Below are positions 1 through 64,000 of a stretch of DNA of 64,000 bases, piece after piece (position 1 is the stretch's first letter; the number at the start of each line of letters is the position of its first letter). Source of the stretch: Steroidobacter agaridevorans (lineage in GTDB: Bacteria > Pseudomonadota > Gammaproteobacteria > Steroidobacterales > Steroidobacteraceae); the NCBI RefSeq assembly GCF_009932555.1, contig NZ_BLJO01000003.1:372001-436000 (forward strand), given 5' to 3'. The notes under the pieces were generated by a model that ran no database searches, was not told the origin of the DNA, and saw only the letters and a list, made by a program, of their open reading frames with translations. The position numbers and the translations under genes were made by a program.

Positions 1-1650
1 GCGGCCCGCCGGCAGATTCGAAACTTCCGCGGACGACAGCTCGACGACCTGCGTCTGCACGACGATTTCACCGCCGGCGGCGCTCGCGTCGGTCGCGTTC
101 ACCAGCAGATTCAACATCGACGCTTCGAATTGCGCAGGATCGATCAGCGCGACGGCTTCGTCGGAGCACAAACGCAGCACCAGCGAGATCGATTCTCCGG
201 TCGCGCGTTTCAACAACGGCTCGCATTCGCGGATCAGGACATTGAGATCGCACGCCTGCGGCTGCAACGGTTGACGACGCGCGAATGCCAGCAGTTGCGC
301 AGTGAGTCGTTCGCCGCGCCGGGCGGCGGCGAGCGCGGCTTCGCCGAGTCGCTTGCGTCGAGCGGCGTTCTCCGGGTGTTTGAGAATGACATCGAGTGCA
401 CCGATCACGACTGTCAGCAGATTGTTGAAGTCGTGAGCGACGCCGCCGGTCAAACGGCCGATCGCATCGAGCCGTTGTGCATGCATCAGTGCCGCTTCCG
501 CATCCGATTTCGCGGCGATGGCTTCAGCGGCGCGATGTTCGGCAACCAGCTTGGCAGTGACGTCCTGGAATGCGGCGACCGTCAGCCGTTCCTGGTCGCC
601 GGCCTGCACCGGGGCGGCGGTCGTTTCGAACTGCACGACTGCGCCGTCGGGCCGGCGATAACTTTGCAGCTGCGGGCCGACGCGACGGTTCTCCGCCATC
701 GCCTTGTAGAGCACGTATTCCCTGGGCAGCAGCTGGTTGCCCGTTTGGTCGACCACGCCGTCCGCGATCTGCTGATCCCAGATCGCCTGCGATGCGATGG
801 GCCGACCGAGCAGCCGTTCCGCTTCGGCGTTCGCGAAGCGCACCTCGCCGGCGGGCGACGCTGCGACCAGGACGCCGATCGGCAGATTGTCGAGGACGGC
901 GCGCAGCTGTTGTTCGCTTTGCAAGGCGGCCCGTAGCGCCAGCGCTTCGACCCGGCGATCGTGCAGGGCTGCGATCAATGTCAGTAACAGGATGAAGAAG
1001 GTGCCCGCGGCCACGCCGATGGCCAGCACGATCGAGTCGATGCCGGCCGGCTCGATGTCGTGCAGCGAGCTCGCATCGATCTGAACGCCGAGCATCGCTG
1101 AGTAGTGCATGCCGACGATGGCGAAGCCCAGCGCGCATGCTCCCAGCGCACGTTGCGCACCCGTCGTGTTCTTTGCGGCCATCATCAGCGCACCGGTGGA
1201 TGCGCTGACCGCCACGATGAACGCGAGCACTGCATACACCGGCTCGTAAGTGAGCACGACTCCGGTGATCAACGCCGCCATGCCGACGTAATGCATGGTG
1301 CAGATGCCTGCCCCCATGGTCACGCCGGCGAATACTTGCCGATGCAACGACCGATGCCGGGAAGCAAAAAAGAACGCGAAGGCGGTGGTGGCGATCGCCA
1401 GCCCCAGCGATAACAGCGTCAGCCCGATCTCGTAGCGCACCTCGCCGCCGGGATCGAAACCGAGCATGGCGATGAAATGCATCGACCAGATGCTCAGGCC
1501 CATCGCGATGCCCGCCGCGGCGATCCAGGCCACGCGCCACGCGCCGCCATGAGCTCGCACCCGACGGAACAGATCGAGCGCGGTCCAGGAACCGAACCAC
1601 GCTGTAAGGATCGATAAAACAACGAAAATAGGGTGATGAGCCGCGTGCAT
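1..1650 (-). CDS. MHYT-domain sensor histidine kinase (3' end beyond window)
   Basis: Membrane sensor kinase read from ATG at 1650 on the minus strand; the reading frame is still open at base 1, so the C-terminus is missing. The N-terminus is a seven-helix-type MHYT region with three copies of the signature (MHF near residue 57, MHY near 117 and 179), a domain proposed to bind a metal and sense diatomic gases. A PAS-like segment follows (about residues 245-365), then a HisKA dimerisation box with the phospho-acceptor in VAHDFNNLL (His about 404), and the start of a HATPase domain. The HDFNN form is typical of hybrid kinases that end in a receiver, but that part lies outside the window. Domain assignment is firm; the signal sensed and the partner are unknown. 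Confidence 0.9.
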   Translation of the reverse strand, partial: MHAAHHPIFVVLSILTAWFGSWTALDLFRRVRAHGGAWRVAWIAAAGIAMGLSIWSMHFIAMLGFDPGGEVRYEIGLTLLSLGLAIATTAFAFFFASRHRSLHRQVFAGVTMGAGICTMHYVGMAALITGVVLTYEPVYAVLAFIVAVSASTGALMMAAKNTTGAQRALGACALGFAIVGMHYSAMLGVQIDASSLHDIEPAGIDSIVLAIGVAAGTFFILLLTLIAALHDRRVEALALRAALQSEQQLRAVLDNLPIGVLVAASPAGEVRFANAEAERLLGRPIASQAIWDQQIADGVVDQTGNQLLPREYVLYKAMAENRRVGPQLQSYRRPDGAVVQFETTAAPVQAGDQERLTVAAFQDVTAKLVAEHRAAEAIAAKSDAEAALMHAQRLDAIGRLTGGVAHDFNNLLTVVIGALDVILKHPENAARRKRLGEAALAAARRGERLTAQLLAFARRQPLQPQACDLNVLIRECEPLLKRATGESISLVLRLCSDEAVALIDPAQFEASMLNLLVNATDASAAGGEIVVQTQVVELSSAEVSNLPAGR

Positions 1651-1810
1651 GTCTTCTGAGCACACTTCCGTGCTGTGGCCGCCAGCATAGAGCCAGAAAA
1701 ATCGGCAAAACAATAGGACGGGCCGTGTTTCGCACCTGGGGACTGGGTTAAGCCGACTAACGGATTACCCGAGGGCCCCTGCGGTAGAACGAAGGCGTTG
1801 ACGAATCAGA

Positions 1811-1837
1811 GGGACTGTCGCTCGCCGACGACAGCCC
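1811..1837 (-). terminator. Hairpin downstream of the PVC-type dehydrogenase gene
   Basis: GGGACTGTCG (1811-1820) pairs with CGACAGCCC (1829-1837) with one bulged base, in the 193-base gap between the dehydrogenase stop at 1844 and the kinase start at 1650. It sits 7 bases past the stop. No clear U-tract follows on the minus strand, so a Rho-independent terminator is only a candidate reading. Apart from this hairpin I see nothing else in the gap. Confidence 0.4.
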
Positions 1838-1843
1838 GGCCGT

Positions 1844-4369
1844 TCAGCGTAGCGGCTGCAGCTCTTCGTCGCTCCACGGCTCGTCGCGATGGGCGACGAC
1901 GCCCCGAATGGATTCGACGGTGCGTGGATCGATGGGGCTCGCTTCGTTGCCCCACGAGCGACGCACGTAGGTGAGGATCGAGGCGATGGTCTCGTCGTCG
2001 AGCGCGCTGCCGAGGCCCGGCATCGCAAGTTGATCCACCTTGCCATTGAGCACGATGCGGACCACCGCCTGCGGCGAGCCGTTGACCCATTGCGAGCCGG
2101 CGAGCGCGGGGGCGAGGCCCTTCATGCCCTGGCCTTCATCTTGATGACAGGCGGCGCAAACGGCGAACGCCGTGCGGCCCTTGTCGTAGAGCGCGCGTTG
2201 TTCGGGTGTCAGCTTGGCGAGTGAGGCCGCCATGTCCACCGCGGAGCCGCGCCAACGTAGGAATTTCGCTAATTGCGCGGCCCTCGGCGCATCGGTCGCA
2301 CCACTGGATGCATAGGTGAGCAGCGCTTTGGGCTCGACGGCCAGATAGGCCATACGCTTCGAGCCATCGTCGGCGCGGGGAATAAGACGATCGATGCCAT
2401 CGAGCAAGGCGGTGCGGACCCACGCGCTGGTCTTCGCTTGAGTCAGGCGGTCGAGCAGTGCCTGGCTTTCCTCGACATCACCTGTCTGCAGCACCGTTGC
2501 CACGGCCACGGCGAGCACGGGTGATGCGTTGGCAGTGGTGGCTTCATCGTCCGTCGCCATCAGCGATGTCACAAACGGGGATTCGCGGCTGCTGACGCTG
2601 CTGACAATGGCATCGGCGACGTAAGGCTGCGCGCCCGCTTGACGGGCCAGTTCCAGCAGCGCGCCGTCTGCCTGATTTCCGATGGCCTCGCCGAGCGAGA
2701 GTGCGACCTGGCGAACGACTGCAGGTTCGTTCCATCGTGCACGTTCCAACCATGCCTTGATCGTACGGTCGGGATCGGTCGTCAGAAATTTTTCTGAGAC
2801 GCGGACGGCGGTGGATACGACGCGAGGCTCGGCATCGCGCAACGCTGCAGTGACGGTGGGCCAATCGATGGCGTCGATGCCATCCAGCGTCCACAGCGCA
2901 TGCACGCGGGTCACCGGGCGAGAGGCATTTGTAGCCAACCGTCGAAGCGCGGACGTGGTGCTGGCCTCCTGGCGCTCCACTAATAAGCGCTGCGCTGTTT
3001 CTCTTACCCACGCGCCTTCGTGATTGAGAGCGTCAACGAGTTGCGATGGCGTAGCTTTCGCCAGATTCGGCGCAGGGTGACGGGCCACATTCTCGGGCAC
3101 GATGCGATAGACGCGTCCCATGCCGAGCGGCGCCTCGAGGCCACGCTCCTTGATCTGGTTGCGCAGATAGGTCGTGAGAAAGATGCGGTGCTGGATCACG
3201 CCGCGATACATGTCGACGACATACAACGACCCATCGGGTCCGTTGTACAGATTCACGGGCCGGAATCGTTCGTCGGTCGAGGCGAGGAATTCGGTTCGCT
3301 CGTAAGCGTTGCGAACTCGGGGAATGCCGTCACGCTCTTCGATCACCAGCCGCTTCACGAGATTGCCGGCCGGCTCGCAGATGAAGGCATCGCCGCGGAA
3401 GCTTTCCGGGAACAACGTGTCGCGATAGATCGCAGGACCGCTGGCAGCAGTGAGGACGGGCAGGGTGCCGTCTTCTCGCAGGATTTTGTAACCGCGATTG
3501 ACGCCGGTCGTCACGCGAGCGGGCCAGACGGATATCTCACTGGCCCGCGCCAGCTGCACGTTCGAGCCGCGCGGGTTCGGGAGATTGCGATTGCGGAGCA
3601 GATATTCGGCGGGCAGGACGTCGGTGTACAGCGCGACGCTGTTGTTGTTGAAGTACAGCTGGCCGAAGTCGTCCTGCGCGATGCCCCACTGACCCCGAAA
3701 CGCGGTCGGCTCGCGTTTCCATTGTCCTCGCTCGTAGCGGAAGCGGGTCGTGTGATTCGCACTGTAGATCCAATTGTCGAAGCCCCGCAGCAAGCCGTTC
3801 GCGCTGTGCTCAGGGTTCGACGGATTGCCGTAATCGTTCGCGACCAGCTGCTTGTCGTCTGCCTTGCCGTCGTTGTCGGTGTCGCGCATGAACCAGAGAT
3901 TCGGCGGCTCGGCGACCAGCACGCCGTCGGCGACGAGCGCCAGCGCGCGCGGCAGCATCAGCCCGCCGGCGAACTCGGTGCGCTTGTCCATGCGGCCATC
4001 GTTGTTCGTATCTTCGAGGGTGGCGATCGTGCCGATCGGCGCGTCTTCGCCGGCGCCGTCGACGTTGGGCATGAAAGCGCGCATCTCGACGACCCACATG
4101 CGGCCATCGGGTCCGATGGTCATGGCCACTGGATCGAACAGCAGCGGGTCGCTGGCGACGATCTCCGCCCGAAACCCGGGCGCGACCCGCAATGTTTTCA
4201 GCGCGGCTTCTGGATTCAGCGCGGGCGCCGGAGGCGCTTTGATGTGGGCTGGCGGCGGTGTTTGTTTCTCACCCGGCCGGTCGCCGCTTTGCGCCTGCGC
4301 GTGCCACGCGGGAATCAACGCCAGGCAGGCGCCCGCGATGGCACGGAAGCCCGCTCTGGGAAATCGCAT
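1844..4369 (-). CDS. PVC-type membrane-bound dehydrogenase with HEAT repeats and cytochrome c domain
   Basis: Secreted 841-residue protein. After a signal peptide (residues 1-27, ending AWHAQAQ) comes a beta-propeller of the PVC dehydrogenase / sorbosone-dehydrogenase type (about 50-430, with repeated DTNNDG/DTDNDG segments), an alpha-helical HEAT-like region (about 430-680), and a C-terminal monohaem cytochrome c domain with CAACH at about 738 and a probable axial Met near 783. The architecture matches the putative membrane-bound dehydrogenases abundant in Planctomycetes and Verrucomicrobia. I use ATG 4369, which starts the signal peptide; 30 further in-frame codons upstream run into the next gene. 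It is last in an apparent operon (17 bases after the Gfo/Idh gene), suggesting it passes electrons from a sugar-derived substrate to the respiratory chain. The substrate is unproven. Confidence 0.85.
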   Translation of the reverse strand: MRFPRAGFRAIAGACLALIPAWHAQAQSGDRPGEKQTPPPAHIKAPPAPALNPEAALKTLRVAPGFRAEIVASDPLLFDPVAMTIGPDGRMWVVEMRAFMPNVDGAGEDAPIGTIATLEDTNNDGRMDKRTEFAGGLMLPRALALVADGVLVAEPPNLWFMRDTDNDGKADDKQLVANDYGNPSNPEHSANGLLRGFDNWIYSANHTTRFRYERGQWKREPTAFRGQWGIAQDDFGQLYFNNNSVALYTDVLPAEYLLRNRNLPNPRGSNVQLARASEISVWPARVTTGVNRGYKILREDGTLPVLTAASGPAIYRDTLFPESFRGDAFICEPAGNLVKRLVIEERDGIPRVRNAYERTEFLASTDERFRPVNLYNGPDGSLYVVDMYRGVIQHRIFLTTYLRNQIKERGLEAPLGMGRVYRIVPENVARHPAPNLAKATPSQLVDALNHEGAWVRETAQRLLVERQEASTTSALRRLATNASRPVTRVHALWTLDGIDAIDWPTVTAALRDAEPRVVSTAVRVSEKFLTTDPDRTIKAWLERARWNEPAVVRQVALSLGEAIGNQADGALLELARQAGAQPYVADAIVSSVSSRESPFVTSLMATDDEATTANASPVLAVAVATVLQTGDVEESQALLDRLTQAKTSAWVRTALLDGIDRLIPRADDGSKRMAYLAVEPKALLTYASSGATDAPRAAQLAKFLRWRGSAVDMAASLAKLTPEQRALYDKGRTAFAVCAACHQDEGQGMKGLAPALAGSQWVNGSPQAVVRIVLNGKVDQLAMPGLGSALDDETIASILTYVRRSWGNEASPIDPRTVESIRGVVAHRDEPWSDEELQPLR

Positions 4370-4386
4370 TCGATAGTCGTCAGGTC

Positions 4387-5736
4387 TTAATCGGCGCGGC
4401 TGAGCTGATACGCCTGCATGATGGTCGAGTACTTGGTGAGCATGTTCGGCACTTCCCATGCCGGCAGCTTGCCTGAGCGCAGGTATTTGAGGAAGTTTTC
4501 GGTGACCTGGGCGAAGTGCGCTTCGTGGCCGACGTTGTATTTGTCCGGCACCGTGACTGCCCAGCGCGCGCCGTCGCGGCGCACGCCCACGCCTGGATAC
4601 TTGCTTTGCAAGGACTCGATGGCGCTCCGCACCGCCGCTTCGTCCTTGGTGCCCTCGATGTAGAGCACAGGTTTGAATTGTTGAGCCGCGCCTTGCTGAA
4701 TCGTGAGCGAGGCTTTGGTCCCGCGCATCACGGAGAAGTGAGTGTCACCACCGCCGGCCGGTGCTTCGAAGTCCCACTTGACCGAGACCAGCGCGTGTAC
4801 ATCGCGCAAGCGGTAGGTGAACTCGCCGTTCGCGTAAACATTCAGCACACCGTTTTGCACGTCCGATTTCAGGAAGTCCGGAAACGCGGCCGCGCCCGTG
4901 GTTTTCTTGAACTGCGCCAACGTGATCGGTGTCCGGCTGTGCTTCGCACTCAGCACCTTCGCGTCTTCGGGCTCGAGTGTCTGCTCTGGAAAGGCCTGCC
5001 ATTGCACCAGGTCGACCAGATGCGTCGTCACATCGACCAGTCCTTCGCCTTGCTGACGCACATCGAAGAACCACTGCGGCCGCTTCAACGGCGAGCCGGC
5101 GACGATCTTCGAGAAGTGATGCACGCTTTCCTTGCGAATGGCGGGATCGGCGGGCGTGCCTTTCTGCAACGTGCCGAACAGCTCCGCCCGCTGCGACAGC
5201 TCACGCTGCAAGATCGATGTGATCTCGAAGCGCTCCGTCATGATGTCGTAGAGCAGGGTGCCTTTCTGCTCGGCGAGCGCGAACGCCTGCTTGAGCTTCT
5301 CCAGATCGGGCGGCGTGATCGCCATCGGCTTGTCGGCAAGCACATTGAAGCCGGCCTGCATCGAGCTCAGGATGTACTCCGCCTTCTGCGCATTGTTTCC
5401 TGAGATGACGACGACATTGCCGGCACGATCCTTGAGCATGCGCGGCAGGTAGTCGGGGCCGGTGTAGATTTCGGTGCGCCAGCGGGTGGGTTGATCCGCA
5501 CGCTTGTTGAAGCCTTCGATGCGCTTCATGTGCTCGAGCACGTCGTCGCCCTGGGGCGCGTAGACGTGCACGGCGGGATCGACGCCTTCATACATGAACT
5601 TCTGAACCAGCGAAGCATGGAAATGACCCGGATCGAGCGTGATCAGACGCACCGGGCCAGTGACACCTTCGGCAGGGGAGGAGAAGGCAGCAAACATCAG
5701 CGTCGCGCCCACCAGCGACTTCAACAGATTCCGCAT
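4387..5736 (-). CDS. Exported Gfo/Idh/MocA-like oxidoreductase with putative oxidoreductase C-terminal domain
   Basis: 449 residues with an N-terminal Sec-type signal (RNLLKSLVGATLMFAAFSSPAEG). The Rossmann-like N-terminal half holds VLADKPMA, the Lys-Pro motif of the Gfo/Idh/MocA family that positions the catalytic lysine; the C-terminal half belongs to the 'putative oxidoreductase C-terminal' group. The usual GxGxxG near the N-terminus is replaced by LITLDPGHFHASL, as is typical for this subfamily. It starts at ATG 5736, 8 bases after the stop of the next Gfo/Idh gene, so the two are co-transcribed. Probable role: NAD(P)-dependent oxidation, reduction or elimination on a sugar or keto-sugar in the periplasm, in concert with its neighbours. 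Family call is secure, substrate unknown. Confidence 0.85.
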   Translation of the reverse strand: MRNLLKSLVGATLMFAAFSSPAEGVTGPVRLITLDPGHFHASLVQKFMYEGVDPAVHVYAPQGDDVLEHMKRIEGFNKRADQPTRWRTEIYTGPDYLPRMLKDRAGNVVVISGNNAQKAEYILSSMQAGFNVLADKPMAITPPDLEKLKQAFALAEQKGTLLYDIMTERFEITSILQRELSQRAELFGTLQKGTPADPAIRKESVHHFSKIVAGSPLKRPQWFFDVRQQGEGLVDVTTHLVDLVQWQAFPEQTLEPEDAKVLSAKHSRTPITLAQFKKTTGAAAFPDFLKSDVQNGVLNVYANGEFTYRLRDVHALVSVKWDFEAPAGGGDTHFSVMRGTKASLTIQQGAAQQFKPVLYIEGTKDEAAVRSAIESLQSKYPGVGVRRDGARWAVTVPDKYNVGHEAHFAQVTENFLKYLRSGKLPAWEVPNMLTKYSTIMQAYQLSRAD

Positions 5737-5744
5737 GATGCCGC

Positions 5745-7124
5745 TCAGCTCTTGATCAGTCGCGTCACGCCGTACGGAGCGCGCTCGGGACGGGACAACC
5801 ACTTGTTCGCTTCGGCATCGTTGAGGAAGCTTTCGGATTTCACATCCCAGGTCAGCGGCCGCTGCAGCTTCATCGCAATCCAGCTGACGATACAGGCGCT
5901 GCCGCTGCGATGAGCGACGTGCGCGGGAGCGAGCGGTTGCTTGCGAGAGCGCACGCTTTCCAGCCAGTTCTTGTGATGATTGTCGCTGCGGGGCAGTTCG
6001 ACCTTCAGGCCCTTCGGATCGAGCAGACGTTTGTCGCTCGCGTCGAGCGGCGGCATGGTCTTGCCGGAGCTGGGATCGCTGGCGGTCGCCGTGCCGTCGC
6101 GCGTCACCCAGATCCAGCGGCCGTCTTCGCCAAAGAACTTCAGGCCGTTGTTGTGCTTGTCGGAAACATGCACCTGGATGTCGCCCGGATAAGTGAGCTT
6201 CACGTCGTAAGCGCCGTGCACGTTCCAGATCTTGTTGGTCGGGAAATCGGCCGTGCCTTCGACGCGCGACGGACCGCTCGCTTCCAGGTCGAGCGCCCAA
6301 TGCATGGTGTCGTAGTGATGCGAGCCCCAGCCGGTGATCATCCCTAAGCAGAACGACTCGTTGCGCAGCCAGCCCGGACGGGTTTCGTAGCCGACTTTCG
6401 GATGCACGCGCTGCTCGGTGTAATACGCAAACTCGGCGGGGCCGAGCCAGCGATTGTAGTCGAAGCCGTTCGGCACGGGCTGCGCCGGGTCGTCCGGCGC
6501 GGTCGGGTCGATGGGCAAGCCGATCTCGACGCTGCGCACCTTGCCGATGCGCCCCGAGCGGACCAGCTCCGCGGCCTGACGAAACTGGATCCAGGAGCGC
6601 TGCTGACTCCCGACCTGCAGGATGCGCTTGGTGCGCGCGACGGCGTCGCGCAGGATCTTGCCTTCGGCGATCGTCATCGTGAACGGCTTCTGCAAATAAA
6701 CATCTTTGCCGGCCAGGATCGCGGCCAGCGCCGGCTCGGCGTGCTGATGATCCGGAGTGCTGATCACGACGGCGTCGATGTCCTTGCGCTGAAGGATCTC
6801 GAGATAGTCGGTGTGCACGCTGACGGCAGGCATCGGCGCATTGATTTCGCGATACAACTCCTCGACGCGTGTCTTGCCCTCGGCCGCGCGACGCGCGTCG
6901 AGATCGCAAACCGCGACGATGTCGGCGAGCCCGGACTTCAACACGCCCGGCATGTCGTGGCCACGGGCGATTCGGCCGCAACCGATCTGGCCGACACGGA
7001 TCCGATTGCTGGGCGCATCGGCGCCCAACAACCGGCTCGGCAGTATTAGCGGCAACGATAACCCCATCAGCGTCTTACCGAACGTCCGGCGGGAAACGGA
7101 GCTCATGGGGTGTCGTGTTCGCAT
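5745..7124 (-). CDS. Tat-exported Gfo/Idh/MocA family oxidoreductase
   Basis: 459 residues. Residues 11-12 carry the twin arginine of SRRTFGK followed by a hydrophobic stretch, indicating Tat export with its NAD(P) already bound. The Rossmann fold begins with VGQIGCGRIARGH (GxGxxA type), and YLQKPFTM is the family's catalytic Lys-Pro motif. ATG 7124 is preceded by AGGAAG at 6-base spacing, which favours it over the internal ATG at 7106. It follows the TonB receptor gene by 9 bases and precedes a second Gfo/Idh gene by 8, so it is an operon member. Members of this family found beside DUF1080 proteins oxidise or reduce C3 of glycosides; that role is inferred here from neighbourhood. Confidence 0.88.
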   Translation of the reverse strand: MRTRHPMSSVSRRTFGKTLMGLSLPLILPSRLLGADAPSNRIRVGQIGCGRIARGHDMPGVLKSGLADIVAVCDLDARRAAEGKTRVEELYREINAPMPAVSVHTDYLEILQRKDIDAVVISTPDHQHAEPALAAILAGKDVYLQKPFTMTIAEGKILRDAVARTKRILQVGSQQRSWIQFRQAAELVRSGRIGKVRSVEIGLPIDPTAPDDPAQPVPNGFDYNRWLGPAEFAYYTEQRVHPKVGYETRPGWLRNESFCLGMITGWGSHHYDTMHWALDLEASGPSRVEGTADFPTNKIWNVHGAYDVKLTYPGDIQVHVSDKHNNGLKFFGEDGRWIWVTRDGTATASDPSSGKTMPPLDASDKRLLDPKGLKVELPRSDNHHKNWLESVRSRKQPLAPAHVAHRSGSACIVSWIAMKLQRPLTWDVKSESFLNDAEANKWLSRPERAPYGVTRLIKS

Positions 7125-7133
7125 GTCGTCTTC

Positions 7134-9971
7134 CTAAAACTGGCCGCGGATACCCAAAATGAACTGGCGGCCGGGTTTGTTCAATGTATTCGCACGGTTC
7201 TCGTAACCGTAGAACGAATATTCCTCTTCATCGGTCAGGTTGAGCGCTTCCAGACTGAGCGTCAGCGCCTGGCCGAGCGCCTCGAAGTTTACGCTACCGG
7301 AAAAGTCCAGATAACCCGCTTCGCGGCGATAGCCGGTTTCCGGCGAGGTCGAGCCGCAGTTCAGCTCGCACTCGACGTAGTCGTCACGATAGTTATACGA
7401 CAGTCGTAACGCAAAGCGGTCCTGCTCGTAGTAGGCAATGGCGTTGTAGTTGTTCTCCGCCAGGCCGAGGATGGTCTGACTGCCCGAGTCCAGGCGCGTG
7501 AAGTTCAACGTGACGCCCAGGCCTTGCAGCAGCATATCCAGGCGCTGTTGATACAGCAGCTCGGCGCCCTTGAGATACGTCACCGCCTCGATGTTCACCG
7601 GCGTGTTGAACAGCAGGACGGTGTCCAGGCCGTTCGGCAGCAGCGCGAGAATCGTCGGGTCGGTGATGGTATCGAGCGCGATGCCGGCATTGCGGAACGG
7701 TTGCGGAATGTTCTGCCGGGTGACGAAGCCGGTGATCTCCTTGTAGAACAGGTTGCCGCCCAACACCGCGCCTTCGGTGAAATACCATTCGACGCCGCCA
7801 TCGAGCTGGTCGGCGATGTACGGATCCAGGTTCGGATTGCCCTGGGACACGACGCCGCTGGTGCTGATCGAGGTGAACGGCTGCAAGTCGGAAGGATTGG
7901 GACGGGTCAGCGCCCTGGAGACCGAGAAGCGCGCCAGCACCGAGTCGCTCACGTCGTAAGCGAGATTCAGCGACGGCAGCGTTTCGGAATAGTCGCCATC
8001 GATCGTGTTACGGCCGTAGTCTTCCTTGCGCAGTCCGAACAGGTTGCCGGCGGCCGGTGGCGTCGTCGGGACGCGGATGAAGCCCACCATCTCATGCTCG
8101 GTCTGCACATAGCGCACACCGGCGTTGACGCGCAGGGTACGGCCCCACAGGTCGAAAGCCGCATTGCCCTCGATGTACGCCGACAGGTTCTCTTCCTCGA
8201 AGCTGCCGGAGTTCTGGAAGTCCAGATTGGCGGCCGCGTCGAGCGCGTTCGGATTCATCATGCCGCTGAAGGCGTCGAGGTCGCTGACGATCCAGCGGTT
8301 GTAACCCACCACATCCAGGTCCTTGCCGTAGTTCTTCACCGGCACCACTTCGGCGAAGTTGGTGATGTCGAACTCGTTGAGGTTGGCGCCGCCCGTGTAA
8401 CCGAAAGGAGTCAACGCAGTGCCTTGCGTCACACCGACGGATGACGAGTAGGCGAGGCGCTCGCGGTAGTACTTGTTGGCCAGCGCGCCGACGCGAACGT
8501 TTCGTTCGTCGTCGCCGAACTGCAGATCCAGCGAGAGGTTCTCGTTCTCTTCCTCGCGTGTGCGCGGCTGCACGCGTACCGTGTCGAACTGCCAGTTGCC
8601 CACGTCGGCCAGGTCGAGCTGCGGCGTGATCCGCGGAATGCCGCCGTTCACGTCGATGTCGACCGTGCCTGGCTGCGACAGGAACAGGTACGTGGTCATG
8701 CGCCAGCGGAAATCGGACTCTGCCTTCGAGGCTTTCACGTCCAGGCCGATGTTGTCCGTGATCTGCCACGAGCCGCCCAGGCCGAGATGCTTGAAGTCCG
8801 ACTCCTGCTCGAACAGCCGATTCTCGGACCAGAACTTCGCGTTGAGCAGCGTGCCGTGCGTCAGCGTGTTGTTGCCGTCGACCTGGAAATTGCTCGGCGT
8901 GATGTAGCCGAAGCCGGTGTCGCCGCGGGTTTGAAACGTGGTGTTTCGGACCAGCAGGTTGTTGGTGTAGCGATCGAAATCCGATTCCAGCTTGGCGTAG
9001 ATGGCATCGAGGTTGAACAACAACCGATCGTTCGGCGCCCACTGCAAGGCCAGCGTGCCGCCGACGCGATCGCGATCGCCGGTTTGCGTTTCAGGTCGGC
9101 CCAGTCGCGGCACCTGTGCATTCGCGAGCTGCGCGTTGGTGAGGCCCGATTCGTTGATGAAGTCCGGGCGTCGATTGGCGGGATTCGCATCGACGCTCGG
9201 CAGATTCCAATCGAAGCCGCCCGCATAGCCTGCGGCCGGCGGATTGTTTGGAATGCGGCCGGAAGTCCAGCCTTGCGAAGTCCAGCCATCGGTGCGGAAC
9301 GTTCGCTGCGACATCGATACGCTCAGCAGCGCGCCAAACTTGCCGTCCCAGTTGTTGCTGATCAGGAAGCTGCCGCGAGGATCGACTTCTTCGGACGACG
9401 ACTGATACGCGCCTTGCAGCTGATAACTGGCTTGGAAACCGTTGTAATCGAAGGGGCGGGGCGTGCGCAGATCCACCGTGCCCGACAGGCCGCCTTCCAC
9501 GGTGCTGGCCCGCGGCGTCTTCGAAACCTGCAGCATGCTGAAAATTTCCGAAGGCAGCAGATCGAAATCGAACTCGCGATTGCGCGCCTGTTGATCGACG
9601 CTGCCTTCGGAGGCGGCCGACACCGGCATGCCATCGAGCAACACACGAGCGAAGCTTGGGCCCATGCCGCGCAGTGAGATCTGCTGGCCTTCGCCGTTGG
9701 TGCGTGAGATTTGCACGCCTGGCACGCGTTGTAACGCTTCGGCGAGGTTGTTGTCCGGCAGCTTGCCGACGTCCTCCGCGGTAATGGAATCGGTGAAATT
9801 GACCGAATCGCGTTTGGCATCGAGCGCGACCTCGAGGCTCTCGCGATAGCCGGTGACGACGACTTCTTCGAGCTGGCCGGTGCCGGCGGTGGATGTTTCC
9901 TGCGCCAGGGCCACGCTGCCCAGGCACAAGCCCAACACTCCCGCGCTGGCCGAAGTCATGATTCTTTCCAT
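7134..9971 (-). CDS. TonB-dependent outer-membrane receptor
   Basis: About 945 residues. Signal peptide, then a short N-terminal TonB-box-like segment (EEVVVTGYRESLEVALDAKR), a plug domain (LPDNNLAEALQRVPGVQI, SLRGMGPSFARVLLDG), and a 22-strand barrel ending in Phe (GRQFILGIRGQF), the usual C-terminal signature. ATG 9971 is chosen because AAGGAGC lies 7 bases upstream; the upstream ATG at 9992 has no such site. First gene of a four-gene operon with two exported Gfo/Idh proteins and the PVC-type dehydrogenase, so the ligand is probably an oligosaccharide or glycoside. The promoter region carries three copies of a TGGTC(A)GGCCA-like site. Confidence 0.9.
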   Translation of the reverse strand: MERIMTSASAGVLGLCLGSVALAQETSTAGTGQLEEVVVTGYRESLEVALDAKRDSVNFTDSITAEDVGKLPDNNLAEALQRVPGVQISRTNGEGQQISLRGMGPSFARVLLDGMPVSAASEGSVDQQARNREFDFDLLPSEIFSMLQVSKTPRASTVEGGLSGTVDLRTPRPFDYNGFQASYQLQGAYQSSSEEVDPRGSFLISNNWDGKFGALLSVSMSQRTFRTDGWTSQGWTSGRIPNNPPAAGYAGGFDWNLPSVDANPANRRPDFINESGLTNAQLANAQVPRLGRPETQTGDRDRVGGTLALQWAPNDRLLFNLDAIYAKLESDFDRYTNNLLVRNTTFQTRGDTGFGYITPSNFQVDGNNTLTHGTLLNAKFWSENRLFEQESDFKHLGLGGSWQITDNIGLDVKASKAESDFRWRMTTYLFLSQPGTVDIDVNGGIPRITPQLDLADVGNWQFDTVRVQPRTREEENENLSLDLQFGDDERNVRVGALANKYYRERLAYSSSVGVTQGTALTPFGYTGGANLNEFDITNFAEVVPVKNYGKDLDVVGYNRWIVSDLDAFSGMMNPNALDAAANLDFQNSGSFEEENLSAYIEGNAAFDLWGRTLRVNAGVRYVQTEHEMVGFIRVPTTPPAAGNLFGLRKEDYGRNTIDGDYSETLPSLNLAYDVSDSVLARFSVSRALTRPNPSDLQPFTSISTSGVVSQGNPNLDPYIADQLDGGVEWYFTEGAVLGGNLFYKEITGFVTRQNIPQPFRNAGIALDTITDPTILALLPNGLDTVLLFNTPVNIEAVTYLKGAELLYQQRLDMLLQGLGVTLNFTRLDSGSQTILGLAENNYNAIAYYEQDRFALRLSYNYRDDYVECELNCGSTSPETGYRREAGYLDFSGSVNFEALGQALTLSLEALNLTDEEEYSFYGYENRANTLNKPGRQFILGIRGQF

Positions 9972-10090
9972 CTTCAGCTCCTTCGTTCTCATGGATCGTG
10001 GGCCGAATCGCCATGGAGGAGCTTGGTTTTGCCGCGGGCGAGCGCAGCCGTGCCGCCCTTTCGAGCGACAGCGCAGACCGGATATTCCCC

Positions 10091-10130
10091 CTGGTCGGCC
10101 ACCTTCATCGTTGGAAAGTGGCCTGACCAG
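10091..10130. promoter_or_regulatory. Inverted repeat, candidate operator of the TonB receptor operon
   Basis: CTGGTCGGCCACCTT (10091-10105) faces AAAGTGGCCTGACCAG (10115-10130), an imperfect inverted repeat with a 9-base centre, about 120 bases upstream of the receptor start at 9971. The half-site TGGTC(A)GGCCA resembles the TGGTC-N-GACCA sites of FadR-type GntR regulators, but no such regulator is encoded nearby, so the factor is unknown. Confidence 0.45.
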
Positions 10131-10188
10131 TAGATTGTTAGATCAGCGCGGGAAGCCTGTCAATCCTGTACTGGGATCGCTAACAGGG

Positions 10189-10200
10189 TGGTCAGGCCAA
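10189..10200. promoter_or_regulatory. Third copy of the TGGTCAGGCCA site
   Basis: TGGTCAGGCCAA repeats the half-site of the inverted repeat at 10091-10130 and abuts the stop codon of the Gfo/Idh gene ending at 10201. It may be an upstream operator of the receptor operon. Confidence 0.35.
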
Positions 10201-11349
10201 TTAGCTGAAGATTGGCGGGGTTGCCGCCTTCTGGGCGGTCAGGACCAGCTCCGCGGCGAGCAGCGCTTGTTTCTGATCCTGCGCAATTTGCGTGCGCTCG
10301 ACGATGTCCGTGACGAATTGCGGACCGAACGGCAGCGCCACGCCGTTGCAATCGATGTACCGGGCCTGTTTGCGGTCGACGATGTACAAGTGGTTGCCGC
10401 CCGGCAGCCCGGATGCGACGTTGATGTATTTGCGCAGCTCGATGTAGCCCTCGGTGCCGAGCACGAACAGGCGGCCATCGCCCCAGGTGCTCAAGCCATC
10501 GGGCGTGTACCAGTCAACGCGCACGTAGCCCGTGCCGCCATTGCCGCTGATCATCATGTCGCCGAAGTCTTCGAACTTCGGACGGTCGGGATGCGCCAGA
10601 TTGCCGGTCTGCGCAGCCACGACGCGCGCCTGGGTGCTGTTCGTGTAGTAAAGAAACTGGTCGGCCTGATGCGAGCCGATGTCGGTGAGAATGCCGCCGT
10701 AGCGCGCCTTGTCCCAGAACCAATCCGGGCGCGATGGGGCGTTTACGCGATGCGGCCCGAGATTGACGGTTTGAATCACCCGGCCGATCGCGCCCTGGCG
10801 AATCAACTCGCCGGCATACACGGCCGAGCGCACTTCGAGCCGCTCGGAATACATGATCGCGAATTTACGTCCGGTGGACTCGACCGTCTTCCGCACCTCG
10901 GCCAGCTGTTCCAGCGTGGTGATGCCCGGCTTGTCCGCCAGGTAATCCTTACCAGCTTGCATGGCGCGAATGCCGATCGGTGCGCGCTGATCGGGGATGG
11001 CCGCGCCGGCGATCAGTTGGATGGACTTGTCCTGCAGGATCTCGTCTTCGCTGCGCGCGACCTTCACGTCGCCAAATTTGGCGCGAAAGTCGGCGATCTG
11101 TTTCGGGTCGGAGCCATAAACGGCGACAAGTTTGCCGCCGCCGCGTTGCACGGCTTCGGTCATGCTGTAGATGTGCGCGTGATCGAGGCCGATCACGCTG
11201 AAGCGGATGGAATGTTTGCTCGCGGGCGCCTCGGTCTTCGCCTTCTCGTGAGCCGGCGTGCCTTGCGCGACGGCGGCTGATGACATGGCTGAGGCGAGGC
11301 CGGCTAGGCCGGCGGATTGCAGGAAAGTACGTCGATCGGTGTTGCTCAT
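10201..11349 (-). CDS. Tat-exported Gfo/Idh/MocA family oxidoreductase
   Basis: 382 residues, starting NTDRRTFLQSAGLAGLASA: a clear twin-arginine signal (RRTFLQ). The Rossmann N-terminus reads FSVIGLDHAHIYSM, a GLDHAHI variant without the standard GxGxxG, and the Lys-Pro motif is YLADKPGI. Gene starts at ATG 11349, 9 bases after the DUF1080 gene stop, so the two form one transcription unit. The cofactor loop differs from that of the Gfo/Idh protein at 5745-7124, so the two probably act on different steps or substrates. Likely periplasmic sugar or keto-sugar oxidoreductase; substrate unknown. Confidence 0.87.
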   Translation of the reverse strand: MSNTDRRTFLQSAGLAGLASAMSSAAVAQGTPAHEKAKTEAPASKHSIRFSVIGLDHAHIYSMTEAVQRGGGKLVAVYGSDPKQIADFRAKFGDVKVARSEDEILQDKSIQLIAGAAIPDQRAPIGIRAMQAGKDYLADKPGITTLEQLAEVRKTVESTGRKFAIMYSERLEVRSAVYAGELIRQGAIGRVIQTVNLGPHRVNAPSRPDWFWDKARYGGILTDIGSHQADQFLYYTNSTQARVVAAQTGNLAHPDRPKFEDFGDMMISGNGGTGYVRVDWYTPDGLSTWGDGRLFVLGTEGYIELRKYINVASGLPGGNHLYIVDRKQARYIDCNGVALPFGPQFVTDIVERTQIAQDQKQALLAAELVLTAQKAATPPIFS

Positions 11350-11358
11350 CTCTGATTC

Positions 11359-12699
11359 CTAGAGCGCGCGGATTTTGATGCTGCGGAAACGAACTTCATC
11401 GCCGTGATCCTGCAGCAGAATCCGGCCCTCTTCCAGCTTGCCGAAGCCGGCAATGTCTTTGAACTTGCTGTCGGCGACGCGGCGCTGGAAATCTTCGGAG
11501 CCGCGCTTGAAGGTCAACACCTGCACACCGTTGAGCCAGTGTTCGATGCTGCCGTCGGCCCTGGCGACGATGCGCGCATGCTGCCATTCGCCGACCTTCG
11601 GCGCGAGGCCGACATTGGTCATCAGCCGGCCGCGCGGCTGGATATCGTACAGCGAGGCGATCGTGCGATTGCCGTCCTTGCCTTGTTTCGCGTCGGCGTG
11701 ACGTTCGTCATCCAGCAGCTGATATTCGAGGCCCAGCGCATCGCCGGTGCCATAGTCGCCCACGTAGTACTTGATGCCGCTGTTCGCGCCGGGCGTGAGC
11801 TTGAAATCCAGCTGCAGCTCGAACGCGCGAAAGGTTTTTTCCGTGACGATGTCGCCGCCACCGCCGCCGGTGACGACCAGTTCGCCATCGTCGACTTTCC
11901 AGCCGCGCGTGGGAAAGGCATCGCCCTTGGCGCTGCGCCAGCCGGCGGTCGATGTGCCATCCCAGAGCAATTGCCAGCCTTGTTTGCGCTCGACCTCGCT
12001 CAGATCGTTGGGCAGGGTGTTGCGCACGAAGATCTTCGCTTCGGCGGGGGAGGCGGTCGGATGTTCCTTGATGCGCAAGTTGCGCCAATGAATCTGGCGG
12101 CCCGCTTCTTCGGGCTTGTCGATGGAATGCACCTGAAGCGCGATGAAGCCGTCCTTGTAGGTTGCATCGAGCACATACGCGGAGAGCTGGCCATTGACCC
12201 AGGTGCGCATCGACGGACCGATGGCCTCGATGCGGATCTGATTCCATTCGTCGAATTTGTACAGGCCGGGCTGCGGGTTGAGCGTGCCGGGATACCACCA
12301 GCCGCTCATGGCTTCATCGTACAGGCCGCCGGTCCACTGGCGCTCCGAAGGATCCAGATCCATCTGCGGCCCATGCACGCGGCCTTGCGTGATTTCCGGC
12401 TTGCTCTGGCTGCGAAACTGCACGCCGCTGTTGGTCGGGCCGACGGTTTGTTTGGCTTCGAACTCCAGGATGAAATCGCCAAAAGTTCGATCGGTGGCCA
12501 GAAAGCTATTCGGCGAGCCTGCGGTGGTCGTGCCCACGATGGCGCCGTCGACCACTTCGTACTTCGCGGAGCCGTTCACGACGCGCCAGCCGTTCAGTGT
12601 TTTGCCGTCGAATAACGATTCCGATTCGGCAGCCCCGGCCGCGTGTGCGAGTCCGGCGACCCACGGCAAGGTTGCGAGGCAAGTCAGGACAAACTTCAT
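11359..12699 (-). CDS. Secreted two-domain DUF1080 protein (3-keto-disaccharide hydrolase family)
   Basis: 446 residues with a Sec signal peptide (FVLTCLATLPWVAGLAHA). Two tandem concanavalin-like DUF1080 domains follow: the first begins SLFDGKTLNGWRVVNG (about residue 27), the second LLWDGTSTAGWRSAKG (about 245). Each holds the family's Asn-Ser-Gly core (TNSGVQFRS and ANSGIKYYV) and a C-terminal FRSIKIRAL strand. Pfam names this family 3-keto-disaccharide hydrolase; characterised members cleave 3-keto-glycosides made by a partner C3 dehydrogenase. ATG 12699 has GAGGGA just upstream; a longer frame upstream overlaps the divergent VOC gene and is rejected. First gene of a two-gene unit with the Gfo/Idh gene. 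The duplicated domain suggests one catalytic and one binding copy, which is a guess. Confidence 0.87.
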   Translation of the reverse strand: MKFVLTCLATLPWVAGLAHAAGAAESESLFDGKTLNGWRVVNGSAKYEVVDGAIVGTTTAGSPNSFLATDRTFGDFILEFEAKQTVGPTNSGVQFRSQSKPEITQGRVHGPQMDLDPSERQWTGGLYDEAMSGWWYPGTLNPQPGLYKFDEWNQIRIEAIGPSMRTWVNGQLSAYVLDATYKDGFIALQVHSIDKPEEAGRQIHWRNLRIKEHPTASPAEAKIFVRNTLPNDLSEVERKQGWQLLWDGTSTAGWRSAKGDAFPTRGWKVDDGELVVTGGGGGDIVTEKTFRAFELQLDFKLTPGANSGIKYYVGDYGTGDALGLEYQLLDDERHADAKQGKDGNRTIASLYDIQPRGRLMTNVGLAPKVGEWQHARIVARADGSIEHWLNGVQVLTFKRGSEDFQRRVADSKFKDIAGFGKLEEGRILLQDHGDEVRFRSIKIRAL

Positions 12700-12821
12700 G
12701 CAGAGTCCCTCGATAGTGAGCGCTGTCACTGAAGCGCGCGGCCGAGCATAACGAATTTTTCTTGTCTGCTGTCGCAATCGCCGGCTAGGATGAAATTTCC
12801 TTCGAGCCGTGATGACAAGCA

Positions 12822-13247
12822 ATGAGTCTGGCGCCTTTTCACCTCGCCATCCCCGTTCATGATCTGCCCGCCGCGCGCCGCTTCTACGGCGAAGTGTTCG
12901 GCCTGGCGGAAGGGCGCTCGAGCGCGCAGTGGGTGGATTTCGATTTCTTCGGCCATCAACTGGTGATTCACGAACATCCGAAGACGGCCTCGCAGGAGCA
13001 TGCTCATACCAATCCCGTGGACGGTCACGATGTGCCCGTGCCGCACTTCGGCGTCGTGCTCGAGTGGGACCGATGGGAAGCGCTGGCGGCGCGACTGAAG
13101 TCCTTCGGCATTCCATTCGTGATCGAACCTCACATCCGCTTTCGAGGTCAAACCGGCGAACAGGCCACCATGTTCCTGCTCGACCCGTGCGGGAACGCGC
13201 TGGAATTCAAGGCATTCAAGGACATCGGGCAACTGTTCGCGAAATGA
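12822..13247 (+). CDS. VOC family (glyoxalase/bleomycin-resistance-like) protein
   Basis: 141-residue protein with paired beta-alpha-beta-beta-beta modules of the vicinal oxygen chelate fold. Metal-ligand-like positions are FHLAIPV (His 7), a Glu-rich middle ([16 protein letters not shown]) and [15 protein letters not shown], whose final Glu is the usual metal ligand. Members include glyoxalases, extradiol dioxygenases and resistance proteins; this short type is usually annotated only as VOC or glyoxalase-like. It is divergent from the DUF1080 gene across 122 bases and may share its control region. Metal and substrate cannot be read from the sequence. Confidence 0.85.
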
Positions 13248-13264
13248 CGAGCTGATGTTGCGAG

Positions 13265-13302
13265 TTGACGCTCGTCTATTTATTCACTATTGTGGAATAA
13301 AT
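13265..13302 (+). promoter_or_regulatory. padR promoter overlapped by a PadR-type palindrome
   Basis: TTGACG (13265-13270), a 17-base spacer and TATTGT (13288-13293) form a good sigma70-like promoter. The arms ATTTATTC (13278-13285) and GAATAAAT (13295-13302) make a perfect inverted repeat across the -10 element, extended inward by AC/GTG. The position, ending on the start codon of the padR gene, is what an autorepression operator would look like. Confidence 0.6.
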
Positions 13303-13633
13303 GAAGCGGCAACATCTGAGTCAGACCGAATTGATGGTGATGCTGGCGATCCTGCGCCTGGGGCGGGAGGCGTACGGCGTGCCGATTGCCGATGAAATCG
13401 ACAAACGCACCGGCAGGGAGCTGGCGATCGGCGTTGTTTATTCGACCTTGGGCCGGCTCGAGGAAGACGCCCTGGTGCGCTCCGAAACCGGCGAAGCCAC
13501 GGCCGCGAGAGGCGGGCGCGCGAAGACCTATTTCGAGTTGACCGCCAAGGGGTTGAAGCAGGTGAGGGAGACGCAGCGCTCGCTGCAAAGTCTTTGGAAC
13601 GGCATTCCGCAGCTCAGGAGTGACTCGGCATGA
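13301..13633 (+). CDS. PadR family transcriptional regulator
   Basis: 110 residues, a compact winged-helix regulator of the short PadR-s2 type: LSQTELMVMLAILRLG, YGVPIADEIDKRTGR and the wing around LVRSETGEATAARGGRAKTY ending YFELTAKGLKQVRE. The start ATG sits at the end of a palindrome that also covers the -10 box, so it is probably autoregulated. Its stop overlaps the next gene's start (ATGA), the standard arrangement in which such PadR genes pair with 'permease prefix' membrane proteins of the MacB type. There is no strong Shine-Dalgarno and the transcript may be near-leaderless. Confidence 0.9.
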   Translation: MKRQHLSQTELMVMLAILRLGREAYGVPIADEIDKRTGRELAIGVVYSTLGRLEEDALVRSETGEATAARGGRAKTYFELTAKGLKQVRETQRSLQSLWNGIPQLRSDSA

Positions 13634-14226
13634 CTTCTCGACCACCGCCGCGGATTGCGACTTGGTTGTTACAACGATGTCTGCGCGGGCGACATGCGGA
13701 GTCGTTGGTTGGCGATCTCCTGGAGTTGCACGAACAAGGCAAGTCGAGGGGGTGGTATTGGCGTCAGGTGCTCGCTGCAGTCGGGACAGACGTGGCAGAC
13801 GCGGCGCGCGCCAGCGGTCGCTCACTGATCGTCGCGGTGGTCGTGGGCTGGTGCGCCATTCTGCTGTGGCGGGAATTGAACGCGGTCTTCATCGCTTACA
13901 GCGGGGATATTTTCTGGTCTTTGCGCAGAGCCGGTATGGATCGATCCGACGGACTGCTGATTGCTTGGGGCCTCGGCGCGCTGATGAGATTTGTTTGTTT
14001 CATCGCGAGCGGCTGGCTGGTCGCTCGCCTGAACGTTCGACATCCGGCGCTGGCCGTTGCCGTGTTCGCAGCGAGCGTTCTGCTGATCCCCGTGCCGTGG
14101 CAGCAGATTCGATTGCCTTACGCGATGTGGCCAGTTCACTATGGAATGGCCTTGGCCGGCATCGTAGCCGGCGCCTGGCTCGCCGGCCGACGTCGGCGGC
14201 GCTATTCGATCACCACCGGCTCATGA
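13630..14226 (+). CDS. Small membrane protein translationally coupled to padR (permease-prefix-like)
   Basis: 198 residues. The N-terminal 45 residues (WLLQRCLRGRHAESLVGDLL) match the 'permease prefix' module that precedes ABC MacB-like permeases linked to PadR genes; the rest has about four hydrophobic helices (around residues 60-80, 110-130, 138-155, 170-188) and a basic tail. No permease or ATPase domain follows, so this is a stand-alone version. Overlap with padR by four bases implies co-translation. Its end overlaps the convergent DUF3750 gene by 25 bases. Function unknown; a membrane-stress or export accessory role would fit. Confidence 0.75.
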   Translation: MTSRPPPRIATWLLQRCLRGRHAESLVGDLLELHEQGKSRGWYWRQVLAAVGTDVADAARASGRSLIVAVVVGWCAILLWRELNAVFIAYSGDIFWSLRRAGMDRSDGLLIAWGLGALMRFVCFIASGWLVARLNVRHPALAVAVFAASVLLIPVPWQQIRLPYAMWPVHYGMALAGIVAGAWLAGRRRRRYSITTGS

Positions 14227-14978
14227 TCGTCCGGCCCGATGCGGCCGATCAGCGGCAGCTTGAGCGACAAGCTCACCGGATCGACGCCGAATGTCAGTCC
14301 CAACAGATTCAGCTCGACGCCTTCTTCCCAACCGGCGGCGATGCCGGCGATGCCGAAGACGTTGACCTGGCCGCCGGTGCCGCTCGGCGTGAGAGCAACC
14401 GGGGTCAGGCCGAGATAATCCTTGCCGATCGCGGTGGGCGGCAAGTCGACGCGCAGCTCGGGCACGTCGCGAAGAACAAAGGCGGTGAACGTGTTCGAGT
14501 TCGGGCCCGGCCAGACCCGATAAACATCGTTGTATGGATAGTTCTGCACGGCCGTCTCGATGCGATCGATCAGTGCGTCGACGCCTGGGCCGCGAACATC
14601 TTTGAGCAAGTCCGGTTCGGCGCCGAACCAACGGCTGTCGGGCGGCCGCACGCGTGACACGACCGTCGTTCCATCTCGTCGCAATCGATAGCCGATGACT
14701 TCGTGCACGGTGAATTCCGGCGCGCCGCTGCGCTTCACCGCAATCCAAGTGTGCACGCCGAAATATCCCTTCCAGTTGATGGTGCGGGCCGCATAGACCT
14801 GCACGACCGCCTCGGGTGTCTTGACTGGATCGGGTGCGAGGCCGACGGGCTCGCGACTGGCAGTCCGCCAATCGCTATTGCTCAAGCGGCCGGACTGGCC
14901 GAGATAGGTCATCGAGCAGGCCGCATACAGCGGCACAAGTAGAATCAGCCAGACGATACGTCGGCGCTTGCTAGTCAT
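14202..14978 (-). CDS. DUF3750 domain lipoprotein
   Basis: 258 residues from ATG 14978 (an upstream in-frame ATG at 15029 would spoil the signal). The N-terminus KRRRIVWLILLVPLYAACSM is a lipoprotein signal with lipobox YAAC. The body matches DUF3750 proteins: conserved GYFGVHTWIAVKRSGAPEF, Tyr-rich YPYNDVYRVWPGPNSNTF and a C-terminal glycine-rich segment (VNVFGIAGIAAG). The family is widespread in Proteobacteria with no assigned activity; the His/Trp and NSNTF motifs suggest a papain-like or NlpC-like enzyme fold, which is inference. Monocistronic and convergent with the padR pair. Confidence 0.75.
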   Translation of the reverse strand: MTSKRRRIVWLILLVPLYAACSMTYLGQSGRLSNSDWRTASREPVGLAPDPVKTPEAVVQVYAARTINWKGYFGVHTWIAVKRSGAPEFTVHEVIGYRLRRDGTTVVSRVRPPDSRWFGAEPDLLKDVRGPGVDALIDRIETAVQNYPYNDVYRVWPGPNSNTFTAFVLRDVPELRVDLPPTAIGKDYLGLTPVALTPSGTGGQVNVFGIAGIAAGWEEGVELNLLGLTFGVDPVSLSLKLPLIGRIGPDDHEPVVIE

Positions 14979-15078
14979 CGTTCGTGCTCCCGCTGTCGAT
15001 AGCGTCCAGCAAATCGAACGACATTGCAAACAACGGCGGGCGCGTCAGCGCCCGCCGAGGCCTCAGCTTACAGCGACG

Positions 15079-18000
15079 TCAGAATTCGGCGCGGACGCCG
15101 ATGGTGTAGCGGCGTCCCGTTTCCTCCAGCAGCAGGATCTGGTTGTCGTAGCGGCCGACGCGATGCTGGATCTCGTTGCCCAGATTCACGCCTTCCGCGA
15201 ACACCGAGAAGTGGTCGGAAATTGCCAAGCTGGCGCGGGCATCGATCTGTTGATACGGCTCGACGAAGGTGGGCTCACCGCCGAACCCGACCGCGGTTCG
15301 CAGGAAGCGCTCGCGGCGGTTCCAGGCAACGCGCACTTCCAACGGACCGTTCTCGTAGAAGCCGACGACGTTATAAGAGTCGCCCAAGCCTTCGAGTGCG
15401 AACGTTTGCGACACATCGTCCACGTTCAGCTCGGCGCCGCTGTCGACCAGCGTTGCATTCGCACCCAGGCCAAAGCCCTGCCAGAAACCCGGCAAGTAGT
15501 CGAAGCTGTGCTGGGCGCCGATCTCGACGCCCTTGACGGTGGCGCTCTCCAGATTGTCGAGCAGGCTCACTTCGAACACCGGATCGCCCGCGAACAGATT
15601 GTCCGAATCGGCGATGGGCAGCGCGCGATTCTCGACCGTGTTCACCAGGAAGTTCTGCACTTCCTTGTAGAACACGCCCACGGTGATGAAGCCGTTGTCC
15701 TGGTAGTACCACTCGGCGGAAAGATCCGCGTTCTTGGACTTGAACGGCTTCAGGTCCGGATTGCCGCTCGACGCCTGCAAGTTGCCGGGGCGGGTCGTGC
15801 CGATGACGAGGCGGGGCGACAATGCGCCCAGCGGCGGACGGGTGAGTGTCTTCGACGCGGCAAATCGCAAGACTACGTCGTCGGTGACATTCAAGCGGAA
15901 GCTCAAGCTCGGCAGAAAGTCGTTGTACTTGTTCGTCTGGCTGACGGTGACGGCATCGCCGAGGACTGTCATATACAGCGTGGGATCGCCGCTGTTGCGG
16001 AGATCCTGGAGCGCCTGCGAGATGCCGAACGCGGTGGTTTCGGTGCGCACATAGCGAGCGCCGAGCGTGAGATTCCATGGCATCTGCGCGAGCGAACCTT
16101 CGAGGCTTGCATCCGCATACAGCGCAGCGACTTCTTCTTCGACCCGCGACGAGTCCGGCCGCTGATGGATCTCGAAGCCATTGCTTTTGGCCAGGTCGGA
16201 CAACGTCTTTCCCGGAGTCAAGTTCCGAGCAGCGTCCCGCGCGCTGGCGGCTTCGGGGGACTCGAGATAGGCGAGCAGGGGATCGATATCGAAGGTCTGC
16301 CAGGCCGATGGCACCGATACGCGGCCGCCGAGATAACCGGAACCGACGCTGAAAGGTCGCAACAGATTGTCCGGAATGCCGACGAAGTAGCCGCAATACA
16401 TGCAGAGGACCTCGTTGTCCGAGAGCCGGGTATCGCGACTCTGTTTCTCCTGCAGATAGTAGCCGCCGACGGTGACGCGCTTGAGCAGATCGCTCTCCGG
16501 CTGCCATTGTGCTTCGATGCGATGCTCGTAGATTTCATCTTCCAGATCGGCGCCGCCGCCAAGCGGACCGCCACCGGTGCCGCGCAAGTTGAAATGCGCC
16601 ACCGGCAAGCTCGGATCCACATAATCGGCCGACGGCACGCCCGTGACCGAGGGGATGCCATTCGGCCCGTACGAGAGCGTGTAAATGTCCTTGCGGAAAC
16701 CGACGACCGCGACGTTCGTTCCTTCAGCGCCGCCGGACTTGGCGCGAGACCAGGACGAGTCGAGCGAGACATTGACGCTGTCGTTGACATCCCACGCGAG
16801 ATTGAGACCGCCGGCGTAAATATCAGTGGGACGGTCGCGCTCGGAACGCGTGTAGTCGACGGCAGCCTCGATCGTCTGCGTGATGCTCGTCGCCGTTCGA
16901 TGCTCGTCGAACCGAGCGTTGGTGATGATGGATGGCGTGACGAAGAAGCCGAGCGAGTTCGCCTGGGTGTACACATTGAACTTGTCGTACATGCCGTCGA
17001 CGGTCAGGCGAACGTTGTCCGCGATCTGATATTGGAACGTTGCGTTGACGTTGACTCGCTCGCGATCCTCGTCGACCGGGCTGACGTTCAGATTCTGCGG
17101 AATGAAGAACTGATCGTCCGCCGAGTAGCCCTGCGCAGCCAGATCCGATGCGATCAGCTTGAGGTCGTCGCGAGGCGCGGTGAGATAGCCGTCGGTGAGA
17201 ATGCGCTCCGAGCGGTTCTCGCGCTTTTGATACGAAGCGGAGACGAGCAGGCCGATGCGTCCGTCGGCGAAAGTGTCGCTGATCATGCCAAACACTTCCG
17301 GCGTCGTGTTCTCCGACAGATCTTCATACAGTGCCTTGGCGGAGAGAATGCTCTTGAATTCGCCGAGCTCCAGCGGACGCGGTGTGTGCAGCAGGATGGC
17401 CGAACCGATGCCGCCTTCCTGAAGCAAGGCGGTTGCACTCTTATAAACATCGACGCGGGAGATCAGCTCGGCAGGGAGCACATCGAAGTTGAATGAGCGC
17501 GCACCGGTGTCGGAAGCGAGCCGGCGACCGTTGAGCAGCACCGTGTTGAACTCCGGTCCGAAGCCGCGCACCGTGACGCCTTGGCCTTCGCCGCCGCTGC
17601 GATCGATGGACACGCCGGTAATTCGCTGCAAGGATTCGGCGATGTTGGTATCCGGAAATTTTCCGAGGCTTTCCGAGGCGATCGAGTCGACGATCTGATC
17701 CGAGTCGCGCTTGATCTCCATCGCCTGGCGCAAGCTGCTGCGAATGCCCGTGACGACGACTTCCTCCAGGTCCTGGGGCGCGGCCGCGGACTGCGCGGCT
17801 GCGGGGCCGCCCGCTACACCGAACATGACGGCCGATGCGGCTGAAGCCAGACGAACGTTCTTGACGATCCAAGGTCTGCTGATGCGTGGCACGCGTTGAT
17901 CTCCGGACTCTGCGTTGACGGGCCGCTCGCGCTCGGGTGTCGAGGGCGCGACCGGCAAAATCGTGACGGTGTGTTCGTTGAGATATTTGAAGGTGAGGCC

Positions 18001-18249
18001 GGTGCCGGCGAGCAGCCTCGCGAGCGCTTCTTCGGGCGTGAACTCACCGACGGCGCCCTGAGTGTTCAGCGCGTCGACTTCCTCGGAGACATACACGAGC
18101 TGAAAGCTCCGCTCCTTCGCCAGGCTTTGCAGCGCCAGTCCCAGGCCTTGCGACGGAATATCCGTTGCTTTCCTGACAGCAGCTTGGGATTCCGCGGTGC
18201 CGGACAGTCCCATCAGCGCCAGGCAAACAGCTGCTACGCTTACTCGCAT
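15079..18249 (-). CDS. TonB-dependent receptor with N-terminal STN signalling domain (FecA type)
   Basis: 1056 residues. A signal peptide is followed by an STN (secretin/TonB N-terminal) domain at about residues 28-100 (LGLALQSLAKERSFQLVYVS ... LTFKYLNEHTVTILPV), the part that talks to a FecR anti-sigma factor. A second hydrophobic, signal-like stretch (about 126-153) separates it from the TonB box/plug (DLEEVVVTGIRSSLRQAMEI, ESLQRITGVSIDRSGGEGQG) and the barrel, which ends in Phe (YTIGVRAEF). It lies directly downstream of the sigma factor and fecR genes on the same strand, so binding of its ligand should signal to FecR. With the GH27 gene upstream, an alpha-galactoside ligand is a reasonable guess. 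Two hairpins precede its ribosome-binding site. Confidence 0.9.
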   Translation of the reverse strand: MRVSVAAVCLALMGLSGTAESQAAVRKATDIPSQGLGLALQSLAKERSFQLVYVSEEVDALNTQGAVGEFTPEEALARLLAGTGLTFKYLNEHTVTILPVAPSTPERERPVNAESGDQRVPRISRPWIVKNVRLASAASAVMFGVAGGPAAAQSAAAPQDLEEVVVTGIRSSLRQAMEIKRDSDQIVDSIASESLGKFPDTNIAESLQRITGVSIDRSGGEGQGVTVRGFGPEFNTVLLNGRRLASDTGARSFNFDVLPAELISRVDVYKSATALLQEGGIGSAILLHTPRPLELGEFKSILSAKALYEDLSENTTPEVFGMISDTFADGRIGLLVSASYQKRENRSERILTDGYLTAPRDDLKLIASDLAAQGYSADDQFFIPQNLNVSPVDEDRERVNVNATFQYQIADNVRLTVDGMYDKFNVYTQANSLGFFVTPSIITNARFDEHRTATSITQTIEAAVDYTRSERDRPTDIYAGGLNLAWDVNDSVNVSLDSSWSRAKSGGAEGTNVAVVGFRKDIYTLSYGPNGIPSVTGVPSADYVDPSLPVAHFNLRGTGGGPLGGGADLEDEIYEHRIEAQWQPESDLLKRVTVGGYYLQEKQSRDTRLSDNEVLCMYCGYFVGIPDNLLRPFSVGSGYLGGRVSVPSAWQTFDIDPLLAYLESPEAASARDAARNLTPGKTLSDLAKSNGFEIHQRPDSSRVEEEVAALYADASLEGSLAQMPWNLTLGARYVRTETTAFGISQALQDLRNSGDPTLYMTVLGDAVTVSQTNKYNDFLPSLSFRLNVTDDVVLRFAASKTLTRPPLGALSPRLVIGTTRPGNLQASSGNPDLKPFKSKNADLSAEWYYQDNGFITVGVFYKEVQNFLVNTVENRALPIADSDNLFAGDPVFEVSLLDNLESATVKGVEIGAQHSFDYLPGFWQGFGLGANATLVDSGAELNVDDVSQTFALEGLGDSYNVVGFYENGPLEVRVAWNRRERFLRTAVGFGGEPTFVEPYQQIDARASLAISDHFSVFAEGVNLGNEIQHRVGRYDNQILLLEETGRRYTIGVRAEF

Positions 18250-18259
18250 GACTTCCCCC

Positions 18260-18327
18260 AGCCTCGCTCAAGGCGAGGCTCGTTCTCGATCGATCGTTCG
18301 AGCCGTCGTCTAAGGTGCGACGGGCTC
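18260..18327 (-). promoter_or_regulatory. Two hairpins between fecR and the TonB receptor gene
   Basis: On the minus strand the first hairpin (18318-18327 with 18300-18308, one bulge) begins just after the fecR stop; the second (AGCCTCGC/GCGAGGCT, 18260-18267 with 18273-18280) ends directly before the GGGGGAAG ribosome site of the receptor gene. They could attenuate, process or stabilise the mRNA to set receptor level apart from sigma and FecR. No U-tract follows either. Confidence 0.4.
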
Positions 18328-18330
18328 TCG

Positions 18331-19416
18331 TTACCGTTGCTTCGTCAGGTAGATCGCGCTGTCGCTCTCCACGACATGCACGCCGGCGCGCTCGCGCAGG
18401 AATTGCAGCAGCGCGCCCGGATCGGTCGACGCGAACACGCCGCTGATATGAAACTCATAGAGCTCCGGGTCCTGCACGATCAGCTGCCGCTGGTTGTAGC
18501 GGTTGAACTCCTCGGCGACCTCGGTCAGCGTTGCCGCCTTGAACACCAGTTGCTTTTGCGTCCAGGCGATGGCGCGAGCCACATCGGGTTGCTGGATCTT
18601 TTCGGCAGCCTTGTCGCTGACCGACATTTGTTCCCCGGCGGCGAGCAGAATGCCTGCGCCTGCGCCGCTCTCGTGCGGGAGCTGCGGCATCGATTCGGTC
18701 ACGTTGACGGCGATGGCGTCGACGCGGACATCGGACACATCCGTCAGCACGGAAACTCGACCTTCAACGACTGTCACGACCGTGCCCTCGCGTTTCTTGT
18801 TCACATCGAACTGCGTTCCCACCGCGCGCACCCGCGTGCCGTCGCTGGTGACGATGAAAGGTCGCGACGGATTCTTGGCTACGCGGAACAACGCCTGGCC
18901 TTCCAGCAACTCCAGCGCGCGCTCATGATCGGAGTAGCGAACGCGCACTTTCGAGCGTGAGTTGAGCTCCATCGTCGAACCGTCCGGCAAGGTGATGGAG
19001 CGCTGCTCGCCGATCTGAGTGATGTAGATGGGCTCGCGAAACATATAAACCCAGACGAACGCGGCGAGGCCGATGGCCATGAAGGCGACCACCGCCGCCC
19101 ACCGTGCGTGAGAAATCGGGGCGGGGGGGCGCACGGTGGACGGGGTGATCAACGTGGTGACATTGCTCCGATCCGCGAGCGCTTCTGCGATGAGCGTGTC
19201 GGTGTCCCAGCGGCGCTCGGCGTCCAGCGCTGGACCTTCGTCCCAGATCGCGGCGAGCTCCAGATAGGCGCTCAAATGCTGTGGCGACTGACGCAGCCAC
19301 GCGTCGAACTTGCGACGGGTGGCGTCGTCGAGCGCGCCGCTGCGACAGTTCACGAACCACTCCGAAGCTTCGGAGTAGATCTGCGCGTTGAGCCTGGCGG
19401 ATGAAATGCGCGGCAT
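18331..19416 (-). CDS. FecR family anti-sigma/sigma-regulator
   Basis: 361 residues. N-terminal DUF4880 cytoplasmic domain that binds the sigma factor (ASEWFVNCRSGALDDATRRK, FDAWLRQSPQHLSAYLEL), one membrane helix (about 107-125, AAVVAFMAIGLAAFVWVYM), then the periplasmic FecR domain (GEQRSITLPDGSTMELNSRS, RVRAVGTQFDVN) and a C-terminal STN-like part (LIVQDPELYEFHISGVFAS). The receptor's STN domain contacts the periplasmic portion and relieves or activates the sigma factor. The gene starts 3 bases after the sigma gene stop, a classic FecI-FecR-receptor cassette. Confidence 0.92.
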   Translation of the reverse strand: MPRISSARLNAQIYSEASEWFVNCRSGALDDATRRKFDAWLRQSPQHLSAYLELAAIWDEGPALDAERRWDTDTLIAEALADRSNVTTLITPSTVRPPAPISHARWAAVVAFMAIGLAAFVWVYMFREPIYITQIGEQRSITLPDGSTMELNSRSKVRVRYSDHERALELLEGQALFRVAKNPSRPFIVTSDGTRVRAVGTQFDVNKKREGTVVTVVEGRVSVLTDVSDVRVDAIAVNVTESMPQLPHESGAGAGILLAAGEQMSVSDKAAEKIQQPDVARAIAWTQKQLVFKAATLTEVAEEFNRYNQRQLIVQDPELYEFHISGVFASTDPGALLQFLRERAGVHVVESDSAIYLTKQR

Positions 19417-19419
19417 GGC

Positions 19420-19935
19420 TCAACCTCGCTCCAGCCGCTGGCGCAATTGCACCAGGGCTTGCATGAGGTTCTTCTTCACCATCGGCAGCGAAGTGCCGAG
19501 CCGTTCGGCGATCTCATCGAGCGATAAGCCATCGCGACGATGGAGCAGGAAGGTGGCGCGCAGTTTCGGCGACAGTCGATCCAGTTCGGACTGCAGTTGC
19601 TCGAGGCACTGCTGCGCGTCGAGGTCGAGCACCGGGTCCACGTCCGGCACGGCGCGTGCGGAATTCAACATCTCGGTCAGCTCGATCGACGGCGGCGCCG
19701 CCGATTGTCTCAGCGAGTGCTGTTGGACGACGTGGTGCGCGACCGTGAACAGATAAGCCTCCGGCGATCGGATCGACTCCACGTTCGGCACGCGTAACAT
19801 GCGCAGATATACCTCCTGCAACATGTCCGGCACGTCGGCGGCGTTGCGCACTCGGAGCAGCAGGAAACGGCGCAATTTCACGCCGTGGCTGGCAACCAAG
19901 CCGGTAATCAATACGCGAGCAGCCTCGGCTGACAT
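19420..19935 (-). CDS. FecI-like ECF RNA polymerase sigma factor
   Basis: 171 residues with region 2 (LRRFLLLRVRNAADVPDMLQ EVYLRML, containing the -10 recognition helix) and region 4 (LSPKLRATFLLHRRDGLSLD EIAERLGTSLPMVKKNL, the -35 helix-turn-helix), and no regions 1 or 3. It should direct RNA polymerase to its own cassette when the STN receptor is occupied. It precedes fecR with 3 bases between. A GCGGTAACCG palindromic element lies 50-100 bases upstream, between it and the GH27 gene. Confidence 0.92.
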   Translation of the reverse strand: MSAEAARVLITGLVASHGVKLRRFLLLRVRNAADVPDMLQEVYLRMLRVPNVESIRSPEAYLFTVAHHVVQQHSLRQSAAPPSIELTEMLNSARAVPDVDPVLDLDAQQCLEQLQSELDRLSPKLRATFLLHRRDGLSLDEIAERLGTSLPMVKKNLMQALVQLRQRLERG

Positions 19936-19982
19936 GGTTCTTGCGAATGTCGCCCGTGAAGTCGTAACCCTGTTGCAGTCTT

Positions 19983-20028
19983 AAGAGCGATCGCCGCGAA
20001 ATCGGTTACCGCGGCGATGCACTTTTTC
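19983..20028. repeat. Palindromic element copy 1, upstream of the sigma gene
   Basis: ATCGCCGCG (19990-19998) and CGCGGCGAT (20010-20018) form a perfect 9-base inverted repeat around AAATCGGTTAC. The whole 46-base stretch closely resembles 21425-21472 upstream of the GH27 gene (shared AGAGCG, TCGCC, CGGTTACCGC, GCGA, CTTTTT). The core GGTAACCG-N-TTTC looks like a LacI-family operator half-site. It could also be the terminator of the GH27 gene, whose stop is at 20032. Confidence 0.5.
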
Positions 20029-20031
20029 GAA

Positions 20032-21396
20032 CTACACCGGTGTGAGGCCGTAAAGCAGGCAGGCGTGCGGAGCGAGCGTGGCAGACACGCGGTCGCGAAC
20101 GGTGCCGATGTCGCGCTGAGCCCAGAGATCTCGAACCTTGACGGATTTCAATCCCAGACGGGAGAGGTCGAAGTGGACGGCCTTGGTCTCCGCCTTGTCG
20201 CTGACGTTGAACATCGCGAGATAGCGCATCTCGCCTTGCTCGGCGCGGGCCGTCCAGGTGCGAACTTCTTCGATGAGCGCGGCGGGCTTATTGTCGCGGC
20301 TCGCCTGATTCACCGCGAGCACTTCGCGATTGGTCAACAACGCGAGCGTTGCGGGATCGAGGTGTCGCAGATCGCCGCCCATGATCAGCGGCGAGCGCGC
20401 GATCGACCACAACGTCATCAAGGTGCGTTGCTCGTCTGCTGTGAAGTTGCAATCGCGCTTGCCCATTTGCAGTCGGCCCAACGGCAGCATGTCCGCGTCG
20501 GGCCAGCGACCGGGCTGTCGAAACATCGACCAGTTGTCCAACCGCGTGAACTGCGCTTTCAACTGCGGCCACTCATCCCAGAAGTCATCGCTGATGCGCC
20601 ACATCTGCGCGAAGCGGCGTACATGTTCGCCGCTCGCCAGCGGCGTTTCGCCAGGCGACAAGCTCAAAATCATCGGACGGCCACTGGCTTGGATGGCCCG
20701 CTGAGCGGCTTCGATTTCCGGCGCGTTCGCATCGTAGGGCCGGCTCATGTCGTCCATTTTCACGAAGTCGATGTCCCAGGAGGCGAGCAGCGCGAACACG
20801 CTGTTGTAGTACTCCTGCGCGCCGGGTTTGCTCATGTCGACGCCGTACATGTCCGGGTTCCAGGGGCAGATGCTGGCGGTGTTCGCGATGTCGCGGGCTT
20901 TCCACTTGCCGCCGAGAATGGGCAAGTTGCGTTCGACCGCGAGCCGGGGAATGCCGCGCATGAGATGCACGCCGAACTTCAACCCGAGCGCGTGAACTTT
21001 GTCAGCGATGGGTTTGAACCCTGCACCTTTTACACTCGAGGGAAATCGATTCGGTGCGGGCAGCAGTCGCGCATGCTCATCCAGGGTCGGGATGGGCTTG
21101 GTGTTGTAGTCGTAGCCTTTGGCGGCGCCTTCATACCACTGGATGTCGATGGTGAAGATGTCGTAGCCGAACGGCAGCAACTCGCGCGCCATGATCTCGG
21201 CGTTCGCGATTGCCTGTTCTTCGGTGATGGTGGTCGCAAAGGAATTCCAGCTGTTCCAGCCCATTGGCGGCGTGGGAGCGAGCAGGGCCGCGCTACTCTT
21301 CGATGCTGGGGCAGCGCTCGAAGTCGTACTCTGAGAGAGCAAACCGAACGCACCCGCGGCCGCGAGCAATTCGCGACGATTGATTCCTGTCGACAC
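20032..21396 (-). CDS. Exported glycoside hydrolase family 27 (alpha-galactosidase-like)
   Basis: 454 residues. An N-terminal INRRELLAAAGAFGLL segment is a Tat-like export signal. The catalytic TIM barrel starts TPPMGWNSWNSFATTITE, the hallmark of GH27/GH36D; FVKMDD (Asp 215) is the expected nucleophile and WRISDD (Asp 270/271) the acid/base; ARSPLIMGGDLRHLD closes the barrel, followed by the C-terminal beta domain. The substrate loop has CPWNPDMYGVDMSK instead of the usual cysteine-rich CGGYPGS pattern, so specificity may differ from simple alpha-galactosides (GH27 also contains isomalto-dextranase and beta-L-arabinopyranosidase). It lies just upstream of the FecI/FecR/receptor cassette. Confidence 0.88.
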   Translation of the reverse strand: MSTGINRRELLAAAGAFGLLSQSTTSSAAPASKSSAALLAPTPPMGWNSWNSFATTITEEQAIANAEIMARELLPFGYDIFTIDIQWYEGAAKGYDYNTKPIPTLDEHARLLPAPNRFPSSVKGAGFKPIADKVHALGLKFGVHLMRGIPRLAVERNLPILGGKWKARDIANTASICPWNPDMYGVDMSKPGAQEYYNSVFALLASWDIDFVKMDDMSRPYDANAPEIEAAQRAIQASGRPMILSLSPGETPLASGEHVRRFAQMWRISDDFWDEWPQLKAQFTRLDNWSMFRQPGRWPDADMLPLGRLQMGKRDCNFTADEQRTLMTLWSIARSPLIMGGDLRHLDPATLALLTNREVLAVNQASRDNKPAALIEEVRTWTARAEQGEMRYLAMFNVSDKAETKAVHFDLSRLGLKSVKVRDLWAQRDIGTVRDRVSATLAPHACLLYGLTPV

Positions 21397-21424
21397 TCGT
21401 TCATCCCCCGTGCTGTCGCAATCA

Positions 21425-21472
21425 AAGAGCGGTCGCCACCGAAACGGTTACCGCTGCGACGCTCTTTTTAAT
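21425..21472. repeat. Palindromic element copy 2, upstream of the GH27 gene
   Basis: AGAGCGGTCGCCACCGAAAC ... GCTGCGACGCTCTTTTT, the partner of the element at 19983-20028. It lies 29-76 bases upstream of the GH27 start on the minus strand, where an operator would be. The outer arms AAAGAGCG and CGCTCTTT are complementary, and the central CGGTTACCGC is common to both copies. It could double as the terminator of the ridA-like gene ending at 21507, although the T-run lies on the other strand. Confidence 0.5.
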
Positions 21473-21506
21473 TGTATGAGTAATTACGGGAGATGCAAAT
21501 GGAGTG

Positions 21507-22019
21507 TTACTTGCCGCGTTTTACCAACTGCACTTCGACTTCCACCAGCATGCCGGGCTGAACCAGGCCCGCGACCTGCACCGTCGAACGGGCCGGCAGA
21601 TTCGGCTGTTCGGCTGTACCGAAGAACTGCGAGTAGGCTGCCATGAAGCCGTCGAAATCCATGCGGCCGACTTTGGCGGGATCGCCAACCAGGTACACCG
21701 TCATCGCGACCACGTCGCCAAAGCCCAGCCCGAGCTGGTCGAGCGATTCTTTGATCTTCGCAAACGTGCTCAGAGCCTGAGTCCTGGTGTCGCCCCAATA
21801 GGCAGCGGTGCCCGCAGGCGCTTTCGGATCGGCGGGCGCGGGAGTGGTGCCGCTGTGAAACAGAATGGTTGCGCCGGCGGGAACCTCGACGGCTCGCGCG
21901 ATCGGAAACTTGGAGCCTCCCAGCAACGAATGCCGCACCACCTCGTTGGAATGCGCGGCGCCGGCGAGCAGGGCAGTGCAGAGAGCGAAGCTTGCGAGAC
22001 GAGGCAGTCGGCTCATCAT
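21507..22019 (-). CDS. Secreted RidA family protein (enamine/imine deaminase-like)
   Basis: 170 residues: a Sec signal peptide (PRLASFALCTALLAGAAHS) plus a complete RidA/YjgF domain. The family's key arginine is present in NLPARSTVQVAGL, along with the downstream MLVEVEVQLVK strand. RidA proteins hydrolyse reactive enamine/imine intermediates to ketones and ammonia; the exported version belongs in the periplasm. Start ATG 22019 (with a second ATG at 22016) is preceded by AAGGAA. It follows the Tat-exported amine oxidase by 23 bases: that enzyme makes imines, so the pairing is chemically sensible. Confidence 0.87.
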   Translation of the reverse strand: MMSRLPRLASFALCTALLAGAAHSNEVVRHSLLGGSKFPIARAVEVPAGATILFHSGTTPAPADPKAPAGTAAYWGDTRTQALSTFAKIKESLDQLGLGFGDVVAMTVYLVGDPAKVGRMDFDGFMAAYSQFFGTAEQPNLPARSTVQVAGLVQPGMLVEVEVQLVKRGK

Positions 22020-22042
22020 GAGTTCCTTGTGTTGAAGTGACA

Positions 22043-23608
22043 TCAAGCGGCGCTGGCGCGGACTCGTTGGTCGATATCCGCGATCGCGCGGAATGCGGAA
22101 TGTAGCGCACCTTCCTGCCAGCCGGGGTGATAGCTCATCTGGTCGCCGATGAGATAGTGGTTGCCGGCCGGGGACTGCAGTGTTTTGAAGCATTGGGACT
22201 GCAGCGGCTCGCTCCACTGCACCGGACAGCCGAACATGTGATTCATGCGATGCCAGGCGATGCTGATGCTGCTCTCGACATGGCGACCATAGCCTGGGTG
22301 GATCTTCTCGCCTTGCTGGATCGCCAGCGCGGTCCGCTGCGCCGGCGGCAAGCGCGCGAATTTCTCCGCCACCTCGTCGCTGAACGTGTAAGCGCCGAGC
22401 ATCACACCCTTCTGTCGGTGGATGCCATGAGCCGGATACCACAGTTGCATGATGTCCTGCAGGGTCCAGGAGATGCCGCCGTAGATGCCTTCGCTTTCCC
22501 AGAAGCGTTGTTTCATTTGCAGGCCGATCTTGAACAGCTTGCCATGGGGCACGGCGGTGAGTGCGTCCGCATACTCCTTCGGGAAGTTGTGCTCGATGCG
22601 CCCGAGCAGGTGCATGGGAATGCAGGTGAGGCAGAAATCCGCGTGAGCATCGAGGGTGTTGCCGGCATGGCGATAGCGCACATCGACGCCCGCCGCGCCC
22701 AGGCGGATCGACTCCACCGGCGAGTTCAGCTTCACCAGGTGACCGACCTTCGCCATGAACGCTGTGACGATGCGATCCATGCCGCCAACCGGCTCCATCA
22801 TCATCGCGGACTGGTCGTCCAACTCGCTGAAGCTCATCAGATAGATGAAGCCCGAGCGCAACAGCTCGCTGGCATTCAACGGTTGTTTGAATGCCGGCGG
22901 ATTCGTGTAGTCGTGCGTGGCGTAGCCTGCCCGCGAGGAGCTGACGTACTTGAAGCGGCTGTCCAGCTCGCCGAACTGTCGCAGATATTCGAGCAACTGC
23001 TGGTAGTCGCGATTGCCGAAGGCCGCGCCGAAGCTGTCGGGGCGTACGGTTTTCGCCAGCAGCTCGGCGACGAAGCCGCGCGAGTCGGCGATGTATTCAC
23101 GGTTGCGCACCGGGCGCCCGCCAAACATCGCGTCATCCTGCACCCAGGCGTTGCGGTTCTCGTTGATGAAGGGCGCGAGTCGGATCTCCAGCTCCTTGCA
23201 GTACTCGAGCAATGACGCGTGATGTCCGGGAATGCGGGCGGGTCCGGCATTGAAATACAGATCCGGGTCGCGATCGAACTCGCAGGTTTGAGGAAACTCC
23301 GCCTCGTCGACGAGATCGCCGCCCCGCAGCGTGAGATTGCGGCCGCCGGCGCGATGCGACGCCTCGATCACCTGCACGTCATAACCTTTGCGGCTGAGCT
23401 CGTACGCGGCGGCGAGCCCGGAAATGCCGGCGCCGAGAATCAAAACGGACTTTCGATCGCGAGTGCGCAGCGGAGCGATGTCGGGTCGAGCAGTGTGCGT
23501 GCTTTCCAGCAGGCCCATGCCGACAGCTGCGCGATAGACGGCGGTCGAGCCGCCAAATGCGCCGACCAAGTGTAGAAATGTGCGTCGTGAGAGCGGTGCG
23601 TTCGCCAT
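22043..23608 (-). CDS. Tat-exported flavin monoamine / L-amino-acid oxidase
   Basis: 521 residues. N-terminal LSRRTFLHLVGAFGG is a twin-arginine signal. The dinucleotide-binding motif SVLILGAGISGLAAAYEL (about 54-71) and IEASHRAGGRNLTLR are the FAD-binding signature of the flavin amine oxidase family; the C-terminus carries QWSEPLQSQ and a final FAD-contact segment NHYLIGDQMSYHPGWQEGAL. The enzyme would oxidise a primary amine or amino acid to an imine with H2O2 release. It is encoded between a TonB receptor and a secreted RidA, so all three probably share one amine-containing substrate. Amino acid versus polyamine cannot be decided here. Confidence 0.87.
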   Translation of the reverse strand: MANAPLSRRTFLHLVGAFGGSTAVYRAAVGMGLLESTHTARPDIAPLRTRDRKSVLILGAGISGLAAAYELSRKGYDVQVIEASHRAGGRNLTLRGGDLVDEAEFPQTCEFDRDPDLYFNAGPARIPGHHASLLEYCKELEIRLAPFINENRNAWVQDDAMFGGRPVRNREYIADSRGFVAELLAKTVRPDSFGAAFGNRDYQQLLEYLRQFGELDSRFKYVSSSRAGYATHDYTNPPAFKQPLNASELLRSGFIYLMSFSELDDQSAMMMEPVGGMDRIVTAFMAKVGHLVKLNSPVESIRLGAAGVDVRYRHAGNTLDAHADFCLTCIPMHLLGRIEHNFPKEYADALTAVPHGKLFKIGLQMKQRFWESEGIYGGISWTLQDIMQLWYPAHGIHRQKGVMLGAYTFSDEVAEKFARLPPAQRTALAIQQGEKIHPGYGRHVESSISIAWHRMNHMFGCPVQWSEPLQSQCFKTLQSPAGNHYLIGDQMSYHPGWQEGALHSAFRAIADIDQRVRASAA

Positions 23609-23678
23609 GTGTTTTGCCCCTCGGCAACAGTCGCGGCGAGCCGGAGGCGCGCCGCGATGTGTCCTTCGTTCGCCCGAC

Positions 23679-26261
23679 TCAGAAGTCGATGTTGAGTCGC
23701 GCGTACCAGAAGCCGCCGTTGAAGCCCATTGGCGAACCGGTGGGATAAATGGCGCCGCTGTTGAGCTCGGGATTGGGGAATCGATCGGGCACGTTGTCGA
23801 AGATGTCTTGTGCGCCCACCGCCAGCCGGTAGCCGTCGGTGATCCGGTAGCTCACTTCCATGTCCACCAGCAACTCGCCGCCGTACTTGCCATCGAACTC
23901 GCCGCTGGCGTCCGCGCCGACATCCAGCGCAACGATGTAAGAGTCGTAATAGCTGGTGCGAGCCATGAAGCTCCACGGGCCGATCGCGTGCGAGCCGGTG
24001 AGAATTGCGCGATAGCCGGGCAATTGATCTTCCAGTTGTATCTTGCGGGTCGCGTCGGCCAAGGCGGTGATCTCCTTCAGTTGCGTGTCGGTCCAGTTGA
24101 GCGCCAGGATCAGGCTCGAGTGGCCGCCGGCGAGCTCGAACGGCAAGGTCGCGACCAGGTCGATGCCCTGGGTCTCGGTCTCGAAGTCGTTGGTGAAGAA
24201 TTGAAATGCCGAGAGCGTCGACGCCCCCGGCACGCCGCTGCTGTTCAACTGGTCCAGAATCGCGACTTGTTCTGGATCGGTGCGATCGATGTCGATCAGG
24301 CTGCTCAGCGCGATGCGGTCCTCCAGCGTGATGTTGAAATAGTCGAGCGTTACTCCGACGGGCCCCAGATCGAACGTGGCGCCGAGCGTCCAGTTGAAGG
24401 ATTCCTCGGGCTTGAGCGGCGCGGCGGAGAACTCGCCGTCGGAAGCGATACTGGCGAGCGCGCTGGCGATAGGATTGGTTGGTGGCAACACGCCGGTCTC
24501 GGTCAGCGCCCCGTTCACCATCTGCGTGATCGTGCGGACGATGTTTGCTTGCCCCGGCGTGGGGGCGCGAAAGCCGGTGCTGACGGTCGAGCGCACTGCG
24601 AACGTGTCGGTGAGCTCGTAGCGGGCCGCCACTTTGAAGTTCGTCGTCGTGCCGAAGTCGTCGAAATCTTCCCAGCGTACGGCGGTCCCCAAGATCAGCC
24701 GGTCCGTGACATCGGCTTCGAGGTCGAGATAGAGCGCGATGTTCTCGCGCGCGAACACGCCTTCGGACTGCGGGCCGTAGCCGCTGAATCCGTTCGAGCC
24801 CGAGCTGAAGCCTTGGGCCGCGAACGGGCCGATCTGATACGACTCGAGCTGCCCACGCTCGACCTCGAATTGCTCCTCGCGCCATTCGAAGCCGAAGGCC
24901 ACGTTGAGAGGCGACGCCAGACCCGAGATTGCGAGCGGGTATGCCAGATCGACGTTGACGTTGGTGTCGGTCTGATGATTCACGCCGGGCTTGAAACGGG
25001 TCGGCGTGTCCGGGCCGAGTGAGGCGTTGACCGTGTTGTAGATGAGGAACTCGACCTCGCTGCTGCCGTAAGCGGCGCTTACGTCGTAGCGCAGGCCACT
25101 AGTGAAGCTGCCGCGCAGGCCGGCGACCGCCGACTGATCGACGATCTTGCCGCCGAAGCGCGGCGTGAAGCCGCCGGGGAACAGCTCGTTGAAAACGAAA
25201 CATTCCGAATCAAGCGCGCCACCGGACGAGATCAGCGCGAGTGCGGCCGCGTCGGGTGCGTTGTTGTCGATTGCGACGGTGGGGCACGAAACAGCGTTGT
25301 TCGGATTCAAGTCCGCGACCAGCAGGGTTGCGCCGCCATCCTTGGAATACACCGAGTCACGGGTGTTCGGGTTGCGATAGAAGAAGCCGCCGTCGACTTC
25401 GCGCGTTGCGTAGTTGCCAAAGAAATATGCTTCGAGGCTCTCGTCGAACTCATAAGCCGTGTTCGCGAAGAACTTCATGGACTCCTTGATTTGCGGCTGA
25501 CCCCAGACCTGCGCGGGGCTGAGAACCGCGGTGTTGCCGGCATCGATCAAGGCTTGGGCGTCGGCGCGCTGCGCGCTGCGCGAGGTGGGGTCCGCCTCGC
25601 CGAATTCAAAACTTAGATTGGCGAAGCCGTTCGCGCCCAGCGGCAACCCCATGTTGGCCGCCAGTTGCGAGGTGGCTCCATCGCCTGCGAAGTACTGCCC
25701 ATAGCGGGCCTCGAACGCGGCGCCCTCGGCGGAGTCCTTGAGTTGGAAGTTGATGACCCCGGCGATGGCATCCGAACCGTACTGGGCGGCCGCGCCATCG
25801 CGTAGCACCTGCACTTGTTTCAACGCGATCGTCGGGATGGGGCCGACGTCGGGCCCCTGAGCGCCATCGGAAATGCCGTCGCCGAGAAATGTAATCACTC
25901 CGCCGCGATGACGGCGTTTGCCGTTGACGAGCACGAGTGTGTTGTCGGGAGGCAAGCCGCGCAAATTTGCCGGCCTGACCAGTGTCGATTCATCGTTGAT
26001 GGGCTGTTGCGCGACGTTGTAGGAGGGCACCAGGCTGCGCAGCATGTTGTCCATGTCCGGCGCGCCGACACTCTCGAACTGGTCCGCGGATATCACATCG
26101 ACTGGAGCGACTGTGTCCAGCGCGTTGGCGCGGCGGGAGCCGATCACCGTGACCTCTTCGACGCTCTCGCCGGCCGGCTCGGCGAATGCGGGTTGCGATG
26201 TCGAAGCGCCAGCGAGCGCGCCCAGAATGGCCAGTCGTAACGAAACAGAACGCTTGTCCAT
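23679..26261 (-). CDS. TonB-dependent outer-membrane receptor
   Basis: About 860 residues from ATG 26261, which has GGGAG upstream; the in-frame ATG at 26297 would add 12 residues before the signal. Signal peptide ending QPAFA, TonB box EEVTVIGSRRAN, plug (APDMDNMLRSLVPSYNVAQQ, RDGAAAQYGSDAIAGVINFQ) and a barrel ending in Phe (YARLNIDF). The FNVAQQP-type plug is common in receptors of Xanthomonas- and Caulobacter-like bacteria. First gene of a unit with the amine oxidase (70 bases) and RidA. Likely importer of the amine substrate. Confidence 0.9.
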   Translation of the reverse strand: MDKRSVSLRLAILGALAGASTSQPAFAEPAGESVEEVTVIGSRRANALDTVAPVDVISADQFESVGAPDMDNMLRSLVPSYNVAQQPINDESTLVRPANLRGLPPDNTLVLVNGKRRHRGGVITFLGDGISDGAQGPDVGPIPTIALKQVQVLRDGAAAQYGSDAIAGVINFQLKDSAEGAAFEARYGQYFAGDGATSQLAANMGLPLGANGFANLSFEFGEADPTSRSAQRADAQALIDAGNTAVLSPAQVWGQPQIKESMKFFANTAYEFDESLEAYFFGNYATREVDGGFFYRNPNTRDSVYSKDGGATLLVADLNPNNAVSCPTVAIDNNAPDAAALALISSGGALDSECFVFNELFPGGFTPRFGGKIVDQSAVAGLRGSFTSGLRYDVSAAYGSSEVEFLIYNTVNASLGPDTPTRFKPGVNHQTDTNVNVDLAYPLAISGLASPLNVAFGFEWREEQFEVERGQLESYQIGPFAAQGFSSGSNGFSGYGPQSEGVFARENIALYLDLEADVTDRLILGTAVRWEDFDDFGTTTNFKVAARYELTDTFAVRSTVSTGFRAPTPGQANIVRTITQMVNGALTETGVLPPTNPIASALASIASDGEFSAAPLKPEESFNWTLGATFDLGPVGVTLDYFNITLEDRIALSSLIDIDRTDPEQVAILDQLNSSGVPGASTLSAFQFFTNDFETETQGIDLVATLPFELAGGHSSLILALNWTDTQLKEITALADATRKIQLEDQLPGYRAILTGSHAIGPWSFMARTSYYDSYIVALDVGADASGEFDGKYGGELLVDMEVSYRITDGYRLAVGAQDIFDNVPDRFPNPELNSGAIYPTGSPMGFNGGFWYARLNIDF

Positions 26262-26621
26262 GGTCGTCTCCCGTGTGTTTGTATGTTTCGCATTCAAACC
26301 ACGAAAACGCCGGCCTCATGCCGACACGACAGGCCACTCCGCGCTGAGGCGGCCTACCGCAGCATTTGATCTGTCAGGATCTCAAACGCCGTAATCTCCC
26401 TTGGTTGTCTCGATCGGCTCACAAACTGAATGGCCGGTTGTTGCAACAAGCTGGCCAACGCTCCGATTCCAGTCCGCAGGCGACGGCGGCAGGCAGACTA
26501 TTTGTTTGTTTTATCTTTAGTTGGATGAAATATTCGTTGCCGATGCCGCGTCCGAGCGCAGGGGGTGATTGCCCTGGGACGGTGCTTGTATACGAGCCCG
26601 GCACCGCGAACGCGCGCCGCA
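26262..26621. other. 360-base intergenic region between cbbR and the TonB receptor
   Basis: No gene is supported here. It holds the receptor promoter on the minus strand and the 3' flank of cbbR. Visible structure: an AT-rich patch (about 26503-26545), the perfect 12-base palindrome TTGTTGCAACAA (26438-26449) flanked by TGGCC/TGGCCA, and CGGTGC (26580-26585) facing GCACCG (26601-26606) just after the cbbR stop, possibly its terminator. Confidence 0.6.
26431..26456. promoter_or_regulatory. Palindrome, candidate operator upstream of the TonB receptor
   Basis: TTGTTGCAACAA (26438-26449) is a perfect palindrome inside a longer imperfect one (TGGCCGG ... GCTGGCCA). It lies about 170-195 bases upstream of the receptor start at 26261. 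No regulator for it is encoded close by except CbbR, whose own box is elsewhere. Confidence 0.35.
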
Positions 26622-27575
26622 CTACTGCTGGGCAGATGCGGCTCGCAGGATGGATCGGCTCTCTTCGGCCGTCTTGTGAATGATCGTCGCGCCTTTTTCG
26701 AGCAGAAAGCTGCGGAAGGCGACCGCAATGGGCGACAGGCGCTTGTCTCGCATGTGGATCACGAACCAGTCGCGGATCAGCGGCAGCCCGGTCACGTTCA
26801 GCATCACCAGCTTGCCGGCGGCGAGCTCCAGACCCACGGTGTGGATGGAAATGAAGCCGATGCCCATGCCGGCCATGACGGCTTGCTTGATGGTTTCGTT
26901 GCTGCTCACTTCCATGAGCACGCGGATCGGCACGCCACGCTTGGCGAACACGTGCTCCATCGACGCGCGCGTTCCGGAGCCTTCCTCGCGGATGATGAAA
27001 CTCTCGCTGCCCAATCTTTCCAATGGGATGCGGCGCTTACCCGCGAGTGGATGCTTGGGCGAGGCGATGACGACCAGTGGGTGCTTCGCGAACGGCTCGG
27101 CGATGGTGATGAGCTCGCGGGGCGGCCGGCCCATGATGACCAAATCCGTCTCGTTCGCCGCGAGCTGCTGGATGATCTCCTCGCGGTTGCCCACCGTGAA
27201 ATGGATTGTGACTTCCGGATACGCAGGCGCGAAAGCCGAGAGCAGCGACGGCGCGAAATATTTCGCTGTGCTCACGGCGCCGAGTTTCAGTACGCCGCGT
27301 TTCAAACCGCGCATCGCTGCGAGCGACTCTCCAGCTTCACGCAGCAGTTCGGTAACCTGCGAGGCATAACGCAACAACTCATCGCCTGCCGCTGTGAGAT
27401 GGATCTGTCGCCCGACGTGTTCGAGCAAGGGCAGGCCGACTTCGATCTCGAGCAGCTTGATCTGCTGTGAGATCGCGGGCTGCGTGAGATGCAGCTCGCG
27501 CGCGGCTTTGGTGAAAGAGCGGTAGCGCGCCACTGCCGCGAACACCCGCATCTGCCTCAAGGTGATGTTCCGCAT
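26622..27575 (-). CDS. cbbR: LysR-type transcriptional regulator CbbR
   Basis: 317 residues from ATG 27575, with AAGGAG upstream; an in-frame extension to 27728 has no homology. N-terminal LysR helix-turn-helix (TLRQMRVFAAVARYRSFTKA ARELHLTQPAISQQIKLLE), then the periplasmic-binding-like effector domain (LKLGAVSTAKYFAPSLLSAF, FIIREEGSGTRASMEHVF, MGIGFISIHTVGLEL) characteristic of CbbR. It is divergent from cbbL across 259 bases that contain an ATAAG-N5-CTTAT box, the usual CbbR arrangement. Expected role: activator of the cbb operon responding to metabolites such as RuBP or phosphoenolpyruvate. Confidence 0.92.
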   Translation of the reverse strand: MRNITLRQMRVFAAVARYRSFTKAARELHLTQPAISQQIKLLEIEVGLPLLEHVGRQIHLTAAGDELLRYASQVTELLREAGESLAAMRGLKRGVLKLGAVSTAKYFAPSLLSAFAPAYPEVTIHFTVGNREEIIQQLAANETDLVIMGRPPRELITIAEPFAKHPLVVIASPKHPLAGKRRIPLERLGSESFIIREEGSGTRASMEHVFAKRGVPIRVLMEVSSNETIKQAVMAGMGIGFISIHTVGLELAAGKLVMLNVTGLPLIRDWFVIHMRDKRLSPIAVAFRSFLLEKGATIIHKTAEESRSILRAASAQQ

Positions 27576-27730
27576 GGTGACTCCTTGAGATGCATCAAAC
27601 GTGGCGTGTGCCACCCCAGGCACAGGGATGTGCCCGCCGCCCCAGGCGGCGAGCGCAGGGGGAAAAGTTGCGCCTTTTCCTCTTTGCGCCACAGCGCGAG
27701 TGGCAGGATGCCCGAGTCGCGTTTTCAACT

Positions 27731-29310
<1,580 letters not shown>

Positions 29311-29330
29311 CCTTATCAGAGAGCACAGCC

Positions 29331-29747
29331 ATGCGACTTACTCAAGGCACCTTCTCGTTTCTGCCCGATCTCACCGACCTGCAGATCAGCTCGCAGATCG
29401 AATACTGCCTGCAATGTGGCTGGGCCGTGTCGGTCGAGCACACGGAGGATCCGCATCCACGCAATACCTATTGGGAGATGTATGGAAATCCCATGTTCGA
29501 TCTGAAGGACGCGGCCGGAATCATGCGGGAAGTGGATGAATGCCGGCGCACGTTTCCCAATCGATACATCAAGCTCAACGCGTTCGATTCCACTCGTGGC
29601 ATCGAGTCGTTGCGACTGTCGTTCATCGTCGCACGACCGCAGGAAGAGCCCGGCTTCGAGTTGTTGCGTGAAGAAGGGCCGGGCCGTGAGGTGCGCTACT
29701 CGATGCGCTCGTACGCGACGCGACGGCCGGAAGGTCATCGGTACTGA
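29331..29747 (+). CDS. cbbS: RuBisCO small subunit (red type)
   Basis: 138 residues, starting [20 protein letters not shown]. Conserved small-subunit core [27 protein letters not shown] and [20 protein letters not shown]. The length and the C-terminal extension ([20 protein letters not shown]) fit the red-type small subunit, whose C-terminal beta-hairpin fills the central solvent channel of the hexadecamer. ATG 29331 is chosen over the in-frame upstream ATG at 29307 since the protein family starts here. 20 bases separate it from cbbL. Confidence 0.96.
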
Positions 29748-29760
29748 GTCGCCAGGACAG

Positions 29761-29780
29761 ACGCCTGACGGGTCAGGCGT
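29761..29780 (+). promoter_or_regulatory. Hairpin between cbbS and cbbX
   Basis: ACGCCTGAC and GTCAGGCGT form 9-base perfect arms separated by GG, 13 bases past the cbbS stop. With a four-base loop the stem is 8 bases. No U-tract follows, so mRNA processing or stabilisation of the cbbLS part, or partial attenuation before cbbX, is more likely than full termination. Confidence 0.4.
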
Positions 29781-29806
29781 GGTGACAACGATCTCATTTC
29801 TTCAAG

Positions 29807-29838
29807 CTCCTCTCCCTTCAGGGAGAGGGGTTGGGTGA
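29807..29838. repeat. REP-like palindrome before cbbX
   Basis: CCTCTCCC-TTCA-GGGAGAGG followed by GGTTGGGTGAGG is the widespread intergenic repeat often read as TLTQP-like spurious peptides. This is the only copy I find in the window. It sits 20 bases before the cbbX start and may stabilise the upstream mRNA. Confidence 0.6.
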
Positions 29839-29857
29839 GGGTCTTCTCGGGGGATTC

Positions 29858-30790
29858 ATGAACTCTGTGCTCAAAAACACAGACGCCGCTGACAGCTTCA
29901 ACCTCGAAGCCGCGTTCCGCGACTCTCACGTCGCCGACGTGCTCGATCAGCTCGACAGCGAACTGGTCGGCCTCGCGCCGGTGAAGACTCGCATTCGCGA
30001 TATCTGCGCACTGCTGCTCGTCGACACCGTTCGTCGGCAAGCGGGCCTGAGCACCGAAGCTCTCTCCCTGCACATGAGCTTTACCGGCAACCCCGGCACC
30101 GGCAAGACCACCGTCGCGCTCCGCATGGCCGAGATCCTGCATCGACTCGGCTACGTGCGAAAAGGTCACATGGTCGCCGTGACTCGCGACGATCTCGTCG
30201 GCCAATACATCGGCCACACCGCGCCGAAAACCCGCGAAGTGCTCAAGCGCGCGATGGGCGGGGTGTTGTTCATCGATGAAGCGTATTACTTGTATCGCCC
30301 CGAGAACGAGCGCGACTACGGTCAGGAGGCGATCGAGATCCTGTTGCAGGAAATGGAAAACCATCGCGACGACCTGGTCGTGATCCTGGCCGGCTACGAA
30401 GACCGCATGGACCGCTTCTTCCGTAGCAACCCTGGCATGTCATCTCGCATCGCGCATCACATCGCGTTCCCGGACTACACCTCCGGGGAATTGCTGGCCA
30501 TCGCGGACCTGATGCTCGGGCAGATGCAGTACCAGCTGAGCGCCGACGCCCGGGCTGCATTGGAAGAATACATCGAGCGCCGACAGGCGCTGCCGCATTT
30601 CGCGAATGCCAGATCCATTCGCAATGCGCTGGACCGCGCACGTTTACGACAAGCCAGCCGCTTGTTCGCCAAGCGTGACGCGTCGCTTGCGAGGAACGAT
30701 CTCATGACGATCGAGGCGGCCGACATCAAGGCCAGCCGCGTGTTCGCCGAGACCCCACCTACAGCACGACAGGGAGAATTGCACCCATGA
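29858..30790 (+). CDS. cbbX: Red-type RuBisCO activase CbbX (AAA+ ATPase)
   Basis: 310 residues. CbbX is the AAA+ motor that pulls on the C-terminus of the red-type large subunit to release inhibitory sugar phosphates. Walker A GNPGTGKT (77-84), Walker B LFIDE (137-141), sensor region [15 protein letters not shown] and arginine finger region [12 protein letters not shown] are all intact. ATG 29858 starts the known N-terminus; the extra 9 codons upstream fall in the REP-like hairpin. The stop overlaps the cbbF start (ATGA), so the two are translated together. Its presence agrees with the red-type assignment of cbbL. Confidence 0.96.
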
Positions 30791-31860
30791 CGACGCTCGC
30801 GCCCAGAACGTTGACCCGATTCCTGATCGAGGAACAGCGCCGTCACGCCAATGCGACGGGCAACTTCACCGCACTGGTGAACGACGTGCGGCTCGCGTGC
30901 AAGCGCATCGCGACGCTCATCGGCAAGGGCGCGCTGTCCGGCGCTTACGGCGATGCCGGCGCCATCAATGTTCAGGGCGAAGTGCAGAAGAAGCTCGACG
31001 TGCTCACCAACGACATCTTCATCCGCACCAACGAGTGGGGCGGTCAGCTGGCGGGCATGGTGTCCGAAGAGATGGAAAAGCCGTACCCGATTCCGGCGGA
31101 GTATCCCACTGGCAAATATTTGTTGTTGTTCGACCCCCTTGACGGCTCCTCGAACGTGGACGTGAACGTCGCCGTCGGCAGCATCTTCTCCGTGCTGCGC
31201 TGTCCTGACGGTGTCACGGACCCGTCCGAGGAGCATTTTTTACAGCCAGGCACCGAACAGGTGTGCGCCGGATACGCGATCTATGGACCGTCGACCATGC
31301 TGGTGTTGAGCACAGGCCGCGGCGTGCACGGTTTTACGCTCGATCGTGAGATCGGCGAGTTCATGTTGACCCACCCGGATCTGCGCATTCCGGAAACCAC
31401 CTCGGAGTTTGCCATCAATGCATCGAATTCACGTTACTGGGAATCTCCCATCACGCGCTACGTGCGCGAATGTCAGGAAGGCGCCTCGGGCCCGCGCGGT
31501 CGCGATTTCAACATGCGTTGGGTTGCCGCCGTGGTCGCTGAAGCTCATCGCATTCTCATGCGCGGCGGCGTTTATATGTATCCGCGCGATCGGCGGGATC
31601 TGACCAAGCCCGGCCGCTTACGTCTGCTGTACGAGGCGAATCCGCTCGGCTTCCTCATCGAGCAAGCGGGTGGACGCGCCAGCACGGGCCGGGAGCCGGT
31701 GCTCACCGTCCAACCCGAAGGCCTGCATCAACGCATCGGTTTCATCTTCGGTGCGCGCGCGGAGGTCGAGCGCATCGAGCGCTATCACCGCGAATGCAAC
31801 GATTTCGAGTTCAAGGCGCCGTTGTTCGGCACTCGCAGCGTGCTCAGAAGTCCCGCCTAG
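30787..31860 (+). CDS. cbbF: Fructose-1,6-bisphosphatase class I
   Basis: 357 residues. Removes the C1 phosphate of fructose-1,6-bisphosphate (and possibly sedoheptulose-1,7-bisphosphate) in the regenerative part of the Calvin cycle. Class I motifs: NDIFIR, the metal-binding SEEMEKP and [20 protein letters not shown], and sugar-binding [10 protein letters not shown] with [13 protein letters not shown] and [15 protein letters not shown]. Start overlaps cbbX by four bases. Length and motifs are normal; residues for redox or AMP control were not evaluated. Confidence 0.95.
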
Positions 31861-31869
31861 GGAGCAGCC

Positions 31870-32799
31870 ATGTCAGCCACCCATCCCATCATCGCAGTCA
31901 CGGGTTCTTCTGGGGCCGGCACAACGTCCGTTTCGCGGACGTTCGAGCAAATCTTCCGGCGCGAAGCGCTCACGGCGGCGTTCATCGAAGGCGACAGCTT
32001 TCATCGCTACGACCGAGCCGGCATGAAGCAGCAGATGGCCGATGCCATCGCTCGCGGCGATCAGTACTTCAGTCACTTCGGTCCCGACGCGAATCTATTC
32101 GCCGAGCTCGATGGCTTGTTCAAAGGCTATGGCGACTGCGGGCAGGGGCGTCGACGCAAGTATCTGCATGACGACCACGAGGCCGCGCCGTATGGACAGA
32201 AGCCGGGTACGTTCACCGAATGGGAGGACTTGCCCGGTTCGACCGACCTGTTGTTCTACGAGGGGCTGCACGGTGCGGCCGCTCACGAAGAGATTCAGAT
32301 CTGGAAACATGTGGATCTGCTGATTGGCGTCGTGCCGGTCATCAATCTGGAATGGATTCAGAAGTTGCATCGTGACCGCTCCACGCGAGGCTATTCGACG
32401 GAGGCAGTGGCCGACACGATCCTGCGGCGGATGCATGACTACGTTCACTACATCTGCCCGCAGTTCTCACGGACGCACATCAATTTCCAGCGCGTCCCCA
32501 TGGTCGATACGTCCGATCCATTCATCGCGCGTTTCATTCCGACGCCGGAGGAGTCGTTCCTGGTGATCCGCTTCGCGAATCCGCAGGGCATCGACTTTCC
32601 CTATCTGCTGACGATGCTGCACGACTCGTTCATGACGCGCGCGAACACCATCGTGTGTCCGGGCGGCAAGATGGACCTGGCCATGCAGCTCATCTTCACG
32701 CCGATGATCATGCGGCTGATCGAGCGTCGCAAGGAATCGCTGGCGCGCAGGTCGCAACGCTCGAGTCACGTTCTATTGGAGCCAGCCCTTACGAGATGA
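31870..32799 (+). CDS. cbbP: Phosphoribulokinase
   Basis: 309 residues, proteobacterial (class I) phosphoribulokinase. It phosphorylates ribulose-5-phosphate to make the RuBisCO substrate. P-loop GSSGAGTT (12-19), base/metal residues in FIEGDSFHRYDR, RKYLHDDHEAAPYGQKPGTF and the lid region HRDRSTRGYSTE are all present. It is 9 bases downstream of cbbF. The enzyme is unique to the Calvin cycle, so the operon is a true CBB operon and not a RuBisCO-like salvage system. Confidence 0.96.
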   Translation: MSATHPIIAVTGSSGAGTTSVSRTFEQIFRREALTAAFIEGDSFHRYDRAGMKQQMADAIARGDQYFSHFGPDANLFAELDGLFKGYGDCGQGRRRKYLHDDHEAAPYGQKPGTFTEWEDLPGSTDLLFYEGLHGAAAHEEIQIWKHVDLLIGVVPVINLEWIQKLHRDRSTRGYSTEAVADTILRRMHDYVHYICPQFSRTHINFQRVPMVDTSDPFIARFIPTPEESFLVIRFANPQGIDFPYLLTMLHDSFMTRANTIVCPGGKMDLAMQLIFTPMIMRLIERRKESLARRSQRSSHVLLEPALTR

Positions 32800-32806
32800 G
32801 GTAACC

Positions 32807-33520
32807 ATGCCGAAGCTCATCGATTGCGTCGCAGCCGTGTCATTCGATCTGGATGGCACGATCATCGACACCGCCCCGGATCTGGGCGCGGCGGCCAACA
32901 TGATGCTGGTCATGCTGGGCGGCCGTCCACTGCCGGACGATCGCATCCCGGCTCTGGTCGGAGCGGGCATCGATGAGTTCGTAAAACGGGTGCTGGCTCA
33001 AAGCGGTGTGACACCCGATGCGCGTTTGCAGGAAACGTCGGCGACCTTGTTTCGAGATCTCTACGGGCAACGCGTGTTTCGGCTCAGCCGTATCTATCCC
33101 GGTGTCATGATGACACTGCATACGCTGCGCGCGGCCGGGCTCACGCTGTGTTGCGTGACGAACAAGGAGCGCAAGTTCGCGCAGCCATTGCTGGAGATTG
33201 CCGGTATCAGCGGATTTTTCGCGTCAGTGTTGTGCCCCGAGCGGCCCGAGGACCGGAAGCCCAGTCCATCGCTGTTGTACGCCGCTTGTCGTCAAGCGGA
33301 GATCGAGCCGTTGGACATGCTGTTGGTCGGAGATTCGCGTGCCGACATCGAGGCGGCTCACGCGGCGGGCTGTCGTGTCGTCGCCGTGGACTATGGGTAT
33401 CACCGCGGTCAGCCCCTGGAGGAACTGCGGCCGGACGCGATCGTGAGCAACCTCAAAGAGATCATGGAACTGAGTGTGCGTCCCCGCAGCGGGACTCGTG
33501 CCTTGAGGGCCATCCCATGA
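32807..33520 (+). CDS. cbbZ: Phosphoglycolate phosphatase (HAD family, CbbZ/Gph)
   Basis: 237 residues. Clears 2-phosphoglycolate, the product of RuBisCO oxygenation. HAD motifs: [10 protein letters not shown] (Asp 14/16), Thr in CCVTNKERK, Lys in EDRKPSPSL and [13 protein letters not shown]. The start has GAGGTAAC as ribosome site, 7 bases after cbbP. The stop overlaps the cbbT start (ATGA), so both should be co-translated. Phosphoglycolate phosphatases inside cbb operons are called CbbZ. Confidence 0.93.
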
Positions 33521-35571
33521 GCGCCGAGTTGAACATGCAAAGGCCGAGATCTCGGAGCGTGGGGCCGCGTCAGGACGGCATCAATGTGCTTCGAGCGCTG
33601 GCGATGGATGCCGTGCAGAAAGCCAACTCCGGCCATCCCGGGATGCCGATGGGCATGGCCGAGATTGCCGAGGTGCTATGGCAACGTCATCTGCGTCACA
33701 ACCCCGCCAACCCGCAATGGTTCAACCGCGATCGGTTCGTGCTCTCGAACGGGCATGGCTCGATGCTGTTGTATTCGCTATTGCATCTGACGGGCTACGA
33801 CCTGCCGCTGGAACAGCTGCAGCGATTCCGTCAGCTCCACTCGCGAACGCCGGGGCATCCCGAGTACGGCATCACGCCGGGCGTCGAAACAACGACCGGA
33901 CCGCTCGGGCAGGGCATCAGCAATGCCGTGGGTATGGCGATTGCTGAGAAGGTGCTTGCCGCGCAGTTTAACCGTCCGGGCTTCGAGGTCATCGATCATC
34001 ACACCTATGTGTTTCTCGGCGATGGCTGCTTGATGGAAGGCATCTCGCACGAAGCTTGTTCGCTGGCGGGCACGCTGGGGCTCGGCAAGCTCATCGCGTT
34101 CTATGACGACAACGGCATCTCGATCGATGGTCACGTTTCGGGTTGGTTCACCGACGACACGCCGCGCAGGTTCGCCAGCTACGGCTGGCATGTCGTGCCG
34201 AATGTCGACGGTCACGATAGCGACGCCGTCGACAACGCCATTCGAGCCGCGAAGTCGGTGGCCGACAAGCCGTCGCTGATCTGTTGCAAGACCGTCATCG
34301 CCAAGGGATCGCCGAACAAGGCGGGCACTCATGACGCGCATGGTGCGCCACTCGGCGAGCAAGAGATCGCGGCGGCTCGCGAGACACTGGGCTGGGCTTA
34401 CGCGCCGTTCGAGATCCCTACTCATATATATGAGATGTGGGATGCGCGGCAGGCCGGGTCGATCTACGAGGACGCCTGGATGGAGAAGCTTGCCTCGTAT
34501 GCCACAGCCCACCCGCAGCTAAGCCAGGAACTCGAGCGTCGCATGAGCGGTGCGCTGCCGGAAGAGCTTGCGGAGAACATTCGCAGGCTGATGGCTCGTA
34601 CGCATGCGAAGGCGGCAACGGTGGCGACACGCAAGGCGTCGCAAGAAGCGATCGAAGGCATCGCGCCGTTCTTGCCGGAGCTGATTGGCGGCTCGGCCGA
34701 TCTAGCGAGCTCGAATCTCACGTTGTGGTCCGGGTCGCGCGCTGTCACCAGCACGAGCGGCGGCAACTATATTTATTACGGCGTGCGCGAGTTCGGCATG
34801 GCCGCGATCATGAACGGACTTGCCTTGCATGGCGGATTCATACCGTATGGCGGCACCTTCCTGACGTTCTCGGATTACTGCCGTAACGCGCTTCGCATGG
34901 CTGCGTTGATGCAAATCCGTTCGATCTTTGTGTTCACGCACGATTCGATCGGCCTGGGCGAGGACGGCCCGACGCATCAGCCCATCGAACACGTCGCGAC
35001 GCTCAGATTGATCCCGAACATGGAGGTCTGGCGGCCGTGCGACACCTTGGAGACAGCGGTCGCGTGGGCGGCGGCCATCGATCGGGAAAGCGGGCCAACC
35101 TGTCTGGTGCTCAGTCGACAGAACGTTCCGTATCAGAATCGAGATCCGGACGCGATGGCAAATATCCGTCGTGGCGGCTACGTGCTGGCGGAGCCTGAAG
35201 TCGAGCCGCGCGCCGTCATCATTGCGACCGGCTCCGAAGTTGCGCTCGCCATCGAGGCGCAGCGGGTGCTCGAAGGCGAGGGCGTCCCGGTTCGAGTCGT
35301 GTCGATGCCTTCGACCACCCTGTTCGATCGGCAGGATGCTGGCTATCGCGAGCAAGTGTTGCCGGTCGAATTGCCGTGTGTCGCCGTCGAAGCCGGCGTG
35401 CCGGATATCTGGCGCAAATATGTCGGTCGCCGCGGCGTCGTGGTCGGCATCGATCGATTCGGCGAGTCGGCGCCCGCCAAAGACTTGATGCGGCACTTCG
35501 AGTTCGTGCCGGAGCGGGTCGTCGCGGCCGTCAAGTCGGTGCTCGCGTTGAAAGCGAGTGACAGCCACTGA
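33517..35571 (+). CDS. cbbT: Transketolase
   Basis: 684 residues. Thiamine diphosphate enzyme that moves two-carbon units between sugar phosphates in RuBP regeneration. N-terminal half: [55 protein letters not shown] and the ThDP motif [13 protein letters not shown] (GDG 168-170) ending [11 protein letters not shown]-terminal half: [28 protein letters not shown] and [21 protein letters not shown] 33517 overlaps the cbbZ stop; an extension to 33148 lies inside cbbZ and is rejected. Last gene of the operon. Confidence 0.96.
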
Positions 35572-35582
35572 CTGTCACTCGC
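35554..35582. terminator. Hairpin spanning the cbbT stop, shared by converging genes
   Basis: GCGAGTGACAG (35554-35564) and CTGTCACTCGC (35572-35582) form perfect 11-base arms with a 7-base loop that contains the TGA stop of cbbT. The converging TonB receptor gene ends at 35590, so one hairpin can end both transcripts; on the minus strand a short TTTC follows. Strong stem, weak U-tract. Confidence 0.55.
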
Positions 35583-35589
35583 GCTTGGC

Positions 35590-37875
35590 TCATTGGAAGC
35601 CGTACCGCAGCTCGACGCCAACCTCGCGCGGACGAATCAATGTTTCCTTCGCGCCGAGCGACGGTTGACCGGTATCGATGACGCCGCGCTCGTCAGCGAG
35701 GTTGCGGCCGAACAGCTCGATGGACAGATCCTCTCGCTGAAAGGCGATGCGCAGGTTGGCGGTATTGAACGATTCCTGGCTGAGCACCTCGTCCACGCCA
35801 AACTTCAAGCGCAGCTCGCCGACGTAAACGTAATCCGCACGCACATAGCCGGACCACTCCGGCCCCATGACGAAGCTGTACTGTGCGCCGACGCTTCCGT
35901 TCTTTTCCGGTGCGTCCGGCAGGCGTTCGCCTTTGGAGTAGATCGTGCCGGGCTCGACGCGCTCGAACTCCGCCTGGGTGTAGGAGGCCGCAAAGTTGAA
36001 GCGCCACGCATCGCCGGCTTGCGCCACCATCTCCAGTTCCACACCGTCGTTGGTCACGTCGCCGGCATTCGCCAGCACGCTGAAGCCGCAGGGAAGCGCC
36101 ACGCCGAGCTGCACGCCTTCCCAGTCCTGTCGATACACCGCTGCATTGAGGCCAAGGCGACCGTCCGCGAACTGCGATTTCACGCCCAGCTCGTAATTCC
36201 ACAACGTATCGGGATCGGTGAACGCACCGGCGCCGACGGCTGCGGCCGCCGCCTGACAGGCGTCGGGCAGGCGCTGATTCACCACACCGCTGCGAAAGCC
36301 GCGACCGGCCTGCAAATACAATGTCAGGTCCTCGGCAGGCTCGTAACGCAGATAGGCCGAAGGATTGAACTCACTCGATGAGCCTTCTTGATCGGGCGCG
36401 CCCGGTTGCGCTCCGCCGATCAGAAAGCCATCCGAGGCGGGAGTGAGACTGGTCAGATCGTCTTCGAGATAACGCGCGCCGACGCCGACGGTCCACTGCG
36501 ACGCGAATGTATAGCTGACTTGAGCGAACGCGGCGCGCTGCTCTTCTTCGGAGAAGCGTGCCATGGGCGCGTCGGCGGCGAAGTCCTGACCGGCCAGCAC
36601 CTCCGGCAAACAGGTGGGGCACGAGTAGTCAGGCACGAACTGCGAGAAGTCGGCGGTCTGCTTCAAATAGAACAATCCGGCGAGCCATTGAAACGGACCG
36701 TCGCCGAGCGACTGCAACCGCAGCTCTTGAGTGAACAGCTTGCCCACGCTGCGATCTCGCAGCGGCCAGGGGATGGGCGCGCCGAAGCTGCCTTCGGCGA
36801 GATAGGTGATGTCCTGGTTGGTGAAGCGCGTCATCTTCGACCAGTTGCTGGCCGAGGTCAGCGACACGGCGTCCCAGTCGTACTTGGCGACAATGGTATT
36901 GATTTCGAGTCGCTCGCCCGCGCCGCCTTCCTCGAAGTAATCCAGCGCACGGCTCTGCTCATACTCACCGAACTCCGGCATGGTGAACGGCTCGCTGTTG
37001 AGGGTGACGTCCTGCGTGGCGTGCGTCAGGTCGATCTTGAGAGCGTCGGTGACTTGCCAGCCGAGCGCGGCGCGAACGCCCCAGGTGTCTTCCGAATTGA
37101 TGTCTTTGCGGGTGAACGCTGGGACGGCCGGCGTGACGAGCAAGCCGTCAGGCAGGCCCAACGCGGCGCCGTAGTCGACGGACGGTTGGCCTGCGAACTT
37201 GTTGTCGATGTAGCCGGCGATCTCGTCTTGATAGCCGACGACCCGCAGCGCCAGTCGGTCCGTGATCAACGGAATGTTGACCGTGCCTTCGACGTGATAG
37301 CTCGCGTCGCTCGAATGCGCCGTCGTGAAACCTCGCGCGCCGACGTGGGCTTCGAAACCCGAAGCGTCGGGCGCCGCGGGAAGGATCCGGACCACGCCGG
37401 CCAGCGCGCTGGCGCCGAACAGCGTGCCTTGCGGGCCGCGCAAGACTTCGACGCGATCGATGTCGACCAGTCGCAGATTCGGCTTGCCGCCGAAGTTGGT
37501 CAGCACGCTGGTCACTGTCTCGCCGAAATATGTCGCGGTGGTGGAGGGCAAGCCGCCTTCGCTGCCGCTGATGCCACGAATACGAATCTGCGAGACGCCG
37601 GGGCCGCCGTCCTCGAAGAACACGCCGGGCACGGTGTTGAGATAATCGGCGTAATTCGTGAAGCCGCGTGTCTGGATGTCTTCGGTCGTGATCGCGGAGA
37701 TGGCCACCGGAACGTCCTGCAGTTTCTCCTCGCGCTTGGTTGCAGTGACGATGATCTCCTGCAAAACCTGTGCGTCGCGTGGAGTATCCGCAGCGCTAGC
37801 CGGCGCTGCAAAGACGCAGGTCTGTAAAAAGGCCGCGGACAGGGCCGCTCGCGACAAGCCGTTCATGCGCATCAT
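35590..37875 (-). CDS. TonB-dependent outer-membrane receptor
   Basis: 761 residues. Signal peptide (AALSAAFLQTCVFAAPASA), TonB box QEIIVTATKREEKLQDVPVA, plug (SQIRIRGISGSEGGLPSTTA, DIDRVEVLRGPQGTLFGASA) and a barrel ending in Phe-Gln (PREVGVELRYGFQ), slightly atypical because the last residue is usually Phe. Several ATGs start it: 37875, 37872 and 37866; the GAGG at 37876-37879 best suits 37866. It is divergent from an Lrp/AsnC regulator across about 140 bases, suggesting control by that regulator. The plug type is shared with receptors of unknown, often aromatic or amino-acid-derived ligands. Confidence 0.9.
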   Translation of the reverse strand: MMRMNGLSRAALSAAFLQTCVFAAPASAADTPRDAQVLQEIIVTATKREEKLQDVPVAISAITTEDIQTRGFTNYADYLNTVPGVFFEDGGPGVSQIRIRGISGSEGGLPSTTATYFGETVTSVLTNFGGKPNLRLVDIDRVEVLRGPQGTLFGASALAGVVRILPAAPDASGFEAHVGARGFTTAHSSDASYHVEGTVNIPLITDRLALRVVGYQDEIAGYIDNKFAGQPSVDYGAALGLPDGLLVTPAVPAFTRKDINSEDTWGVRAALGWQVTDALKIDLTHATQDVTLNSEPFTMPEFGEYEQSRALDYFEEGGAGERLEINTIVAKYDWDAVSLTSASNWSKMTRFTNQDITYLAEGSFGAPIPWPLRDRSVGKLFTQELRLQSLGDGPFQWLAGLFYLKQTADFSQFVPDYSCPTCLPEVLAGQDFAADAPMARFSEEEQRAAFAQVSYTFASQWTVGVGARYLEDDLTSLTPASDGFLIGGAQPGAPDQEGSSSEFNPSAYLRYEPAEDLTLYLQAGRGFRSGVVNQRLPDACQAAAAAVGAGAFTDPDTLWNYELGVKSQFADGRLGLNAAVYRQDWEGVQLGVALPCGFSVLANAGDVTNDGVELEMVAQAGDAWRFNFAASYTQAEFERVEPGTIYSKGERLPDAPEKNGSVGAQYSFVMGPEWSGYVRADYVYVGELRLKFGVDEVLSQESFNTANLRIAFQREDLSIELFGRNLADERGVIDTGQPSLGAKETLIRPREVGVELRYGFQ

Positions 37876-38015
37876 CCTCTTGCCAGTTCTTCTAGTGTTC
37901 GAGGTTCGACCCCGTGAATATGCAGCCCATCGCGCGTGAGTTGCGTTCGTTTTTGCAAAGGAGGGCGGAGGAATCGTTTGCTGGCATACTGCGTTCCACT
38001 ATCGGGGAGTGGCGA

Positions 38016-38543
38016 ATGGCACAGAACTCATCGCGGCCCAGCCGCATCGATCGCATCGACTTGAGCATCCTGACAGCACTATTCAGCGAGGCGCGCATCA
38101 GCAAGGTGCAGATGAGCGAGGCCGTCGGGCTGTCCGCCAGTCGCTGCTACGAGCGGATGCGGCGCCTGGAGCAAGCGGAGATCATTCGCGGCTATCACGC
38201 CGATATCGACATCGCGCGCCTCGCCAGTTGCCTGCAGTTCCAGGTGCAGATCAAGCTGTTGAACTACACCAGCGCGCGCGCCAGGCAATTCGAAAAGACG
38301 CTGCTGAAAATTCCAGAGATCGTCTCCTGTCATGGCGTGCTCGGGCACGTGGATTACGTCATGACGGTCGTCGCCGCGACCGTGGAGCGCTATCAGGAAG
38401 TCATTGCCGAGCTGCGCAACCAGAGCGAGAACGAGTTCGACTTCGTGACCTTCCCGATCTCCAAGGCGATCAAATCGCACAGTCACAGCGACCTGAAGCA
38501 GATCGTCGGCCGGCTGACCCGCGAAGAACCGAGCCCCGGCTAG
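38016..38543 (+). CDS. Lrp/AsnC family transcriptional regulator
   Basis: 175 residues from ATG 38016, preceded by GGGGAG at 7 bases. N-terminal helix-turn-helix (IDRIDLSILTALFSEARISK, LSASRCYERMRRLEQAEIIR) and C-terminal RAM ligand domain (LQFQVQIKLLNY, ILGHVDYVMTVVAAT-like: GVLGHVDYVMTVVAA). It should sense an amino acid or related ligand. It is divergent from a TonB receptor gene and upstream of a DgcN-like gene, serine hydrolase, acylase and amidohydrolase, which it may control. The longer frame from 37914 includes no family sequence. Confidence 0.92.
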   Translation: MAQNSSRPSRIDRIDLSILTALFSEARISKVQMSEAVGLSASRCYERMRRLEQAEIIRGYHADIDIARLASCLQFQVQIKLLNYTSARARQFEKTLLKIPEIVSCHGVLGHVDYVMTVVAATVERYQEVIAELRNQSENEFDFVTFPISKAIKSHSHSDLKQIVGRLTREEPSPG

Positions 38544-38620
38544 GCCAGAACCGAAGAATCGTCCGCGCCGCTTCCCTAAAACGAACAATACTGGCGCCGG
38601 CCGGCCGGCATATTGCCGGC

Positions 38621-39640
38621 ATGAGCATCCTGAGCCTGCCGCAACCCTACCTGCTGTTCCTGGGCGACGCCGTCGACGAGCGCGATGCCAAGACGGCGAT
38701 GGGGCTTCGAGATTGGGCCGGCGACCGGTGCGTCGGCGAATTCGCATTGCCGGGCGTCACCGTTACAACCGGGCTTCCTCGACTGACGCCGGCAGCGGCG
38801 CGTGCCCGAGGCGCTCAAGCACTCGTCATCGGCGTAGCGCCGGCGGGCGGTATCGTGCAGCCGAGCTGGATTCCGGCGCTGCTCGATGCGCTCAGGGCAG
38901 GACTGGATCTGGTCAGCGGCATGCACACGAGGCTCGACGATGTGCCAGTACTGCGCTCGGCTGCTCTGGAGCTCGGTCGGCGCCTCATCGATGTGCGCAA
39001 GCCTCGACAAACGTTTCCCGTGGGTACAGGGCGTCGACGCAGCGGCCGACGTTTGCTTACCGTGGGGACTGACTGCGCGCTCGGAAAGAAATACACCGCG
39101 CTGGGTTTGGTCCGTGCGTTCGAGCAACGCGGCGTATCCGCAACGTTTCGCGCGACGGGGCAGACCGGCGTCATGATCTCCGGCTCGGGGGTCGTGATCG
39201 ATTCGGTCGTCGCGGACTTCATCGCGGGCGCCGCCGAAGCGCTCACCCCGGACGCAGCGGCCGATCACTGGGATGTGGTCGAAGGGCAGGGCTCCCTGTT
39301 TCATCCGGCGTACTCCGGCGTATCGCTCGGGCTGCTGCACGGGACGCAGCCAGACGTGATCGTGATGTGTCACGAGGCCGGCCGGAAATCGGTGCACGGC
39401 TTGCCCGACTTCGATCTGCCCGGCCTCAGGGAAGCCATCGATGTGACGCTGACGCTCGCCCGACGCACCAATCCCGGTGTTCGTTGCGCCGGTGTGAGTC
39501 TCAACACCGTGACGTTATCGGTCGAAGCGGCGAATGCGCTGCTCGAACAGCACAGCATCGAACTGGGGATGCCGTGTGCCGACCCGATTCGCGGGGGGGC
39601 TCGCTTCGATGAACTGGTAACCGAATGCTTACGCGGGTGA
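38621..39640 (+). CDS. dgcN: DUF1611 family protein, DgcN-like (D-glutamate N-acetyltransferase family)
   Basis: 339 residues: N-terminal Rossmann-like part (PYLLFLGDAVDERDAKTAMG), ARGAQALVIGVAPAGGIV, and a P-loop-like domain LLTVGTDCALGKKYTALGL, with EGQGSLFHPAYSG and CHEAGRK. DUF1611 proteins of this type are named DgcN, which acetylates D-glutamate before racemisation by DgcA. ATG 38621 has a poor ribosome site, but the family starts here; an extension to 38009 overlaps the Lrp gene in another frame. Neighbours are an Lrp regulator and a D-Ala-type serine hydrolase. No DgcA-like enolase-superfamily gene is in the window, so the pathway is incomplete here. Family assignment firm, substrate inferred. 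Confidence 0.8.
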   Translation: MSILSLPQPYLLFLGDAVDERDAKTAMGLRDWAGDRCVGEFALPGVTVTTGLPRLTPAAARARGAQALVIGVAPAGGIVQPSWIPALLDALRAGLDLVSGMHTRLDDVPVLRSAALELGRRLIDVRKPRQTFPVGTGRRRSGRRLLTVGTDCALGKKYTALGLVRAFEQRGVSATFRATGQTGVMISGSGVVIDSVVADFIAGAAEALTPDAAADHWDVVEGQGSLFHPAYSGVSLGLLHGTQPDVIVMCHEAGRKSVHGLPDFDLPGLREAIDVTLTLARRTNPGVRCAGVSLNTVTLSVEAANALLEQHSIELGMPCADPIRGGARFDELVTECLRG

Positions 39641-39644
39641 ACCT

Positions 39645-41375
39645 GTGAAGACATCGTCGATTCGTGCACTGCCGACGTTGGCGGCGGCCGTGCTGACCGT
39701 TGGAATGGCTTCGGCATCGACGTCCGAAGGCGTTAGCGTGACTCAGCGACAGCAGATCGATGCGCTGTTCGCGCAGTATGCGGATACAGCGAGACCCGGT
39801 TGCGCAGTCGGTGTGATGCGCAACGGTCACGTGGCTGTCGCGAAGGGCTATGGTCTTGCGGATGTGGAGCGGGCCGTGCCTATTACGTCCGCGTCCGTGT
39901 TCGATATCGGCTCGACGTCGAAGCAGTTCGCCGCGGCCGCTGTGATCTTGCTGGAGCTGGATGGGAAGCTGTCGCTCTCGGACGATGTGCGCAAATACGT
40001 GCCGGAGCTGCCGGATTACGGCCGGGTCATCACCATCGATCATTTGCTCAGGCACACCAGCGGGCTGCGCGACTACACGGCGTTGTTGTCGCTGTCGGGG
40101 CTGGAAGTCGAACAGGTGGGGACGGATGAACAGGCGCTTGCCGTCATCGCGCGCCAACGTGCGCTCAATTTTCCCACGGGCACGCGCTACGAATATTCGA
40201 ACAGCGGTTTCTTTCTGCTGGCGGTCATCGTCGAACGGGTGAGTGGCCAGCCGCTTGGGCAGTTTGCTCGCGAGCGCATCTTTCAGCCGCTGGGCATGAA
40301 GAGCGCGCAGTTTCGCGATAAGCATGCCGAGGTCATTCCGGGTCGCGCGCTCGGATATGCAGTCGATGCCGAAGCGCCACAGGGAACGGTGCGTTTCAGG
40401 AATGCGCTGTCGAACTGGGAGCAGACCGGGGACGGCGCGCTGCATCTGGCCATCGAAGACCTCGCTAAATGGGATGAGAACTTCTATCAGCCACGGGTCG
40501 GCGGGCAGCCGCTGATCGACCGTCTGACTCAGCGCGGCCAACTGGATAACGGAGAAAAGATCGCTTATGCGCGCGGGCTGTTCGTCGATGAGTACCGCGG
40601 CGTGCCTCGTGTGCATCACGCAGGCAATTGGGTCGGTTACAACGCGATGCTCGCGCGATTCCCGGAGCAACACACCTCGGTGGCCGTCCTTTGCAATTTC
40701 GAAGGCGCGGAAGCGTCGGAGTTGTCGGAGAAGGTTGCCGATATCGTTCTGGCCGATGTGCTGAAGGGCGCCGATGCGGGCGGCGCTCAGAAAGCATCCC
40801 CCGGCAAGAAGACGGCGGTCAAGCCTGTGCCGCTGCAACGGTTGCTCGGCAGCTACTTCGATGCGAACACCGAGACCATTCTCGAAGTGATCGAACAGCA
40901 GGGAGCGCTGATATTGAAGATCGGCGCGATGCCGTTGCCGCTCGTCGCCACCGGGCCGGCGAGTTTCGAGGTGCAGGGTTTTCCAGTGAAGGCCGACTTC
41001 TCGGTCACCGGCAAGCAGCTGGCGAACGAGCTGAAGCTCCGCATCGGCGACGACGATGCCATGGCGGCGACGCGCTTCACGGCTGCCACGCCCAGCGCCG
41101 AAGCGCTGCAGAGTTATGTCGGCACGTTCTACAGCCCGGAGCTGGATGTGACCTGGCCGCTGGTGATCGACCAGGGAAAGCTTGCAGTACGTGACGAGCA
41201 CCGGAAGTTCGAAACGAAGATTCAGCCGCTCGCACCGGCGATGCAGGATGCCTTCAGCGGCGAGGCGGGGCTGTTGCGCTTCGCTCGCGACGCGTCGGGC
41301 AAGGTCACAGGTTTCGAGCTGAGTGCGTCGAGAATGCGAGGCATCCGCTTCGAGCTGCGTTCGACGAATCGATGA
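39645..41375 (+). CDS. Serine hydrolase (class C beta-lactamase / D-aminopeptidase fold)
   Basis: 576 residues, GTG start 4 bases after the dgcN-like stop. Signal peptide (TLAAAVLTVGMASA) then a penicillin-binding-like domain: SxxK motif S90-TSK93 in FDIGSTSKQFAAAAVI, YxN at Y184-SN in YEYSNSGFF and a HxG-like VHHAGNW. The last 190 residues (from about 390) form a lipocalin-like C-terminal domain (LQRLLGSYFDANTETILEV, YVGTFYSPELDVTWPLVI). Such enzymes include D-aminopeptidases, D-Ala-D-Ala carboxypeptidases and esterases; none can be chosen from sequence. Tight spacing indicates co-transcription with dgcN and the acylase gene 13 bases downstream. Confidence 0.85.
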   Translation: MKTSSIRALPTLAAAVLTVGMASASTSEGVSVTQRQQIDALFAQYADTARPGCAVGVMRNGHVAVAKGYGLADVERAVPITSASVFDIGSTSKQFAAAAVILLELDGKLSLSDDVRKYVPELPDYGRVITIDHLLRHTSGLRDYTALLSLSGLEVEQVGTDEQALAVIARQRALNFPTGTRYEYSNSGFFLLAVIVERVSGQPLGQFARERIFQPLGMKSAQFRDKHAEVIPGRALGYAVDAEAPQGTVRFRNALSNWEQTGDGALHLAIEDLAKWDENFYQPRVGGQPLIDRLTQRGQLDNGEKIAYARGLFVDEYRGVPRVHHAGNWVGYNAMLARFPEQHTSVAVLCNFEGAEASELSEKVADIVLADVLKGADAGGAQKASPGKKTAVKPVPLQRLLGSYFDANTETILEVIEQQGALILKIGAMPLPLVATGPASFEVQGFPVKADFSVTGKQLANELKLRIGDDDAMAATRFTAATPSAEALQSYVGTFYSPELDVTWPLVIDQGKLAVRDEHRKFETKIQPLAPAMQDAFSGEAGLLRFARDASGKVTGFELSASRMRGIRFELRSTNR

Positions 41376-41388
41376 GTTTCCAAGAAGA

Positions 41389-43761
41389 ATGAACCGTCAC
41401 AAGATTTCGATCCTGGCTCTGGCCTCCCTCGGTCTGTCGTTCGCTGGTTTTGCATTGGCGGCGCCGAGAGCGGAGATCCGCACGACCTCCTATGGTGTGC
41501 CTCACGTGCTGGCCGATGACTTCGAAGGCGTCGGCTTTGGTCTGGGGTATGCCTTCGCGCAAACCGGTATCTGCGATATCGCCGCGCGCTGGGTCACCGT
41601 GAATGCCATGCGATCGCGATACTTCGGTCCCGACGAGCCGAGTACGGATGCTTACCCGTCGGGGCCGGAGCCCTTCACGAATGTCCAAAGCGATTTCTTC
41701 TGGAAGAGCGTGCTGGACCGCGACCTCGTCGGCCAGGAGTTGCGATCGAAGCCGCCGCTCGGGCCGACGACCGAAGTGAGGGAGCTCGTGCGTGGCTACG
41801 CGGCGGGCTACAACCATTACCTGGCGAAAACGGGCGTCGACAACATTCCAGATGCACGCTGTCGCGGCGCTGAGTGGGTTCGACCCATCGCCGAGCAGGA
41901 TGTTTATTTGCGCGCGCTGCATTGGAGCTCGTTCCTCAGCTCGGGGGCGCTCATGCAGGACTATGTCAGAGCGGCGCCGCCCACCGCGGGTGCCAAGAGT
42001 AAGAGTGTGCAGCCGACGTCTGGATCCAACGACCTCGAATCCAGCATTACTTCGCAGCCTCAAGGGCCCGGCAGCAACATGATCGCCTTGGGCAAGGAGG
42101 CCACCGACAATGGCCGGGGCATGCTGTTCGCCAATCCGCACTGGGTGTGGCATGGACCGGAGCGCTGGTTCGAGGCGCAGTTGACCGTGCCCGGCAAGTT
42201 GAATGTTTATGGCGGCGGCGTGCTCGGCGTGCCCGTGGTGCTGTTCGGTCACAATGAGAAGGTGGCCTGGAGTCACACGCTGGCGACGCCACGACGCTTC
42301 ACTGTTTATCAGCTTCGTCTGGCGCCGGGTTCCACCACCTCATATCTCTATGACGGCAAGCCCAGAGCCATGACCCCGCGAACCGTGACCGTTGAGGTTC
42401 GCGGCGCCGACGGCAAGCTCCAGAACCGCAGCCACACGTTTTGGGGAACGCACTATGGCACCGTGCTGCAGAGTGCCGAGTTCGGCTGGACTGACGACAC
42501 GGCGTACGCGGTGCGAGACGTGGCGATGAACTTTCGCTGGTTGAATCAGCAGCTGGAAATGAATCGCGCACAGTCGGTCGAGCAGCTGGATGAAGCGGGG
42601 CGCAAGTATCTCGGCATCGGCTGGCTCAACACCATGGCAGCCGACTCTGCTGGCAACACGTACTACGCGGATCGCACGGGCGTGCCGCATGTTACGAACG
42701 CGCAGCTCGACAAGTGCGTGAACTCGGACCTCGGACGCCGCATGCTCGAGCGCCGGCAAATGGTTCTCGACGGTTCCCGCTCGGAGTGCGAGTGGGGCAG
42801 GGATGCCGATTCGATCGTGCCGGGGACCTTCGGAGTGGCCGCGCTGCCGAAGCTGATGCGCACCGACTATGTCACGAACTCGAACGACAGCTACTGGACC
42901 AACAATCCGCACCAGCTGCTGGAAGGCTACCCGTTGATCGTCGGCGATGAGCGCACAACGCGCTCGCTGCGAACCCGCAACGGCCTGTTGAAGATCGAGC
43001 GCCGGCTCAAGGGCGTCGACGGTCATCCAGGGAAGCGCTTCACGCTCGATCAGCTCGAAGCGATCACGATGGACAATCGCGTGCTCGCGGCCGAGTTGTG
43101 GCGCGATCCGCTCGTGTCGCTGTGCCGGAAGCTGCCCGCGAGGGCCGGGCTACCGGCGGCGTGCGATGTGCTCGCGAAGTGGGATCAGACCGAGAATCTG
43201 GACAGCTCGGGCGCCGTGCTGTGGCGTCGATTCTTCGAGAATCTCGACTACAAGGCACAGAAGGAAGTTTTCGCCGTGCCGTTCGATCCTGCGGATCCCA
43301 TGAACACACCGAGTGGCTTGCACACCGAAGACCCGCGCGTCGCGAAGGCCTTGAACGCAGCGATTTCGGACCTCCTGGACTCCGGTGTGCCGCTCGATGC
43401 GGCCTATCGCGGCTATCAATATGAGACGCGCGGTGACACTCGCATTCCCATGCACGGCGGCCTGGCCGACGCCGGTCAATACAATTTCATGCACAACAAG
43501 ACCGGCTGGGTGCCGGGCAAGGGCTGGCCGGAGATGTATCTCGGTTCGACCTTGATCCTGTGGATGCAGTTCACCGAGCAAGGGCCGAAGGGGCGCTCGA
43601 TCATGACTTATTCGCAGTCCGACAACCCGAGCTCGCCGTACTACCTCGATCAGGTGAGGCTGTACTCGGAAAAGAAATCGAAGCCCATCCTGTTCAGCGA
43701 GCGGGACATCCTCGCGGATCCGAATCTCGAGGTCACGCGGGTTCCCTTGCCTGCGAGATAG
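41389..43761 (+). CDS. Secreted penicillin-acylase-family Ntn hydrolase
   Basis: 790 residues. Signal peptide (ISILALASLGLSFAGFALAA), then alpha-chain (EIRTTSYGVPHVLADDFEGV), a spacer, and the self-processing site at QGPGSNMIALG, where Gly 228/Ser 229 is the expected cleavage point and Ser 229 the nucleophile. Beta-chain motifs: GMLFANPHWVWHGPERWFEA, VPVVLFGHNEKVAWSHTLA, NSNDSYWTNNPHQL. The family hydrolyses amides, such as acyl-homoserine lactones, aculeacin, cephalosporin side chains and N-acyl amino acids. The short spacer and the context of amino-acid genes favour an N-acyl amino acid or peptide substrate, but quorum-signal hydrolysis is possible. ATG 41389, 13 bases after the serine hydrolase. 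Confidence 0.85.
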   Translation: MNRHKISILALASLGLSFAGFALAAPRAEIRTTSYGVPHVLADDFEGVGFGLGYAFAQTGICDIAARWVTVNAMRSRYFGPDEPSTDAYPSGPEPFTNVQSDFFWKSVLDRDLVGQELRSKPPLGPTTEVRELVRGYAAGYNHYLAKTGVDNIPDARCRGAEWVRPIAEQDVYLRALHWSSFLSSGALMQDYVRAAPPTAGAKSKSVQPTSGSNDLESSITSQPQGPGSNMIALGKEATDNGRGMLFANPHWVWHGPERWFEAQLTVPGKLNVYGGGVLGVPVVLFGHNEKVAWSHTLATPRRFTVYQLRLAPGSTTSYLYDGKPRAMTPRTVTVEVRGADGKLQNRSHTFWGTHYGTVLQSAEFGWTDDTAYAVRDVAMNFRWLNQQLEMNRAQSVEQLDEAGRKYLGIGWLNTMAADSAGNTYYADRTGVPHVTNAQLDKCVNSDLGRRMLERRQMVLDGSRSECEWGRDADSIVPGTFGVAALPKLMRTDYVTNSNDSYWTNNPHQLLEGYPLIVGDERTTRSLRTRNGLLKIERRLKGVDGHPGKRFTLDQLEAITMDNRVLAAELWRDPLVSLCRKLPARAGLPAACDVLAKWDQTENLDSSGAVLWRRFFENLDYKAQKEVFAVPFDPADPMNTPSGLHTEDPRVAKALNAAISDLLDSGVPLDAAYRGYQYETRGDTRIPMHGGLADAGQYNFMHNKTGWVPGKGWPEMYLGSTLILWMQFTEQGPKGRSIMTYSQSDNPSSPYYLDQVRLYSEKKSKPILFSERDILADPNLEVTRVPLPAR

Positions 43762-43811
43762 CGGTCGCGCACACTCCCGCCGAAGTACGGACACCTCAGA
43801 GGGGAGAAAAA

Positions 43812-44663
43812 TTGAACAGATTGCTGCTGGCGTCGCTATTGCTATGCCTCTCGGGCCTGGTCCGGGCGGCCGATCCGACGCCGGTGTTCGACGTGCACGT
43901 GCATATCTGGGAAGGCGAGAAGTCCGTGAAGGAATATCTCGCCCAAGTGGCTGCCGATGGCCAGCAAGTGACCCGCTTCGGCGGCATTCACATGGCGGTG
44001 CTGGGCAAGGTCGCCGAGACCCGATCGAAGAACGACGAACTGGTCGCGCTCTCGAAGCGTTATCCCATGATTCCCATCGCCTCCGTGCATCCTTACGACG
44101 GCGATGCGGCCTTTGCCGAGCTGGAACGTCTGGCTGCCCTGGGTGTGCGCGCGATCAAATTACATCCCCATACTCAAAAGTTCGATGCGGCGGACGAGCG
44201 CGTCCTCGCCGTCTGCAAACGCGCCGGCGAGCTTGGGCTCGTGGTGCTGATGGACAACGCGAACATCCTGCCCGGCGACAACCAGAAGCTGTTCAACCTT
44301 GCATTGGCGACGCCGCAGACGCATTTCATATTTACTCACCTCGGCGCGCTCGAATTCCGCTTCTGGAACATTCTGCCGCTGGCACGCACCGCCAAGGGGT
44401 TGATGGAGGACAACATCCACTTCGACATCGCGGGCACCGTCGTGCTGGCCGCCGACTCGCCGCTGGAGGAGGAGTTCGTCTGGACCATGCGCAACGTCGG
44501 CATCGACAACCTGCTGCTCGGCTCGGACTTTCCGCAGCTGTCGTTGAAAAAGGGCGCCGACGCGTTGGACCGGCTGGGATTGACCGAAGAAGAGAAGCGG
44601 AAAATCCGCTGGGGCAACGCCGAGCGGCTGCTTTTAAAGGAGCGGCCCAAGTCAGTACCATAG
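43812..44663 (+). CDS. Secreted amidohydrolase-2-like metal-dependent hydrolase (TTG start)
   Basis: 283 residues. The start is TTG at 43812, five bases after GGGGAG; it begins a clean signal peptide (NRLLLASLLLCLSGLVRA), and no ATG serves. The TIM-barrel of the amidohydrolase-2 group follows: VFDVHVHIWEG, IASVHPYDGD, IKLHPHTQKFDAA, FIFTHLGALEF and LLLGSDFPQLSLKK give the usual metal ligands. Family members hydrolyse or decarboxylate small aromatic and amide compounds. Unusually for this family it is exported. It follows the acylase gene by 50 bases and probably acts on its products. Confidence 0.8.
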   Translation: MNRLLLASLLLCLSGLVRAADPTPVFDVHVHIWEGEKSVKEYLAQVAADGQQVTRFGGIHMAVLGKVAETRSKNDELVALSKRYPMIPIASVHPYDGDAAFAELERLAALGVRAIKLHPHTQKFDAADERVLAVCKRAGELGLVVLMDNANILPGDNQKLFNLALATPQTHFIFTHLGALEFRFWNILPLARTAKGLMEDNIHFDIAGTVVLAADSPLEEEFVWTMRNVGIDNLLLGSDFPQLSLKKGADALDRLGLTEEEKRKIRWGNAERLLLKERPKSVP

Positions 44664-44667
44664 CGGC

Positions 44668-45756
44668 ATGGCCGTTACCGCAGGACGTTCCGACAAGGCC
44701 GCCGATGCGGCGGGCGATGCGCTGAGCCGCCGGCTACAAATCCCCGGACGCCGGCTGTTTGTCGGCGGCGAGCGCAGTGTGCGCAAGACGCTCGTGGTTC
44801 GTACCGCCGCGGTGCTGATCATGTTCGCGCTGGTCATCGCCGTGTTCTGGTTCGATCGCGATGGGCTGCGAGACAATCACGACGGCGCGATCTCGTTCGC
44901 GGACGTCGTTTACTTCACGATGGTCAGCGTGACGACGGTCGGTTACGGCGACATCGTGCCGGTGACCCGCCAGGCACGGCTGGTCGATGCTTTGTTCGTC
45001 ACGCCCATCCGTCTGTTCATTTGGTTGATCTTTGTCGGCACGGCGTATCAGCTGGTGTTACAGCGTCTGATCGAGGACTTTCGTATGCGACGACTGCAGG
45101 CGCGTTTGCAAGGGCATGTGGTGTTGTGCGGCTTCGGGCACGCGGGCCGATGTGCCGCAGCCGAGTTGGTCGCGCGCGGCTTCGACAAGCAGCATATTTT
45201 GATCGTCGATCTCGATCAGTCGCGAATCGAAGAAGCGGCGGAGCTGGGTTACATCGGCATCCTCGGCGACGCCAGTCGCGAGCACACGTTGAGCGAAACG
45301 ATGCTGCAGCAGGCGCGCGCCTTGCTGGTTTGCACGGACCGGGATGACACCAATGTACTGATCACCTTGACTGCACGAAATCTCGCCCCGAACGTTCGCA
45401 TCGTCTCGCGGGTCGAGGAGGCCGAGAACGACAAGTTGTTGCGACAGAGCGGTGCGAGCGCGACGGTGCTGCCCTCGCGAGTCGGTGGCATTCTGATGGC
45501 CGATTCCATCGAATCCTCGCACCTGGCGACCTATGTGATGGACCTCATCAGCGCCGGCGGCCAGGTAACGCTGGTCGAGCGTGCTCCGCATCCGGACGAA
45601 ATCGGTCGCCGTCCGTTCGAGAACCGGGCGCTGGTCTTGCGAGTGGTGCGTGATCGGCACAGCTACGGATTCTGGGAAGACGACCTGCGCATTCAAGCCG
45701 AAGACAAGCTCATCGTGATCGGTCCCTCGATCGCGCCCCCTGACCAAAGACAGTAG
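44668..45756 (+). CDS. Potassium channel with RCK (TrkA-N) domain
   Basis: 362 residues. Two membrane helices (about 45-62 and 103-130) flank a pore loop with the canonical selectivity filter TVGYGD (90-95). A cytoplasmic RCK domain follows: HVVLCGFGHAGRCAAAELVA is the Rossmann dinucleotide motif, then IVDLDQSRIEEAAELGYIGI and LITLTARNLAP, with a TrkA-C domain at the end (HPDEIGRRPFENRALVL). The gate is likely ligand-controlled (NAD(H), Ca2+ or pH). It follows the amidohydrolase stop by 4 bases but belongs to a different process. Confidence 0.92.
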   Translation: MAVTAGRSDKAADAAGDALSRRLQIPGRRLFVGGERSVRKTLVVRTAAVLIMFALVIAVFWFDRDGLRDNHDGAISFADVVYFTMVSVTTVGYGDIVPVTRQARLVDALFVTPIRLFIWLIFVGTAYQLVLQRLIEDFRMRRLQARLQGHVVLCGFGHAGRCAAAELVARGFDKQHILIVDLDQSRIEEAAELGYIGILGDASREHTLSETMLQQARALLVCTDRDDTNVLITLTARNLAPNVRIVSRVEEAENDKLLRQSGASATVLPSRVGGILMADSIESSHLATYVMDLISAGGQVTLVERAPHPDEIGRRPFENRALVLRVVRDRHSYGFWEDDLRIQAEDKLIVIGPSIAPPDQRQ

Positions 45757-45849
45757 TAGCAACGCGAGTTGCATTCTCGAGCGCAGGCGCATCTACTCGG
45801 GCAGGCCGAGTAACAAGAACGAATGTGCTGCGCATCAACCGGGGGTGCC

Positions 45850-47346
45850 ATGAAACGCCGCGAGTTCGTCAGTTCCGCCATCCTGGCCGCTGCCACGCTA
45901 CCGACCTTGAGATTCGTGCCGGCGTTGGCCCGCTCCGGGCCCATTGCCGACATTTCCGCAGTCACTGCCGACGGCCGACCCGTCACGCTCAGCAGCGCCG
46001 AGGTTCGTGAGTTTGCGGAATCGCTGAACGGCCAGTTGCTCCTGCGGGGCGATGCTGGATACGACGAAGCTCGTCTGTTGTTGAATCCTTCTTTCGACAA
46101 GCATCCCGCGCTCATCGTACAGCCGGCGGACGCGGGCGATATTCAGAAGGCCGTGAACTTCGCGCGCGAGCTCAATTTGCTGCTGGCAGTGAAATGCGGC
46201 GGTCACAGTCATTCCGGTCAGTCGACCTGCGAGCGCGGCATGCAGATCGATCTCAAGAGCTTTCGCGGCGCGACGGTCGATGCAACGGCCAAGCGTGTGT
46301 CGGTGAAGGGCGGAAGCTTATTGGGATTGGTCGACCGTGAGTCGATGGCTCAAGGCCTGGTGACACCGCTCGGCACCGTCTCGCACACCGGTGTGGGAGG
46401 GCTGACGCTCGGTGGCGGGTTCGGACGGATCGCGCGTCGCTATGGAATGGCGATCGACAATCTCAACTCGATGGATGTGGTGACCGCCGACGGTCAATTG
46501 CGTCACGCGAGCTCGCGCGAGAACCCGGATTTGTTCTGGGGCCTGCGCGGCGGCAGCGGCAACTTCGGCGTCGTCACGAATTTCGAGTTCAATCTTCATC
46601 CGATGCAGCGTCAGGTTATTGCCGGCAAAGTGACGTTCCCCATCGAGAAGGCGCGCGACGTGCTCTCGATGTACGCGGACTATGCACGAGCAGCGCCCGA
46701 CGATTTGTATTTCGATCCCATGCTCGTGCTGCCGCCGGGCGGTGCGCCGGGCGTCGCGCAACTCGATGTTTGCTACAGCGGGGCGGCGAAGGATGCCGAT
46801 CGCGCGTTGGCGCCGCTTCGAAAGGTCGGAACCCCCATGAGCGACACGATCAAGGCCATGGACTATGTCGAGGTGCAACGGTCCGGCGATTGGGCCGATG
46901 CGCGCATGCTGGGCACTTACATCAAGGGCGGGTTCATCTCTGCGATGCCGGCAGACTTGATTGCAGCGTTGATCGACGGATTCAAGGGCGATCCGCGCCG
47001 GACCACGGCCGTGTTCTTCCAGCATTGCGGCGGTGCTTGCGGCCGTGTGCCCGAGGATGCGACGGCTTTCGCGAACAGGTACGCGATGGCCAACATGATG
47101 ATCATGAGCGGCTGGCGGCACGGCGACGATCCGACGGATCACATCGAAGCGGCGCGCCGCCATTGGTCGACGGTGGAGAAGTTCACGCGTGGCTTCTACG
47201 TCAATGACATGCCGCGCGAGGCGACCGCAAAGGACATCAACGCCAACTATCGCGGCAACTACAAAAAGCTGGCGGCGTTGAAGACCAAGTACGATCCGTC
47301 GAACTTGTTCCGTTTGAACGCCAACGTGCAGCCGCTACGCGCGTGA
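45850..47346 (+). CDS. FAD-binding oxidoreductase, berberine bridge enzyme-like
   Basis: 498 residues from ATG 45850 with GGGGGTG just upstream. N-terminal KRREFVSSAILAAATLPTLR is a Tat-type signal (KRREF). A PCMH-type FAD domain follows with AVKCGGHSHSGQS, whose His is the usual covalent flavin attachment site, and GVGGLTLGGGFGRIARRYG. The second attachment cysteine of bicovalent members is absent from that motif (GVGG), so single covalent linkage is expected. A BBE-like C-terminus ends NANYRGNYKKLAALKTKYDP and FRLNANVQP. Substrates in this family are sugars, alcohols or alkaloids; export suggests a periplasmic sugar or aromatic alcohol oxidase. Confidence 0.88.
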   Translation: MKRREFVSSAILAAATLPTLRFVPALARSGPIADISAVTADGRPVTLSSAEVREFAESLNGQLLLRGDAGYDEARLLLNPSFDKHPALIVQPADAGDIQKAVNFARELNLLLAVKCGGHSHSGQSTCERGMQIDLKSFRGATVDATAKRVSVKGGSLLGLVDRESMAQGLVTPLGTVSHTGVGGLTLGGGFGRIARRYGMAIDNLNSMDVVTADGQLRHASSRENPDLFWGLRGGSGNFGVVTNFEFNLHPMQRQVIAGKVTFPIEKARDVLSMYADYARAAPDDLYFDPMLVLPPGGAPGVAQLDVCYSGAAKDADRALAPLRKVGTPMSDTIKAMDYVEVQRSGDWADARMLGTYIKGGFISAMPADLIAALIDGFKGDPRRTTAVFFQHCGGACGRVPEDATAFANRYAMANMMIMSGWRHGDDPTDHIEAARRHWSTVEKFTRGFYVNDMPREATAKDINANYRGNYKKLAALKTKYDPSNLFRLNANVQPLRA

Positions 47347-47366
47347 GTTCAGTCCGGACTCGCGGA

Positions 47367-47738
47367 TCAAACGTTTTCTTCGGCGAGCCAGCCCATGGCG
47401 GCGAGCTTGTCTTCGTAAAACACCCGGTAGTCGCCATCGCCGAACGCCAGGCGCGCAAGAAATGCCAGCTTGGTGTTTGGAACAACGATGGCGCGGCGGA
47501 GTTTCACATCGATCAGTTGCTCGTCCAGCGCCCGCTGCGCCCAGGGAATGCTCACCGGCGGCGGCTCCATCTCGAGCGCGTCGTATAGAACTTTCCTGAT
47601 GCCGCTCTCACGGACGAGCGACAACACCTCGGCTTGGCATTTCTGCAATACCGCTTCGGTGGGGCAACCCCGGACGCGTGCGACGATGAGGCTGTCGGTC
47701 AGATTCACAGCGACTTGGCTTTGATTCGATTCGCTCAT
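47367..47738 (-). CDS. Hypothetical protein with STAS/SpoIIAA-like fold
   Basis: 123 residues with the beta-alpha pattern of SpoIIAA-like/STAS-SEC14 proteins: LIVARVRGCPTEAVLQKCQA, GIRKVLYDALEM, KLRRAIVVPNTKLAFLARLA and a final DYRVFYEDKLAAMGWL. No catalytic motif is visible. It is divergent from the receiver-like gene at 47827. STAS-type proteins act as phospho-switches or lipid binders, but no function can be assigned. Confidence 0.65.
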   Translation of the reverse strand: MSESNQSQVAVNLTDSLIVARVRGCPTEAVLQKCQAEVLSLVRESGIRKVLYDALEMEPPPVSIPWAQRALDEQLIDVKLRRAIVVPNTKLAFLARLAFGDGDYRVFYEDKLAAMGWLAEENV

Positions 47739-47826
47739 GATGCGCAGATTCTACAGCGATCATTGCTGTGCAACCACTTTGCGCAGCCGCTCGTGTATTC
47801 AATATGTGAGATATCGATGAGCCGCC

Positions 47827-48285
47827 ATGATGAATATCAATGTACTCGTTGCCGAACCCAGCGGTAGTGACTGGACCGCGATCGCGAAGGGCATCAGACG
47901 ACAATTGCCCGAGGCGTCGATGCTGCGCGTAAAAGATGGCGAGCAGGCGCTGCGATTTCTGTTTCATCGCGGCTTGCTGACCGCAGAGCCGCCGGTGCCC
48001 GATCTGGTGTTGTTGGCGGAGGAGCTGCCGCTGATTCCGGCGGCGGGCGTCATTGCTCGTATGCGAATCGATCCGCGCACGCGCCTCACGCCGGTGATCG
48101 TGTTGCGCAGGGACTTGGAGGAAGAGGCGCTGGATCCCTACTGGGATGGCGAATTGCGCGCATCGATGATGACGGTCTGCGTCACCGACGGCCTCGAGAC
48201 GCAGGTCGCCGAGGCGGTGAACGACCTTTGTCATCGGCGCCCGCCATTGCCGGAACGGCAAAAAGCGCTGTCATTTCGTCAATAA
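47827..48285 (+). CDS. Degenerate response-regulator receiver (pseudo-receiver)
   Basis: 152 residues resembling an Rcp1-type single-domain receiver: VLVAEPSGSDWTAIAKG at strand 1, then PDLVLLAEELPLIPAAGVIA at the phosphorylation strand and MRIDPRTRLTPVIVL before strand 4. The normal acceptor aspartate in LLDxxLP is replaced: the motif reads LLAEELP, Ala or Glu in its place. The acidic pair near residue 8 is also reduced to a Glu. It probably works as a phosphorylation-independent or protein-binding switch. The gene is divergent from the SpoIIAA-like gene. Confidence 0.7.
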   Translation: MMNINVLVAEPSGSDWTAIAKGIRRQLPEASMLRVKDGEQALRFLFHRGLLTAEPPVPDLVLLAEELPLIPAAGVIARMRIDPRTRLTPVIVLRRDLEEEALDPYWDGELRASMMTVCVTDGLETQVAEAVNDLCHRRPPLPERQKALSFRQ

Positions 48286-48342
48286 ACGGGGGGTTGCCGG
48301 GCAGCTTGCCTGCTTCTGCGTGACGCCGGGCCTTCCTACCAT

Positions 48343-48365
48343 AAGTGCTTGCTTGACAAGCATTT
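48343..48365. promoter_or_regulatory. Inverted repeat upstream of ornithine cyclodeaminase
   Basis: AAGTGCTTG (48343-48351) and CAAGCATTT (48357-48365) form 9-base arms with one mismatch around CTTGA, ending 16 bases before the ATG at 48382. It is a plausible operator for the Lrp-type regulator encoded convergently downstream (49446-49910). Confidence 0.4.
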
Positions 48366-48381
48366 GGACGAGGGTAGGACC

Positions 48382-49449
48382 ATGGTCGACTACGTCGGCA
48401 TCGCAGACATTCAGCACCTGGTGAACCAGATCGGGCCGGGCGAGTTCATGGCGCGGCTCGCCGCCCAGATCGAGGCGGACTATCGGCGCTGGGGCCAGTT
48501 CGAGAAATCGGCGCGGCTCGCGAGCCATTCCGAGGTCGGCGTGATCGAGTTGATGCCGATCAGCGATGGCGATCTGTACTCGTTCAAATATGTGAACGGT
48601 CATCCCAAGAACACCAGCCTGGGCCTGCTCACCGTCACCGCGTTCGGCGTGCTGGCGGAAGTGTCCACCGGTTATCCAGTGCTGCTCTCGGAGCTCACCG
48701 TAACGACGGCGCTTCGGACCGCCGCGATGTCGGCGCTCGCGGCGAAGTGGATGGCCCGACCGGATAGCAAAACGATGGCGCTGATCGGCAATGGCGCGCA
48801 GAGCGAATTTCAGGCCATCGCGTTCCATCGCATGCTCGGCATCAACGAGCTGCGGCTGTATGACGTCGATCCGCGCGCGACCGCGAAGCTGGCTCAGAAT
48901 CTTCGCGCCATGCCGGAGCTGCGAGGCATTTCATTGGTGCATGCGACGTCCGCTGCGGAAGCCGCACTCGGCGCCGACATCATCACGACCGTTACCGCCG
49001 ACAAGCGCAACGCCGTGATCGTGACGCCCTCCATGGTCGCGCCCGGAATGCACTTGAATGCGGTCGGTGGCGACTGCCCGGGCAAGACCGAGTTGCACGC
49101 GGACATTCTGCGTCGGCCGGATGCACGGGTCATCGTCGAGTACGAGCCTCAGTCGCGCATCGAAGGTGAGATTCAACAGATGCCGGCGGATTTTTCCGTC
49201 ATCGAGTTCGCCGATGTGGTCAATGGCGTGCAGCGTGGGCGGGGCAGTGACGGCGAGATCACGGTGTTCGATTCGGTGGGCTTTGCGCTCGAAGACTACT
49301 CGGCGCTCAAGTTCCTGCACGACCTGACGCGTGAGCGTCCGGAGTTCTGCCGTCAGATCGACCTGGTGCCCGACCTGGAAGATCCGAAGGATTTGTTCGG
49401 CGGCACGCTGGGCTCGAGCAAGCGCGGTCGGATGCGACGGGTCGCCTAG
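48382..49449 (+). CDS. Ornithine cyclodeaminase family protein
   Basis: 355 residues from ATG 48382, with GGGTAGGA 5 bases upstream; a start at 48349 would be inside the operator-like repeat. NAD(P)-dependent ornithine cyclodeaminase/mu-crystallin family: KFYKYVNGHPKN-type KYVNGHPKNTSLGLL, TALRTAAMSALAAKWMARPD, Rossmann motif LIGNGAQSEFQAIAFHRM and LNAVGGDCPGKTELHADIL with the family's Asp. The enzyme makes L-proline from ornithine, or a related imine-forming reaction. Its stop overlaps the convergent Lrp gene by four bases. Confidence 0.9.
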   Translation: MVDYVGIADIQHLVNQIGPGEFMARLAAQIEADYRRWGQFEKSARLASHSEVGVIELMPISDGDLYSFKYVNGHPKNTSLGLLTVTAFGVLAEVSTGYPVLLSELTVTTALRTAAMSALAAKWMARPDSKTMALIGNGAQSEFQAIAFHRMLGINELRLYDVDPRATAKLAQNLRAMPELRGISLVHATSAAEAALGADIITTVTADKRNAVIVTPSMVAPGMHLNAVGGDCPGKTELHADILRRPDARVIVEYEPQSRIEGEIQQMPADFSVIEFADVVNGVQRGRGSDGEITVFDSVGFALEDYSALKFLHDLTRERPEFCRQIDLVPDLEDPKDLFGGTLGSSKRGRMRRVA

Positions 49450-49910
49450 GTCCTGAATGTTTGCAGATGGATGCTGGTCTCGGTGTTGCCGATGCCTTTG
49501 ATCTTCCGGATGCGCTCCAGCACTTCGGAGAGCTCGGCGATCGATGCGGCATGCACCTCGGCCAGCAAATCCCAGCGACCGTTGGTGTCGTGAAGCGAGC
49601 TCACCGAAGGCTCGCCCAGCAGCCTTTTCACCACCTCTCGGGTCTTGTCACCTTCCACCGCGATACTGATCCAGGCGCGGATGCCGCTCGGCTGGGAGTG
49701 GGCGTGGATCTGCACTGAATACCCGGCGATGACGCCGTTGGCTTCCAGCCGGGCGATGCGGTTTGCAATGGTGCCGCGGGAGACGCCCAGCTTCCTCGCC
49801 AACGTTGCCGTCGGCGTCCTGGCGTTCACGCGCAATAGCCCCAGCAACTGATGGTCGAGCGCGTCCAGCGCTGCGTTCTTGTCGTTGATCGGCTTGGGCT
49901 CGCTCTGCAT
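49446..49910 (-). CDS. Lrp/AsnC family transcriptional regulator
   Basis: 154 residues. Helix-turn-helix LDHQLLGLLRVNARTPTATL ARKLGVSRGTIANRIARLE and RAM effector domain (AWISIAVEGDKTREVVKRLL, VSSLHDTNGRWDLLAEVHA). Convergent with and overlapping the ornithine cyclodeaminase gene by four bases, so it may sense ornithine, proline or an Arg-pathway intermediate. It is divergent from the large STAND activator across 76 bases that hold no clear box. Confidence 0.9.
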   Translation of the reverse strand: MQSEPKPINDKNAALDALDHQLLGLLRVNARTPTATLARKLGVSRGTIANRIARLEANGVIAGYSVQIHAHSQPSGIRAWISIAVEGDKTREVVKRLLGEPSVSSLHDTNGRWDLLAEVHAASIAELSEVLERIRKIKGIGNTETSIHLQTFRT

Positions 49911-49986
49911 GACGCGATAGATTATCCGATTACGGACCGCGTTATCATCCGGTCAGTTCAGCTCACGGCAGAGCGGCCTACCAAGA

Positions 49987-52900
49987 ATGATCAAACTCAC
50001 GCCCCCGGCCTCGGATGGCGTCTACCCACGGCGGCGGCTCCTCAAGGAGCTCGACCGGCTGCGTCGTCAGGGGGCAGTGTGGCTGGCGGCGCCGGGCGGG
50101 GCTGGCAAAACGACCCTCATCGCCAGTTATTTGAAACAGCGCCGGCTGCGCTGCCTGTGGTATCAGGTGGATGCGGGCGACGCCGATCTGCCGAGCTTTT
50201 TTCCATCATCTCTCGCTGGCCATGCGTCGGGTGGCGCCTCGTCGGCGTCGGCCGTTGCCGCAGCTCACGCCGGAGTATTTCGCCGACGTCGACACGTTCG
50301 CTCGCAACTTCTTTCGTGACCTGGGTGGGCGCCTGCCGGCGTCCACGGCGCTGGTTTTCGACGATGTTCACGATGCGGGCGCGGCGCAGCCGTTGCATCG
50401 AGTGCTGCGCATCTGTCTGGAGGAGCTGGGCGGTCTGACGCCGGTGATATTCATCAGCCGCAGCGACCCTCCGGATGCGCTAGCTCGACTGCGGATGAAC
50501 GGACGCCTGGCTTACCTCGATTGGCAAGCTCTCAAGCTGCGTGAAGAGGAGTCCCGGGCGCTGGTGCGGCTGATGACGAGCGATACCGAGCTTCGCAGCG
50601 TCGCTCACAGCGCTCGTTTGCATCGAGAGTGCGATGGTTGGGTCGCCGGATTGATTCTGCTGCTCGAAAACGCCGGGCGGGGCGGCAAGAGAGGGAAGGC
50701 CAGCGCAGGCAGCGCGCAGCCGCTCTTCGATTATTTCGCGGCCGAGATCTTTGCTCACCGACCCGAAGCGGTGCGGGAGTTTCTGCTGCTGACCGCGATG
50801 TTTCCTGCCTTCACGCCAGTCATGGCCGAGCGTTTGACGGGGCAGTCGCGCGTTCGTGGGCTGCTCGAAGAGATGGTCAGCCAGCATCACTTCACCGAGC
50901 GCCACAGCGAGCCGCAGCCGACCTATCAATATCATCCTTTGTTTCGTGACTTCCTGCGTGAGCAGGCGTTGCAGACCTGGGGCGAAGCGGGCAGGGCCAC
51001 GCACCTGCGCGCAGCGGCGGCGATCCTCGAAGATGGCGGCCAACTGGAGCACGCGCAGGCGCTGTATCTGGAAGCCACCGATATCGAGGCAGCCACTCGA
51101 ATCATTCTGATGCGAGCGCCGGCGCTTGCCGCCGCGGGTCGAACCGGTGTGTTGGACAACGTAATCGCGCAGCTTTCCGATGCGGCGCGGGTTCGCGAGC
51201 CCTGGCTGCAGTACTGGCAGGGTGTTTGTCATCTCGCCACCGATCTGTTGGCCGCACGGACTTGTTTCGAATCCGCCTTTCGTTCGTTCCGTGGCGGCGG
51301 CGACGCACAGGGGAGTTATCTCGCCTGGGCGGGCATCGTCGACTCGTTTGTCTTTCTCTGGGGCGATTTCACTCCGATGCGGCAGTGGATCGATGAGTTC
51401 GATGCGTTGAGGCGCGACTTTCCGAAGTTTCCATCGCGCGCAGTCGAAGAACGCGCCGTCTATGCAATCTTCACGGCGCACGTATTCGCAGCGCCCGAAT
51501 GGGATTCCATTGGCAAGTGGGTGGCGCGCGCCGAGCGCCTGGCGCGCCAAGGTGAGGATCCGAGTCTGCGCATCATGACGGTCGCCTCGCTCGCTCTTTA
51601 CTATCCGTGGGTCGGACAGTTGCAGCGATTCGAGACGTTGATGCAGGCGGCGGCCGTCCTTGCTCGCAGTGAGACGGCGTCGCCGTTCGCCCGCCTCAAT
51701 GTTCTGAGCATGCAGTCGCGCAGCTCTTTGTTATATGGCGAGGCAAATGTTGCGCGCGCTGTCGCTGAAGAGGCGGCCGCATTTGCAGAGTCGAGCGGCG
51801 TTCGCGTCTTGGATCGCGCGATCTGTGCGGGTTTGGTGTATGCGTGCGCGCACTCCAATGATATCGACGGTGCCAGAGCGGCCCTCGAGAAATACCGTGG
51901 CTTGATTGCCCCCGGGATGCGCCTCGAAGAAGCGCTGTGGTCTTACCTGGCGAGCTTCGTCGCGCTCCTGAGCGGCAACCTGCACGACGCGGAGGCGCGC
52001 GGTCGCCACGCTGTGCAGCTCGCACGAGAGTGCAAAGTCCCGTTCGCGATTGCGGTCTGCAGCCTGAGCCTGGTGCGAGTCCTGATTCAATCGGAACGCT
52101 ACGACGATGCGCGGGCATTGCTCGACGAGACGTTGCCGTTGGCTCGCGCGATTCGTAGTCACCTGTTCGAGTGCGAATGTGCGCTGAGCTATGCGTTGTT
52201 AGCCAGGCGCGAAGGCGACACTGACGCGTGCCTGAAACATCTGCGTCGCGCGCTTGCATTGGCACAGCGGCACGGATTCAAGGCGTTTGTGGCGGTGGAT
52301 CCGCGCTTGCTGTCGGAGCTGTGCTCAATCGCGCTGGAGAACAAGCTCTCTGTCTCGACGGTTCACGAGATGATTCGCGCCGGGCGATTGGCGCCGCCAT
52401 CTGACCAAGGCGCGCTGGAAGCGTGGCCCTGGCCGGTCAGGATCCGAACGCTGGGTTCGTTCGACCTTCGGGTGCGCGACGAGCCGGTGCGTTTCGGTCC
52501 CAAGACGCAGAAGAAGCCGCTCGAATTGTTGCGCGCTCTGATCGCGTTCGGTGGACGGGAGGTGCTCGAGGAACAGCTCACCGAGCAGCTCTGGCCGGAG
52601 AGCGATGGCGACGCGGCTCATCGCGTGTTCGATACGACGCTGCATCGGCTTCGCAAGCTGCTTGGGTCGGATCAAGCCGTGGTCGTCGAAGGCGGGCGCA
52701 TCACTCTCAATCCGCAACTGGTATGGGTGGATGCATGGGCCTTCGAGCGCGAGGTCGAGCGGGCGGAACCGGCCGATCCGTCTTCGCTCGAGCGGACGAT
52801 CTCGCTGTATCCGGGGGCTTTCCTGAGCCGGGAGTCGGCGGCCTGGATGTCGCCGATGCGAGAACGATTGCGATCCATGTTCCTGCGCGCCGTCGAACGG

Positions 52901-53164
52901 CTTGGCCGCATCCATGAAGCCAACGGCCGGACGCACGACGCGCTCGAATGTTATCGCCGTGGCACCGAAGCGGATCCGCTCGCGGAAGCGCTCTATTGCC
53001 TGCTCATGCTCTGCTACGAGCAGCTCAATCGACACGGGGAAGGGCTGGCCACCTACGAGCGACTGCGTGCCGCACTGAGCTCGCAGCTGGGTGTCAAACC
53101 GTCTCGGCAGAGTCGTGAGCTCCAGGAACGGTTGCGTTCCGCCGCCGGCGTCGCATCCGCATAA
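49987..53164 (+). CDS. STAND/BTAD transcriptional activator (MalT-like), frameshifted
   Basis: About 1058 residues if one base is removed. From ATG 49987 the first 70 codons give an NTPase start (Walker A LAAPGGAGKTT, residues 33-43), ending WYQVDAGDADLPSFF; the remainder is in the +1 frame from about 50197. The rest continues VFDDVHD (Walker B), helical TPR-like repeats (about 330-770), a winged-helix Trans_reg_C domain (FDLRVRDEPVRFGPKTQ, residues 775-870) and a BTAD domain (DAWAFEREVE to the end). The break is at T6 (50197-50202): with five Ts the frame is continuous. It regulates an unknown pathway, perhaps the downstream exported proteins. Confidence 0.8.
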
Positions 53165-53293
53165 CCGTTCCGACGAGAACGACGTCACGAATCGGCGGTC
53201 GTGCGCGCTGGCAAAAGCCGATCTGTAAGTCATCGGTAAGCACGGCGATCTTAGTCTTCCGGGCCATCGTCCCCTGGCGATTGGAGTGCCTGC

Positions 53294-53482
53294 ATGCGTT
53301 GGCTCGTGCTTGTTCGCGCCGTTCTCATCACGGCCGTGATGACTGGCCTGGCCGCATGCGGAGGGGGAGGAGGCGGCTCCGGTTCTCCTCCGAACAACCC
53401 GCCTGCCGATCCTCCGCCGACGCCGCCGGTTGTCAGAACCAACTGGGATGCGGCGCTGTGGGACACGGACAAATGGAGCTAA
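53294..53482 (+). CDS. Small lipoprotein, translationally coupled to the glycine-rich protein
   Basis: 62 residues. Lipoprotein signal (VLVRAVLITAVMTGLAAC) with lipobox LAAC, then a Gly-rich and Pro-rich linker and a short NWDAALWDTDKWS tail. No enzymatic motif. The ribosome site of the next gene lies inside its last codons (GGAGC) and the two genes are three bases apart, so they are probably translated together. The family is unrecognised; it may anchor a surface structure. Confidence 0.65.
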   Translation: MRWLVLVRAVLITAVMTGLAACGGGGGGSGSPPNNPPADPPPTPPVVRTNWDAALWDTDKWS

Positions 53483-53484
53483 CG

Positions 53485-54654
53485 ATGAAGCGCGCGACTG
53501 CTCTCGGATCGTTTGTTTCGTGCTTGCTGGCCCTTCAATCCGCAACGGCGGGTGAAGTAGCGAACTTGGTGACTTTCATGCCCGGCACGCCGGCGCGGGC
53601 GGCGGAGGTCAACGGCAACTTCGCGGCGGTGAAGGCGGCGGTTGATGACAATCACGCTCGCATCGGAACACTTCAGAGCGGCGTCTCCGGCCTCGATGGC
53701 CGCGTCACGGCGTTGGAGAGCGCGGATGCCGCGCTGGGACGCTGGATGTACGGCGATGGCAGCGCTGGCGATCTGGTGGTGGCCGGTAGCACGCAGTGGC
53801 TTGGCAGCCAGGAGCCGGCCAATCTCAATTTCAACAATTGCACCATTCCGAGCGGAACCACGCTGGTCGTCAGGGCCGGAACCACGGTGCGCTGTGCCGG
53901 CACGTTTACCAACGACGGCACGATTACTGTCTTGCTGGGCGCGCAGGGCGGCTATATCAACTTCCCAAGAGCGACTGTCGTCGGCACTGGCATCACACCG
54001 CCGCATCCGGGCGATATGAACGAAGCGGCGGGGATGCCCTCGTTCGACACCGATGGCGTTTATACCAGCACGATGGTCGGTGGCCGGGGCTCCGCCGCGT
54101 TGTCGAAAACCTATGTTCTCTCCAACCTGGCCCGGTTGCATATGGGAGGTGGCGCTGGCAGCGGGGCCGCCGGCAGCGCCGGGGGCATTGGTGGCGGACT
54201 GATCCGAGTGCTTGCGAAAGGCGCGCTGGTAAATAACGGTCGCATCGACGCGAACGGTGCGACGGGCGCCGGCGGCGGTGGAGGCGGCATCGTCATCCTG
54301 GCTTCCAGAGCTTCGATCCGAAACGCCGGCACGATCACGGTTCAAGGAGGGCAGGGTTCGAGCACCGATCTGGTCAACGCCTCCAGTGGTGGTGGTGGCG
54401 GCGGCATCGTCGTGCTCGCCGCACCTTCGATCGAGAATACAGGGACCACTGACGTTGCCCCTGGCGCCAGCGGGAGTGTCACGAGGGCCATCATCAATCC
54501 GGATGTGCGCGGCGGCGGCGGCGGCGGTGGTGGCAGTGGCGGCGCCGGTGGTCTCGGCGGCTCGCTGAGCGGGGAGACTTCCACCACCGGACTGCCCGGG
54601 CAGGCGGGTTTCGTCTTGACGCTCCAGCAGGACCCGCTGTTCGTCGTTAACTGA
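53485..54654 (+). CDS. Exported glycine-rich repeat protein
   Basis: 389 residues from ATG 53485 (in-frame extension to 53281 overlaps the lipoprotein gene). Signal peptide KRATALGSFVSCLLALQSAT, then a short coiled-coil-like region (GTPARAAEVNGNFAAVKAAV, NHARIGTLQSGVSGLDGRVT), and a long glycine-rich body with short beta-helix-like repeats (GGGAGSGAAGSAGGIGG, GATGAGGGGGGIVILAS). No enzymatic motif; the architecture resembles a secreted adhesin or tail-fibre-like trimeric stalk. Its own GGAGC site lies within the preceding lipoprotein gene. Function unknown. Confidence 0.7.
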   Translation: MKRATALGSFVSCLLALQSATAGEVANLVTFMPGTPARAAEVNGNFAAVKAAVDDNHARIGTLQSGVSGLDGRVTALESADAALGRWMYGDGSAGDLVVAGSTQWLGSQEPANLNFNNCTIPSGTTLVVRAGTTVRCAGTFTNDGTITVLLGAQGGYINFPRATVVGTGITPPHPGDMNEAAGMPSFDTDGVYTSTMVGGRGSAALSKTYVLSNLARLHMGGGAGSGAAGSAGGIGGGLIRVLAKGALVNNGRIDANGATGAGGGGGGIVILASRASIRNAGTITVQGGQGSSTDLVNASSGGGGGGIVVLAAPSIENTGTTDVAPGASGSVTRAIINPDVRGGGGGGGGSGGAGGLGGSLSGETSTTGLPGQAGFVLTLQQDPLFVVN

Positions 54655-54672
54655 CTCATTGCAGGATCGATT

Positions 54673-55620
54673 ATGAGAACGCTGCGTATCCTCCTGGCGG
54701 CATCAGGCGCCGTGATGTTTTTTGTCGCTGCGCGTGCGGCCGACGTCCCGGGTTCAAAAGACCATCCGGTAATCTCGCGCTACTCGGGCTCCGAGATCCT
54801 CAAGTACGAGACGAAGGATTTCGACAGCTTCTCGCTGCCCACCGGGCAGGTCCGGGACCGGCGCAGCGGCGCATCCTCTTCTCAGGCGCTCGAAGGCCGC
54901 ATCACTCGCATTCACTATCGAGCGCCCGAGGGTCGCAGCGCTTTGGAAGTGTTCCGAAACTACGAGCAGTCGTTGAAAGCCGGCGGCTTCACATCGTTGT
55001 ATCAATGCGAGAACCAGGCCTGCGGCAACGACTTCAGCTATGCGTTGAATCCGCCGAGCATCATGCACTTCAGTGGCAAGGATCAGAAGTATCTTGCCGC
55101 CCGACTGTCCCGGCCGACCGGCGATGTGTATGTATCGGTCTACACGACAGCAGCCTATGGCGTCGGCGGCGCCAACAAGAATCGCGTCTTCACGCTGCTC
55201 GATGTCGTTGAAGTGAAGCCGATGCAGACTGGCCAGGTGGTGGTCGACGCCAACGCGATGGCTCGCGAGATTGCCGCCTCCGGACGCGTTGCGTTGTATG
55301 GCATCTATTTCGACTCCGGCAAGGCGGATGTCAAACCGGAATCGCAGGACGCGCTGGTCGAGATCGCCAAGCTGATGAAACAGGATGCCGCACTCAAGTT
55401 GCTGGTCGTGGGTCATACCGATACGGCAGGCGCGTTCGATTACAACATCGATCTTTCACGGCGGCGCGCTCAGTCAGTCGTGCAGGCCCTTGTATCTGGT
55501 CATGGAGTCGACGGGACGCGTCTGAAGCCTTGGGGCGTCGGCTATGCCGCGCCGGTTGCATCCAATCGCGCCGAAGACGGTCGTGCGAAAAACCGGCGCG
55601 TGGAGCTGGTGGCCTGGTAG
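54673..55620 (+). CDS. OmpA-domain protein with DUF4892-like N-terminal domain
   Basis: 315 residues. Signal peptide (ILLAASGAVMFFVAARA), a N-terminal half resembling DUF4892 (HPVISRYSGSEILKYETKDF, SALEVFRNYEQSLKAGGFTS, two Cys in YQCENQACGNDF) and a C-terminal OmpA-like peptidoglycan-binding domain from about residue 205 (YGIYFDSGKADVKPESQDAL, LLVVGHTDTAGAFDYNIDLS, RAKNRRVELV). Such proteins anchor the outer membrane to peptidoglycan. It is 18 bases after the glycine-rich protein gene and may be in the same transcript. Confidence 0.87.
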   Translation: MRTLRILLAASGAVMFFVAARAADVPGSKDHPVISRYSGSEILKYETKDFDSFSLPTGQVRDRRSGASSSQALEGRITRIHYRAPEGRSALEVFRNYEQSLKAGGFTSLYQCENQACGNDFSYALNPPSIMHFSGKDQKYLAARLSRPTGDVYVSVYTTAAYGVGGANKNRVFTLLDVVEVKPMQTGQVVVDANAMAREIAASGRVALYGIYFDSGKADVKPESQDALVEIAKLMKQDAALKLLVVGHTDTAGAFDYNIDLSRRRAQSVVQALVSGHGVDGTRLKPWGVGYAAPVASNRAEDGRAKNRRVELVAW

Positions 55621-55671
55621 GACGGTGTTAACGCAACGAGAATCAGCAAACGCTGCGACGCTCGATTGAGC

Positions 55672-55689
55672 GCGGGCGTGGCCGCCCGC
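55672..55689. terminator. Hairpin between the OmpA gene and selC
   Basis: GCGGGCG (55672-55678), loop TGGC and CGCCCGC (55683-55689) lie between the converging ends of the OmpA-domain gene (55620) and selC (55758). It may end both transcripts. No U-tract on either strand. Confidence 0.4.
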
Positions 55690-55757
55690 CCGAGGCGATC
55701 TGTTCGAGGGCATGGACGATCCGGAGCGCGATCGCAGCTCGGTGCCGGAGCCTTGAG

Positions 55758-55851
55758 TGGCGGAAGAGGCAGGAGTCGAACCTACCGAAGATGCATGGCA
55801 CCTTCCTCCGGGTTTGAAGTCCGGGCACCCCGCCGGGGATGTTTCTCTTCC
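55758..55851 (-). tRNA. selC: tRNA-Sec (UCA)
   Basis: Read on the minus strand: GGAAGAG at the 5' end pairs with CTCTTCC, followed by G and an encoded CCA (55758-55760). The anticodon loop CTTCAAA has TCA (55815-55817). A 6-base D-stem (CATCCC/GGGGTG with loop CGGC), a long extra arm (GAAGGTG/CATCTTC, 7 pairs) and T-loop TTCGACT are selenocysteine tRNA features. The acceptor is 7 pairs plus a 5-pair T-stem, 12 in total by my count instead of the usual bacterial 13. It follows selB by 4 bases on the same strand. Confidence 0.93.
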
Positions 55852-55855
55852 GGGA

Positions 55856-57817
55856 CTATGGTGCAGTCGATCGAGCGGGCTTGTCCAGCGGGCGTCGATA
55901 CGGCGGGGCAGTGCCGACGATAAGAAAATAATCGGGACGGACCTTGCGCCGATCGCCGTCGCGACGGGTCACTCCGATGCTGTCGAAGAACTCGAGGATG
56001 CGGATCACCTGATTTCTACCGATGCCGGTGGCATCTCGGTATTGGGCAGCGGTAAATCCTTTGCTGCCGACTTCTCTGGCTAGAACCGCGGCCCGCGCAG
56101 CCAGCGCGGCGACCTGATCGCGCAACATGAGGCGCTCGTCGTCGATGCGCCAGACGTCGCCGCTGCTTCGGCGGCGATAGAGCATGGCTTTGACGACGGG
56201 CTCGCTGATCTTTGCCTCCGCTGTCACCTCTCTTGGAGAGAACAGCAGGGCGCCGCGGCTTTGTACGAGCCGCTGCACCTTGCGCCAACGCTCGTCGTCT
56301 GCCGCGCTAAAGTCGACGGTGTGGCCCGGCAGTTTCATGACGCTGCCGCTCGTTGCGATTACGTGCTTTTCGGTCAGTTGCTCTTGCAGGGCCAGGAAAG
56401 CGTCGGTCGATATCGGCGTCGTTAGAGATGCCTTGAGCTCGCGCGCGCTCATGCCACGAGCATCTGGGTGTTCGCGATGAAAGGTTTCGAGTGAGTCGAC
56501 GATGTTATTGCTGATCTCCGCGATGCGCCTCGCAGGCACGGCGAGAGGTGTCGCTGTGCTGAGTAGTACAGCGTCAGTTTTCTTGTAGAGCGCCTGGGCC
56601 GCAGCTGGTGTGAGATTGAAGCGGCGTTCGAAGTCGACGGTGTCCACCTCATGGCCGGGTACGGCGAGCAGCGCCGCTAGCGCCTCAGCCGGTTGAATCG
56701 ATTGCAAGGCCGCCGACACCGCGGCTCGGTCGCTCTGCTTGCGTCGCTCCGTCGGTGCGAGTGGGTCGATGATCGTGCCGCCGCCCATCAGTAAACGACC
56801 CGAGTGATCGCGCAAGACGAAGCGGTCGCCGGCGACGGCGCAGGTCGGATGATCGAGCGCGAGCTGAATAGCGGCCTCGGTGCCTGGACTGATCGAAGCC
56901 TGTTTTGGCAAGAGCACTCGCGCGGAAATGTCTGCCGTACCGTGATGAAAATGCACGGGCGCGTTGTGTTTCAACGTGCGGACATCGAGCAGCTTCAGTC
57001 GCACTTCGAGCCGCATCGTCGGCGCATGCATCGACGGGACGATCAACCAATCGCCGCGATGGATCTGCGCGACTTCGACGCCGGTCAGGTTGATCGCGCA
57101 CCGTTCGCCTGCATGAACTTGCGTGCGTGGCTGCCCCGCACTTTGCAGGCCGCGGACGCGCACTTCGAGGTTATGAGGTGAGAGCAGGAGGCGAGCACCC
57201 ACATCGAGTGCGCCATCGCGAACGGTACCGGTGACCACCGTGCCAGCCCCCGACACCGAGAAAGCCCGATCGATCGCAAGTCGGAAATTCCGCTCGTGTA
57301 TGAGTCGTTTGTGTTCTACGCGATTGGCTTCGCACAGGGCCGCGCCGAGTGCGAGCACGCCAGCGCCGGTCGTCGCTGAGACTTCAAACATGGGCGCGCT
57401 GGCGAGAGCGGTGGTTGAAAGCAGCGCTTCGACTTGCTGTCGGACTTCAACGATGCGTTCTGGCGAGCTGCGGTCGCATTTTGTAATAGCGACGGTGCCG
57501 CGCGCGACGGCCAGCAGATCCAGGATCTGCACATGCTCGACGGTCTGCGGCATCACTCCGTCATCGGCCGCGACCACGAGGAGTGCGAAATCAATGCCGC
57601 TAGCGCCGGCGAGCATGTTACGGACGTAGCGCTCGTGACCGGGCACGTCGACGAAGCCGATGGTCGGGCCTGCATCGGGCTGCCAATAGGCAAAGCCCAG
57701 GTCGATGGAAATGCCGCGGGCGCGCTCCTCCGGCAGACGATCGGTCGCCACGCCCGTGAGCGCGCGGATCAGCGAGGTTTTACCGTGATCTATGTGACCG
57801 GCGGTGGCGACGAGCAT
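55856..57817 (-). CDS. selB: Selenocysteine-specific elongation factor SelB
   Basis: 653 residues. GTPase that carries Sec-tRNA to UGA codons marked by a SECIS element. G1 AGHIDHGKTSLIRALTG, G3 VDVPGHERYVRNML and G4 TKCDRS are intact; the C-terminus carries winged helices that read SECIS (LFSPREVTAEAKISEPVVKA, FTAAQYRDATGIGRNQVIRI). It precedes selC with 4 bases between, and the first base of its operon is divergent from selA across 86 bases. Normal length for proteobacterial SelB. Confidence 0.95.
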   Translation of the reverse strand: MLVATAGHIDHGKTSLIRALTGVATDRLPEERARGISIDLGFAYWQPDAGPTIGFVDVPGHERYVRNMLAGASGIDFALLVVAADDGVMPQTVEHVQILDLLAVARGTVAITKCDRSSPERIVEVRQQVEALLSTTALASAPMFEVSATTGAGVLALGAALCEANRVEHKRLIHERNFRLAIDRAFSVSGAGTVVTGTVRDGALDVGARLLLSPHNLEVRVRGLQSAGQPRTQVHAGERCAINLTGVEVAQIHRGDWLIVPSMHAPTMRLEVRLKLLDVRTLKHNAPVHFHHGTADISARVLLPKQASISPGTEAAIQLALDHPTCAVAGDRFVLRDHSGRLLMGGGTIIDPLAPTERRKQSDRAAVSAALQSIQPAEALAALLAVPGHEVDTVDFERRFNLTPAAAQALYKKTDAVLLSTATPLAVPARRIAEISNNIVDSLETFHREHPDARGMSARELKASLTTPISTDAFLALQEQLTEKHVIATSGSVMKLPGHTVDFSAADDERWRKVQRLVQSRGALLFSPREVTAEAKISEPVVKAMLYRRRSSGDVWRIDDERLMLRDQVAALAARAAVLAREVGSKGFTAAQYRDATGIGRNQVIRILEFFDSIGVTRRDGDRRKVRPDYFLIVGTAPPYRRPLDKPARSTAP

Positions 57818-57903
57818 GACGGGCGTTGTGGGCGTTACCTAAGGCCAACGATATGATAGCGACCGCGTGCTAGGCTACAGTGAGGCATCGCGGAATCGCA
57901 TCC

Positions 57904-59310
57904 ATGGCAACGCAGCCTACCCGTCCTTTCCCTTCCGTCGATCGGATCGCGCATTTCGCGGCCGTTGAAAGCCTGTGCGAGACATATGGCCGCAGCGCCG
58001 TGATCGATGCGATCAGAGCCGTGCTCGACGCGCATCGCGAGCGCGTGAGCGAGCCCGGCTATCTGTCGCCAAGTGATAATGAATTGTCGCTTCAGATCGC
58101 CGACCGTCTGCAACAACGCGCGACGCCGCGACTGCGTCGAGTGTTCAATCTCACGGGCACGGTGCTGCACACGAATCTCGGCCGCACGCAGCTCTCGTCG
58201 CGAGCCATCGAGCATGCCTCCATGGCGATGCGCGAGGCGTGCAATCTGGAGTTCGATCTCGACACCGGCGGGCGAGGCGAGCGCGACAGCCTGGTCGAGG
58301 ACATTCTCATCGAGCTGACCGGTGCGGAAGCAGCCACCGTCGTGAACAACAATGCGGCCGCGGTGCTGCTCGTATTGGCGACAGTGGCCCACAAGCGCGA
58401 AGTCGTGCTGTCCCGTGGCGAGCTGGTCGAGATCGGCGGCGCCTTCCGTATTCCCGACGTCATGCGCAGCGCGAACACGCGATTGATCGAGGTGGGCACG
58501 ACGAATCGTACTCACCCCGCTGATTATGAGCGTGCGATCGGCCCGAAGACCGCGGCGCTCATGAAGGTGCACATGAGCAACTACAAGATCAGCGGGTTCG
58601 TGGCTCATGTGTCGGAGCTCCGAGTCGCTCGGATCGCACACGAGCATCAGTTGCCGCTCATTGTCGACCTGGGCGCCGGCAGTCTGATCGATCTTGCTGC
58701 GTATGGTTTGCCCAAGGAACCCGTGGTGCGCGAAACGATTGCGAGCGGCGCCGACGTTGTCACGTTCAGTGGCGACAAATTGCTGGGCGGGCCACAGGCG
58801 GGGTTGATCGTGGGCAAGAAGGCGTTGATCGACAGGATCAAACGTCATCCGCTGAAGCGGGCGCTGCGCGTGTCGAAGCCTGTGCTTGCGGCCCTCGAAG
58901 GAACATTGCTCGCGTATCGCACACCCGATCTGCTGCTTCAAGAGTTGCCGACGCTGCGACTGCTGACGCGACCGCTCTCGGACATCGAAGCACTGGCCGA
59001 TCGATTGCTGCCGCTCGTGTCCGCCGCGCTCGGTGCGCAATGGCAGGTGAATGTGACGCCGGTATCGAGTCAGGTCGGCAGCGGCTCGTTGCCTGTGGAG
59101 ATCATTCCGAGTATGGCGCTGACGTGTCGTCCCACGAGCGCTAAAGTGGGCTCGGCGCTGAAACATCTGGCGACAGAGTTCCGTCGATTGCCGGTGCCTG
59201 TGATCGGGCGCATCGCGAATGACGCGCTGGTGCTCGATCTACGCTGTCTGGAAGACGAGCACGCGTTCATCGCTCAGCTGGAACGGCTTGCCGCGAAGGG
59301 ATCGTCATGA
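57904..59310 (+). CDS. selA: L-seryl-tRNA(Sec) selenium transferase SelA
   Basis: 468 residues. PLP enzyme that converts Ser-tRNA(Sec) to Sec-tRNA(Sec) with selenophosphate. N-terminus SVDRIAHFAAVESLCETYGR and catalytic core RRVFNLTGTVLHTNLGRTQL, GGRGERDSLVEDILIELTGA, with the PLP lysine (Lys 292) in TFSGDKLLGGPQAGLIVG. ATG 57904 matches the family start; a GTG at 57880 would add 8 residues. Its stop overlaps the selD start (ATGA), so the two are co-translated. Confidence 0.96.
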   Translation: MATQPTRPFPSVDRIAHFAAVESLCETYGRSAVIDAIRAVLDAHRERVSEPGYLSPSDNELSLQIADRLQQRATPRLRRVFNLTGTVLHTNLGRTQLSSRAIEHASMAMREACNLEFDLDTGGRGERDSLVEDILIELTGAEAATVVNNNAAAVLLVLATVAHKREVVLSRGELVEIGGAFRIPDVMRSANTRLIEVGTTNRTHPADYERAIGPKTAALMKVHMSNYKISGFVAHVSELRVARIAHEHQLPLIVDLGAGSLIDLAAYGLPKEPVVRETIASGADVVTFSGDKLLGGPQAGLIVGKKALIDRIKRHPLKRALRVSKPVLAALEGTLLAYRTPDLLLQELPTLRLLTRPLSDIEALADRLLPLVSAALGAQWQVNVTPVSSQVGSGSLPVEIIPSMALTCRPTSAKVGSALKHLATEFRRLPVPVIGRIANDALVLDLRCLEDEHAFIAQLERLAAKGSS

Positions 59311-60395
59311 ATTCACACGAAACATCTGCCGAGCCGCGACTCAGCTCGTTGTCGCACGGTGGCGGCTGTGGCTGCAAGATCGCACCGGGCGTGCTGTCGC
59401 AGATTCTCAAAGGCACGTCGGCGCTGCCGATTCCGCCGCAGCTCATGGTCGGCATCGAAACCTCCGACGATGCCGCCGTCTATCGACTCAACGACGAGCA
59501 GGCACTGATCGCGACCACCGATTTCTTCATGCCCATCGTCGACGATCCCCACGACTTCGGCCGCATCGCCGCCACCAATGCCATCAGCGACGTCTATGCG
59601 ATGGGCGGGCAGCCGATCATGGCGCTCGCTATCGTGGGCATGCCCATCAATGTACTGTCCTCGGCGACCATCGGACGAATCCTCGAAGGCGGCGCTTCGG
59701 TTTGTCGCGCGGCCGGTATTCCGATTGCAGGCGGGCACAGTATCGATTCCGTCGAGCCGATCTATGGATTGGTGGTCATGGGGCTCGCTCATCCCAGCCG
59801 CATCAAACGAAACGCCGATGCGCAGCCGGGCGATGTGCTGGTGCTTGGCAAGTCGCTCGGCGTGGGTGTGCTCTCGGCTGCGCTCAAGAAGGGAGCACTG
59901 GATGCGGCGGGCTACGAGCAGATGATGGCGGTCACGACGAAGTTGAACACTCCGGGTCCCGAGCTCGCCGCACTCTCGGGCGTACATGCGCTGACTGATG
60001 TAACCGGCTTTGGTCTTGCCGGTCACGCGCTCGAGCTGGCGCGTGGCGCGCGATGTGACTTAGAGATCGACTGGTCAGCCGTGCCGTTGCTAAACGGCGT
60101 GCGAGCGCTGGCGACGCAAGGATTCGTGACGGGGGCGTCGGCTCGCAATTGGTCCAGTTATGGTGTGGACGTGACTTTGCCCGCGACGTTTGCAGCCGAA
60201 GACAAAGCTCTGCTCAGCGATCCGCAAACCAGCGGTGGACTCTTGGTGTCGTGCGCACCATCGTCAGTGGATCAGGTGCTCGCGGTCTTCCGGCAGCACG
60301 GCTTTGAGCATGCCGCCAGGATCGGTGCGGTGACAACTCGAAGCGCGACGCCAACCCTGACTGTGAGCTTCACGCCACCAGCCGGATCGGCTTGA
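59307..60395 (+). CDS. selD: Selenide, water dikinase SelD
   Basis: 362 residues. Makes selenophosphate from selenide and ATP. The active-site loop HGGGCGCKIAPGVL has Cys 21 and Lys 24 in the positions of E. coli Cys 17 and Lys 20, so this SelD is the Cys form and not itself a selenoprotein. Further motifs are SDDAAVYRLNDEQALIATTD, AATNAISDVYAMGGQPIMAL, and TDVTGFGLAGHALELARGA. Its 3' end overlaps the convergent M48 gene by 26 bases. Confidence 0.96.
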   Translation: MNSHETSAEPRLSSLSHGGGCGCKIAPGVLSQILKGTSALPIPPQLMVGIETSDDAAVYRLNDEQALIATTDFFMPIVDDPHDFGRIAATNAISDVYAMGGQPIMALAIVGMPINVLSSATIGRILEGGASVCRAAGIPIAGGHSIDSVEPIYGLVVMGLAHPSRIKRNADAQPGDVLVLGKSLGVGVLSAALKKGALDAAGYEQMMAVTTKLNTPGPELAALSGVHALTDVTGFGLAGHALELARGARCDLEIDWSAVPLLNGVRALATQGFVTGASARNWSSYGVDVTLPATFAAEDKALLSDPQTSGGLLVSCAPSSVDQVLAVFRQHGFEHAARIGAVTTRSATPTLTVSFTPPAGSA

Positions 60396-62802
60396 TGCCC
60401 CGCGCCTTTTCTGCCGCTTCGCACAGGCTCAACAGCTCGCCGAGCGCCAGCATGTAGAACTGATGAAACACGTCAGGCATCGGCCAGGCGCCTTCAGCAA
60501 CGCGCTTCGCGTCCCACTTGCGGTCGGGCGGCGGAAGAGACGGGCAGCGACTGCGAATGTAACCGCCGACGGTGTCGCCGACAGTGATGGTCTGCGGGAT
60601 CCGATCCACCTTTGCCAGCACATGCGCGGCGAGCTCGGCGATCCTCTGCAGCCATCCATCCGACAGTTGATCCTGCTCGCCTTCCTCGAGCGCATCCTGG
60701 TGAATGGTGATGGCGCCGGTCAGTTCTTCGATGCCTGCGATTTCGCGTTCGAGTGCACACAGTTCGATCAGCACGGCGCGCGCAGCCGCGGCCTTCTGTC
60801 GCTCGGCGGCGGGCATCGACGCAATCGCGTGTTTGATACGCAAGGCGTACAGGCTGAACCCTTCGGCCAGCACGTGATAGCTTTCCATGCGTCGCCCGAC
60901 GACGAGCTCGAGCTCGCGGCTCAGCTCTTGCGCCGTGCGGGGCGGACCACCGACCGCGACTTCCTGGGTGCTCAGGTTCAGCGTGGCCGCGATCCGCAGC
61001 AGAGGTCGGCTTTCCTCGGCCATGTTTGCTTTCTGCCAGGCTCGCGTCAGATCCGGCGAGCGTTTGCGAATCTCATCGATGGCCGCTTGCCAATCCGCCG
61101 GTAGCTTCGGGCTGGCGGCGGGTTCGACCAGGCACAGCAGCGGCCACGGCTGGAACTGCCCGTTGAAGAAACGAACCAGTTGCTCACGCTGACCGTCGCG
61201 ACCTTGCACGAGGCCGAGAACTTCCTCTTCACCCCGTAGCATCGATTCTTCGAATTCGACTTCTTGCTCGCGATAGAAGCGCCGGGTCGCGCGTTCGCAC
61301 CACCCGCGGAAATCACGGAACATGAGCGCGGCGGGCGCTGCCTCACGATATAAGCCGGGCGAGCGCTGCCGTTCGGCATTCTCGATACGCGCGTTATCCG
61401 GTGGATGCGAGTCCCAGTAGCGCGTCGTTGTTTCTTCCTGCAACTCTTCCTGGATTTCAGCGAGCCGCTTCGAGTCGAACGCGGCGAAATGCGCAGCGAC
61501 GGCTTTCGGAATATCGCGTAACAGGCGCTTCTCACGCCACGCGGCGATGTTCTTGCGATTGATCTCGCCAAACGCACGATTCAGTCCGCGCAGATTGCAT
61601 GCGGTCACGCGGAATGTGTCACTGCCGGCAAGCAGTGCTTCGTAGCGGTCGGCGTCGAATTCCATCTGTCGCGACATATGCTGGGTCAGTCGGAAACTGA
61701 CCTGGAACAGTGCCGCCATCAGCCGTCGCGTCCCGGCAATCGCGATCAGCGTCGCTCCGGCGCACCAGCTGATCAGCCACGAGAATGTGCTCTCTTCATT
61801 TTCATCCGCCGCGTCGCTCCAGCTGCGCCGCAAGCGTTGCTCCCAGGGGTCTTCACCGTGAGCGCAGCGCTCGAGCCACGCGTTCACCGAGTTGACGATG
61901 AAGGAGCAGGTCATGCCCACGCGCTGGGCGAAATGACCGAACTCATGGGCCAGCACGCCAACGAACTGCTGAGCATTGAGGCCGGCGACCAGCGACATCC
62001 CGATCGTCAGCACTTTGCGCCCTGTGAGCAGGCCCCGCCAGCCGTTGCGAAAGTGCACCGAGGCGTTCGCATCCCAAGTCACGTGAATTTCGTGAGGCGC
62101 CGAGACGCCGATCGCGCGACACAGCGCTCGTACGCCATCGACGAGGCCGGGCTCCTTGCTTGCATCGATGGTCAGGGCGTCGTCTTCGCGCGGGCGGCGA
62201 GCGAATATCGGTCTCAGCAGGAACAACAGGAGCACGGCGCCCGCCAGCCCAGGCACAGCGTAGGCGAGCACGATGAGATGGATGCTTCGGGGCAGGTGCA
62301 GATGAATATGGGTGAGATACCAGACCCAGCCGGCCGCAATGCCGGCGGTGAAGCACAAGTAGATTGCCGGCATCGCCACACAGAGCAAGGTGACAACCAG
62401 CAAGCTGAGTACATAGCCTGGGCTGGTGCGCGGCTTCGGCAGATTCTGACTGGCAAGCGCTTGTAACGTTACGAGCGGATTGCGCTGTTCAGGAGCGGGC
62501 GGCCGACTTTCTTCTTTGACGATAGGCTTTGCCGGCGCTGCGGCGCGCGGCGCGGGCGCAGGCATATTTTCGACGACTGCCTTCAGCCCGATCTGCGTGA
62601 ATATTCCGACGAGGCGCTGAGCGGCAGCCATGTCGACGCCGCGCTTGACCGTGCGTCGCCCGGTGAGCAGAGATCCGGCTTGCTCCGGGGAGAGTTTGAG
62701 TTTCGCGCGCAGCTCGGCGATCAGCTCCGCGTCGCTGATCTCTTTCAGTCGCGTGCCGAGGAGCGTGACCTGAAACGCTTGGGTGGGCGCCGCTGGTGTC
62801 AT
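60370..62802 (-). CDS. M48-family membrane metallopeptidase
   Basis: 810 residues. The N-terminal 90 residues form a small unassigned domain (TLLGTRLKEISDAELIAELR), then a Pro/Ala-rich linker, two or three membrane helices (about 130-160 and 175-197) and an M48 peptidase core with the zinc site HEFGH (286-290) and a downstream Glu ligand in RQMEFDADRYEALL. The long C-terminal half (about 450-810) is largely helical and has no known domain; the sequence is longer than HtpX or Oma1. The gene ends inside selD on the other strand. Likely membrane quality control; substrate unknown. Confidence 0.82.
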   Translation of the reverse strand: MTPAAPTQAFQVTLLGTRLKEISDAELIAELRAKLKLSPEQAGSLLTGRRTVKRGVDMAAAQRLVGIFTQIGLKAVVENMPAPAPRAAAPAKPIVKEESRPPAPEQRNPLVTLQALASQNLPKPRTSPGYVLSLLVVTLLCVAMPAIYLCFTAGIAAGWVWYLTHIHLHLPRSIHLIVLAYAVPGLAGAVLLLFLLRPIFARRPREDDALTIDASKEPGLVDGVRALCRAIGVSAPHEIHVTWDANASVHFRNGWRGLLTGRKVLTIGMSLVAGLNAQQFVGVLAHEFGHFAQRVGMTCSFIVNSVNAWLERCAHGEDPWEQRLRRSWSDAADENEESTFSWLISWCAGATLIAIAGTRRLMAALFQVSFRLTQHMSRQMEFDADRYEALLAGSDTFRVTACNLRGLNRAFGEINRKNIAAWREKRLLRDIPKAVAAHFAAFDSKRLAEIQEELQEETTTRYWDSHPPDNARIENAERQRSPGLYREAAPAALMFRDFRGWCERATRRFYREQEVEFEESMLRGEEEVLGLVQGRDGQREQLVRFFNGQFQPWPLLCLVEPAASPKLPADWQAAIDEIRKRSPDLTRAWQKANMAEESRPLLRIAATLNLSTQEVAVGGPPRTAQELSRELELVVGRRMESYHVLAEGFSLYALRIKHAIASMPAAERQKAAAARAVLIELCALEREIAGIEELTGAITIHQDALEEGEQDQLSDGWLQRIAELAAHVLAKVDRIPQTITVGDTVGGYIRSRCPSLPPPDRKWDAKRVAEGAWPMPDVFHQFYMLALGELLSLCEAAEKARGIKPIRLVA

Positions 62803-62830
62803 GTGCTGGCTTTCCGGAGCCTGAAGAATC

Positions 62831-62850
62831 GGTGGGCACTCCTGCCCACC
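62831..62850. terminator. Perfect hairpin between the right-edge TonB receptor and M48 gene
   Basis: GGTGGGCA and TGCCCACC are perfect 8-base arms with loop CTCC, in the 118-base gap. On the minus strand it lies 71 bases after the receptor stop (62921) and 28 bases before the M48 start (62802). It may end receptor transcription. No strong U-tract. Confidence 0.45.
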
Positions 62851-62920
62851 GCCAGCGATTGTGGTGATTTATGTCGTGATGGGATGACGACCGCTTCACA
62901 AAATCATCGTTCCGCCCCCT

Positions 62921-64000
62921 TCAAAGCCGGTAGTCGAGCCCGATTAGAAACGCACGGCCGCGCAGGTCGTACTGCGTGAAGTCGTATGGAGCGCGAATGC
63001 CAGGAAACGAAGCGTCATACGGCGGCTGTTCGTCGAACAGGTTTTCGACCTTGGCGTACACCGTCAGATTGTTCGAGCCCGATGACCACCCGGTATAGAG
63101 ATCGAACTGTTCGTAAGCATCGACGCGGGATTGCACAGCGGTCGCAGCCGTGCTGGCTTTCTGATCGTAGCCGCCGGTGTGATACCACGTGAGCGCAGTC
63201 CTGACGCTGGCGATATTCCAATCGACCGTCGTCGTAGCCTTGTTCTGCGGCAAGGAAAACGATGTGCCGAGGTTGCTGCCGGCATAGTCCACCAACCGTC
63301 CGCCGGTGGTTTGCGGGCGGCGATAGTCCTGCACGTGCGTATAGACAGCGGTGACGCCGAACTCGCCGATGGTTTGAGTCTGCCAGCGATGACGCAGCTC
63401 GACATCGATGCCGGACGTCGTCAGCTCGCTCAGGTTCTGATAGCGGTTGTAAACGGCGACCAGCTTGCCGCGCGCGTCACGAACAACGTCGCTGGGGCGA
63501 TTGTTCTGCACGATGGTGGCGTTGTTGTCGGTGCCGATCAGATTGTCGAGCTCGATGCGATACCAATCTACGCTCAGGCTCGAGCCTCGCCACGGCGTCA
63601 GCACGACACCGAAGTTATAGCTGTGGGTGCGCTCCGGATCGAGATTGGAGTTGCCGACCGTGAAGAACGTCGGATTCTGCCGCGAGCCTGGCACGTCCGG
63701 ATCGTAGGGATCGACGACGGAGCCATAAGAAATGTTGGTGCTGGCCGAGTTCTCGGACAGGGAAGGCGCCCGGAAGCCGCGTGAAGCCGCGCCACGCACG
63801 GCCAGCACATCCAAAGGCTGCCATCGCAAGCTCGCCTTCGGAGAGAAGGCGCTGCCGAAGTCGCTGTAACGATCGCCGCGACCGGCCAGTTGCAGTTCCA
63901 GCGTGGAGAGCACAGGAACATTCAGTTCGGCGTAGGCGGCGGTGACATTGCGCTTGCCGTCGACTTCCGCAATCGCCGGACGGATCTGCAAGCCAGCATC
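62921..64000 (-). CDS. TonB-dependent receptor, C-terminal part (5' end beyond window)
   Basis: About 360 residues of an open reading frame that runs off the right edge: the frame is still coding at 64000. Barrel features are visible: VDGKRNVTAAYAELNVPVL, LRWQPLDVLAVRGAASRGFR (a typical barrel entry), NSNLDPERTHSYNFGVVL, and VYAKVENLFDEQPPYDAS. It ends GRAFLIGLDYRL rather than in Phe. The plug and TonB box lie outside the window. A sixth in-frame TTG (63991) is not a start, as upstream codons continue. Confidence 0.9.
   Translation of the reverse strand, partial: DAGLQIRPAIAEVDGKRNVTAAYAELNVPVLSTLELQLAGRGDRYSDFGSAFSPKASLRWQPLDVLAVRGAASRGFRAPSLSENSASTNISYGSVVDPYDPDVPGSRQNPTFFTVGNSNLDPERTHSYNFGVVLTPWRGSSLSVDWYRIELDNLIGTDNNATIVQNNRPSDVVRDARGKLVAVYNRYQNLSELTTSGIDVELRHRWQTQTIGEFGVTAVYTHVQDYRRPQTTGGRLVDYAGSNLGTSFSLPQNKATTTVDWNIASVRTALTWYHTGGYDQKASTAATAVQSRVDAYEQFDLYTGWSSGSNNLTVYAKVENLFDEQPPYDASFPGIRAPYDFTQYDLRGRAFLIGLDYRL

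Follow-up and report, generated by a model that had tools for sequence, protein, structure and literature searches.

The window, a 64,000-nucleotide stretch of the Steroidobacter agaridevorans genome, contains six minus-strand genes at 1844–12699, all of them open reading frames. They form two tight units, with the double DUF1080 gene and GfoC3 in unit 1 and the TonB receptor, TatGfoC2, OxC and a PVC-type propeller/HEAT/cytochrome c protein in unit 2:

11359..12699, minus strand: DUF1080x2, double DUF1080 (3-keto-disaccharide hydrolase family) protein; two PF06439 domains; Sec-type leader
10201..11349, minus strand: GfoC3, Gfo/Idh protein; PF01408 and PF22725; twin-arginine leader; HxH instead of GxGxxG
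7134..9971, minus strand: TonB-dependent receptor, Xanthomonas/Caulobacter class; TIGR01782, 645 bits, cut-off 310
5745..7124, minus strand: TatGfoC2, candidate glycoside dehydrogenase; PF01408 and PF19051; twin-arginine leader
4387..5736, minus strand: OxC, Gfo/Idh protein of the PF16490 family (404 bits); Sec-type leader
1844..4369, minus strand: PVC-type protein with DUF7133 (propeller), HEAT repeats and C-terminal cytochrome c; PF23500, TIGR02604 and Cytochrome_CBB3

The six frames and their family scores bear out the two adjacent minus-strand units described in the initial annotation. Pfam and NCBIfam scores agree with the family motifs given there, and the intra-unit gaps of 9, 9, 8 and 17 bp (depending on the choice of start) match its spacing of 8–17 bases. 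The export signals were likewise recovered: GfoC3 and TatGfoC2 carry twin-arginine leaders, and DUF1080x2, OxC and the PVC-type protein carry Sec-type ones. They were called by reading the sequence itself and denote predicted export only. All six genes gave dN/dS values of 0.05–0.10 against Peristeroidobacter agariperforans, consistent with purifying selection, and the block is therefore not a product of chance.

The units are separated by 229 bp, or by 208 bp if measured to an upstream ATG (9992), which is absent from locus L006, where the receptor start at 9971 is kept. The gap holds the following features, each of them also found in L006:

10134..10163, minus strand: promoter-like TTGACA-18-AACAAT
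10119..10129, no strand assigned: operator-like 11-mer TGGCCTGACCA, downstream of the promoter-like site
10189..10199, no strand assigned: inverted copy of the 11-mer TGGCCTGACCA, upstream of the promoter-like site

The promoter-like site was the sole one found in 1500–13100, with 1.7 expected by chance. The 11-mer occurred twice in the window versus 0.22 expected (twice in 3 of 100 shuffles), with no genome-wide enrichment. Neither the promoter-like site nor the 11-mer pair was found upstream of unit 1, which is consistent with two unrelated operons that are neighbours by accident. We consider such an accident improbable, as in four other loci GfoC3 (unit 1) was linked to TatGfoC2, OxC or both (unit 2), and DUF1080x2 adjoins the PVC-type gene in a genome of the same genus (G024). 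The order of the six genes is also kept in P. agariperforans, which carries little weight because the proteins are 93–97% identical.

DUF1080x2 matched PF06439 (3keto-disac_hyd) over two domains at 284 bits, above the Pfam gathering cut-off of 26.8. Its solved relative over the full length was 4JQT (416 bits), and its C-terminal domain matched 8RR2 and 8TDA at 89 bits. The family residues of this domain (E-Q-LD-H-DA, LYD and QDHGD), with a putative active-site role, were at least 97% conserved in 74 double proteins and, in alignments, were common to 4JQT, 3HBK, 8V31 and 3NMB, less so with 3U1X. From 80 loci kept, 12 were skipped for short flanks; in 54 of the 68 examined, a Gfo/Idh gene lay within 400 bp of the double DUF1080 gene (52 on the same strand), and among 279 control genes of these loci 3 had such a neighbour, so the partnership of DUF1080 with Gfo/Idh put forward in the initial annotation stands. 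All eight Gfo/Idh genes scored from these loci best matched BT_2158_fam, a glycoside 3-dehydrogenase family, at 81–280 bits, below its cut-off of 750.

Because of this pairing, these best matches, the C-domain residues and the 8RR2/8TDA matches, the block is best read as a putative exported system that oxidises glycosides and then cleaves them, operating in the manner of the DUF1080/Gfo-Idh 3-keto-glycoside pathway; we give this reading about an even chance. It counts against it that the usual DUF1080x2 partner in Bacteroidota is another Gfo/Idh subgroup, and that DUF1080x2 was found in none of 32 OxC regions outside the window and L006. In its favour, excerpts of PMC9007349 describe a DUF1080 gene near a lactose 3-dehydrogenase as important for Caulobacter lactose use and term BT2157 a 3-ketotrehalose hydrolase. 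A DUF1080 domain alone is no proof of oxidation, and some such proteins may cleave without it, because THTE_1561, itself a DUF1080 protein, is named an endo-xanthanase/lichenase and ten Pedobacter DUF1080 genes are given without a lactose phenotype, perhaps through redundancy (both in excerpts of PMC9007349). With a xanthan role also proposed for THTE_1561 (excerpt of PMC5673643), DUF1080x2 might be a common type of secreted glycanase for which the substrate need not be oxidised, the Gfo/Idh genes doing something else; the tight, repeated Gfo/Idh neighbourhood makes this unlikely.

TatGfoC2 scored 112 bits with BT_2158_fam (NF058561; equivalog cut-off 750) and 24.3 bits with the BT_2159 disaccharide 3-dehydrogenase (NF058563; equivalog cut-off 650), below both. 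The best query TM-score among the 50 fold matches listed was that of 8TDF, an Alistipes glucoside-3-dehydrogenase (TM 0.64, 21% identity, 448 columns including gaps), which further argues for oxidation before cleavage. By E-value, DgpA1 was top among the matches listed, DgpA being a glycoside-oxidising enzyme. In Gfo/Idh/MocA proteins, the Lys that precedes a Pro behind the first domain and an Asp/His pair further along the chain are catalytic; these residues are conserved in the families of TatGfoC2 (K146, H269, D272), GfoC3 (K140, D223, H227) and OxC (K136, D235, H239). TatGfoC2 keeps the glycine-rich GxGxxG-type loop of a predicted NAD site (loose pattern in 27/27 rows). At that position, HxH was found in 6/7 GfoC3 rows and 30/32 OxC rows, and these two proteins may not use NAD at all. 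Solved relatives were 2P2S (354 bits) and 3U3X (345 bits) for GfoC3, whose twin-arginine pattern was present in 7/7 rows, window counted, and 4OO3 (518 bits) for OxC. GfoC3 scored 25.6 bits with BT_2159 (NF058563; equivalog cut-off 650), and neither GfoC3 nor OxC reached an NCBIfam glycoside-dehydrogenase cut-off, which, like the low TatGfoC2 score, counts against oxidation followed by cleavage. The initial proposal that the Gfo/Idh proteins oxidise C3 was not supported for all three: judged by sequence, TatGfoC2 alone is similar to known glycoside 3-dehydrogenases, and its score falls well short of that family's cut-off.

The same families were found together in other genomes. TatGfoC2 and OxC were same-strand neighbours in 23 of 32 PF16490 regions (Bacteroidota/Planctomycetota), the GfoC3, TatGfoC2 and OxC trio occurred in L153, L219 and L220, and a TatGfoC2–GfoC3 pair in L218; with the arrangement in G024, these links again speak for oxidation and subsequent cleavage. 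Close GfoC3 relatives were present in 5 of 296 Bacteroidota genomes, all within the 19 having PF16490 (p = 6e-7 assuming independent genomes, which these are not). The synteny search suggested in the initial annotation succeeded in part, as one region, L164, combines TatGfoC2, OxC, an outer-membrane transporter and the PVC-type gene (TatGfoC2-OxC-SusC-SusD-TIM-PVC on one strand); DUF1080x2 is the member missing from those 32 OxC regions.

The 32 OxC regions also contained GH67 (2), GH115 (2), UxuA (6), DUF6807 (19) and ThuA (8), and L218 was near GH67 and UxuA. ThuA is encoded elsewhere in the host genome. The uronate genes GH67 and/or UxuA lie beside three of the four GfoC3–TatGfoC2 loci, which counts against the oxidise-then-cleave reading, and UxuA was absent from all three genomes of the Steroidobacter group searched; the substrate may therefore differ. 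Such neighbours in other phyla would fit a trio whose substrates are modified sugars, such as those containing uronates, and whose target carbon is not C3, with DUF1080x2 as a separate neighbour. We find this doubtful given the absence of UxuA here and of any uronate gene among the six, and because the trio sits with DUF1080x2 in both the window and L006.

The PVC-type gene closes unit 2, 17 bp after OxC. Its product matched PF23500/DUF7133 (347 bits) and TIGR02604 (206 bits, cut-off 122) and contains CxxCH, which places it in the family; C738, C741 and H742 of this motif and M783 of a later Met-Pro were invariant in 7/7 aligned proteins, as in a working cytochrome c. The initial annotation proposed that the Gfo/Idh proteins oxidise at C3 and that electrons leave through this domain; the full chain would pass them on to respiration. 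The gene's position, the invariant residues, L164 and G024 fit that chain, but the PVC-type gene was present in only 3 of 32 OxC regions, and no OxC was seen in 16 regions around the best Bacteroidota PVC matches (16 of the best 17; G607:C13 was left out). Of those 16, two had a TatGfoC2-like gene (137 and 254 bits) and one had a DUF1080 match, of 18 bits. Moreover, no route is known to us for electrons to pass from NADH trapped inside a Gfo/Idh protein to the cytochrome domain, and a bound-cofactor shuttle would make the cytochrome unnecessary. Electron exit by this path is unproven, also in view of the same-architecture protein considered below, and the full chain appears unlikely.

With somewhat better prospects, though still on the unlikely side, the PVC-type protein could be a glycoside-cleaving propeller β-galactosidase or a PQQ-type sugar dehydrogenase in its own right, independent of Gfo/Idh. 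Purified Lac161_ORF7, which shares TIGR02604, HEAT and cytochrome c, released glucose from lactose with a Km of 1.8 mM (excerpt of PMC5342196), and eighteen propeller homologues of it occur alongside 20 DUF1080 and 41 PF01408 proteins in Paludisphaera borealis (excerpt of PMC5352709); however, the β-galactosidase claim comes from one paper, and the likeness to the window protein is one of architecture. Soluble PQQ glucose dehydrogenase ranked second in Foldseek, from a low-confidence model (mean pLDDT 49.5) and with TM values of 0.16/0.27, which are too low to count as evidence. When seven relatives were combined into a profile, the best 60 of its 218 PDB matches included cytochrome c and HEAT-like chains but no quinoprotein large subunit.

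If glycosides are indeed oxidised and then cleaved, the TonB receptor would serve to import the substrate, a small glycoside or an oligosaccharide, to the periplasm. TatGfoC2, exported by Tat in the folded state with its nucleotide pre-bound, would oxidise a sugar ring hydroxyl, most likely at C3, and the keto-glycoside would be cut by the C-terminal domain of DUF1080x2. GfoC3 and OxC would assist by binding or converting the keto intermediate, in the simplest case taking the hydride back and thereby recycling the bound cofactor with no need for free NAD. The PVC-type protein may be a second oxidising or cleaving enzyme for the same diet.

Glucose-fructose and aldose-aldose oxidoreductases (1OFG, 5A02) recycle a tightly bound cofactor and share the Gfo/Idh fold of TatGfoC2, but belong to other subfamilies, whereas the window has three Gfo/Idh proteins and a cleavage enzyme. 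A gut Bacteroidota 3-keto-glycoside pathway (BT2157/BT2158/BT2159; Alistipes AL3, PDB 8TDF/8TDH), reportedly described by Nasseri et al. (2024, Nature), also combines Gfo/Idh dehydrogenases with DUF1080, and the C-domain residues and the TatGfoC2 fold near 8TDF are alike; in contrast, the window proteins score well short of the equivalog cut-offs, the DUF1080 protein is double, the block additionally has GfoC3, a PF16490 protein and a cytochrome protein, and a TIGR01782 receptor replaces SusC/SusD. The SusC model TIGR04056 gave 31 bits on the receptor (cut-off 368), and no SusD, hence no Bacteroidota SusC/SusD pair, was found among the six genes. Bacteroidota SusC-SusD-DUF6807-ThuA-TatGfoC2-OxC loci share TatGfoC2, OxC and an outer-membrane transporter (in L164 also the PVC-type gene), whereas the block lacks SusD, DUF6807 and ThuA and adds DUF1080x2. 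LacA of Caulobacter is a GMC-type enzyme; unlike in the LacABC system, no dehydrogenase family other than Gfo/Idh was found in the six genes, nor were LacABC-type subunits. The Caulobacter lactose pathway (LacABC and DUF1080; excerpt of PMC9007349) is similar in its proteobacterial host, periplasmic location and proposed DUF1080 cleavage after oxidation. Oxidative digestion, a less usual route, is already known from some other bacteria, and the block, read in this way, would be a new form of the known 3-keto-glycoside pathway.

More tentatively, and with well below even chances, GfoC3, TatGfoC2 and OxC may constitute, in several phyla, an undescribed three-enzyme redox set that acts beyond the inner membrane. 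An NAD-loaded Tat enzyme would oxidise the sugar, two partners lacking the classical NAD loop would use HxH to bind or rearrange the keto intermediate, no free cofactor would be needed to open glycosides, and DUF1080x2 would make the cut in Steroidobacter. If the oxidise-then-cleave reading is true, a soil gammaproteobacterium has a form of oxidative glycoside digestion equipped with an outer-membrane receptor of its own, a cytochrome protein and three exported Gfo/Idh proteins. PF16490 and DUF7133 (putative or unknown in Pfam) would then gain a function, as would the double DUF1080 family, and it would be seen how nucleotide-dependent sugar oxidation can proceed where free NAD is not expected. 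The initial annotation was also correct that the block lacks a classical glycosidase, which is true of the six genes; an alpha-galactosidase-like gene (Melibiase_2, 97 bits) is located outside the block at 20032–21396.

The six minus-strand genes that the initial annotation had placed at 1844-12699 were confirmed by their open frames, families and gaps. They form two units, listed here from the first gene in transcription order, with leaders assigned by eye from the sequence:

12699-11359, minus strand: double DUF1080 protein (DUF1080x2) with a Sec-type leader, first in transcription order
11349-10201, minus strand: GfoC3, the first of two Gfo/Idh proteins that carry a twin-arginine leader
Gap of 229 bp between the units, separating GfoC3 from the TonB receptor
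9971-7134, minus strand: TonB receptor
7124-5745, minus strand: TatGfoC2, a second twin-arginine Gfo/Idh protein
5736-4387, minus strand: OxC, which carries a Sec-type leader and belongs to the Gfo/Idh family PF16490
4369-1844, minus strand: PVC-type protein combining a DUF7133 domain with HEAT repeats and, at the C-terminus, a cytochrome c domain

Gaps within the units measured 9, 9, 8 and 17 bp. The receptor start was set at 9971 because the upstream ATG is missing in the counterpart of the block in Peristeroidobacter agariperforans KA5-B (L006), and that of the PVC-type protein at 4369 because the leader is then of Sec type and the gap is 17 bp.

We give roughly even odds to the block being an exported system that oxidises a glycoside and then cleaves it. 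The TonB receptor would import the glycoside, and TatGfoC2, judging from its twin-arginine leader and fold, may oxidise it in the periplasm with a carried-in cofactor. The oxidised glycoside would then be cleaved by the C-terminal DUF1080 domain, as its family suggests (BT2157 and a Caulobacter lactose gene, in the available part of PMC9007349). GfoC3 and OxC might, at a guess, act in recycling or further processing, and the PVC-type protein could have a job that is either parallel or linked.

The initial annotation's interpretation was supported in part. Its pairing of DUF1080 with Gfo/Idh proteins agreed with the neighbourhoods of double DUF1080 genes, which were taken from the best 80 of 554 relatives, with 12 of the 80 loci dropped for short flanks. 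A Gfo/Idh gene lay within 400 bp of the double DUF1080 gene in 54 of the 68 remaining loci, on the same strand in 52, compared with 3 of 279 control genes from the same loci located more than 4 kb away. All eight Gfo/Idh genes scored from such loci had BT_2158_fam, "glycoside 3-dehydrogenase", as their best model, at 81-280 bits against a cut-off of 750. The whole double DUF1080 protein matched 4JQT along its full length (416 bits), and its C-terminal domain matched single-domain solved relatives, including 8TDA and 8RR2 (89 bits each). Residues at least 97% conserved in 74 double proteins recurred in the alignments with 4JQT, 3HBK, 8V31 and 3NMB, and less so with 3U1X. That DUF1080x2 is instead a direct glycanase, with no need of an oxidised substrate, appears improbable to us; pointing that way is the DUF1080 protein THTE_1561, named endo-xanthanase/lichenase in the available part of PMC9007349. 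The same portion of that source reports that a lactose phenotype was not found for the DUF1080 genes of one Pedobacter, and both observations count against too simple a form of the oxidise-then-cleave reading.

Within that oxidise-then-cleave reading, the oxidising enzyme would be TatGfoC2, in which R12-R13 occurred in 19/19 rows of one alignment and in at least 95% of the 27 rows of another, with a stricter leader pattern found in 21/27 rows. Its G-x-G loop, K146, H269 and D272 were conserved. An AlphaFold model of the protein (mean pLDDT 75.7) gave, among the 50 matches listed, its top query TM-score of 0.64 with the Alistipes glucoside-3-dehydrogenase 8TDF (448 columns with gaps), and DgpA1 ranked first by E-value. 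GfoC3 and OxC retain the Lys and the Asp/His pair and carry HxH (residues 57-59 and 38-40, respectively) instead of the glycine-rich NAD loop; PGHFHA was present in 30/32 OxC rows and G-x(2,3)-HxH in 6/7 GfoC3 rows. The twin-arginine pattern was found in all seven GfoC3 rows and in none of the 32 OxC rows. Solved relatives of these two proteins, 2P2S, 3U3X and 4OO3, bear no function name. Literature searches among open-licence papers listed none on this gene set. New features would be a set of three exported Gfo/Idh proteins, two of them with HxH, the joining of this set to double DUF1080 in a gammaproteobacterium, and the cytochrome protein.

Neighbourhoods of OxC were compiled from 32 regions around PF16490 genes (30 from Bacteroidota, two from Planctomycetota), with the window, L006 and a genome of the same genus (G024) outside the count and three PF16490 fragments at contig ends of G628 left out. 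Fourteen of the regions came from genomes picked for a double DUF1080 gene, and some are closely related to each other, three being from Arenibacter, so they cannot be treated as independent. The counts are raw. The gene next to OxC on its strand was TatGfoC2 (>390 bits) in 23 regions. The regions also held DUF6807 (19), SusC plus SusD (11), ThuA (8), UxuA (6), GfoC3 (3), GH67 (2) and GH115 (2). From the synteny that the initial annotation proposed to search for, the combination of TatGfoC2, OxC, an outer-membrane transporter and a PVC protein was seen in one region, the closest single analogue of unit 2: a locus of Ilyomonas limi (L164) that carries DUF6807, ThuA, TatGfoC2, OxC, SusC, SusD, a TIM barrel and a PVC protein in this order on one strand. 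Double DUF1080 was found in 0/32 OxC regions.

Close GfoC3 relatives were rare: a scan scoring at most six candidates per genome recovered them in 5/296 Bacteroidota genomes at 447-483 bits, with the next match at 62 bits. PF16490 was also present in all five, with a chance of 6e-7 under the assumption of independent genomes, which these are not. Three of these genomes show GfoC3 linked with TatGfoC2, OxC or both (L218, L219 and L220), and two do not (L216 and L217); L153 is one more locus with the link. These four loci, together with the PVC protein that adjoins double DUF1080 in G024 (L168), tie the two units of the window together.

The CxxCH motif and a later Met-Pro were invariant in 7/7 relatives of the PVC-type protein, and its cytochrome domain therefore looks genuine. 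Exit of Gfo/Idh electrons through this domain, as the initial annotation proposed, is an option but not the one with the most support: a PVC protein was present in 3/32 OxC regions, a count that leaves out a 32-bit PVC-like gene of L153, and OxC in 0/16 regions around the best Bacteroidota PVC matches (16 of the best 17). Lac161_ORF7, a purified protein of the same architecture, yielded glucose when lactose was offered and the product followed with glucose oxidase, according to the available part of PMC5342196. The AlphaFold model of the PVC-type protein, built from four sequences, was poor, and its Foldseek matches were mostly helical repeat proteins. The best 60 of 218 PDB profile matches contained no quinoprotein large subunit, and a viral-contig scan for the protein found nothing. 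Relatives occurred in 33/296 genomes at E <= 1e-20; the five best, from Bacteroidota (L294-L298), each adjoin a 355-373-residue protein and a short-chain dehydrogenase, a recurring neighbourhood. The source genome encodes a second PVC-type protein (L170, 7313-10975, contig C2), followed by an apparent ABC-transporter ATPase gene, as seen from its N-terminal sequence; an ABC ATPase, assigned by Pfam, also follows the PVC and double DUF1080 genes of L168 (8097-13097).

The gap between the units holds the sole promoter-like site in 11.6 kb, where 1.7 are expected by chance, so the site is not significant by number. Two inverted 11-mers flank it, and both recur in L006, where the whole gap is conserved too. 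The pair resembles a regulator site and may be suggested as one, but the pattern was found in 49 places genome-wide versus 83 for the reversed control and is not enriched.

All six genes were found in the same order in KA5-B, the nearest named relative, at 93-97% identity and with dN/dS of 0.05-0.10, which indicates that they are maintained by selection. Matches of any kind to the double DUF1080 protein were present in 22/117 genomes of the order sample, and a full-length one in three: the source genome itself (G000), G024 and G113. PF16490 genes occurred in 1/274 class-sample genomes, namely the source genome, in 19/296 sampled Bacteroidota, and in 14/40 genomes drawn from the double DUF1080 loci (L006's counted), the search having covered the genomes of 40 of those 80 loci. 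Bacteroidota contributed 67 of the 77 rows of the double DUF1080 tree, built from the best 80 of 554 relatives. Recent transfer from that phylum is not claimed, as the window and L006 fall beside, not inside, a set of 73 other rows (support 97/99), but long branches converge close to where the root was drawn, and its position is not reliable. The GC content of the block (60-65%) was similar to that of its surroundings. In G024, what is left of OxC (L167, 8621-9370) matches two stretches of the window protein, residues 10-107 and 378-439, and reads as a remnant, apparently a member decaying in a congener; the adjacent TatGfoC2 looks whole (727 bits).

Concerning substrates, Table 5 and text in the available part of PMC7966939 describe cellobiose, methyl beta-glucoside, trehalose and turanose as used by SA29-B and KA5-B and not by YU21-B of Steroidobacter agaridevorans, and lactose and gentiobiose as used by all three alike. 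If the source strain is SA29-B, both SA29-B and KA5-B carry the block. A uronate pathway was considered because of GH67, GH115 and UxuA neighbours in other phyla, but UxuA was absent from 3/3 genomes of this group. Upstream of the block, window positions 15079-21396 (minus strand) encode an ECF sigma factor, a TonB receptor that carries an STN domain and a FecR-like protein that scores below its equivalog cut-off, adjoined by an alpha-galactosidase-like gene (Melibiase_2, 97 bits), possibly a sugar-sensing set. Calvin-cycle genes lie at 27769-35571 (plus strand), comprising the RuBisCO large chain (PF00016, 455 bits), FBPase, phosphoribulokinase and transketolase, and their source organism is probably an agar-degrading soil bacterium.
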